Source of the DNA: a virus
Virus record (IMG/VR): IMGVR_UViG_3300009160_000114
Span: 1-30,778 of that record
Strand: one strand, 5' to 3'
Length of the DNA: 30,778 nt
Position 1 is the first letter of the stretch. Each line of letters starts with the position of its first letter. Both the position numbers and the translations under genes were made by a program. The notes under the pieces are model-generated. The model searched no databases. It was not told the origin of the DNA and saw nothing but the letters and a program-made list of their open reading frames with translations. Shown piece by piece: positions 1-30,778 of the stretch.

Positions 1-9
1 GGTAGAACC

Positions 10-333
10 ATGAAGAAAGCTCCCCTCCCCGCCGGCCTGAAGACCGAGACCGTCCCGTCGGCCCTGTTCTCCTACGATGCCCGTGAGGAGCACCCGGACG
101 TGACGGCCATCAACGTGACCCACATCCTCGACGTGGTGATCCCCGGCTACTGGTCGATGAACCTCCGGGAGCGTCCGGACTACACGACCAGCCGGACCCT
201 CGTGGCGTCCTGGTGCGAGGCCCATGGTGCCCACTACTACGCCAAGGATCGCGAGGACTTCTCCCTCTACGAGGCCGCCCGGGAGGCTGTCGACAAGGGC
301 CTGACCAGGATGGTCTACGAGGACCTATCGTAA
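10..333 (+). CDS. small early-region protein of unknown function
   Basis: A 107-residue protein that I do not recognise. It is soluble, with no signal peptide or membrane segment, and has several aromatic and charged residues in its C-terminal half. The ATG is chosen because the bases just before it (GGTAGAACC, positions 1-9) are the 3' end of the promoter cassette that precedes most genes in this region; the rest of the cassette lies outside the window. Codon use is strongly GC-biased like its neighbours. The next cassette-like sequence starts right after its stop, so it is probably a single-gene unit, perhaps a host-takeover protein by location only. Confidence 0.75.
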
Positions 334-337
334 CGAC

Positions 338-368
338 GCAAAGTTCCCAAAAGAAACGGTGTAAAAGT
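338..368 (+). promoter_or_regulatory. degenerate copy of the early promoter cassette
   Basis: GCAAAGTTC followed by an A-rich spacer and GTGTAAAAG resembles the cassette found before other early genes, but the -10-like hexamer is poor and no start codon lies six bases downstream. The collagen-like gene starts about 32 bases further on, so this copy would give a leadered transcript if it works. Confidence 0.4.
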
Positions 369-400
369 TGTACTTCTTGGTGTATGGTTGATCCATAGTC

Positions 401-925
401 ATGTTATCATGGATCGCCATACTTTTATCAGCCCTCGCCTTGTTCGAGATCAGGACTCTCAAGCAGCGCCTCCGAACCATCAGCCGAACACCAGGACCAC
501 GGGGTCGCAGAGGGTTACCTGGACCGGCAGGTCCTCGAGGTGAGGACGGGGTTGCCGGACCACCTGGTCCATCAGGACCGCAGGGGAGTAATGGTATGCC
601 TGGACCCCAAGGTGACAGAGGTCCTGCGGGTGGGCCTGGTATGCTTGGTACCACAGGACCCATGGGACCTACAGGCCCGCAGGGCGACAAGGGCGATCCC
701 GGAGTTGTTGGCGAGGTAGGACCCCAAGGTCCGACAGGTGCCACAGGACCCCAAGGTGGGCGAGGTGAGGCTGGTCCAAAAGGTGATATGGGACCACCCG
801 GTCCGCGGGGCGAAGTGGGTCCTAGAGGTCCCCAGGGCTTCAAGGGTGAGTCCAGCGGACCGGCCGAACGTGAACTCCTTGCCCATTGGGCCCACGAGGC
901 CTTGAAGCCTTCTGGAGAAGAATAG
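401..925 (+). CDS. collagen-like membrane-anchored protein
   Basis: A 174-residue protein. Residues 1-16 are a hydrophobic segment ([16 protein letters not shown]), followed by a basic stretch and then, from about residue 31 to 151, nearly uninterrupted Gly-X-Y triplets with many prolines, broken once near GGPGM. The C-terminus is a short charged non-collagenous tail. Such repeats form collagen triple helices; in phages they usually occur in tail fibres or head fibres, but those normally lack an N-terminal membrane segment. Here the anchor and the location among early genes suggest a cell-envelope protein made in the infected host rather than a virion fibre. That reading is inference. No Shine-Dalgarno sequence is visible before the ATG, which follows a four-codon mini-ORF. 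Confidence 0.85.
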
Positions 926-934
926 CACTGAGCA

Positions 935-970
935 GTGCAAAGTTCTACCTCGAAAGGATATACTAGGACC
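935..970 (+). promoter_or_regulatory. early promoter cassette, TATACT type
   Basis: GTGCAA at 935-940 acts as a -35-like box, an 18-bp spacer follows, TATACT lies at 959-964, and AGGACC fills the six bases to the ATG at 971. Transcription starting about seven bases after the hexamer would begin at the start codon, giving a leaderless mRNA. Confidence 0.75.
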
Positions 971-1291
971 ATGAACATCGTCGAGTACGTCTCCGGTCTC
1001 CGCAAGTACCGCATCACCCTCGTCCCCGGTGCCTACGTCGTCGTCGAGGCCTTCAAGGATGACCAGTTCGTCTCGATGAAGAGGTTTGAGGTGGGGGACG
1101 AGGTGGAGTACGACTCCTTCAACCTGAGCTACACAGGCCTCATCATGGCGATCGGCAAGAAGACGGTCACCGTGGAGACCTCTTTCAGGGGAAACAAGCG
1201 CCTCAAGGCCGAGGAGTTCGGCTGGCGGAACTGGGACTTCAATGCTGCTGAGACCGCACGACGCAACGCAGAAACGTCGCAATCTATCTGA
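971..1291 (+). CDS. small conserved phage-type protein, unknown function
   Basis: A 106-residue protein. The middle ([15 protein letters not shown], about residues 43-57) followed by a KKTVTVE strand looks like a small beta-barrel, and the C-terminus has an [16 protein letters not shown] segment that I associate with a widespread family of small phage proteins without known function. The frame is open upstream to 935, but that part is the promoter cassette read as protein; the start at 971 is chosen because the cassette always ends six bases before an ATG. Confidence 0.75.
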
Positions 1292-1296
1292 GGGCT

Positions 1297-1332
1297 GTGC
1301 AAAGTTCGGACCCGAAAGGGTATACTAGAACC
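1297..1332 (+). promoter_or_regulatory. early promoter cassette, TATACT type
   Basis: GTGCAA, 18-bp spacer, TATACT at 1321-1326, then AGAACC up to the ATG at 1333. The spacer here (CGGACC region) differs from other copies while both boxes are kept. Confidence 0.72.
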
Positions 1333-1497
1333 ATGGAAACGGTCTTCGCCAAGGTCCCCCAGCACCTCTACCTCTTCCGGTCCGCCTGCGGGACCAAGTT
1401 CATCGACCGGGACGGTCGGGGCTGGAAGCTCCACACCCCGACCCTCGGGAAGTGGACCTACTTCCCCACCTTCAAGGCCTGCCTCACGGCGGCCTGA
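1333..1497 (+). CDS. very small early protein, unknown
   Basis: A 54-residue protein with many aromatic and basic residues (YLFR, KWTYFPTF) and a single Cys near the middle. I do not recognise it. The start follows the promoter cassette directly. It stands alone between two cassettes, so it is probably expressed as its own unit. Confidence 0.65.
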   Translation: METVFAKVPQHLYLFRSACGTKFIDRDGRGWKLHTPTLGKWTYFPTFKACLTAA

Positions 1498-1512
1498 AAA
1501 GTCGCGGAGGCG

Positions 1513-1548
1513 GTGCAAAGTCAACCCTAAAAGAGGTAAGGTAGAACC
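1513..1548 (+). promoter_or_regulatory. early promoter cassette, TAAGGT type
   Basis: GTGCAA at 1513-1518, 18-bp spacer, TAAGGT at 1537-1542 and AGAACC before the ATG at 1549. The -10-like hexamer is far from the bacterial consensus, unlike the TATACT copies, but spacing and total length (36 bp) are unchanged. Confidence 0.65.
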
Positions 1549-2274
1549 ATGCCGATCATCAAGACGAGCTACGACGCCAACGTCGGCCCCGAGACCCTCT
1601 TCCGTGGTCGGGTGCTCAAGATCGAGAAGACCACGGAGACCCGCAACTGGTCGGACACGTTGGACTACAGCGACCACCGCTCCACGGAGTGCACCTGGGC
1701 CCTCGTCTACCTCGGGACCCACGGCGTGCCGCCCCGCGGTTGGAACGGCCGGGTGATCGCCCACATCAAGGACCCGTTCTGGGAGACGCCCCGGGACCTG
1801 ACGGTCGACGAGCGGTTCGCCTGGATGGACTGCACCAACCTCTTTGGGGACCGGCACGGTTACCTGCTCAAGGCCGAGGTCGACACGGTGGGCGACCTTC
1901 TCATCGCCGGTGGCACGGAGAACATCTACGACCAGCTCGCCGCCTGGGAGGCCCACCACAAGGCCGCCCTCGAGGCCCGAGTCGCGGAGCATGCCGCAAA
2001 GGAGGCCATCCGCCTCGCCGCCGAGAAGGCCGCGGCCGAGAAGAATGCCGCCCGTGCTGCCAAGGCTGCCGAGAAGGATGCCGTCCTCAAGGCCGCCGCT
2101 GAAGGCCACCTCGCCCGGATCCCCACCAAGGGCACTCAGGTCACGGTGGATGGGTTCACAGGGAAGGTCTTCTGGATCGGGGTCTCCAAGTACCGTGGGT
2201 CCTGGTCCGCCCGGGCCGGTATCAAGGACTCCAGGGGCAACGTGCAGTGGGTTCCGGCGGACCGGTTCTCCTGA
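1549..2274 (+). CDS. Ala-rich coiled-coil protein with small beta C-domain, unknown
   Basis: A 241-residue protein with three parts: an N-terminal region (about 1-120) rich in Trp and charged residues; a long Ala/Lys/Glu helix (about 125-185), very likely a coiled coil; and a C-terminal beta-rich domain starting GTQVTVDGFTGKV that resembles small SH3-like or KOW-like barrels. It is the largest protein in the early block apart from the partial view of neighbouring operons. No catalytic motif is visible. The long hairpin at 2278-2358 begins right after its stop. Confidence 0.75.
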   Translation: MPIIKTSYDANVGPETLFRGRVLKIEKTTETRNWSDTLDYSDHRSTECTWALVYLGTHGVPPRGWNGRVIAHIKDPFWETPRDLTVDERFAWMDCTNLFGDRHGYLLKAEVDTVGDLLIAGGTENIYDQLAAWEAHHKAALEARVAEHAAKEAIRLAAEKAAAEKNAARAAKAAEKDAVLKAAAEGHLARIPTKGTQVTVDGFTGKVFWIGVSKYRGSWSARAGIKDSRGNVQWVPADRFS

Positions 2275-2277
2275 CCT

Positions 2278-2358
2278 AGGATGACACAGGAGAGGCTTCC
2301 ATAAATCCGGGAGGGGTAACCAAGGCCCGACTCCCCAAAGCCTCTCCTGGGTCATCCT
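2278..2358 (+). ncRNA. long imperfect hairpin; possible structured RNA or terminator
   Basis: Positions 2278-2298 and 2338-2358 are inverted repeats matching at 20 of 21 bases (AGGATGAC..AGGAGAGGCTT against its complement). The 39-base loop holds a second stem (GGGAG with CTCCC). No T-run follows, so a classical intrinsic terminator is less likely than a structured RNA, a processing site or a factor-dependent stop. Confidence 0.5.
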
Positions 2359-2385
2359 CGAGACCTCGACAAAGTTCACAGGACA

Positions 2386-2421
2386 GTGCAAAGTTCCACC
2401 TTGAAGTGATAAGTTAGAACC
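2386..2421 (+). promoter_or_regulatory. early promoter cassette, TAAGTT type
   Basis: GTGCAA at 2386, hexamer TAAGTT at 2410-2415, AGAACC to the ATG at 2422. A partial extra copy of the ACAAAGTTCAC element lies just upstream at about 2369-2380. Confidence 0.62.
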
Positions 2422-2511
2422 ATGGACAAGCACACCGCCTCGGACATCCTCGGAGCCCTCATCACGGTCGCCTCCACGGCCTTCGCCGGCTACTGGCTCC
2501 TCGCCCTCTGA
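2422..2511 (+). CDS. 29-residue single-span membrane protein
   Basis: A tiny protein with a charged N-terminus (MDKHTASD) and one hydrophobic helix (ILGALITVASTAFAGYWLLAL). It is accepted as real because its ATG stands exactly at the end of a promoter cassette and the codon use matches the neighbours. Function unknown; small phage membrane proteins of this type often alter the host envelope, but nothing specific is visible. Confidence 0.6.
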   Translation: MDKHTASDILGALITVASTAFAGYWLLAL

Positions 2512-2541
2512 CCCTTCACTCCCAACCACAAGGACGACACC

Positions 2542-2727
2542 ATGAACGACTCGATCACCATCAAGACCTGCAAGTGCGACGAGTGTGACCATACGGCACC
2601 TGGTGTGGAGTACACATCCCTCGGGTCCCCGGTTCTCTTCGTCTGCAAGCACTGCGAGCCCAAAGGGTTCGAGAAGCAGGCCCGACAGGATATCGATTCC
2701 TGGTTGGCCGGCGGTTCGTTCCGCTGA
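2542..2727 (+). CDS. small zinc-ribbon-like protein
   Basis: A 61-residue protein with C-K-C-D-E-C near residues 10-15 and C-K-H-C near residues 36-39, the spacing of a zinc ribbon or treble-clef knuckle. It is likely to bind zinc and perhaps nucleic acid or a host protein. Unlike most genes here it has no cassette; instead AAGGA lies about eight bases before the ATG, so it is probably the second gene of a two-gene transcript with the membrane peptide upstream. Confidence 0.72.
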   Translation: MNDSITIKTCKCDECDHTAPGVEYTSLGSPVLFVCKHCEPKGFEKQARQDIDSWLAGGSFR

Positions 2728-2732
2728 TCCCG

Positions 2733-2768
2733 GTGCAAAGTCAACCCTGAAAGAGTTAAGGTAGAACC
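2733..2768 (+). promoter_or_regulatory. early promoter cassette, TAAGGT type
   Basis: GTGCAA at 2733, TAAGGT at 2757-2762, AGAACC to the ATG at 2769. Nearly identical to the copy at 1513-1548, including the one-base change AGTCAACCC in the spacer, so these two share a recent ancestor. Confidence 0.66.
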
Positions 2769-3149
2769 ATGGCAACTCGCTCCTACATCGGCAAGCTCCT
2801 CAACGACGGCTCCATCACCGGCATCTACTGCCACTTCGACGGTTACCCGGAGGGCGTCGGTGCCACCCTCAAGGAGCACTACACGGATCCGGTCAAGGTG
2901 GATGCCCTCCTCGCCCTCGGCTCCATCTCGTCCCTCGGGGCGGAGATCGGGGAACAACACGAGTTCGAGGATCGATCCCGCGACTGCGTCACGGCCTGCC
3001 ACCGGGACCGTGGCGAACGCCTTGAGGCGCCGACCGTCTACCGGAACATCGACGAACTTCGCCGGAATGCCTTCAACGACCTCGGGGCTGAGTATGCCTA
3101 CGTCTTCGTCAACGGGGAGTGGGCCACCACGGAGTTGGGTCCGGCGTGA
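2769..3149 (+). CDS. conserved phage protein of the MATRSxIG family, unknown function
   Basis: A 126-residue protein starting MATRSYIGKL and carrying IYCHFDGYPEGVG (about residues 19-31), which I recognise as the signature of a widespread family of small phage and bacterial proteins with no established role. Full length for that family by my recollection. A cassette promoter precedes it and the next gene overlaps its stop, so the two are translated together. Confidence 0.82.
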   Translation: MATRSYIGKLLNDGSITGIYCHFDGYPEGVGATLKEHYTDPVKVDALLALGSISSLGAEIGEQHEFEDRSRDCVTACHRDRGERLEAPTVYRNIDELRRNAFNDLGAEYAYVFVNGEWATTELGPA

Positions 3150-3379
3150 CCCTCGATGAGTTCCTCCGCAAGGCCCTGGAACCTCAACGTGCCACGAGAC
3201 CGGGACAACGGTTCATCAACCTCCTCCACGAGGTGAAGCCCAGCCTCGCCTACAACCTGAAGAAGATCAACCTCGATCCGTACTACATGGATCAGCTCCT
3301 CCCCGCGGCCATCCAGTACGCCGTGGACAACTGGGACGCCTTCAGCCCAACCGACTACATCATAGGAGTCGATGAGTGA
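3146..3379 (+). CDS. small protein translationally coupled to the upstream gene
   Basis: A 77-residue protein, probably helical, not recognised. The frame is open from 3119, but the GTG at 3146 overlaps the upstream stop as GTGA and has GGAG a few bases before it, so I choose that start. The overlap means it is probably made in fixed ratio with the upstream conserved protein and may work with it. Confidence 0.68.
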   Translation: MTLDEFLRKALEPQRATRPGQRFINLLHEVKPSLAYNLKKINLDPYYMDQLLPAAIQYAVDNWDAFSPTDYIIGVDE

Positions 3380-3407
3380 TGAAAGATACAAGAAATTCCC
3401 TCATCTA

Positions 3408-3443
3408 GTGCAAAGTTCAACCGGGAAGTGATAGGGTAGAACC
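3408..3443 (+). promoter_or_regulatory. early promoter cassette, TAGGGT type
   Basis: GTGCAA at 3408, TAGGGT at 3432-3437, AGAACC to the ATG at 3444. Stop codons in the spacer (TGA, TAG) show that this element is not a conserved N-terminal peptide. Confidence 0.64.
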
Positions 3444-3665
3444 ATGGGTTACGAATCGACCACGTACGAATGCCGGGGTTGCGGGCGATACGGTGACGGA
3501 ACCTGGGTGTCCCTGCCACCTGAGTGGTCACGCATCGAGCGGATCGACGGGCCGAACAGCATCTGTCCTGCCTGTGTTCACGATCGTCTCGAGGATGTTC
3601 TCAAGGATCTTCGCGAGGACGGTTACGAGCACGCCCACGTGGTGCAAAGTTCAACCGAGAAGTGA
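3444..3665 (+). CDS. small zinc-ribbon protein
   Basis: A 73-residue protein with two Cys pairs (CRGC near residues 10-13 and CPAC near residues 42-45), likely a zinc ribbon, then a helical charged tail. The last eight codons lie inside the next gene's promoter cassette: GTG GTG CAA AGT TCA is both coding and the -35 box, and the stop TGA is part of the spacer. It may be a DNA- or RNA polymerase-binding protein by analogy with other small phage zinc ribbons; this is inference. Confidence 0.72.
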   Translation: MGYESTTYECRGCGRYGDGTWVSLPPEWSRIERIDGPNSICPACVHDRLEDVLKDLREDGYEHAHVVQSSTEK

Positions 3666-3677
3666 TAGGGTAGAACC
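3642..3677 (+). promoter_or_regulatory. early promoter cassette inside the 3' end of the upstream gene
   Basis: GTGCAA at 3642, TAGGGT at 3666-3671, AGAACC to the ATG at 3678. The first 24 bases also encode the C-terminus and stop of the upstream zinc-ribbon protein. Confidence 0.64.
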
Positions 3678-3881
3678 ATGAAGAAGACGATCCCCCATGC
3701 GATCCCCCAGAGGCCGTGGCAGTCCTACCCCGGCGAGAACTTCGACCGCACGACCACCATGGCCCTCCAGATCGCGGACGAAGCTCGGGCCAATGGGCGG
3801 GTCGAACCGGCCCACGGCTACTCCCGAGGAGACTGGGAGACGGCTGAAGAACGTCTCGTCCGCAGTGCAAAGTTCGCCTGA
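3678..3881 (+). CDS. small early protein, unknown
   Basis: A 67-residue protein, proline-containing N-terminus followed by a probable helix (ALQIADEARANGR). Not recognised. Its last codons (CGC AGT GCA AAG TTC GCC TGA) overlap the following promoter cassette, as in the gene before it, which shows how tightly the block is packed. Confidence 0.66.
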   Translation: MKKTIPHAIPQRPWQSYPGENFDRTTTMALQIADEARANGRVEPAHGYSRGDWETAEERLVRSAKFA

Positions 3882-3900
3882 GAAAGGGTATATTAGGACC
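3865..3900 (+). promoter_or_regulatory. early promoter cassette, TATATT type
   Basis: GTGCAA at 3865, TATATT at 3889-3894, AGGACC to the ATG at 3901. Overlaps the 3' end of the upstream gene. Confidence 0.72.
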
Positions 3901-4158
3901 ATGAAGAACGACATCACGGTGGGCGACCTCGTCGAAGAGGTGGGCACGGACTCCGGTTGGTGGGTGGTGACCGAGGTCTTCCGGAACACCCACCGCAAGT
4001 ACATCGTCTGCGAGGATGCGGCGGGGCGACCGGTTCGCATGGTGACCGAGGTCTTCCGAAACACCCTCCGCGAGGGGTTCGCGGCGAAGCTGGTCCTTAA
4101 GGATCGACCGGACTGCGTCACCTTCGTCCCCATCGACCGGTTGGCCAAGGTCGGCTGA
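3901..4158 (+). CDS. small early protein with an internal duplication
   Basis: An 85-residue protein beginning MKNDITVGDLVEEVG, consistent with a small beta-barrel. The segment VTEVFRNTHR (about residues 23-32) recurs as VTEVFRNTLR (about 48-57), and the DNA is nearly identical over some 30 bases, so part of the gene was duplicated recently. Function unknown. A short hairpin overlaps its stop codon. Confidence 0.72.
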   Translation: MKNDITVGDLVEEVGTDSGWWVVTEVFRNTHRKYIVCEDAAGRPVRMVTEVFRNTLREGFAAKLVLKDRPDCVTFVPIDRLAKVG

Positions 4159-4169
4159 GAAAAGTTCTC
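4157..4169 (+). other. short hairpin over a stop codon
   Basis: GAGAA-AAG-TTCTC forms a five-base stem on the stop codon of the upstream gene. Similar small hairpins follow the next three genes. No T-run, so termination is doubtful. Confidence 0.35.
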
Positions 4170-4175
4170 CCGGCG

Positions 4176-4211
4176 GTGCAAAGTTCCCAGCAGAAAGGAT
4201 ATACTAAGACC
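4176..4211 (+). promoter_or_regulatory. early promoter cassette, TATACT type
   Basis: GTGCAA at 4176, TATACT at 4200-4205, AAGACC to the ATG at 4212. The spacer shares CCCAGCAG with the copy at 4413. Confidence 0.72.
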
Positions 4212-4385
4212 ATGAAGCTCACCAAGAAGCAGGTCCTCGAGATGTTCCGCGAGTTCTGGACCGGGCACCCCGGTTCGTGGACGGAGAGCGAGAGGCGGGA
4301 AGCCTGGAACGACTTCACGGATATGTTGTGCAAGGATCGGCAGATCACGGAACGCCAGTACGAGACCTGGGCCAACCCGTTCTGA
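4212..4385 (+). CDS. small early protein, unknown
   Basis: A 57-residue, Trp-rich, mostly helical protein starting MKLTKKQVLEMFREFW. Not recognised. The first residues superficially resemble the MKLT start of the putative capsid-targeted proteins elsewhere in the window, but there is no cleavage-type site and the helix continues differently, so I do not group it with them. Confidence 0.66.
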   Translation: MKLTKKQVLEMFREFWTGHPGSWTESERREAWNDFTDMLCKDRQITERQYETWANPF

Positions 4386-4388
4386 GCC

Positions 4389-4406
4389 GGGGACAAAAAG
4401 TTCCCC
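4389..4406 (+). other. short hairpin after a small gene
   Basis: GGGGA-CAAAAAGT-TCCCC lies a few bases after the stop codon and just before the next promoter cassette. It may slow or end transcription from the upstream unit, but no T-run follows. Confidence 0.4.
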
Positions 4407-4412
4407 AGCCCG

Positions 4413-4448
4413 GTGCAAAGTTCCCAGCAGAAAGTGTATACTGAGACC
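4413..4448 (+). promoter_or_regulatory. early promoter cassette, TATACT type
   Basis: GTGCAA at 4413, TATACT at 4437-4442, GAGACC to the ATG at 4449. Confidence 0.72.
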
Positions 4449-4676
4449 ATGAAGAACGCACGCTTCAACGAGGAGATGGCGATCATCAACGGCCGCGGCA
4501 CCTGGAGCGCCGACGGCTCCACCCTCACCCTGGAGAACGGGCGGATCCTCACGAAGGACGAGCAGTGGTCGGAGCGTGACCGCCTCCTGTCCGCCCGTCT
4601 GGCGAAGCCTGCCAAGCCGACCTCCCCTGCGGTCAAGCGGGAACGAGCCCGTCGGATGGCAACCGGCTGGTACTGA
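4449..4676 (+). CDS. small early protein, unknown
   Basis: A 75-residue protein. The N-terminal half could form a beta hairpin (GTWSADGSTLTLENGRIL); the C-terminal half is strongly basic (KRERARRMATGW), which could bind nucleic acid. Not recognised. Single-gene unit between a cassette and a short hairpin at 4680-4701. Confidence 0.66.
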   Translation: MKNARFNEEMAIINGRGTWSADGSTLTLENGRILTKDEQWSERDRLLSARLAKPAKPTSPAVKRERARRMATGWY

Positions 4677-4706
4677 GCCGGGGGACGAAAAAAGATCCTC
4701 CAGCCC

Positions 4707-4742
4707 GTGCAAAGTTCAACCTCGAAAGGGTATACTAGGACC
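4707..4742 (+). promoter_or_regulatory. early promoter cassette, TATACT type
   Basis: GTGCAA at 4707, TATACT at 4731-4736, AGGACC to the ATG at 4743. Matches the copies at 935 and 5156 almost throughout. Confidence 0.75.
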
Positions 4743-4919
4743 ATGAAGACCACGGTAGAGGTAGTCCAGGCCCGCGATGTTCTCCGGCTCACCTTATCCC
4801 TCGAGGAAGCCAAGCGGATCCGTGCGGCCCTCTCGGACCTGGACGGGGAAGACTTAGACGCCTATGGCGGGATCCTTGAGGTCCTGCGGAAGGCCATTCC
4901 CCAACAATGGGCTCGGTGA
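4743..4919 (+). CDS. small early protein, unknown
   Basis: A 58-residue acidic helical protein (LSLEEAKRIRAALSDLDGED). Not recognised. Its stop is followed by a small GAGA/TCTC hairpin and then the next cassette. Confidence 0.66.
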   Translation: MKTTVEVVQARDVLRLTLSLEEAKRIRAALSDLDGEDLDAYGGILEVLRKAIPQQWAR

Positions 4920-4936
4920 GAGCAGTTCTCCCGGCG

Positions 4937-4972
4937 GTGCAAAGTTCAACGAGGAAAGGATATACTAGGACC
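4937..4972 (+). promoter_or_regulatory. early promoter cassette, TATACT type
   Basis: GTGCAA at 4937, TATACT at 4961-4966, AGGACC to the ATG at 4973. Confidence 0.74.
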
Positions 4973-5149
4973 ATGAAGAACGAAGCCATCTACGAGATCG
5001 CGTACTTCACCCCCAAGGGCAAGCCCGGCCGGAAGCAGGTCCGCCAGTCGCGAATCGTCAAGGAAGCTCAGAAGCTGTACGACGCCGGGTACCACGGCAT
5101 CCAGGTCTCCTACTACCCACTGATCGCCGGCGTCGATCCGATCATCTGA
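4973..5149 (+). CDS. small early protein, unknown
   Basis: A 58-residue protein, basic in the middle (KGKPGRKQVRQSRIVK) and ending in a short hydrophobic stretch. It resembles small alpha/beta phage proteins with a Y..GY...V pattern but I cannot name a family. The frame is open from 4907; the start at 4973 is set by the cassette. Confidence 0.66.
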   Translation: MKNEAIYEIAYFTPKGKPGRKQVRQSRIVKEAQKLYDAGYHGIQVSYYPLIAGVDPII

Positions 5150-5155
5150 CCTGCG

Positions 5156-5191
5156 GTGCAAAGTTCAACCTCGAAAGGATATACTAGGACC
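5156..5191 (+). promoter_or_regulatory. early promoter cassette, TATACT type
   Basis: GTGCAA at 5156, TATACT at 5180-5185, AGGACC to the ATG at 5192. This is the last complete cassette in the window. Confidence 0.75.
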
Positions 5192-5551
5192 ATGAAGAAC
5201 CCCGGCAAGTACGAGTCGACTCTCGCCACCACCCTCAAGTCCCTAGGTCTCGACCACCGCGCGGAGGACCCCAACTTCCTGGAACTCCGCGAGGCGGCCT
5301 ACAAGATCGACGACCTCCGTGCTGAACTGGAAGGTTGCTCCCGGCGTCGCGCGGACCGACTCACGTCCTTCGCCAATGATGTGGCCTCGGGCCGGATCCA
5401 CATGACACCCCCGACGGGCAGCTCCCTCGTCGATGACATCGCGGAGAAGACCACCATCCTCAACGAGAAGTCCTCATCCTTCCCCACCCTCCTCCGCCTC
5501 GTCGCCGGACCAACCGCACCGAAGGAGTTCTTCGCGATCCTCCGCACCTGA
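5192..5551 (+). CDS. early protein, unknown
   Basis: A 119-residue, largely helical protein with a charged middle (LRAELEGCSRRRADRL). No known motif is visible. It is the last gene driven by the 36-bp cassette; downstream the gene organisation changes. Confidence 0.7.
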   Translation: MKNPGKYESTLATTLKSLGLDHRAEDPNFLELREAAYKIDDLRAELEGCSRRRADRLTSFANDVASGRIHMTPPTGSSLVDDIAEKTTILNEKSSSFPTLLRLVAGPTAPKEFFAILRT

Positions 5552-5582
5552 GAAACCCAACCTTCGCCACCACCGACCCGCA

Positions 5583-5603
5583 GGAGGATGATATATATCC
5601 TCC
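5583..5603 (+). promoter_or_regulatory. inverted repeat and TATATA box abutting a start codon
   Basis: GGAGGAT (5583-5589) and ATCCTCC (5597-5603) form a seven-base stem directly before the ATG at 5604. The loop contains TATATA (5592-5597) six bases before ATG, the same spacing as the early cassettes. In RNA the stem would hide the GGAGG ribosome-binding site, so either transcription starts at the ATG or translation is controlled by the hairpin. Confidence 0.45.
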
Positions 5604-5891
5604 ATGAAGCTAACACGCCGCCACCTCCGCACCATCATCGATGAGGTCATCACAGAGGATCTCAAGAACGTTCGCAGCAGCCACGAGAAGACCATCGCCG
5701 GCACAACCGCGCTCCGCAAGATGCACGACGCCCCCGGCGTTCTCGATGCGCTATCGAAAATCACTGACCCCAAAGAACTGGCTCAGGTCATAGAAGCCAT
5801 CATCGACGCAGTTCCCATGGTCAAACGCGGAGACGTCCTAGCGGCTCTGGCGAAGGTGACACGTCATGAACGCACCACACACAGGTTCTAA
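5604..5891 (+). CDS. small protein with capsid-targeting-like N-terminus
   Basis: A 95-residue helical protein starting MKLTRRHLRTIIDEVITE. The first 18 residues match the pattern shared with at least six proteins in the late region (MK-[LI]..L-[RK].[IL]I.E), followed by [LI]-x-E sites (IDE, ITE) of the type cut by T4-like prohead proteases. It may therefore be an internal head protein although it lies next to the early genes. The remainder (SKITDPKELAQVIEAIIDAV) is amphipathic helix. Function otherwise unknown. Confidence 0.65.
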   Translation: MKLTRRHLRTIIDEVITEDLKNVRSSHEKTIAGTTALRKMHDAPGVLDALSKITDPKELAQVIEAIIDAVPMVKRGDVLAALAKVTRHERTTHRF

Positions 5892-5892
5892 C

Positions 5893-5991
5893 ATGCGCCT
5901 CGACAGATCACATCTCGTGGCCTTCCTCGAAGGCACTGTCCTCGGGGTCATCTTCGGCTGGGTGCTGTGGTGGGGCCTGCTGCGCGACTGA
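5893..5991 (+). CDS. 32-residue membrane protein
   Basis: Charged N-terminus followed by a Trp-rich hydrophobic helix (GTVLGVIFGWVLWWGLL). It begins one base after the upstream stop codon, so it is probably translated from the same transcript. No Shine-Dalgarno sequence is obvious. Could be a small holin-like or envelope-modifying peptide; not assignable. Confidence 0.5.
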   Translation: MRLDRSHLVAFLEGTVLGVIFGWVLWWGLLRD

Positions 5992-6254
5992 GACGCAAAG
6001 GGGCCCGATAAAGACGGCGCAAGGCCGGGGGCTGGGGGTTAAAAGGCTGTAAAAGGGCCCCTAATTTAGGTGGGGGGCCGGCCCCTAAAATAGGCCCCTT
6101 TCGGGCCTAGGGGCCCCCCGGCCATTTATAGCATTTTCTGTGGGCTTTCTAGGGCCTCCGGGGGGCGCTAAGGTCGTTCGCGCGACTCGAGAAATTTTGA
6201 GATCAAAACGGTACCTTCTCCTGTCTCGTGGAGGCACATCAGCCTATTTAGATC
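5992..6254 (+). other. GC-rich hairpin-forming spacer
   Basis: This stretch has no convincing gene and is full of GGGCC/GGCCC runs. The best fold is 6080-6115: GGCCCC pairs with GGGGCC, and inside it TAGGCCC pairs with GGGCCTA around a CTTTC loop. Other overlapping stems (CCCCTAA with TTTAGG) are possible. It lies where GC content falls and the promoter cassettes end. An origin, a regulatory RNA, or a terminator region are all possible; nothing decides between them. Confidence 0.5.
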
Positions 6255-6437
6255 GTGTTGGACCTGAAGCCCGGCGATCTATGCACCTATCTAGACGATG
6301 GTGATACGCCGCGGGTCCTGTTGTCACGGGTCTTGATGTTCCTCTATGTAAATCCGAAGCATTCCGATGAAGGCATGTTCCTGTGTAATGATGGGTCGCT
6401 CGACGAGGAGTACTTCGTGTTCCTGAGGCGCCTGTGA
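6255..6437 (+). CDS. small protein, possible phage accessory gene
   Basis: A 60-residue ORF with a GTG start. The pattern KPGDLC..L....P.VLLSRV....P and then GMFLCNDGS..EEYFVFL looks like a small beta-barrel protein common in phages (GD near the N-terminus, DGS before the last strand). There is no good ribosome-binding site; a TATTTA lies four bases before the GTG. Plausible but not certain. Confidence 0.5.
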   Translation: MLDLKPGDLCTYLDDGDTPRVLLSRVLMFLYVNPKHSDEGMFLCNDGSLDEEYFVFLRRL

Positions 6438-6567
6438 CCGAGTTCCGGAGCGAGGGAAAGATCCCTCGCGGCCGTCGTGCTCGAAATTTCTCGGGAATTT
6501 TTTCGTATCGAAATCGACCGTTGTTCTTTGGTGGGATGATGCGTACCATGGATGGCGAGGTGATGAG

Positions 6568-6669
6568 ATGCGAATGAGTTACGGCAAGCTGTTCGAGAGG
6601 ATGTTCGTGACGTCAGTGTTCAGGTTGATCATTGGAGCGATCTTGAAGCCGTTCCGTCGGCTGCTGTAG
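6568..6669 (+). CDS. possible 33-residue membrane-associated peptide
   Basis: Reads MRMSYGKLFERMFVTSVFRL and then a short hydrophobic helix and a basic end (KPFRRLL). GAGG lies seven bases before the ATG, which supports translation. Short basic-amphipathic peptides of this kind can be membrane-active. A competing ATG at 6548 opens a nine-codon frame across the start. Tentative. Confidence 0.4.
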   Translation: MRMSYGKLFERMFVTSVFRLIIGAILKPFRRLL

Positions 6670-6821
6670 GCGGTGGTTCGGCGCCACTCTAAGCATTCCA
6701 GAAATATTCGAGAGTTCGTGGGGATATAAAACCTTGACGAGCTTTTTTTATTTTTAGAGAATGATTACATCGTATAAGTTGTACAAACCTCTTATAGGAT
6801 ATAGTATAGGTATACAAATAT

Positions 6822-7757
6822 ATGGCCCTAGGTGTCTGTTGTCATTGGATTAGGCATGAAGTTGCGCCGCGGAGCGGCAAATCGCAAGTCATCAACGAAT
6901 TGGATGAGAGAACCTTGCAATTGGGTCGATACGAACGAGGTTCTTATGCTGAGGACTCGATTCGTTCGTTGTATCTGCACAATGTTCGAATGTTGCGAGA
7001 TGTGTTGCGGAAGGTTGCGGCGAGTGGCGTGCGGTTGTTCCGCGTGTCATCCGCGATGTTTCCGTTGAGTGATCGCGTTCCTCGAGGGTTGTGGGACAAC
7101 GAGGTCGTGAAGCGCGAGTTGATGTTGTGTGGCGAGGTGGCACGGAAGCATGGCATTCGGTTGACGACTCATCCGGGTCAGTTCTGCGTGTTGTCATCAG
7201 ATTCTGATTCCGTGGTGGAGAAGGCCGTTGTCGAGCTCGAGCATCATGCCTGGATGTTTGATTCCATGGGGTTGCCGAGGAGCCCTTACGCTGCGATCAA
7301 CGTGCACGGTGGCAAGTCAGATCGAGTTTCACGGTTGATCGATGCGATTCGATCTTTGCCTGAGGCGTCGAGGTCGAGGTTGACGTTAGAGAATGACGAG
7401 ACGTGTTATTCGTTGGTGGACCTGTTGCCGGTGGCTCTCGAGACGGGCGTTTCTCTCGTTTGGGATTCGCATCATCACGTGTTCAACGATGGTGGATTGG
7501 ACGGCGCAGAGGCTGCAGATGCAGCCGATGAGACGTGGCCTAAGGGAGTGAAACCTCTGCAACATATCAGTAACACGGAACCGGGTATGGAAGGCGGTTC
7601 ATTCACCGAACGTCGGAAACACAGCAACATGATTCATTACGTGCCAGAAATCCAGCTCGAGCGCCTCCGGCGCGATGCTGTGGACGTTGAAGTCGAGGCC
7701 AAGTTGAAGAATTTGGCGGTGTTCGATATGTCAAAGAAATTTAGTATTCCTTTGTGA
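6822..7757 (+). CDS. uvsE: UV damage endonuclease UvsE
   Basis: A 311-residue TIM-barrel endonuclease of the UVDE/UvsE family, which nicks DNA 5' of cyclobutane dimers and 6-4 photoproducts and so starts excision repair. The family motifs are all present in order: FRVSS (73-77), HPGQF (117-121), INVHGG (159-164), LENDE (189-193), DSHHH (215-219) and HISNTEPG (248-255), including the metal-binding His, Glu and Asp positions. Length is normal for the family. The ATG has no Shine-Dalgarno sequence; TATACA lies five bases upstream, so it may be leaderless. A phage copy would protect its DNA from light damage. Confidence 0.93.
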   Translation: MALGVCCHWIRHEVAPRSGKSQVINELDERTLQLGRYERGSYAEDSIRSLYLHNVRMLRDVLRKVAASGVRLFRVSSAMFPLSDRVPRGLWDNEVVKRELMLCGEVARKHGIRLTTHPGQFCVLSSDSDSVVEKAVVELEHHAWMFDSMGLPRSPYAAINVHGGKSDRVSRLIDAIRSLPEASRSRLTLENDETCYSLVDLLPVALETGVSLVWDSHHHVFNDGGLDGAEAADAADETWPKGVKPLQHISNTEPGMEGGSFTERRKHSNMIHYVPEIQLERLRRDAVDVEVEAKLKNLAVFDMSKKFSIPL

Positions 7758-7838
7758 ATTACCTTTGAGCAAAGGTGTTTGAGAAAAGAGTATAAAGTAA
7801 TTGACCTCGTAAAAGAGGATATACAGGAGAGAAAAAAC

Positions 7839-8120
7839 ATGGCGAAAAATAAGACAGTTCAGAAGCGTTCCTCGGATTTGACAGTGCAGTATCCCCAAAA
7901 GATTACGTTCGATGAGCTTGCAGTGGTAGATGATGACACGTTGGGTAGCATGCACAAGAGCCACGTGGATGCGATCAATCGTATGTCAAGTCACGATCTC
8001 AACACGAGTCCATGGGAGATTGAGTTGTGTTATGTGCAGCGAGAGATGCAGATGAGGATCCTACGGAAGGAGTTACACACGAAGTATCTCTCTAACGTGG
8101 TTTCTCATGAGGTGGACTGA
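7839..8120 (+). CDS. conserved-type small protein, unknown
   Basis: A 93-residue protein. The frame is open from 7779, but a strong ribosome-binding site (CAGGAGA) lies seven bases before the ATG at 7839. Basic N-terminus, then acidic and helical; not recognised. It lies directly upstream of the sigma factor, two bases between stop and start, so the two are probably an operon. A TATAAA at 7790-7795 with an upstream TTTGAG may be its promoter. Confidence 0.72.
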   Translation: MAKNKTVQKRSSDLTVQYPQKITFDELAVVDDDTLGSMHKSHVDAINRMSSHDLNTSPWEIELCYVQREMQMRILRKELHTKYLSNVVSHEVD

Positions 8121-8122
8121 AG

Positions 8123-8950
8123 ATGAATTCCGAACCCCAAGGATTGAGAGAACGCTCTCGAGATCTCGCCGGAGACGGCGATGCAATGGGTTACTATTTA
8201 AACTCGTTAAAGAAGCATCAACAGCTTAATCATGAACAGATGGTTGAGTTGTTCAAAATCTTAGAGGAAGGTGGGCCTACCTCTTCTAAGGTGAGGAATA
8301 AGCTGGTTGAAACCAACTTGAGATTGGTCGTTTACGTTGCAAAACAATATAAACGACACAACATGCCTCTTGAAGACATTATTCAAGAGGGAAATTTGGG
8401 ATTGATGAAGGCGATCGAGAAGTTCGACTGGCGGAAAGGTTTTAGATTTTCCACTTACGCCACTTGGTGGGTTCGACAAGCGATCGGTCAGCATATTCTA
8501 AAGAGAAAGAGAATCATTCGTATGTCGGCCCATGCTGTCAACACACAAAAAAAGTTGATGTCGGCGGCCGAAGAATACCGATCAACCATGGGTTGCGAGC
8601 CGAGCGTGGAGGAACTGAAGGAGCTGACAGGAACGTCAGATATGATCTTCAATGCCACGACGATCAGCGGTCGGGCAATCATTTCTCTGGATCAACCTCT
8701 TTCATCAGATCCAGATTCTGACACAATTGAGGATAAGATTGGCGCGGATCTATCAGAGGATCCTATGCAGATAGTTTCTTCAAGGGAACTGTTGGGCGTT
8801 GCGAAAGAAGTCATGGAGCAATTATCACCAAAAGAAGCGGCAATTTTGAGGTTACGGTTTGGGTTGGTTGAAGACGTTTCTGCTGATGATTCTTATAACT
8901 TGACGCAGGAAGAGGTGGCTTCAATTGCAGAAGGTCATGGGTTAACATGA
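8123..8950 (+). CDS. sigma-70 family factor lacking the region 4.2 recognition helix
   Basis: A 275-residue sigma factor. Region 1.2-like sequence (about 24-50) precedes an intact region 2: NLRLVVYVAKQY (65-76), DIIQEGNLGLMKAIEKFDW (85-103) and FSTYATWWVRQAI (109-121), which bind core RNA polymerase and melt the -10 box. Region 3 follows. Region 4.1 is visible (LSPKEAAILRLRFGL, about 237-251), but the protein ends at LTQEEVASIAEGHGLT, just where the recognition helix (usually VTRERIRQIE) should begin. It therefore should not read a -35 box by itself. T4 gp55 also lacks a full region 4. The stop overlaps the next ATG. Confidence 0.9.
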   Translation: MNSEPQGLRERSRDLAGDGDAMGYYLNSLKKHQQLNHEQMVELFKILEEGGPTSSKVRNKLVETNLRLVVYVAKQYKRHNMPLEDIIQEGNLGLMKAIEKFDWRKGFRFSTYATWWVRQAIGQHILKRKRIIRMSAHAVNTQKKLMSAAEEYRSTMGCEPSVEELKELTGTSDMIFNATTISGRAIISLDQPLSSDPDSDTIEDKIGADLSEDPMQIVSSRELLGVAKEVMEQLSPKEAAILRLRFGLVEDVSADDSYNLTQEEVASIAEGHGLT

Positions 8951-9174
8951 TTGAGTATTTGATACTTTTCTTTTCTACTTTAAGCTGCGTTCTATCAGGG
9001 ATAGCTTTTAGTCTGTTGCGTAAGATTGCTAAAGAGCAATCAGGACGTGAATCTTTTGATACTATGAAGCTAGAAGAGAACCTCAACACTCGTTTGAGAG
9101 ATTTGCAGATGACTCAGTTTAGTTTACGAATGCCGAATTATCCGCGGCCGAGCGGTGTCACGAGGAAAAAATAA
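8947..9174 (+). CDS. small membrane protein overlapping the sigma gene
   Basis: A 75-residue protein with one N-terminal membrane helix (MIEYLILFFSTLSCVLSGIA), then a charged helical cytoplasmic-type tail. Its ATG overlaps the sigma stop as ATGA, so it is translationally coupled. Function unknown. Confidence 0.72.
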   Translation: MIEYLILFFSTLSCVLSGIAFSLLRKIAKEQSGRESFDTMKLEENLNTRLRDLQMTQFSLRMPNYPRPSGVTRKK

Positions 9175-9177
9175 TTT

Positions 9178-9477
9178 ATGACGATGAAAAAAGGTAGCAA
9201 ATTTGACGGCGGATATGCGACAATTGACGAGAATGGTGTTAATTATCGTGACATCGCTGAGACAATGACTCATCTCGGATATAAGATGAACCATTCATCA
9301 GCTCGTAATTATGTTTTACGTGTTATGCGAAAGTTTGTAGATGCTATTGCAGAGAAGCATGGAGTCGCGTTGACAAGCGATGATGCAAACAAGATTTCAA
9401 AGTCTCCGCTATTCCAAAGCGGAATTTATGACTTGCTGCAGGACTTAGATGTCCATAGAAAAATTGGTGAAAAATGA
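9178..9477 (+). CDS. small helix-turn-helix protein resembling sigma region 4
   Basis: A 99-residue protein. Residues about 21-53 (NYRDIAETMTHLGYKMNHSS followed by ARNYVLRVMRKF) align by eye with the sigma region 4.2 helix-turn-helix: a first helix with EIG/DIAE, a turn, and a second helix with R..R.I..RALRKL replaced by N..ARNYVLRVMRKF. This is the part missing from the sigma factor encoded two genes upstream. It could therefore act as a detached region 4 or as a co-activator in the manner of T4 gp33. A simple HTH regulator is the alternative. Same operon as the sigma gene; next gene overlaps by ATGA. Confidence 0.7.
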   Translation: MTMKKGSKFDGGYATIDENGVNYRDIAETMTHLGYKMNHSSARNYVLRVMRKFVDAIAEKHGVALTSDDANKISKSPLFQSGIYDLLQDLDVHRKIGEK

Positions 9478-9887
9478 AAGCGGTAAAATATCAAAAAAAA
9501 TCTTTGATTAAACTAGAGAATTTGTTGAGGCGACGAAAAACGACGCTTTCCAAATTCTTACAAGAGAGAGGTATCACGACGTATCAGGCACTCGAGTCAG
9601 TTTGTTCTAGGCTAGGGGTTGTTACGCCTTCCTTTGAGGCATTTAACCTATGCATTCCTTCCTACGTATCAGATCCGACTGATGGTGTTATTGTTGTTCC
9701 GCCGCTAGACGTTGTAAATGAGGTGACGGGCGAGAAAGAAGACGTTGGAGATATTTTCGTTGCAATCTCGCCCGGGGCGACTTACGAAATCTCGATGATG
9801 GATAATGACGAGCAGATGTCTGGATCTGCAGACGTCGTTGACGTTCGCAGTTTTTCTCGTAAAAAGAATAAAAAGGCGGTTGGATGA
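9474..9887 (+). CDS. unknown protein with basic helical N-terminus
   Basis: A 137-residue protein, strongly basic at the N-terminus (KLENLLRRRKTTLSKFLQER, about 13-32) with a possible helix-turn-helix (ITTYQALESVCSRLGVV), then a Pro/Val/Asp-rich middle and a basic end. DNA binding is plausible. The ATG overlaps the previous stop (ATGA), and the next gene overlaps its stop in the same way, so it belongs to a coupled gene chain from the sigma factor onward. Confidence 0.7.
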   Translation: MKAVKYQKKSLIKLENLLRRRKTTLSKFLQERGITTYQALESVCSRLGVVTPSFEAFNLCIPSYVSDPTDGVIVVPPLDVVNEVTGEKEDVGDIFVAISPGATYEISMMDNDEQMSGSADVVDVRSFSRKKNKKAVG

Positions 9888-10156
9888 AGATGAGACGTGT
9901 TGTTTATGATATTGAAAATTTCAAGCAAGAAAAGAAACACAACAAGACCCCAGAAGATTCTCAAAACTGGTTATTTGAAAAGCGGAACATGGCTTTAAAA
10001 CTCATCAACAATGCTTCAGCTTTGTCTGATGCCGTCGGTGTTTGTAACCATGTTCTGGAAAAGAATCCAGATTCGGAGTTAAAATTTGCAGTTGAAAAAA
10101 TCAACAAGGTTATTGAAGAGCTAAAAAAAGACTTTAAGAAGAATTACACATTCTAG
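9884..10156 (+). CDS. unknown helical protein
   Basis: A 90-residue, lysine-rich, mostly alpha-helical protein (KFAVEKINKVIEELKKDFKK near the end). No family recognised. Coupled by ATGA overlap with the gene before it. Confidence 0.68.
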   Translation: MKMRRVVYDIENFKQEKKHNKTPEDSQNWLFEKRNMALKLINNASALSDAVGVCNHVLEKNPDSELKFAVEKINKVIEELKKDFKKNYTF

Positions 10157-10163
10157 GTCACTC

Positions 10164-10895
10164 ATGAACAAACGAACTATGTTATCTCAACGTAATGTTT
10201 ACATGAGATTGGCGTTAGAGAAATTTCTTAGTTCAAAATGTGTAGAGTACCTCGACAAAGAAGAATTGGCAAATTTAAACTCCGCATTTCTTTCTCTAAC
10301 ACCAGGAGAGAATATCCACGTTTTTAAATTGGAAGTCGTCTTTCCTTTAGAAAAAAAATCGATATTTCGGGGGATTGTTGCCGTTGTCAGTTTTGCGTGG
10401 AACGTAGCAAAAGAAAATGAAGTGGACAAACAAGGAAATCTTTGGTCGGTTTACGAATTTATGCCGACTCTTTCTCTTAAAGAGCGTTATTCTCTTTCAG
10501 GGGAAATACTGAAATATTGGGTAGAATGTATCTCTAGCATCTTACATCTTTTAGATGATATAAAATCGTTAAATATTCCTCGTAAAGTCAAAGAAATGAC
10601 GTGCACCAATGAGGAACGATTAAGAATCGAGTTGCAAAAAAAATATGAAGAATCTTGTGCGGCTTTATCAAGATATTTTCGAACTTCAGAAGGAAAAAAG
10701 TTAAGATTAAATTTAAGGAAAAAAGGTAAACAAAAAAAAATACCTCTCAAGTTTATATCTGAATTTTTGTTAGATAGTTCACGCAAAAAATACGAATTTA
10801 AAGTTCGAGAGAATGACTCTTCTTATTTCAGCAAGTATAGAAGATATTCTATCTTAGTCGAAAATGACTGCGCCTTAATAAGAAGAGAAGAGTGA
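10164..10895 (+). CDS. unknown protein, 243 residues
   Basis: A largely helical protein with a very basic segment near residues 175-200 (KKLRLNLRKKGKQKKIPLKF), suggesting contact with nucleic acid. No catalytic signature is visible. It follows the previous gene by seven bases and its stop codon overlaps the alternative GTG start of the ligase frame. AT-rich codon use distinguishes it from the early block. Confidence 0.7.
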   Translation: MNKRTMLSQRNVYMRLALEKFLSSKCVEYLDKEELANLNSAFLSLTPGENIHVFKLEVVFPLEKKSIFRGIVAVVSFAWNVAKENEVDKQGNLWSVYEFMPTLSLKERYSLSGEILKYWVECISSILHLLDDIKSLNIPRKVKEMTCTNEERLRIELQKKYEESCAALSRYFRTSEGKKLRLNLRKKGKQKKIPLKFISEFLLDSSRKKYEFKVRENDSSYFSKYRRYSILVENDCALIRREE

Positions 10896-10915
10896 AATGT
10901 CTAAATTTTGTTTGT

Positions 10916-10927
10916 TATAATAACAAC
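10916..10927 (+). promoter_or_regulatory. TATAAT box six bases before the ligase ATG
   Basis: TATAAT at 10916-10921 is followed by AACAAC and ATG. GTGAAA lies 18 bp upstream (10892-10897), matching the GTGCAA-18-hexamer-6-ATG layout of the early cassettes though the spacer is unrelated. It could give a leaderless ligase mRNA. Confidence 0.5.
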
Positions 10928-12283
10928 ATGTCAACAGTAATTGATGTCCTCGAAGCGCTCGAGTCTGATAATTCAAGAATCTTCAAAGAAGATCTTCTTG
11001 ATAGGTGCAAAGGAAATTCTTTGCTCAAAAAAGTCTTTGTCGCGGCATTCGATCCGTATTCAAACTACTACGTCAAAAAATTTAAGTCATCCAAAAGTTT
11101 CAATAGAGTTGATGATGATGATACTGTCATCGAACGATTTCTGAACTTGATCGGACAAGAGCTAGCAACTCGAAAAATCACGGGTAATGATGCCAAGAGT
11201 GCCGTGGAACAGTTCTTTTTAGAACTAGATGAACGTCAAGCAAAGTGGTGCCAACGAATTCTTCTTAAGAATTTAAGATGTGGAGTTCAAGAAACGACCG
11301 TAAATAAGGTGTGGCCTGGTACCATCAAGAAATTCACCGTTCAACTTGCGGATAGCCTTGAAACACATCACGATCCTAACGCAGGCATTCAAATTAAGGA
11401 TCAAATCATTTATCCTGTCCGGGTTGAACCTAAGTTAGATGGGTTACGATGCATCGCTGTGAAGCTAGCTGGCGAAGTTACTCTGTTTACGCGTAGCGGA
11501 TCAATACTAGAGACTCTACCTAAGATTAAGTCGATTTTGGAAAATGTAGGGTGGGATAATTTTGTTCTCGATGGAGAGATCATGGGATCTGACTGGAATG
11601 AGTCTGCGTCCGTTGTGATGTCTCACAAAAAGAACAAAGATGATTCCAACATGATCTTACACGTTTTTGACGCGATGCCTTTCGACGATTGGCGTGATCA
11701 AAACAATGAGATGTCTCTAGCTGACAGAGCCATTCTAGCCCATAAGTTGGTCGAACAGGTCGCTGACAAGTCCATTGCAATTGTCGAAGGTAAGGTTGTC
11801 AATGATCAGCATGCTCTTTTAGAGTTTTATTCTGCAAAGATGGAAGCAGGATACGAAGGCATTATGGTAAAGAAGTTGGATTCTAATTACGTTTTCAAAC
11901 GCTCCAACTCAGTCCTCAAGCTTAAGCCAGTGTCTACCTACGAAGGAGTAGTGGTAGGAAACTACCTGGGAACTCGAGGTTCAAAGAGAGAGGGCATGTG
12001 GGCAGGATTTGAAGTTGTTTTGCCGAACGGCGTTGTGACGAGGGTCGGTGGTGGGTTCACCGACAAGATTAAGGCAGAGATCGGAATGAACCCCGCCGCA
12101 TGGCTCGGCAAGGTGATTGAGATGGAAGGTCAGCCAGATCCTGCTACAAAAAATGGACTAACCAAGGATGGCCGAATCAGGTTTCCTGTCTTTGTTAGAG
12201 AGAGATCAAAAGATGACGTTGACGTAGTTGTATTAATCGCAGGAGAAAAGTTTATAAACAAAAATATTGAACAGTTTGTTTGA
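10928..12283 (+). CDS. ATP-dependent DNA ligase, T4 gp30-like
   Basis: A 451-residue ligase that seals nicks with ATP. The N-terminal helical domain (1-150) resembles T4 ligase (LLKKVFVAAFDPYSNYYVKK, then ATRKITGNDA and NKVWPG). The adenylation motif is EPKLDG at 167-172 with Lys169 as the nucleophile. Later motifs include VLDGEIMG, EGIMVKK and KLKP, and the C-terminal OB domain follows (VVVGNYLGTRGSKREGMWAG). Length is close to T4 ligase. The frame is open to a GTG at 10892, but the ATG at 10928 fits the T4 N-terminus and has a TATAAT box six bases before it. It serves Okazaki fragment joining and repair alongside UvsE. Confidence 0.94.
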   Translation: MSTVIDVLEALESDNSRIFKEDLLDRCKGNSLLKKVFVAAFDPYSNYYVKKFKSSKSFNRVDDDDTVIERFLNLIGQELATRKITGNDAKSAVEQFFLELDERQAKWCQRILLKNLRCGVQETTVNKVWPGTIKKFTVQLADSLETHHDPNAGIQIKDQIIYPVRVEPKLDGLRCIAVKLAGEVTLFTRSGSILETLPKIKSILENVGWDNFVLDGEIMGSDWNESASVVMSHKKNKDDSNMILHVFDAMPFDDWRDQNNEMSLADRAILAHKLVEQVADKSIAIVEGKVVNDQHALLEFYSAKMEAGYEGIMVKKLDSNYVFKRSNSVLKLKPVSTYEGVVVGNYLGTRGSKREGMWAGFEVVLPNGVVTRVGGGFTDKIKAEIGMNPAAWLGKVIEMEGQPDPATKNGLTKDGRIRFPVFVRERSKDDVDVVVLIAGEKFINKNIEQFV

Positions 12284-12351
12284 TAATGATATAGTTATCG
12301 TCGAAGTTGTAATACAATTGAACACAGCTTCGTTACAGGAGATTATTTAAA

Positions 12352-12582
12352 ATGACAAAGGTATTATCAGTAGTTCTTGCCGCTCTTTTTATCGCTGCAT
12401 GTGCCGCCACAGATGCACCAGCTCCAGCCGCTTCTGCTTCAGCTGAGGTAGTTGTTGATGTTGCTGCCTCGGTTTCGGCAGCAGCTCCAGTTGAGAGTGC
12501 TGCACTTGCTGCTACGCCAGCTTCGGCTGCGCCTGTTGCAACAGTTGCTCCCAGCGCAACAGCAACAGCAGCTACAAAGTGA
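12352..12582 (+). CDS. Ala/Pro-rich lipoprotein
   Basis: A 76-residue protein with a lipoprotein signal: MTKVLSVVLAALFIAAC, lipobox IAAC with Cys17 as the lipidated residue. Everything after it is low-complexity Ala, Pro, Ser, Val. It would be a short surface or periplasmic lipoprotein, conceivably blocking superinfection as some phage lipoproteins do (inference). A good ribosome-binding site (CAGGAGA) precedes the ATG. A strong hairpin follows the stop. Confidence 0.8.
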   Translation: MTKVLSVVLAALFIAACAATDAPAPAASASAEVVVDVAASVSAAAPVESAALAATPASAAPVATVAPSATATAATK

Positions 12583-12591
12583 TGAACATTT

Positions 12592-12617
12592 GAAGGTTAT
12601 AAATTATTATAACCTTC
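12592..12617 (+). terminator. strong AT-rich hairpin between lipoprotein and tRNA
   Basis: GAAGGTTATAA and TTATAACCTTC form a perfect 11-bp stem with a four-base loop. There is no T-run after it, so it may end transcription weakly or act as a tRNA processing signal. Confidence 0.5.
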
Positions 12618-12622
12618 ATATT

Positions 12623-12694
12623 GGTCCCATCGTCTAACGGTTAGGATACGTGATTTTCACTCACATAATCGGGGTTCGATTCCCCGTGGGATCG
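12623..12694 (+). tRNA. tRNA-Glu (anticodon UUC)
   Basis: A 72-base tRNA: acceptor GGTCCCA pairs with TGGGATC (one G-T), D arm GTCTAACGGTTAGGA, anticodon stem GTGA/TCAC around loop TTTTCAC with anticodon TTC, and a perfect T arm (CGGGG, TTCGATT, CCCCG). The outer anticodon-stem pair is a C-A mismatch. CCA is not encoded. Phage tRNAs commonly help with codons that are rare in the host. Confidence 0.94.
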
Positions 12695-12698
12695 CTGA

Positions 12699-12721
12699 AA
12701 GCCATCAAAGATGGCTTTTTT
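12699..12721 (+). terminator. intrinsic terminator after tRNA-Glu
   Basis: AAGCCATC-AAA-GATGGCTT followed by a run of T is a textbook rho-independent terminator directly behind the tRNA. Confidence 0.88.
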
Positions 12722-12724
12722 ATT

Positions 12725-12919
12725 ATGAATTCTTTACCAAAAATAGGCGAAAGAATAGTGGTTTACGGTTTGCCACAAGAAGCAAAGGTAGCATCCGTTC
12801 AATGGGATACTACCTTTTTTGATTGGATTATCGGTTTAGATTGGGGAAATTACGGAACTTCAAAAGTTAAGTTACATGATGAATTTAAGATTTGGTATAG
12901 AATTTCAACGGTAAATTAG
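12725..12919 (+). CDS. small unknown protein
   Basis: A 64-residue protein, beta-rich with several Trp (SVQWDTTFFDWIIGLDWG), like a small SH3-type barrel. The open frame extends back through the tRNA, so the ATG at 12725 just after the terminator is the first sensible start, but no ribosome-binding site is visible. Its stop overlaps the stop of the minus-strand gene at 12916. Confidence 0.55.
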   Translation: MNSLPKIGERIVVYGLPQEAKVASVQWDTTFFDWIIGLDWGNYGTSKVKLHDEFKIWYRISTVN

Positions 12920-13257
12920 TCAGATTCTACTTTTTTGAGAACATTCATCACTTTAATAGTGTCTTGTTCAGAAGCATCAATCAATTTTGCAACCATATCA
13001 CCGAATATCTGATTGTCGTTAGAATTTCTTTTTCCTAAACGAAGATTCGTCACGGCTGTTTTCAATTTTGCTCCATCGAGGCCAAGGGTTTTTGCAATTT
13101 TATTGACGTCAAGCGTACCTTCAGCTCCAGTGGCAGTTTGAGTACCAGACTTTGCAGGTTTAGATCCTGCGTTAGCAGGATCTGTAGGGGCGGCCTCGTT
13201 CAATTTTAGTAATTCTTTTTTAATGATTTGTCGAAGTTGCGATTCTGTGATTTTCAT
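12916..13257 (-). CDS. putative internal head protein with capsid-targeting-like N-terminus
   Basis: A 113-residue protein starting MKITESQLRQIIKKELLKLNE. The segment matches the N-terminal pattern of several late proteins here and ends in LNE followed by Ala, a site of the T4 gp21 type ([LI]-x-E, then a small residue). After cleavage a Pro/Ala/Gly-rich linker (22-48) and a helical domain (50-113) would remain. Prediction: a protein packaged in the head and trimmed by the prohead protease. ACAGGA precedes the ATG. Mature function unknown. Confidence 0.72.
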   Translation of the reverse strand: MKITESQLRQIIKKELLKLNEAAPTDPANAGSKPAKSGTQTATGAEGTLDVNKIAKTLGLDGAKLKTAVTNLRLGKRNSNDNQIFGDMVAKLIDASEQDTIKVMNVLKKVESD

Positions 13258-13328
13258 GTTAATCCTGTGGCAACAATAAACGTATATATCTATGTAGCAA
13301 CAAAAAGAAGTTTCATTTCACGTAATGC

Positions 13329-13664
13329 TTATCTTGCCTTAAAAATATTATTTTTAACCACCAACGGATTATCCTTTATTTTCCAAAATTGTTTTTCTAG
13401 CGGTGGTTCTTGTCCTTCCTTAAACCACATTAATTTGCGGCCTTTGGTAGAATCATAAACACCTATAATCGTTATTTGTCCTGCATGAATTAAGTCATGG
13501 CAGATATGACATACGATACTAAGATTATAATTGTTGTTAGTACATCTAGGATCGCATCGCGGAATGATGTGATGAATGTTGAGAGCTGCTGGATTGTTGT
13601 ATCCACAAATTTCGCAGGTTTCTTTGAGTAACTTTATTTGCCCTCTGTGCCTCTTGGATTCCAC
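13329..13664 (-). CDS. HNH endonuclease
   Basis: A protein of 111 residues when started at the GTG at 13664 (the frame is open to 13703). It has the zinc pair C-E-I-C, then IHHIIPRC, NNNYNLSIVCHICHDLIH, the ββα-metal motif of HNH nucleases with a second Cys pair (CHIC). Such genes are usually free-standing homing or DNA-nicking enzymes in phages; a packaging-associated HNH is less likely so far from terminase. I prefer the 13664 start because the 13703 GTG lies inside a terminator hairpin and TATATT lies exactly six bases before 13664. Confidence 0.85.
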   Translation of the reverse strand: MESKRHRGQIKLLKETCEICGYNNPAALNIHHIIPRCDPRCTNNNYNLSIVCHICHDLIHAGQITIIGVYDSTKGRKLMWFKEGQEPPLEKQFWKIKDNPLVVKNNIFKAR

Positions 13665-13683
13665 GGATTGAATATAAGATAAA

Positions 13684-13711
13684 AATGGATCGTGTGTACA
13701 CACGATCCATT
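13684..13711 (-). terminator. 28-bp perfect palindrome, minus-strand terminator
   Basis: The palindrome is centred between 13697 and 13698; its half is TGTGTGCTAGGTAA read outward on the left and ACACACGATCCATT... on the right (13 to 14 bases each). On the minus strand it is followed by TTTTTATC, so it fits an intrinsic terminator for the structural gene ending at 13738. Confidence 0.7.
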
Positions 13712-13737
13712 ATCCATTTTATTCATGATTTCTTAAA

Positions 13738-14178
13738 TCAAATCCCGCTGATGGTGCAGCTACCAGAAGCAGCCATGACTAAAAATGATCTTCCATCGCT
13801 TATAAGAGAAACTGATTTATTTGTTCCTGTTTCTAAAGTTAATTTGCTACCTTGGTTATTAGGCGTTGTTCCTGCCATGCCAGCAAATACTTTCGTGCCA
13901 CCAGTTTCTTGAGAACCTGTTAGATTGTGGGGGGATCCGTCTGAAGTACGAAACACGAATACTCCTCCTGGAACAGACGACGCGAGTGGCATGATCCAAG
14001 TGGTGGCGAAGTCGTAATTTAAGTCGTATGCGCCAGGTCTCGTTATATTTCCTGGGTTAGTTTTCAATGAAACTCTTACCGTAGGAAGAGAACTCATAGA
14101 AATAGAAGAATTTATTTGTAATCCAGATCCTTCCTCTTCTACTACCCCCCTTGAATCGTCGATAGTTATTTTAGACAT
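13738..14178 (-). CDS. virion-type beta-rich protein, paralogue 1
   Basis: A 146-residue protein, MSKITIDDSRGVVEEEGSGL at the N-terminus and GRSFLVMAASGSCTISGI-type C-terminus. It is a close paralogue of the gene directly upstream (14199-14639); both share ITWIMPLASSV.GG.FVFR, LTGSQET and VFAGMAGTTPNN-like stretches. Rich in Ser, Thr, Gly and beta strands with no catalytic residues, as in head decoration proteins or fibre tips. The ATG at 14178 is chosen over an upstream TTG. Structural role is inferred from composition and place among late genes. Confidence 0.75.
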   Translation of the reverse strand: MSKITIDDSRGVVEEEGSGLQINSSISMSSLPTVRVSLKTNPGNITRPGAYDLNYDFATTWIMPLASSVPGGVFVFRTSDGSPHNLTGSQETGGTKVFAGMAGTTPNNQGSKLTLETGTNKSVSLISDGRSFLVMAASGSCTISGI

Positions 14179-14198
14179 GATTTTTGTTCTTTCGTTAA

Positions 14199-14639
14199 TC
14201 AAATCCCGCTGATGACGCAGCTACCAGAAGCAGCCATGACAAGGAATTTATTTCCGTCGCTGATAAGTGCGACGGAAGACCCTTGGACATTTTCAAGAGC
14301 TAGTGCGCTGCCTTCGTTAGCGGGAGTAGCACCTGCCATGCCAGCAAACACTTTCTTACCGCTAGTTTCTTGAGAACCTGTTAAAACGTGAGCGTGAGCT
14401 GAAGCACTTCTAAAAACGAAAGTTCCTCCGGCGACTGAAGACGCAAGAGGCATCACCCAAGTCAATGCTGAAGAGCCAGATAATGTATAAACGCCAGGCA
14501 CGTTCAATGTGCCAGCTGAAGTTTGTGATGAAACAGCCGTAGTTGGCAAAGAAGTTAGAGAAATTGAAGAATTGATCTGCAACCCTGAACCTGCAGATTG
14601 AATGAGACCTTGCGAATCACTAATGGTTACTTTTGGCAT
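14199..14639 (-). CDS. virion-type beta-rich protein, paralogue 2
   Basis: A 146-residue protein that begins MPKVTISDSQGLIQSAGSGL, almost the same as the protein at 18209-18763, and continues with a domain matching the downstream paralogue. Together the three show one conserved N-terminal segment joined to two kinds of C-terminal domain, as expected for a virion-attachment segment with exchangeable outer domains. GGGGGA precedes the ATG. The preceding gene on this strand is the exported DUF1501-like protein; no terminator separates them. Confidence 0.77.
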   Translation of the reverse strand: MPKVTISDSQGLIQSAGSGLQINSSISLTSLPTTAVSSQTSAGTLNVPGVYTLSGSSALTWVMPLASSVAGGTFVFRSASAHAHVLTGSQETSGKKVFAGMAGATPANEGSALALENVQGSSVALISDGNKFLVMAASGSCVISGI

Positions 14640-14692
14640 GATTTTCCCCCATGAAAGATGGTTATGGGTAATTATTGTCTAATTAGTAAAAT

Positions 14693-16072
14693 TTAAATAG
14701 GATTTTGGTTAATAATTCCTGAAATCCATGGTCCCGTATAAAATTCTTCAACTCTGCGTCTATCACCTTTGGCAACAGTAAAGGCGACGGCAGCTCCGGC
14801 AGATGAAGATGTAGTATTTGCAGATTGGTTGGGCACATCATTACCTGTCGTCGGGTCGAACCCTAAAATAGATCCGTCGGCTTTTACTCCTCCAAACCAT
14901 CCTGTTTTAGTGTATCCATTACCCATTACATACAACCAATTTGAATTACCGGGGGTTCCATCAGGCCATCCTCCTCGTTCGAGCGGTGTCTTTGGAGTAT
15001 CTCCATGGACTGTGATGACTACGTTGTCGGCAAGGGTCTTTCCTGAACATGTTGGATCGGGTGTTGCTGCAAGGTCATTCATGAACTCATCAAGGATGAG
15101 TCCTAGATGATTCACTGTGGCAAGTAGGGTTCCCATGTCAGCAAATGCTCCGTGAGGATCGTCTCGCATGACAGGAAGTGCCACGCAAGATGTGAGACCT
15201 AACTTGAAAGCCTTCGATGTGGTGATGAGAGTCTTTGCCAACTCACGTAGCTTATTAGGCGTAGAGTCTACAACGCCGTATCTCATTAGGTCATCTTGGG
15301 TTGGTTCCAAGAGTGCTGCCAGGTTTTTTCCAAGGAAGTTTGCACTCTTCTTTCCGATGTCTAGAGGACGTTGAACAGTTGGCCTAGTAGCAGCTGTATT
15401 TAGACCGAGGAATGTCTTGTAGTATGCCTCAAAGAGTTGTGCATCGCTCTCTACTTCGAGGATAGATCGGCTTGCGGCGCTGTTGAACAACTGAACCATG
15501 CCATCCGCGTTTCCTACCGTGGCAAGTTGAGGTGCACCAGGCGCAGTCCCGAATGCAAGAGGTGTAATGCCGATGACGGGAAGAAGCGTTGGATTTGCCC
15601 TTTGAACGGAAGAGCAAACTGCCAGCATGCTTTGACCTGCTCCTACCGACGCGGCAGATCCAGGTGTAGGTGTGTGGGTCTGGTTAGTACCTGCCATGAA
15701 TGCAGAGATCCTCTTCAATTTATCTCTTTTTGTCCACGGTGATTGTGGAACATGATACAATGTCTTATCGGTGTCTGTGGCTTTAAGCTGTTGTCCCTGG
15801 GCATGGAATGCGAAATTATTATTGGTTGATGTGGCTACTTCATTGTGAGGCCATAATAACTGGAACCATGCGAATCCACCATCACCTGCCACGAGATGAA
15901 CTGATCTCATTGTGGTTGAGCATGAGGCCTCGTCCGCCATCGCAGAACCTGCAGAATCGCTAATAACATTTAACACTTGTGATCGATCGAGGGCCAGAGC
16001 TGCGCCTGCGGCTGCGGTCCACTTTAGGAATCTTCTTCTTGATTGTCCACGTAGATCTTTTAGGTTTGACAT
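14693..16072 (-). CDS. Tat-exported DUF1501-like protein
   Basis: A 459-residue protein starting MSNLKDLRGQSRRRFLKWTA; the SRRRFLK twin-arginine motif and following hydrophobic Ala/Leu stretch are a Tat signal, so it is exported folded. The body resembles DUF1501/alkaline-phosphatase-fold proteins of Myxococcota, Bdellovibrionota and Planctomycetota (VVITVHGDTPKTPLERGGWP, NWLYVMGNGYTKTGWFGG near the C-terminus). These proteins usually occur next to DUF1588/DUF1592 cytochrome-like proteins, and one lies two genes upstream. AAGGAAAA precedes the ATG. Finding it among phage late genes is unusual and implies acquisition from a bacterium. Confidence 0.8.
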   Translation of the reverse strand: MSNLKDLRGQSRRRFLKWTAAAGAALALDRSQVLNVISDSAGSAMADEASCSTTMRSVHLVAGDGGFAWFQLLWPHNEVATSTNNNFAFHAQGQQLKATDTDKTLYHVPQSPWTKRDKLKRISAFMAGTNQTHTPTPGSAASVGAGQSMLAVCSSVQRANPTLLPVIGITPLAFGTAPGAPQLATVGNADGMVQLFNSAASRSILEVESDAQLFEAYYKTFLGLNTAATRPTVQRPLDIGKKSANFLGKNLAALLEPTQDDLMRYGVVDSTPNKLRELAKTLITTSKAFKLGLTSCVALPVMRDDPHGAFADMGTLLATVNHLGLILDEFMNDLAATPDPTCSGKTLADNVVITVHGDTPKTPLERGGWPDGTPGNSNWLYVMGNGYTKTGWFGGVKADGSILGFDPTTGNDVPNQSANTTSSSAGAAVAFTVAKGDRRRVEEFYTGPWISGIINQNPI

Positions 16073-16082
16073 TGTTTTCCTT

Positions 16083-16811
16083 TCACTCGCAAGAATGTGC
16101 TGCGGATAGCAAAGTTGCGATTGCGATTGCTTGACCCTTTTCAGGAGTTGATGCATTAATGACCAAGTCAGTACAAATCGCAAGGTGTTGTTGCGTGGCA
16201 GGTTTTCCTAAGAGACACGTCACACCAGCCTCCAAACACCAACCATTCTCATCAAAGATGGGTGCTCCGACGCCTGACTCCTGACACTGTGCCATAGATG
16301 GAAGTGCAGCAATGATTTCCGGTGCCGCTTGAACGAAGATGTCGAATTGCTTCGCTGCGCCTGAAGATGTCCATACTGTCGTCTCACCAACTCGTGCATC
16401 ATAGACAGCAGCGCCCAACGGGCCTGTTCCGTCATTCAACAATTGTCCTGCTGTCGGAGGATCTCCTGTTGCTGATAGATTAACACCGAAATTTTCTAGA
16501 ATATTTCGTAATGTCGCAACTGGAATCTTCTGACAGGAATGCAACCTCGTCCTGATCTCCGGCGGGCCCTCATCCTGACGTTGGGCGAGCACCTCCAAGG
16601 GATCCTTGTTTCCGTCTTCACCTAGTCCTGACATATGATCGAAAGTGTTGTCTTCGCTGCCCGTGTAATCGTCAGGAGGCGGAGGTTCCTCAGGTGGTGG
16701 GTCTGTTTTGGGATCTTAGACAGGTGGTAGGAGACCATCAGGTGTATCTAGACCGCAGGATAGGCTAAGGAAGGCCAATGGGAGGCTCAAGAATAATCTT
16801 TTGTAATTCAT
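16083..16811 (-). pseudogene. lipoprotein gene with an in-frame stop
   Basis: From the ATG at 16811 the frame reads a lipoprotein signal (MNYKRLFLSLPLAFLSLSC), then GLDTPDGLLPPV and a TAA at 16718-16716, and continues in the same frame for 211 more residues (DPKTDPPPEEPPPPDDYTGS then a Cys-containing domain ending SAAHSCE). The proline-rich linker after the stop is in keeping with the part before it, so this is one gene with a nonsense change (GAA or CAA to TAA would explain it). The ATG at 16634 has no ribosome-binding site, so independent translation of the rest is doubtful. Neighbours suggest an exported partner of the DUF1501-like protein. Confidence 0.72.
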
Positions 16812-16828
16812 ATGATGTTTTTCCTGCT

Positions 16829-18001
16829 TCAAAAATTTACAAAATCATCGTGCTTCAACATGAAGCGGAGAGTCTCTTTCACATTCATCCCCGTGGACTC
16901 GAACTTTTCCACGAGGGGATCGAGGACTTCAGGAGGAACAGTGGCGAGATCGTTGACGACATCCTCCTTCGACATGACCATGTTCCACAGGCGAGTCGTG
17001 ACGCAGTCAGCAATGATAGGATCATCAGCAATTGCTGCGCCAAATGCTGGGAGATCATCAGCCTCGCTTCCAAAGCGCCATGCCGTCTTTTCGCCAGAAG
17101 AAAGCCAATGTTCTACTTCAGTCGTCACCGGTTCCGGAAGCACGGGTGTGCTCACTGAGCTCTCTCCCACCCACATGCCTTCGGCATCGAAGTTAGCGAA
17201 TAGAGGAGCGATGTGGTTCATCGTCGCGTGACAGTTCGCACACACTACAGACTGTGTATCCCGGAAATTGATGGGAGAATCCGAGATAGATTCGAAAGGC
17301 CAAGGAGACACGTAATCCTTACCGTCCACGACAGTGGGCTTATCAACTGACTCGGCGGGAAATTTCTGGCACGCAAAGACTTCCTGGACCCACCTGACCC
17401 GACGGAAGGCCATGTTGCTGTAGAAATGCTTCATCGTGCCTGGGTTGGTGAGGACCCCTGCGTGAACAGGTACAGCGTTTTCACACTCCCCGTCGACAAA
17501 GTCTCCATTCTCAAAGGTAGGACACGTGTTCGTGGTGGCCGTGAACACATCGGTGAAAGGACTACCATTTACTGAGATTCTTGCGGCGAGGACGGGTGAA
17601 TGATCCATCATCTCAGAACCGCCTTGACGCATCGTGTCGCGCCAAAATTTCACCATGCGAGCTTGAAATCGCGAATCATCAATCATTTCATCAACGATTG
17701 ATTCATACTCTGATTTCTTATTTTGAGCATTCTGTAGCCTGCGAATAGTCTCTAAAGTAGGTAAAGTTCTAGTTAGCTTTAATGATGCAGTTCTTAGAGC
17801 TTCTTCATAGCTTAGTTTTCTATCGTCTAGTGTGGTTTTTTCAGGGGCTTCGCCTCCTGAACCAGCACCTGAAGAAGTCGTGTTGTCGGTTGATGAAGAT
17901 CCTTGTCCTGAAGAGTTATGTTCGTTTAATCCTTCAGGAGTTGAAGCGCAACCAACTCCGCATAAGATAAGAATCGTTAAGATTTTTTTTGACATCACCA
18001 T
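16829..18001 (-). CDS. exported lipoprotein with c-type haem motif, DUF1588/DUF1592-like
   Basis: A 390-residue protein. The N-terminus is a lipoprotein-type signal ending GVGC, followed by a Ser/Gly-rich linker. The folded part carries RRVRWVQEVFACQKFPAE and later CANCHATMNHIAPLFANFDAEG; CxxCH binds haem c covalently, and the CANCHxxM...FANFDAEG layout is that of DUF1588-type proteins of Planctomycetota and Myxococcota, normally involved in surface or periplasmic electron transfer or polymer degradation. Start at 18001 or 17995 cannot be separated; neither has a clear ribosome-binding site. First gene of a three-gene cassette with the broken lipoprotein and DUF1501-like protein. Confidence 0.78.
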   Translation of the reverse strand: MVMSKKILTILILCGVGCASTPEGLNEHNSSGQGSSSTDNTTSSGAGSGGEAPEKTTLDDRKLSYEEALRTASLKLTRTLPTLETIRRLQNAQNKKSEYESIVDEMIDDSRFQARMVKFWRDTMRQGGSEMMDHSPVLAARISVNGSPFTDVFTATTNTCPTFENGDFVDGECENAVPVHAGVLTNPGTMKHFYSNMAFRRVRWVQEVFACQKFPAESVDKPTVVDGKDYVSPWPFESISDSPINFRDTQSVVCANCHATMNHIAPLFANFDAEGMWVGESSVSTPVLPEPVTTEVEHWLSSGEKTAWRFGSEADDLPAFGAAIADDPIIADCVTTRLWNMVMSKEDVVNDLATVPPEVLDPLVEKFESTGMNVKETLRFMLKHDDFVNF

Positions 18002-18144
18002 GATATTAATATCTCGTATTCAAAAAAATACAAGATAATATCAAGATTATTTTTTGTGTGCTGATAATAGAATTCCCACAGCTACATCAAATACGAATAT
18101 TAATCATGTTTTAACGTCGACTTTTAGAGCATTATCAACAAAAA

Positions 18145-18177
18145 TTTTACCGCTGAACAATCTATTCAGCGGTAAAA
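18145..18177 (-). terminator. intrinsic terminator after the third virion-type gene
   Basis: A perfect 13-bp stem (TTTTACCGCTGAA with its complement, seven-base loop), followed on the minus strand by TTTTTG. It separates the structural gene at 18209 from the exported-protein cassette, which must therefore have its own promoter in 18002-18144. Confidence 0.85.
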
Positions 18178-18208
18178 GATTCACGTTGCGATTTACTGAA
18201 AAATAAAA

Positions 18209-18763
18209 TCACGTTACGATCGTGAGCGGATCATTGGTCACCGCATGGAGGAACCAGTGGCTGCCGTTGCAGACGACTTCCATGAAATCTCCTCCTTGAA
18301 GGGCTACGCCGAAAGCAACGGATATTGCAGCAGAGACCTGCTGACCTTCGGCCGCGGAGGCGGCTCCGTTATTCGTGTTGATGGCGTTGCCGTAGATCTT
18401 TGCGGAGCCGACGGGAACTTGGATCTTGTGGGCATATGCAGCACCAGCATACATCTTGAAGTGAAGTCCTTGGGCAGGCGCTGGAAGCGTGAACGTCTGA
18501 GCAGACCCTCCATCAGCTATGAGAATGGCTCCGCTCTCTGCTGAAGTGAGTACGACACCGGCTGAGATGATCTGTCTACGGCCGCCTGTCTGAGTGACGC
18601 CGGCCATCGTGAGGTAGGTACCGCTGAGTGTGGTGTTTCCTCCAACAGCTAGGTCATTTGTAAACGTGGTGTTTCCCGTTGTAGACAACGTACTTGAAAT
18701 TTCGACGCCAGAACCCGTGCTCTGAACCAATCCTTGCGAATCATTAATTGTAACTTTTGGCAT
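18209..18763 (-). CDS. virion-type protein with shared N-terminal segment
   Basis: A 184-residue protein beginning MPKVTINDSQGLVQSTGSGV, as in the gene at 14199-14639. Then come repeats typical of phage fibres (NTTFTNDLAVGGNTTLSG) and a beta-rich C-terminal domain unlike that of the two paralogues. A decoration protein, neck/head fibre or short tail fibre is plausible. GAGGACAGG precedes the ATG. Followed by a strong terminator. Confidence 0.75.
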   Translation of the reverse strand: MPKVTINDSQGLVQSTGSGVEISSTLSTTGNTTFTNDLAVGGNTTLSGTYLTMAGVTQTGGRRQIISAGVVLTSAESGAILIADGGSAQTFTLPAPAQGLHFKMYAGAAYAHKIQVPVGSAKIYGNAINTNNGAASAAEGQQVSAAISVAFGVALQGGDFMEVVCNGSHWFLHAVTNDPLTIVT

Positions 18764-18827
18764 GTATACCTGTCCTCTTTAAAGACGGGATAAATATCCC
18801 AAACGTAGGAAAAAGTATTATTCCTGT

Positions 18828-19211
18828 TTAATCTTTTAAAGAATCTGTTAATCTTTTTTTAGAAGAATCAGGAGAAACATTGTAATTTTCTAATATACGC
18901 CTTATCGTCTTTACGATTGCATCATAACCTACGACTGAAATGCCACCTGATGTTGTATATGCTAAAATTGATCCCGCCAACGTATTTCCAAAAGCTTCAG
19001 GAACAGGAAGTCCGTACTTGTAACCTATCAATCCCGTCCACGCTCCGACTGCTAATGCATGAAGCGGTAACGTAGCCCAATACAAACGGCGCCACCCCAC
19101 ATGTCCGTCAGATTCTCTTCTCTTATTTCCAAGAACTATGTTACGGACGACTTGGCCACACATTCCTATGATGAATGGGACGATTCCTAATATTATTAGC
19201 CAGTCTTGCAT
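18828..19211 (-). CDS. multi-span membrane protein, possible holin
   Basis: A 127-residue protein with an N-terminal helix (WLIILGIVPFIIGMCGQVV), a second hydrophobic segment (LHALAVGAWTGLIGYKYG) and a third (GNTLAGSILAYTTSGGISVVGYDAIV), then a charged cytoplasmic tail. Size and topology fit a holin, which opens the inner membrane for lysis, but no endolysin is visible nearby, so another membrane role is possible. The ATG at 19211 is preferred over one at 19250; TAGAAT lies seven bases upstream and no Shine-Dalgarno sequence is seen. Confidence 0.65.
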   Translation of the reverse strand: MQDWLIILGIVPFIIGMCGQVVRNIVLGNKRRESDGHVGWRRLYWATLPLHALAVGAWTGLIGYKYGLPVPEAFGNTLAGSILAYTTSGGISVVGYDAIVKTIRRILENYNVSPDSSKKRLTDSLKD

Positions 19212-19221
19212 TGTAATAATT

Positions 19222-19482
19222 CTATTCTGCCGCCATGGGAAATTCTGCATGTGCAGACATATCTACGGCCCATTTGTCACATGCTTCATGCGCCTTGTTT
19301 ACCAAATCATTGCAAGCTTCTTCTAACGTCATACCACTTGTGAGAGCAGCATCTAGGTAGCTCATCATTGCTGCAATCAATTCATCAGAGTTTACTTCGA
19401 CAGATTCGACCAATTCTTTCTTGTTGATGCTAAGATATTCCTGTTTTATTAAATTGCGCAGTTGAGATGGTGATAATTTCAT
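19222..19482 (-). CDS. small protein with capsid-targeting-like N-terminus
   Basis: An 86-residue protein starting MKLSPSQLRNLIKQEYLSIN and reaching LVE-S at about residue 27, again the N-terminal pattern plus a T4 gp21-like cleavage site. The remainder is helical and acidic (LIAAMMSYLDAALTSGMTLE) and would be the mature internal protein. The frame is open to 19551; the ATG at 19482 fits the shared pattern. It diverges from the kinase-like gene starting at 19567, so a two-way promoter lies between. Confidence 0.68.
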   Translation of the reverse strand: MKLSPSQLRNLIKQEYLSINKKELVESVEVNSDELIAAMMSYLDAALTSGMTLEEACNDLVNKAHEACDKWAVDMSAHAEFPMAAE

Positions 19483-19566
19483 AGAGTTAATTATCATGTT
19501 CTCAAAGCAACATTTCGTAAAATTGTATAAAACGTTATAAAGTAGAGACAATACTTAGCTGTAAGT

Positions 19567-20802
19567 ATGAAAAAAATTTTGCTAGAAAAGTTCATTAAAA
19601 ATTATTTGCTGTTAGAAGCCAAGAATTCTGGTTTGTTGAGGCTAATTGATGAACTTTACGTCATGAATGACAAACTCAACTTGAGTGAAGAAGAAAAATT
19701 TAAAAAATTGAAAAATGAAATATCGATGTATTTGGGGCCGAAAGCTCCTGCAGGATCATCTAGAATAGTTTTTCCTCTTGATTCAGGCAGCGTCATTAAG
19801 TTAGCTCTTAATCCTGCAGGATTTGCGCAAAATGGTACTGAGGCCATGGCAGGATCCGATGAGTCAGTCTCTGCTATCATAAACCCTGTCATCGCAAAGA
19901 GCAACGTCGTAGAATACGACGGGTTTTTTTGGATCGTTCAAGAGAAGGTATTACCGCTTAATGACGATTTGACTGGTTCTAAAAACTGGTCTTATTTTCA
20001 GAACCTTTTGATGAAAGCTACCAGAGGTGCTCATTCAATCACGCCTGATAAAGGGGAGTTTTCTACAGCTGTTGATGTGGAAAAAACAAGAGTAGAAATT
20101 CCGCTCGGCGGGGCAAAAAAACTTCAGGCACTGAAACCTGTGAATACGAAGGAAGTAGAAGAGGAAAAAGCTAGAAAGCAGATCTCAGATGCTTTTAAAA
20201 AAGTTGGACCTGAATTTTTTGAATCTTTCAGGGAATTCTTAAACAAGTACTCAGGATCTAGAACAGGCGATCTTTTTAAACCTGACTCTTGGGGAATGAC
20301 GTCTGACGGTAGGCTGAAGTTGATAGATTATGGATACACCAAAGGAATATCCGACAAGTTCTACGATAGAGGTTACGTGTTGGATCAAACAGAGATAAAA
20401 AAGAGGCTCGATGCGGCGCAACAACGAAGAGAAGAAAATATAGACTCAACTGTAGCCGATAATGAGTATATGCTTATGAACGTCAACAACGTCCCTCCCT
20501 TGATGTCTCTGTTGCTTCTAATAAAGGGCGTCGTGATTGGTCTTCCACGCAGAGTTGAAGAGTTTGAGGTCGGAAAAACGCTTTCTAATCTCACAGAAAC
20601 TGAAAAAACTTCAGTGGCTAGTTTGATCAGGAATAAGCAAGAAATTATCGAAAAAATTATTAATCAAGTATCAAACACGCAATTAAAAAATAAATTGTAT
20701 GATGAACTGGATGAAATCCTGTTGTCAACAGGATCTTTAGGTAAAACTGAATCTTTGATCAGACTTCTAGTAAAAGAAAGCCTCCGCGCAAGAATGAGAT
20801 AA
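19567..20802 (+). CDS. protein-kinase-like protein with capsid-targeting-like N-terminus
   Basis: A 411-residue protein. Residues 1-17 (MKKILLEKFIKNYLLLE) resemble a capsid-targeting peptide ending in LLE-A. Kinase-fold motifs follow: GSSRIVFPLDSGSVIKLA with Lys78 as the VAIK lysine, hinge WIVQEKVLPL (122-131), catalytic loop TGDLFKPDSWG (233-243) with Asp235 and Lys238, and LIDYG (252-256) for DFG. The usual loop Asn is Ser. A long charged helical insertion separates the lobes, and a C-terminal helical domain of about 140 residues follows. Activity is plausible but not certain. It is on the plus strand, convergent with a second kinase-like gene four bases away. Confidence 0.75.
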   Translation: MKKILLEKFIKNYLLLEAKNSGLLRLIDELYVMNDKLNLSEEEKFKKLKNEISMYLGPKAPAGSSRIVFPLDSGSVIKLALNPAGFAQNGTEAMAGSDESVSAIINPVIAKSNVVEYDGFFWIVQEKVLPLNDDLTGSKNWSYFQNLLMKATRGAHSITPDKGEFSTAVDVEKTRVEIPLGGAKKLQALKPVNTKEVEEEKARKQISDAFKKVGPEFFESFREFLNKYSGSRTGDLFKPDSWGMTSDGRLKLIDYGYTKGISDKFYDRGYVLDQTEIKKRLDAAQQRREENIDSTVADNEYMLMNVNNVPPLMSLLLLIKGVVIGLPRRVEEFEVGKTLSNLTETEKTSVASLIRNKQEIIEKIINQVSNTQLKNKLYDELDEILLSTGSLGKTESLIRLLVKESLRARMR

Positions 20803-20805
20803 AAA

Positions 20806-21642
20806 TCAACCTTTACCTGACTGCTTCGGTTCCCATTTTTTCACGTCTCTACGCAACGCTGAAGCTGCATCAAAAAATATCACTTCTCCCTCACCGCCGC
20901 GGACGCGTCGAATTCCCATGTTGTCAGGTTTGAAGTCAACCATCCCTAATTTGTAATGCGATAAAATACCTTTTACGAATCTTTGAAACCAATCAGGAGA
21001 TAGTCGGTACCTCTCTTCAATTGACTTCAATTCTGCTTCTGGTAATAAAGGGATCAATTCGTTTGCTAGTTGTTGCGGATTTCTATCAGCAAATTTAACA
21101 GGAGGCTGTCCTGTAGACTTGGCACGTTTTTGTTCTTGCCCGACGATCGTTGCGATACCATCTGAGATGGATCTCCATAACAATTTCCACTCAGGATCCT
21201 CACCTAGAGAGCTTGCTTCTGACACCTTCTCGACAATAGACCACCCTATCGGTCCTGCGTTGCTTGTAAATACGCCTGTGTCTAATACGTTAGGTAGACC
21301 TGAACCAATTTCGCTTCCTGAATATAAGACATCTTCAATCTCAGATGCTCGAGGAGTTCCTGGTTCTAGTTTTAGAACTAGATTTCTTCCCAACGAGAAC
21401 GCTGTACCTTGTCGACCTGATCCCAAATACTTGACGTTACCTTTAGACAGAATTCTGTTCCAATCTACAAAGTTATCAGGTTCTGCTGAAAAAGCGTCAA
21501 CGTCTAATCCCATGCGCTTAAAGACTTTGGATTTCATTAATTCATCTCTTATCATACCCATTTGCAATTCAGATAATTCTTGAGATATGTTTAATGATTC
21601 TACTAGAATATTTTTAATGAATTCTCTAAGTAATAACGACAT
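20806..21642 (-). CDS. protein-kinase-like protein with capsid-targeting-like N-terminus
   Basis: A 278-residue protein. The N-terminus MSLLLREFIKNILVE-S has the targeting-peptide form with an LVE site at 13-15. Kinase motifs are complete: glycine loop LGSGRQGTAFSLG (73-85), Lys91 in LVLKLEP, hinge SIVEKV (135-140), catalytic loop MVDFKPDNMG (234-243) with Asp236, Lys238 and Asn241, and metal-binding Asp258 in FFDAAS. All residues needed for ATP and metal binding seem present, so an active kinase is likely, possibly injected to modify host proteins as T4 Alt does by ADP-ribosylation. The target cannot be read from sequence. Confidence 0.8.
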   Translation of the reverse strand: MSLLLREFIKNILVESLNISQELSELQMGMIRDELMKSKVFKRMGLDVDAFSAEPDNFVDWNRILSKGNVKYLGSGRQGTAFSLGRNLVLKLEPGTPRASEIEDVLYSGSEIGSGLPNVLDTGVFTSNAGPIGWSIVEKVSEASSLGEDPEWKLLWRSISDGIATIVGQEQKRAKSTGQPPVKFADRNPQQLANELIPLLPEAELKSIEERYRLSPDWFQRFVKGILSHYKLGMVDFKPDNMGIRRVRGGEGEVIFFDAASALRRDVKKWEPKQSGKG

Positions 21643-21685
21643 GCCAATTACACACTAAGTATTACAACAACTTAAATTAAAAACG

Positions 21686-21711
21686 AAAAAGGCCTCGAAA
21701 GAGGCCTTTTT
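21686..21711 (-). terminator. bidirectional intrinsic terminator
   Basis: AAAAAGGCCTC-GAAA-GAGGCCTTTTT: an 11-bp stem with a stable GAAA loop and T-runs on both strands. It closes transcription coming from the capsid side before the kinase gene. Confidence 0.85.
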
Positions 21712-21735
21712 CTAATTAGACATGATATCTTTTAA

Positions 21736-22128
21736 TCAGATGATGTTCATGTCAATGACCGTGCCGATCGTGCCTCTTGACCGTAGCCCAGTCTTTGGAA
21801 GGGATCGCAGAGTTGACTCTTCCATCGCCCACTGATGCTGAGATATGCCCTTACGAGATCCGGAGGTGGCCCACGCCACGGGGCCCTTCTTGTACTCCGA
21901 CTCCACGGACCCGAGGATGCATCGTACTGCGGTAGGTGCATCGTGTCGTCTTTGCCTTTTTCGAGGTCCGTGGCCTTTAAGTATCACACGGATCGCAGGA
22001 ATATTCGCGAATATTGTCCCCAGGTTTCCCGCATCGCGTATTTCCGACCATTTCTCTGGCGGAACTCTATGCTGCTCCTCGAACAACACGTCTCTTTCCT
22101 GCTCATCAATCCGTGGACCACCACATCA
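21736..22128 (-). pseudogene. decayed coding stretch echoing the capsid C-terminus
   Basis: An open minus-strand frame without a good start (first Met at none of the usual sites; upstream TGA near 22130). Its end reads GTIGTVIDMNII, like the end of the major capsid protein (YGTVTVLDMNII), and RKG lies before it in both. Its beginning (VLFEEQ) matches the end of the homing endonuclease and shares a repeat with it. It is best explained as leftovers of duplication or homing events, not a working gene; the middle is not recognised. Confidence 0.45.
22029..22092. repeat. direct repeat copy A
   Basis: Matches 23267-23330 with a few mismatches and small gaps; the best part is ACCATTTCTCTGGC then GAACTCTA and GCTGCTCCTCGAACAACAC. 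The two copies flank the gene at 22248-23210. Confidence 0.75.
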
Positions 22129-22152
22129 ATGTTGAGGGCAATATATATATGC

Positions 22153-22293
22153 ATGAACGCCGACATGAAGTTATTGAGGACATACCTAGCCAACGTCATC
22201 AGAGAGGTGGCAGAGGTACGGACCAAAACCGACGTGGTGGCAAGAGCTTACTTCTTGAATTTCTTACGTGTGTTCGCAAGGTCGATGCCATAA
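22153..22293 (+). CDS. possible 46-residue peptide with capsid-targeting-like N-terminus
   Basis: Reads MNADMKLLRTYLANVIREVA and continues basic to the end. From the internal Met (22165) it is MKLLRTYLANVIREVAE, another form of the shared N-terminal pattern with an [VI]-x-E site. A run of TATATATAT lies just before the first ATG. The 3' end overlaps the opposite gene. It may be a truncated relic of an internal-protein gene. Confidence 0.45.
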   Translation: MNADMKLLRTYLANVIREVAEVRTKTDVVARAYFLNFLRVFARSMP

Positions 22294-23210
22294 CGTTTGG
22301 ACAGAGCACCTGACTTGAGACGAAGAATGTTATGCCAAGACATCAGCTTCTTAGCAAGATCATCCGAAACATAATCTTTTCGACCCAGCTTACCCAACTC
22401 TGGGTCACCCGCCATCGTTTTAATAAACCTCTTCACCACAGCGTTGACAAACTGTATGGGTGTGACAGGCGCATCTCCTTGGCCTTCGTATGATCCTCGA
22501 CCGACGACATTCTTCATGGCATTGAGGAAGCCATCCTGGACGTTAGCAGGCAGGGCAGCCGGCTCGTTTCCTCCAATCTCATCAGCCATGTCTGGAAAAT
22601 ACTGCGTGATGAGCAACTCATCAAACTGAGAACCATAACGGTTGAAGAAATCCTTCACCACATCCATCACAGGCTTGGGCTTCTTGTCCAATCTGTTACC
22701 GATGGAAACTGTGATATTGGAGTCGTCTCCTCCCACTCTCTTCGCTTGATCCAGACCCGACTGGACCCAATAGACCATGATCTCATAGAGGTTGTCGTTC
22801 ATCTCTGGGCGGTCTGGATCACGACCCTGAAACTTGAAGCGCTTGTAGGCACCCTTCATCGTGGCCTCGTGAAGCAGGGCATGGATGACGTCACCGCTGA
22901 AAGCCTCATCGATATAGTCGTCGGCGCACAGGGTCAGCAGGCCCGACTGTCCCTTGCTAAGGAATCTTTTTGTGTAGAAACCACCGGTCTCAAAGATTTC
23001 ATCAAACTTTTGCACTGCAAAAGCCGTGAATTCAGCATCCATGGCCTTCTCGTCATCTGTCAACGGTGGACGAAGAACACCATAGTGACCGAAAGGTGTG
23101 ACGTCGTCCATCTTTTTGGTACCGGAGGCGAACTCAGGTGTGGACTTGGAGATCTCAGAGACGAGAACCTCGTGAATCAAGGACCGAAGTTGAGAGAGTC
23201 GTATCTTCAT
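22248..23210 (-). CDS. putative internal head protein, 320 residues
   Basis: Starts MKIRLSQLRSLIHEVLVSE, clearly the shared targeting-like segment, with possible cuts after LIHE or LVSE. The mature part is a helical alpha protein with Trp and charged residues (MVYWVQSGLDQAKRV, VVKDFFNRYGSQFDELL) and a basic tail (RKKFKK). No enzyme motif recognised. TATATT and ACCTCCC lie before the ATG; there is no Shine-Dalgarno sequence. It is GC-richer than the kinase genes next to it and is flanked by a direct repeat, so it may have moved in as a unit. Confidence 0.75.
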   Translation of the reverse strand: MKIRLSQLRSLIHEVLVSEISKSTPEFASGTKKMDDVTPFGHYGVLRPPLTDDEKAMDAEFTAFAVQKFDEIFETGGFYTKRFLSKGQSGLLTLCADDYIDEAFSGDVIHALLHEATMKGAYKRFKFQGRDPDRPEMNDNLYEIMVYWVQSGLDQAKRVGGDDSNITVSIGNRLDKKPKPVMDVVKDFFNRYGSQFDELLITQYFPDMADEIGGNEPAALPANVQDGFLNAMKNVVGRGSYEGQGDAPVTPIQFVNAVVKRFIKTMAGDPELGKLGRKDYVSDDLAKKLMSWHNILRLKSGALSKRYGIDLANTRKKFKK

Positions 23211-23266
23211 GGGAGGTAAATATAGGATCGGTCAAAGAAAATATTCAAAGAATGTCGCCTCTGTTC

Positions 23267-23330
23267 CATACGCGGTATTTACAACCATTTCTCTGGCAGA
23301 ACTCTAGGGCTGCTCCTCGAACAACACCTC
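23267..23330. repeat. direct repeat copy B
   Basis: Second copy of the repeat at 22029-22092; it spans the last codons of the homing endonuclease and the bases behind its stop. Confidence 0.75.
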
Positions 23331-24119
23331 GAACCGCCAACCCTTCTTCTCACAGAATCGGGCCGCAGCCTCCCACTTGGCCTCATCAATCTCGTCGTGG
23401 CGACCCTTCACCTCGTAGAGGGTACGGTCTTCTGGTGCGTAGAAGTCTGGGACGTAGGTCCGCTGGGAGCCGTCTGGATGGGTATAGGGGATGGTGATGC
23501 CATGTGACTTGGTGACATGGTAACCTTTGGTAATTGCCGCCTCAAGGAACGACGTTTCCCAGGAAGAATGCATGAACTCCTCCTGTCCGGTGAACGGATT
23601 GAACTTCCACTCAGTCTTGAAAGGAGCATGGGGACCGATGATGCCGGCCTCGAGGAGCTTGACAGCCCGAGCGGAGGCTTCTTTGCGGAGCAGAGAGGCG
23701 AAGGGTGAAGAGGACCAGAAGCGAGCCATTGCTTCTGACTTTTTTCTTTGAACTTCTGGTGTTAGTGTTGCTTGGTTCATTAGTCTACCTTTTTTAAAAG
23801 CAACATCTGGGTGTTTACTCATCCATCTTTTCATGTTTTCAGAGTTTTTCTTGCCTATCTTCGCTTTCTCCTCATCAGATTTGATTCTACCATGTGCGTG
23901 GTGACCGTGGATAAATCGTGTAAAATCCTTTAGGGAAACATTCCAATTGTTTTTTCCATTGCATCCACATGAGCACAAGGGTATGCAGTTATTGTATTTC
24001 CATTTCAGCACATATTCTTGAGATGACATCTTGTGGCATCTTAAGTGTCTAAAAACAAATTCCTTTGATTCAAATTCCTGTTCGCACTCTTTACAAAAAT
24101 TATCTATTTCACTTGACAT
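23304..24119 (-). CDS. homing endonuclease with zinc finger and PD-(D/E)xK-type domain
   Basis: A 271-residue protein. A C2H2 finger (C9, C12, H25, H29) and a second Cys/His cluster (CSCGC at 49-53, HGHHAHG at 71-77) lead to a NUMOD3-like DNA-binding helix (EEKAKIGKKNSENMKRW, 83-99). The C-terminal domain has E188 (SSWE), D225 in VPDF and E236-V-K238, the order of a PD-(D/E)xK or Vsr-like nuclease. It sits directly behind the major capsid gene, a common homing target. The first 130 residues are encoded by AT-rich DNA and the rest by GC-rich DNA, so the gene looks recombinant. Confidence 0.85.
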   Translation of the reverse strand: MSSEIDNFCKECEQEFESKEFVFRHLRCHKMSSQEYVLKWKYNNCIPLCSCGCNGKNNWNVSLKDFTRFIHGHHAHGRIKSDEEKAKIGKKNSENMKRWMSKHPDVAFKKGRLMNQATLTPEVQRKKSEAMARFWSSSPFASLLRKEASARAVKLLEAGIIGPHAPFKTEWKFNPFTGQEEFMHSSWETSFLEAAITKGYHVTKSHGITIPYTHPDGSQRTYVPDFYAPEDRTLYEVKGRHDEIDEAKWEAAARFCEKKGWRFEVLFEEQP

Positions 24120-24160
24120 ACAAATATAATATAAACGTAAACTAAAAGTATTTAAACTAC

Positions 24161-24183
24161 AAAGGCCACAAAAAGTGGCCTTT
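24161..24183 (-). terminator. terminator after the major capsid gene
   Basis: AAAGGCCAC and GTGGCCTTT form a nine-base stem; on the minus strand it is followed by a T-rich stretch. It would limit read-through from capsid into the endonuclease. Confidence 0.65.
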
Positions 24184-24220
24184 GCAATTATTTAGACAGT
24201 GAATTCAGTTGACGTTCATG

Positions 24221-26110
24221 TCAAATTATATTCATATCCAAAACTGTGACCGTGCCGTAGAAGTCCGAGCGGACCATCTTCTTACCGTAGCGGGTCATCA
24301 CGCCCTTACGCGGTGTGAAGTCCTCTGGTGCGAAGATTGTTGGTGTCACGATGAGTGGAACGTATGGTGCGTATACGTAGCCTGTCTCGAGGTAGCTGCC
24401 ACCCTTGTAGCCAACGAGGATCTTGTTACGTGGGAAGTAAGGATCCTTGTAGACTGTGAAGCGGTTGCTGACCGTGCCGATTGCCTCTGCACCGATCGTG
24501 AATGGTGAGCCAACCTGGCCTTCTCCATCGATCGAGTACTTGGGCTTGTAGAGAACTGAACTCTCGAGGATGGTTGCAACGTCTGGGCTTGTGACCATGA
24601 AGTTTGCAGATCCGCGGAGTGTCTTGCGGTGGATTGTGTTTGCCACGTCGATGACTGTCTCGACGAGGGTCTCGTACCACTCGCGAACCGTACCCGTGAA
24701 TTGTGGTCCGATCGAGAGGCTAGATGCGAGAGTGACTGGCGAGCCTGTTGTCTTGTTGACGAAGCGACCTGGTGCGCGGCTCCAATAGAAGTTGGCGCCG
24801 TTGGCCTGTGTGACGAGGTCGTTGAGGATCTCGCGGTCGATCTCAAGGGCGATCTGCTCTGAGAGGATCGAGGTTAGCTCAACCTCAGCGTCCATGCTGT
24901 GGTAGGCGTTGAGGTCCTGTGCGAGCTCTGGAGACCAGCGGGCACGGAGCTTGCGGGTCGTTGCAGTGATTGCAATTGACTCAATCTTGATGTCGATTTC
25001 TGGAATTGCAGGCTGCGGTGTTGCACCGAAATCAGATTCGAATGATGGAACGGTAAGTGTTGCTCCGCTTGCGCTATCAACTGTGAGACCTGCCTTGAGA
25101 GCGAATGAGAAGCGACCGTTTGAAGCTGCGCTAACCGCGAGGCTTGCACCATCTGCACCCTTGACTGCCATCTGAACGTGTGTACCGTTGAGTGGATCTG
25201 GTGTGAATGATACTGCGCCACCGTTGTACACGAAGTTTCCGCGCTTGTTGAGGCGGCGGAGGTTGAGTACGCCAGAACCACCTTGGAATGCTTCACCCCA
25301 TGCTGTCGCGTTTGTTACACCACCGAAGAGAGCGATGCTATCGACTGCAAGTAGGTCGGCTGCTGCGTTGGCCGTCGTGAAGACCGATGCAGAGACGTAG
25401 AGGAAAGAAACGTCGCCGGTGTTGTTTGTGACGAAGTTTTCAACCTGTGGATCGAAGTCAAGGTAACGAGCGTTGCTACCGCTGAAGTCAGTTGCGGCGG
25501 CGAGCTCGTGGCCTGCTAACCACGTATCAGCAGCTGAACCTGCCCAGGCGCCGAGAGCGACTGCAGCTGTTGTCATTGCAGCTGATGTTGTCGATCCTGT
25601 GACCCTGGAGTAGCTTGTGCCGACGAGGTCATACATACCACCTGCTGCTAGAGATCCGCTCTGGACTCCTTTGCCTGTGGGGTTGTTGTAGATAGACTGT
25701 CCTCTTGTGAAGACAGCGTCACCAGATGTTGGTGTTCCTACGTTCGTGCCGTATGTGTAATCAAGATAGAAGATGAGTCCTGAGGGGAGGCTCATTGGCT
25801 GGATCGAAACGAGCTCGTTTGAAACGAGGCCGCCGAACACTCTACGAACGATTGGGAATGCAATGTTTGTGAATCCCTGGATCTGTCCGCTTGATGTAAC
25901 GTTACCGCCACCTGTTGAGAGGCTGTTGCTCTCTTTGAGTACCTGTGCTGCCTGGTTCTCGAGGAGCTGTGCCATTACTTCGCGGCGTGTTCCATCGAGG
26001 CCGCGGAGGAGGCCTGTGCGGCTCCATTTCTCTGTAAGACGGGCGCGCTCAGCGCCGACGTGACGCTCCTTGATGCCCTGTGCAAGCTGATCAATTGTAA
26101 AAGATTTCAT
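24221..26110 (-). CDS. major capsid protein, T4 gp23-like
   Basis: A 629-residue precursor of the head shell. The conserved core FTNIAFPIVRRVFGGLVSNE, then LVSIQPMSLPSGLIFYLDYTYG is the gp23 signature. The first 60 residues are a charged helical delta domain ending VLKE-S; E60-S61 fits the gp21 cleavage rule. The middle has an insertion (roughly residues 120-370) rich in Ala, Ser, Gly compared with T4 gp23, which is about 520 residues. A TATAAT box (26140-26145) and CAGGAG site (26118-26123) lie upstream, so it can be made in excess of the scaffold. Confidence 0.96.
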   Translation of the reverse strand: MKSFTIDQLAQGIKERHVGAERARLTEKWSRTGLLRGLDGTRREVMAQLLENQAAQVLKESNSLSTGGGNVTSSGQIQGFTNIAFPIVRRVFGGLVSNELVSIQPMSLPSGLIFYLDYTYGTNVGTPTSGDAVFTRGQSIYNNPTGKGVQSGSLAAGGMYDLVGTSYSRVTGSTTSAAMTTAAVALGAWAGSAADTWLAGHELAAATDFSGSNARYLDFDPQVENFVTNNTGDVSFLYVSASVFTTANAAADLLAVDSIALFGGVTNATAWGEAFQGGSGVLNLRRLNKRGNFVYNGGAVSFTPDPLNGTHVQMAVKGADGASLAVSAASNGRFSFALKAGLTVDSASGATLTVPSFESDFGATPQPAIPEIDIKIESIAITATTRKLRARWSPELAQDLNAYHSMDAEVELTSILSEQIALEIDREILNDLVTQANGANFYWSRAPGRFVNKTTGSPVTLASSLSIGPQFTGTVREWYETLVETVIDVANTIHRKTLRGSANFMVTSPDVATILESSVLYKPKYSIDGEGQVGSPFTIGAEAIGTVSNRFTVYKDPYFPRNKILVGYKGGSYLETGYVYAPYVPLIVTPTIFAPEDFTPRKGVMTRYGKKMVRSDFYGTVTVLDMNII

Positions 26111-26139
26111 TTATATTCTCCTGTAAACAATTTGGTTTA

Positions 26140-26145
26140 ATTATA
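26140..26145 (-). promoter_or_regulatory. TATAAT box before the major capsid gene
   Basis: Read on the minus strand, GTTATAATTAAACC gives a near-consensus -10 element 29 bases before the capsid ATG, with a proper ribosome-binding site between. No clear -35 box, which would suit a sigma factor lacking region 4.2. Confidence 0.5.
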
Positions 26146-26161
26146 ACGAATTATCTCGAGG

Positions 26162-28063
26162 TCACTTAGCTATGCCTGCGAGTTTTGCCCAACGTTCGGA
26201 CTCAAAACCTTCGTTGAGTGTTTGTGCTGATGCCGAACGTGTCGCCTGTGAAGAAGATCCAAGAACGCGGCCTTCTGTCACAGTCTTACGAGGCGTTGCC
26301 AATGTCTTGGCAAGGCTTTCGTATACAAGCTTCACTTCACGAAGCGTCTTTGCTTCATCCAACTGCTCAATAACCTGCGATTTCTGACGCGCGGTGAGAG
26401 CTTCTGACTGTAGCAATTTGTTTGTGAATATGAGCTTAGCGTTGAGCAGATTCGTTTCTGCCAACTTGTTGCGGAGCTGTGAATCGCCTGAGCTCGCGAC
26501 AGGTTTTGCGACGTTATTTGAACGACGCTCTGTGCGGAGGGCCTCTGAGAGGTCTCCTGAAAGTTTGTTAAAACGTTTGACTGATTCATTGTAACGTTTT
26601 GCAAAGTTTGTGTATGCTTGTTTGAAGTTAACGCTAGATGCGTTGATCTCTTTTCGTTCAGCAAGCGTCTTTGCTTTTGAGAACTTTGTTTTTGCTGATT
26701 CATAGAGGCTTGCGGCGGTTCTAGCCTTGTTTTTTAATACCTCTTGAAGTTTAAGTTCTTTAGCCATGTTACGACGAAGAGATTCACACTTAGCTGCTTC
26801 ATCCTTCTCTTCCTCTTTTTCATTCATGCCTGGTGAATCGCCCTGCTTCTTTGTCTGCGAATAATCTTCGCGGCGCTTCATGGCTGCAGGTGATGAATCT
26901 GTTCTGTCTCCTGCTTCTTCCATATCAAGCTCTAAAGCAAGTTCATCAAGTTCGTTTGCATAAGACTCGTCTGCTTTTTCTGAATCATCTTCAGCTTCTT
27001 CATCAGAACCTTTTGTCTCTAATGCTTCGTCAGTTTCTGAAAGAGTTACATCTAGTGGTTCTCCTTCAGAATCAGCATCGCCAAAATCATCAAACTCATC
27101 AGAGCCTGGTTTTGTTCCGTCGACAGAAGGAACTTTTTCTTCTCTAAGAGTTCTCATACGAGCAATTTCTCGACGAAGCATATTTTCATCGATTTCGACA
27201 ATAACATTATCAGAAAGCTTACGAGATTCCATCTTAGAATCCATGCTTCCTTCAAGGTCAAGATCTTCCTCGCCTGATTCTTCTTCCTCGTCACCTTCCT
27301 CGCCACCTTCTGCGCCGCCTTCTGCGTCGCCGAGATCGAGATCTTCCTCATCTGATTCTTCTTCCTCACCACCTTCTTCACTCTCTTCGCCTCCGGAGAC
27401 CAAATTGACTCCAAGGCTTTCGAGATCGATGTCGTCAGGAAGGCCTGTCAATTCCAGGCTGATTGTTTCTTCATTTAAACGACTATTTCTCTTCTTCATT
27501 TTAATCTCCTGAAGCTTTTCAATTTTTTTCAAACAATTTTGTAATTTAAGATTATATCCTAGTTTTTGTGTAGGACTATCAGCATTTTCGTTAATAAAAT
27601 CATACATTGTGCTGACCAATGTTGATAGTTCATTTACCTTGTTGGTAAAAATCTCAGAGTTTTTTTCGTTCAATTCGATAGAAAGCAGCTTATTCGCTAG
27701 TTCAGAAACATAGCGTAACTTTCTTTCGACTGCGGGTAATACTTTGCCACCAAACTCAAAATTTTCTTCTACGCTAGAATCTTCTTTAGCATCAGCTTCT
27801 TCTGCTGGTTCTTCTAACGCCTCGACAACTTCTTCTTCCACGGCTTCAGGTACGTGAGATTTGTTGTCTTCAGGTTCATCAGTTAAAATCTTATCGTCTT
27901 TTTCCTCGACTTCTTCAGCTGATTCACCTAACAGTTCTTTTTCAATCAGCTCACGAATGCGAGGCGCGACGGCTTCGATAACTGCTCTTTTAGCGTTATC
28001 TTCTGCAATTTCTTTTAACTTTTTAACATCTGCTATTGCTTCTTCGTAGAGCTGCTTTGACAT
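26162..28063 (-). CDS. prohead core scaffold protein, T4 gp22-like
   Basis: A 633-residue protein, more than twice the length of T4 gp22. The N-terminus (YEEAIADVKKLKEIAEDNAK, then APRIRELIEKELLGES) and C-terminus (LAETNLLNAKLIFTNKLL at 534-551, LDEAKTLREVKLVYESL, RWAKLAG at 624-630) are typical of scaffold proteins of T4-like marine and other phages. Between them lies a very acidic region (about 210-400) with a partly duplicated EEEES.EEDLDL unit. It forms the inner core on which capsid subunits assemble and is then digested by the protease; several [LI]-x-E sites are present (LLGE-S, LVYE-S). CGGAGAA precedes the ATG. Confidence 0.9.
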   Translation of the reverse strand: MSKQLYEEAIADVKKLKEIAEDNAKRAVIEAVAPRIRELIEKELLGESAEEVEEKDDKILTDEPEDNKSHVPEAVEEEVVEALEEPAEEADAKEDSSVEENFEFGGKVLPAVERKLRYVSELANKLLSIELNEKNSEIFTNKVNELSTLVSTMYDFINENADSPTQKLGYNLKLQNCLKKIEKLQEIKMKKRNSRLNEETISLELTGLPDDIDLESLGVNLVSGGEESEEGGEEEESDEEDLDLGDAEGGAEGGEEGDEEEESGEEDLDLEGSMDSKMESRKLSDNVIVEIDENMLRREIARMRTLREEKVPSVDGTKPGSDEFDDFGDADSEGEPLDVTLSETDEALETKGSDEEAEDDSEKADESYANELDELALELDMEEAGDRTDSSPAAMKRREDYSQTKKQGDSPGMNEKEEEKDEAAKCESLRRNMAKELKLQEVLKNKARTAASLYESAKTKFSKAKTLAERKEINASSVNFKQAYTNFAKRYNESVKRFNKLSGDLSEALRTERRSNNVAKPVASSGDSQLRNKLAETNLLNAKLIFTNKLLQSEALTARQKSQVIEQLDEAKTLREVKLVYESLAKTLATPRKTVTEGRVLGSSSQATRSASAQTLNEGFESERWAKLAGIAK

Positions 28064-28089
28064 TTCAAAAATTCTCCGTAATTCAAATA

Positions 28090-28584
28090 TTAGGTTGTTG
28101 AGTCAGACGATCCCATTTTAGGTTTATTTCCTAAAACAAAAGCTGCAATCTTCTTTGCATGCTCAGCAGGAGATCTAGTACCTGTTGAAGGTCCGCCAGG
28201 TACGTACGATGGTTTAATATCCGTTGCTTTAATTCCAGGATCTGAATTCTTGTCTGTACCATCGGTTTTTCCAGGGCCAGGCGAAGATAAATCAGGCGTA
28301 AATGAGTTAGCAGGATCACCTGGATTTTTCCAAGCTCCATCGGCTCCCGCTAGAGTATTTGGTGCCTCTCCGTAATTTAAATTTACGCCTGGACCAAAAT
28401 ACGTATCTCCAGGTTGTACAGTGGGCATTAAATACTGGTTTCCAGCATTTACCACTAGTTCTCTATAGTCTTTTTCTTTTCCAACAAAGTTACTTGTTGG
28501 TGATGCAGGAAACAACTTGCCCAAAAGTAAATTTTTTTCATTGGACTCCGGTGCGTAAACTGTATATTTTCCTTGTCCAGGCAT
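28090..28584 (-). CDS. conserved structural-type protein, unknown
   Basis: A 164-residue protein with MPGQGKYTVYAPESNEKNLL at the N-terminus, a Pro/Gly/Asp-rich middle and a short helical segment near the end (SPAEHAKKIAAFVLG). It stands between protease and scaffold genes, where T4-like phages keep prohead genes, and is likely a head-assembly component. No motif decides its role. AAGGAG lies at good distance before the ATG. Confidence 0.72.
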   Translation of the reverse strand: MPGQGKYTVYAPESNEKNLLLGKLFPASPTSNFVGKEKDYRELVVNAGNQYLMPTVQPGDTYFGPGVNLNYGEAPNTLAGADGAWKNPGDPANSFTPDLSSPGPGKTDGTDKNSDPGIKATDIKPSYVPGGPSTGTRSPAEHAKKIAAFVLGNKPKMGSSDSTT

Positions 28585-28616
28585 AGCGTTTCTCCTTACT
28601 AATTGAGGTTAAGATT

Positions 28617-28856
28617 TCACTTTTTGCGAAGTAAAGTCATTTTTAATTCGCGTATTTTTTCTAAGCGCTTGGTCAATCTAGATTCTTCTAGCCCAAGTGC
28701 CTTATAATAATTAAACTGATTCTCTAAAGAATCTGCAAATTCATCAGCATCAACTTCATCTGCTTCTTTAGCAGCATCTTTTGTGCTCTTTTCGGCTTTA
28801 AACTTTGCCATTTCTTCAAGAACGATTTTTTTGAGTAAAGATGAAGTTAATTTCAT
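28617..28856 (-). CDS. small prohead core or internal protein with targeting-like N-terminus
   Basis: A 79-residue charged helical protein starting MKLTSSLLKKIVLEEMAKFK. By size, charge and place it resembles the small core proteins gp67 and gp68 of T4, and its N-terminus belongs to the shared targeting pattern (VLE and KAE as possible cuts). The second half is a coiled-coil-like helix. AAGGAAA precedes the ATG. Confidence 0.7.
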   Translation of the reverse strand: MKLTSSLLKKIVLEEMAKFKAEKSTKDAAKEADEVDADEFADSLENQFNYYKALGLEESRLTKRLEKIRELKMTLLRKK

Positions 28857-28913
28857 AATTGCATTTCCTTTTTTAGAAATATAATGCTAATTATTACACT
28901 CTAGACAAAACGA

Positions 28914-29351
28914 TTAAAATTTCTTTGGAGTGTCAGCAAAAGCCAAGGTGGCCCATTTTGAAGCTGCCTCGTCGCCGAATATATCTTCTGGTGCATTCGA
29001 TGCCACTATGTTCTCGATTGTGCCGACAGGCGCTACAGCATTTTTGTTACTTTCGTTCATTAGCATATTGGGTAAAGTCGTAGAAGCAGTGTCGGCAAGA
29101 ATAGCCGCTAGAACAGGATCTCCTTTAGATTCTGCCTTTATTACGTCATTCAATCTTGACTTCGACAATAAGTCATGCTGAGTTTGTGAAGAATATTTGA
29201 CGTGATCTCTTGGAGATTTATTGGCCGAGCGAGCTTGCGAATGTTTTGAGATTTCTTCTTTTAGCCTTTCAGGCCGACCCATGCCTTCGGCTAATATTTC
29301 GACCAAACATTCTTTTATAATTTGTTTTAACTCTGATCTAGATAATTTCAT
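28914..29351 (-). CDS. putative prohead core protein with targeting-like N-terminus
   Basis: A 145-residue protein starting MKLSRSELKQIIKECLVEIL with LAE-G as the best cleavage site. The C-terminus carries KWATLAF (132-138), similar to RWAKLAG at the end of the scaffold protein, so both may contact the same partner in the core. The middle is hydrophilic. It follows the protease gene closely; TATAAT lies upstream on the minus strand near 29371. Probably a core or internal head protein. Confidence 0.72.
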   Translation of the reverse strand: MKLSRSELKQIIKECLVEILAEGMGRPERLKEEISKHSQARSANKSPRDHVKYSSQTQHDLLSKSRLNDVIKAESKGDPVLAAILADTASTTLPNMLMNESNKNAVAPVGTIENIVASNAPEDIFGDEAASKWATLAFADTPKKF

Positions 29352-29387
29352 ATAAGTCTTTAAATTACTATCGATTATAAAAGTATT

Positions 29388-29996
29388 TCAAGTTTTAGAA
29401 ACTAATATATCGTTTATTATTCTATTAATTCTATCAGATTGATCGAATATAGTTCTTAATTCGGCTGGATTTAAAGACTTTCCTTCTGCCATCATGAACG
29501 CGCCAGGAGTTGAAGGTTCTGAGACGTAATCCCAACATATTAGTTGGAAATCGTCTTGCACGACTTGATAATCTCCTTGTTTCTTTGTAGATCCAACGCC
29601 TCTAGAAGAGATTCCTAATTTTACTCCGCTTTCGACTAAAGATTGCAATATCTTACCAGAAGGAGTGTCTAGTATCTCTACAGAGCCATAAACAACATCA
29701 CCTTCTAGGTACGCTTCTTTAACAATGTGAGAAACATTCTTTAGATTTACGACAGAAGAATCAGGATGATCTAACTCGCCGAGAGCTCTATTTTCTGCTA
29801 TAAATTTTTGATAGTTCCTTATTTCTCTATCTAGTATGTTTCTAGGATAGATTCTGCCATTCTGATTAAGAGTGTCAGATTTCTGTAAAATTCCTCGCAT
29901 GACAATCTTCCCGTTATTTTTTTCACGAGACTCTTTTATCATGTCAGTTGTGTAATCGAAAATTTCGTATGAATTAAGTAATTTTAATTCAGACAT
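29388..29996 (-). CDS. prohead core protease, T4 gp21-like
   Basis: A 202-residue serine protease of the T4 gp21 type, which degrades the scaffold and trims head proteins after [LI]-x-E. Family features: RGILQKSDTLNQNGRIYPR (34-52), GELDHP with His77, and GISSRG with Ser130 or Ser131 as nucleophile. Length matches gp21 (212). Strong AGGAGG site; its start overlaps the stop of the upstream gene by eight bases. It is the enzyme expected to process the targeting-like peptides described for other genes here. Confidence 0.94.
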   Translation of the reverse strand: MSELKLLNSYEIFDYTTDMIKESREKNNGKIVMRGILQKSDTLNQNGRIYPRNILDREIRNYQKFIAENRALGELDHPDSSVVNLKNVSHIVKEAYLEGDVVYGSVEILDTPSGKILQSLVESGVKLGISSRGVGSTKKQGDYQVVQDDFQLICWDYVSEPSTPGAFMMAEGKSLNPAELRTIFDQSDRINRIINDILVSKT

Positions 29997-30778
29997 CTGA
30001 TCCTCCTGTAGTTAGCTCATCAACAAGCTTAGCATATAACATGTATTCGGAAACAGTAGAATCATCAACTATACTTGCGGATTCTGATAATTTTGACTTG
30101 ACTTCTACGAGTTTACTCTTGAGATATGATGAAGCATTTTCAGACGTTACATAGTTGTTTATAGACTCTAAAAGTTTTTCTTTTATCTCTTGCATCTTTC
30201 TGAAGATGGTAGAGTTGTCGTCGTTTGCCGTGGAAAAAGCGTAGGCTTTTATTAAAGCTTTTTGATCAGATGACAGAGCTCCGTCATATTTTTCGCTCAG
30301 CTTTTTCATCATAATCTTCATCAAAAGACGATTTGTTCCGACAGAATTCTCGTTAACTTTTTGTTCGCTGGTTTCTTCTTTTTTAGTTAGTAACCACTTC
30401 AAAAGTTGATCTTCATACTCTGCAAGCTTTTGTAAGTTAGGTTCTTTTGATCTCCATCCGTTTATAAGATTTTGTATTGTCGCAAACATCTTATACTCAT
30501 TAACGTGTTGATCATAGAAATTTTCATCTTGAAGCTGATGGTTAATGTTCCTTATCAGCATAGATTTTTCTTTTTCTAATTCTTGCAAGTTGTGAGTTCT
30601 ACAAACATTCTTTGCTTCATTAATGATGGATGCCGCGACGGACTCTGACCCAACTGTTGTTTTCATTAAAGCATTAATGAGCCTGAATTCTTTATAGATT
30701 TCAGAACCTGGCTTAAAACTTTGTTTTATTATTTTTAATGCTTTAGATGACTTTTGTTTGTCATTTTCTACTAAGGAA
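29989..30778 (-). CDS. head-region protein, partial at the window edge
   Basis: The frame is open to the edge of the window: before the Met at 30666 it continues upstream with KALKIIKQSFKPGSEIYKEF and RLINALM, so the true start lies outside. FKPGSE.YKEFRL.NAL and TTVGSESVAASIINEAK are conserved-looking; I associate this protein with the gene lying between portal and protease in many T4-like marine phages, function unknown. Mostly helical. It overlaps the protease start, so both are co-translated. Confidence 0.8.
   Translation of the reverse strand, partial: SLVENDKQKSSKALKIIKQSFKPGSEIYKEFRLINALMKTTVGSESVAASIINEAKNVCRTHNLQELEKEKSMLIRNINHQLQDENFYDQHVNEYKMFATIQNLINGWRSKEPNLQKLAEYEDQLLKWLLTKKEETSEQKVNENSVGTNRLLMKIMMKKLSEKYDGALSSDQKALIKAYAFSTANDDNSTIFRKMQEIKEKLLESINNYVTSENASSYLKSKLVEVKSKLSESASIVDDSTVSEYMLYAKLVDELTTGGSDV

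Follow-up and report, generated by a model that had tools for sequence, protein, structure and literature searches.

The analysed stretch of DNA, hereafter the window, is a 30.8-kb (30,778 nt) sequence from an IMG/VR virus record. Its predicted proteins include matches to a T4-type Gp23 major capsid protein, a sigma-70 family factor, an ATP-dependent DNA ligase and a UvdE endonuclease. The Gp23 match (PF07068, E 1.8e-77) places the window among the T4-like phages, and Gp23 occurs in six further records of the set described below, among them G006, G008, G012 and G017. The sigma factor gene (8123-8950, + strand; Pfam and PHROG matches) encodes regions 2 and 3 and a truncated region 4. A search for Rfam RNA elements returned a tRNA-Glu as the sole match. 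At the left end of the window lies a series of 36-bp cassettes, each running directly into an ATG.

The pattern GTGCAA-N18-TANNNT-N6-ATG has 13 exact + strand matches in the window, all within the first 5.2 kb, compared with 0 in 100 dinucleotide shuffles and 0 for the reversed-pattern control, which bears out the thirteen complete cassettes counted in a preliminary description of this DNA. By pattern match and alignment, they lie at 935-970 (ATG at 971), 1297-1332 (ATG 1333), 1513-1548 (ATG 1549), 2386-2421 (ATG 2422), 2733-2768 (ATG 2769), 3408-3443 (ATG 3444), 3642-3677 (ATG 3678), 3865-3900 (ATG 3901), 4176-4211 (ATG 4212), 4413-4448 (ATG 4449), 4707-4742 (ATG 4743), 4937-4972 (ATG 4973) and 5156-5191 (ATG 5192). 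The ORFs that follow have 54-241 codons in 12 of the 13 cases and 29 codons behind the copy at 2386. All 13 copies share the 36-bp length, GTGCAAAGT, AA at -18/-17, TA...T and ACCATG. In the alignment, GTGCAAAGT is invariant at -36 to -28 relative to the ATG, followed by a conserved GAA near -19, a G at -14, TANNNT at -12 to -7, a purine-rich stretch and, lastly, ACC. The spacer contains stop codons and the reading frame is irrelevant, in keeping with the earlier view that no conserved peptide is encoded. The overlap of cassettes with upstream coding 3' ends, also described before, is seen at 3642, where 24 nt are shared with the 3' end and stop codon of gene 3444-3665, and at 3865, where 17 nt are shared with those of gene 3678-3881.

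Further copies were found outside this series. The window edge cuts a 14th cassette, leaving its 3' end and ATG at positions 1-12 (+ strand). Record G003, which is 99.96% identical to the window across 17,668 bp and reaches 20.4 kb further left with more cassettes, carries this copy intact at 20405-20452 as GTGCAAAGTTCCACCTTGAAGTGATAGGGTAGAACCATG; the cut copy suspected earlier is thus genuine and brings the number of intact copies to 14. The degenerate copy previously placed at 338 did not hold up, as TANNNT is absent in register there. A better, if ambiguous, candidate read from the sequence is a weak promoter copy at 359-394 (+ strand), GTGTAAAAG-N15-TATGGT-N6 followed by ATAGTC-ATG, with a predicted start at 395, 6 nt ahead of the ATG at 401 of a collagen-like gene. 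Beyond the range described earlier, a weaker copy of this promoter class, GTGAAATGT-N15-TATAAT-N6, was located at 10892-10927 (+ strand), fused to the ATG of the DNA ligase at 10928. The promoter is likewise fused in 5/5 records to a family with a ligase-like N-terminus (MESVIEILEALESDN).

A search of relatives, as the preliminary description had proposed, recovered the cassette in 27 other IMG/VR records (28 further record handles, with G028 largely repeating G013). These include several contigs of 211-298 kb that encode a Gp23 capsid protein of the T4 type, and the cassette phages are a family of uncultured T4-like jumbo viruses. The cassettes cluster in a GC-rich island, the rest of the contigs being AT-rich. 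We considered a chimeric assembly for the drop in GC at 6-7 kb of the window and rejected it: contigs of 211-278 kb contain the same GC-rich cassette island, either internally or at one end, so the shift seen in the window is natural. No cassette was found in a collection of cultured phages, and six records of the named phages closest by capsid or sigma factor gave 0 promoter matches.

Several clues to the host were followed and set aside. Matches in a genome collection fell mostly on phage-like MAG contigs, which resemble the cassette records or, in one case, hold all their matches on one 11-kb contig. The others were taken as chance sites: a Prevotellaceae match was the palindrome GTGCAAAGTTA...TAACTTTGCAC, and Acidimicrobiales was represented by one site in one MAG. 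Further, 296 genomes from the phylum of that MAG held just 12 scattered matches, so the promoter was not taken as a host feature. WhiB, sought as a host clue, was found in none of 29 records; the same family does give matches in Corynebacterium.

The records had been gathered with a pattern that contains the ATG, one such match per record being sufficient; for the geometry, GTGCAAAGT alone was searched in 27 records with no ATG required. This gave 306 distinct copies, 285 of them with TANNNT at 17-19 bp. The spacing was 18 bp in 277, 17 in 5 and 19 in 3, a fixed spacing as in a sigma-70-family promoter. An ATG lies exactly 6 nt after TANNNT in 235 of the 277 copies, with every other offset occurring at most 6 times. 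The motif is not equally frequent away from start codons, the outcome that had been named as a refutation of the original proposal. At +6 the start codon was ATG in 237 cases and GTG in 2, the strong AUG preference expected of leaderless genes; the counts here and below depend on ORF calls, which are crude, and on the ATG-containing gathering pattern. A second scan looked for TANNNT-N6-ATG before ORFs of 40 or more codons with no -35 requirement. Of its 627 sites, 379 matched GTGCAAAGT at -36 with at most 3 mismatches, compared with 2 at a control position. A weaker set of 157 sites kept T at -35, G at -34, A at -32, A at -31, G at -14, A at -3 and C at -1, that is, a core TGnAAA at -35 to -30, and the sites that match GTGCAAAGT poorly were flat, with none of these weaker-class features. 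The promoter class is not limited to the early-type region, its weaker form also occurring singly in AT-rich regions, as at the ligase gene. A C at -1 with an A at +1 is consistent with ordinary start-site preference.

The pattern in the DNA is real and unusually systematic, and its anatomy, fixed geometry, conservation, decoupled copies and module reordering are observed directly. We consider it highly probable that the cassette is a complete sigma-70-family promoter and start unit that yields leaderless mRNAs, with a host-type sigma factor as its probable reader. GTGCAAAGT would serve as the -35 element, with its core TGnAAA at -35 to -30 and a 17-bp spacer in that register; G at -14 and TANNNT at -12 to -7 would form an extended -10, and the discriminator would end in C at -1. 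RNA polymerase would then initiate on the A of the ATG, and ribosomes would begin at the 5' AUG of the resulting leaderless mRNAs. The ATG geometry, the decoupled copies described below and the recovery of the class independently of the -35 all argue that cassette mRNAs are very probably leaderless, the start site being placed by geometry. In bacteria, a TANNNT some 12 bp ahead of the start codon is a recognized signature of leaderless genes (PMC3160421). As in the leaderless TANNNT genes of Actinobacteria and Deinococcus-Thermus, a -10 hexamer lies about 12 bp before the start codon and no Shine-Dalgarno (SD) sequence is needed; those genes are a host-wide class with variable upstream sequence (PMC3160421; PMC12340547), whereas the cassette is one stereotyped 36-bp phage unit with a near-invariant -35. 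A consensus sigma-70 scan for TTGACA-like -35 elements returned 0 promoters in 1-6500, TGnAAA being found instead; within the sigma-70 class it is the -35 that varies, so the assignment to this class rests on the -10, the extended -10 and the spacing.

The unusual upstream block brings in the main rival, a T4 middle-type activated promoter, in which GTGCAAAGT would be a MotA-like phage activator box and host RNA polymerase would use the extended -10 only. A nine-base block is longer than a usual -35, its sequence is not TTGACA-like and the extended -10 G at -14 is strong, all of which would suit an activator. However, the weaker copies retain just TGnAAA, placed and spaced as a classical -35 would be, and the genes are of the small accessory type typical of early T4 regions, so that we regard this possibility as unlikely, though it deserves to be taken seriously. 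The mRNAs would still be leaderless under such activation, with the regulon middle instead of early. The early timing itself is inferred from position and by analogy with T4 accessory regions.

Promoter and start codon are not always joined. In 29 decoupled copies, the ATG lies 17-74 nt downstream while the -35 and -10 are kept, which shows the -35/-10 block to be distinct from the start codon. Ahead of the displaced ATG, 79% of the 29 have SD-like matches of 4 nt or more, compared with 3% in shuffles. These copies are a natural control: where the ATG has moved away, an SD usually appears. Together with the fixed geometry, the decoupled copies and their SD-like leaders support the original proposal of a promoter fused to the start codon. 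At the predicted +1/+2, A/G followed by T occurs in 21/29 of these copies, over a background of about 5.5% (p ~1e-20); the RT at this position could in part descend from an ancestral ATG. Among 373 promoter units, leader lengths are bimodal, with 320 fused, 44 long and 8 between, and bimodal leader lengths have also been described for leaderless and leadered genes of Lactococcus (PMC10986495). Fused genes show weak structure over their first 40 nt (-4.7 kcal/mol, compared with -9.7 for later parts of the same genes).

An alternative is that the cassette lies within longer mRNAs as a start-associated translation signal, its GAAAGGA and AGGACC steering ribosomes to the ATG, a role that has been suggested for the start-associated sequences (SAS) of Cluster K mycobacteriophages. 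The cassette does sit directly at start codons, some copies have AAGGA at 12-13 nt, and the ACC preceding the ATG is strongly kept. Yet conservation is highest in the block 28-36 nt upstream, which keeps the fixed spacing reported above, GAAAGG is absent from about half of the window copies, and copies with a displaced ATG retain this block and the -10 and gain an SD-like sequence of their own. In four large records, an SD of 5 or more nt at normal spacing was found in 0/35 cassette genes, compared with 14-18% of other genes; 4-nt matches were as common in cassette genes as in others and did not discriminate. An overall SD score was uninformative for fused genes, since the AAGGA that belongs to the promoter is itself counted at 12 nt. 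In some cassettes, GAAAGGA might pass for a distant SD, 12-13 nt ahead of the ATG. The SAS/ESAS elements resemble the cassette in being short conserved sequences immediately before many unrelated start codons; they are 13 bp long (GGGATAGGAGCCC), with an SD-like AGGAG and no -35/-10 layout (PMC3203893), unlike the 36-bp cassette with its -35 and -10. Matches to GGGATAGGAGCCC before starts were at chance level, with none at 2 or fewer mismatches and 5 at 3 mismatches, compared with 5.0 expected. We therefore hold a translation signal to be very improbable.

Which sigma factor would read the cassette can be approached through the phage's own. Its gene occurs in 18/29 records; in the window, as in several other records, it lies near the cassettes. 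However, the protein stops before the region 4.2 helix that recognizes the -35, with the same end point in 17/17 homologues from 17 records, and the -35 is the cassette's strongest feature. For this reason a host-type sigma factor probably reads the cassette, and there is little likelihood that the truncated phage sigma does so. A second, late-type motif, TATAnTTA, fits the phage sigma better than the cassette does. This motif precedes late-type genes, the capsid gene among them, is in many cases joined directly to the ATG, and was found 4-7 nt before ORF starts 58 times, compared with 5 for the reversed motif; its commonest position is -13 to -6 of the ATG, and no -35 element was seen for it. 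In the window, TATAATTA at 26145, with part of an SD-bearing leader (26118-26145, - strand), lies upstream of the Gp23-type capsid gene 24221-26110, whose ATG is 27 nt beyond the motif, and TATATTTA at 23211-23224 (- strand) is fused, at 6 nt, to the ATG of gene 22248-23210. The T4 late promoter has TATAAATA at -13 to -6 of the transcription start. We looked for that sequence and it was not enriched, TATAnTTA being found in its place. The two are alike in their usual position, here relative to the ATG, and in a sigma factor that lacks a -35 reader; they differ in sequence and in the many ATG-fused copies of TATAnTTA. A second ATG-fused promoter class is suggested by these observations, not established. 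We speculate, with considerable reserve, that early-type (GTGCAAAGT) and late-type (TATAnTTA) promoters form a two-tier leaderless programme; with both fused to the AUG in many genes, initiation of much translation during infection would bypass the SD, perhaps with phage-altered ribosomes or initiation factors that favour leaderless mRNA.

Genes of 168 protein families, most of them small and of unassigned function, follow the 373 promoter units that have ORFs. Records differ in family order, G003 having F8-F19-F7 and G012 F8-F40-F105-F7. The cassette stands before dozens of unrelated small genes in the GC-rich accessory region of these T4-like jumbo phages, where gene modules are reordered and would be gained and lost, and it would thus be a portable promoter-plus-start unit. 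With such variable order, and with similarity blocks that start and stop at cassettes, one might suppose a short repeat whose conservation serves mainly the exchange of gene modules. Such block edges are in part a trivial result, given that the cassettes are themselves conserved. Conservation instead tracks the promoter elements and decays element by element, and the weaker promoter stands alone in AT-rich regions, as before the ligase; we give a pure recombination repeat scarcely any credence.

The nearest known kind is the PeSL (promoter early stem-loop) cassette of T4-type phages (Arbiol 2010; Comeau 2014, via PMC4503421), which, in the summary account, likewise places recurring early-type promoters between the small accessory genes and is tied to module shuffling. 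The reordered families and the Gp23 capsid agree with this kinship. Unlike PeSL, the cassette has no systematic upstream stem-loop: 292 upstream stretches gave a mean z of -0.19, with z<-1.5 in 10% compared with 7% of controls. The cassette is also fused to the ATG, an arrangement that is new to us and that we do not know from PeSL cassettes.

Leaderless mRNAs are already known; here, one 36-bp unit, probably promoter and translation start in one, has been copied before many gene families. Copies of this promoter with an SD leader serve as a natural control, so that leaderless initiation can be examined as an evolved, modular strategy. As a minimal plug-in expression part, the cassette may illustrate how accessory phage genes move and are expressed at once. 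Families largely inherit their fused or leadered state: its purity by family was 249/270, compared with a mean of 229.6 and a maximum of 239 in 5000 shuffles.

The phage encodes a sigma-70 factor (window 8123-8950) that ends within region 4 in all 17 of 17 homologues. It thereby resembles gp55, both proteins being without the region 4.2 recognition helix that reads the -35 element. A late-type motif, TATAnTTA, occurs at window positions 12290, 23224 (minus strand) and 26145 (minus strand) and in many other records, where it lies 5' of late-type genes, frequently at exactly -13 to -6 relative to the ATG. This placement suggests that late genes, too, may be leaderless.

GC content is about 61% in window 1-6500 versus 34-45% in 7000-12500, and AT-rich jumbo contigs, cassette-bearing T4-like records of 211-278 kb, contain the same GC-rich cassette island, internally or at one end. 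Within the cassette region of the window lies a gene with collagen-like Gly-X-Y repeats (401-925).

The N-terminus MKLTxxQLRxIIxEE, possibly a targeting tag, is common to many otherwise dissimilar proteins, several in each genome (window 5604-5891; virus records G011, G012, G016, G017 and G020). Immediately 5' of the ATG at 5604 is an inverted repeat, GGAGGATGATATATATCCTCC (5580-5604), and in G012 and G016 a relative of this gene carries another, GACAAG..CTTGTC, around the -10 element; these repeats are possible operators. Inverted repeats of the GTGCAAAGTTA...TAACTTTGCAC type, found 5' of ATG at two gene loci in Prevotellaceae genomes L172, L174 and L175, were rejected as unrelated to the phage cassette.

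Unusual phage cargo comprises a TAT-signal protein and a protein weakly matching PSCyt2/PSCyt3/DUF1800 (14693-16183 and 16829-18001, both minus strand). An internal duplication of about 270 bp (13729-14001 and about 14190-14462) retains roughly 73% identity.
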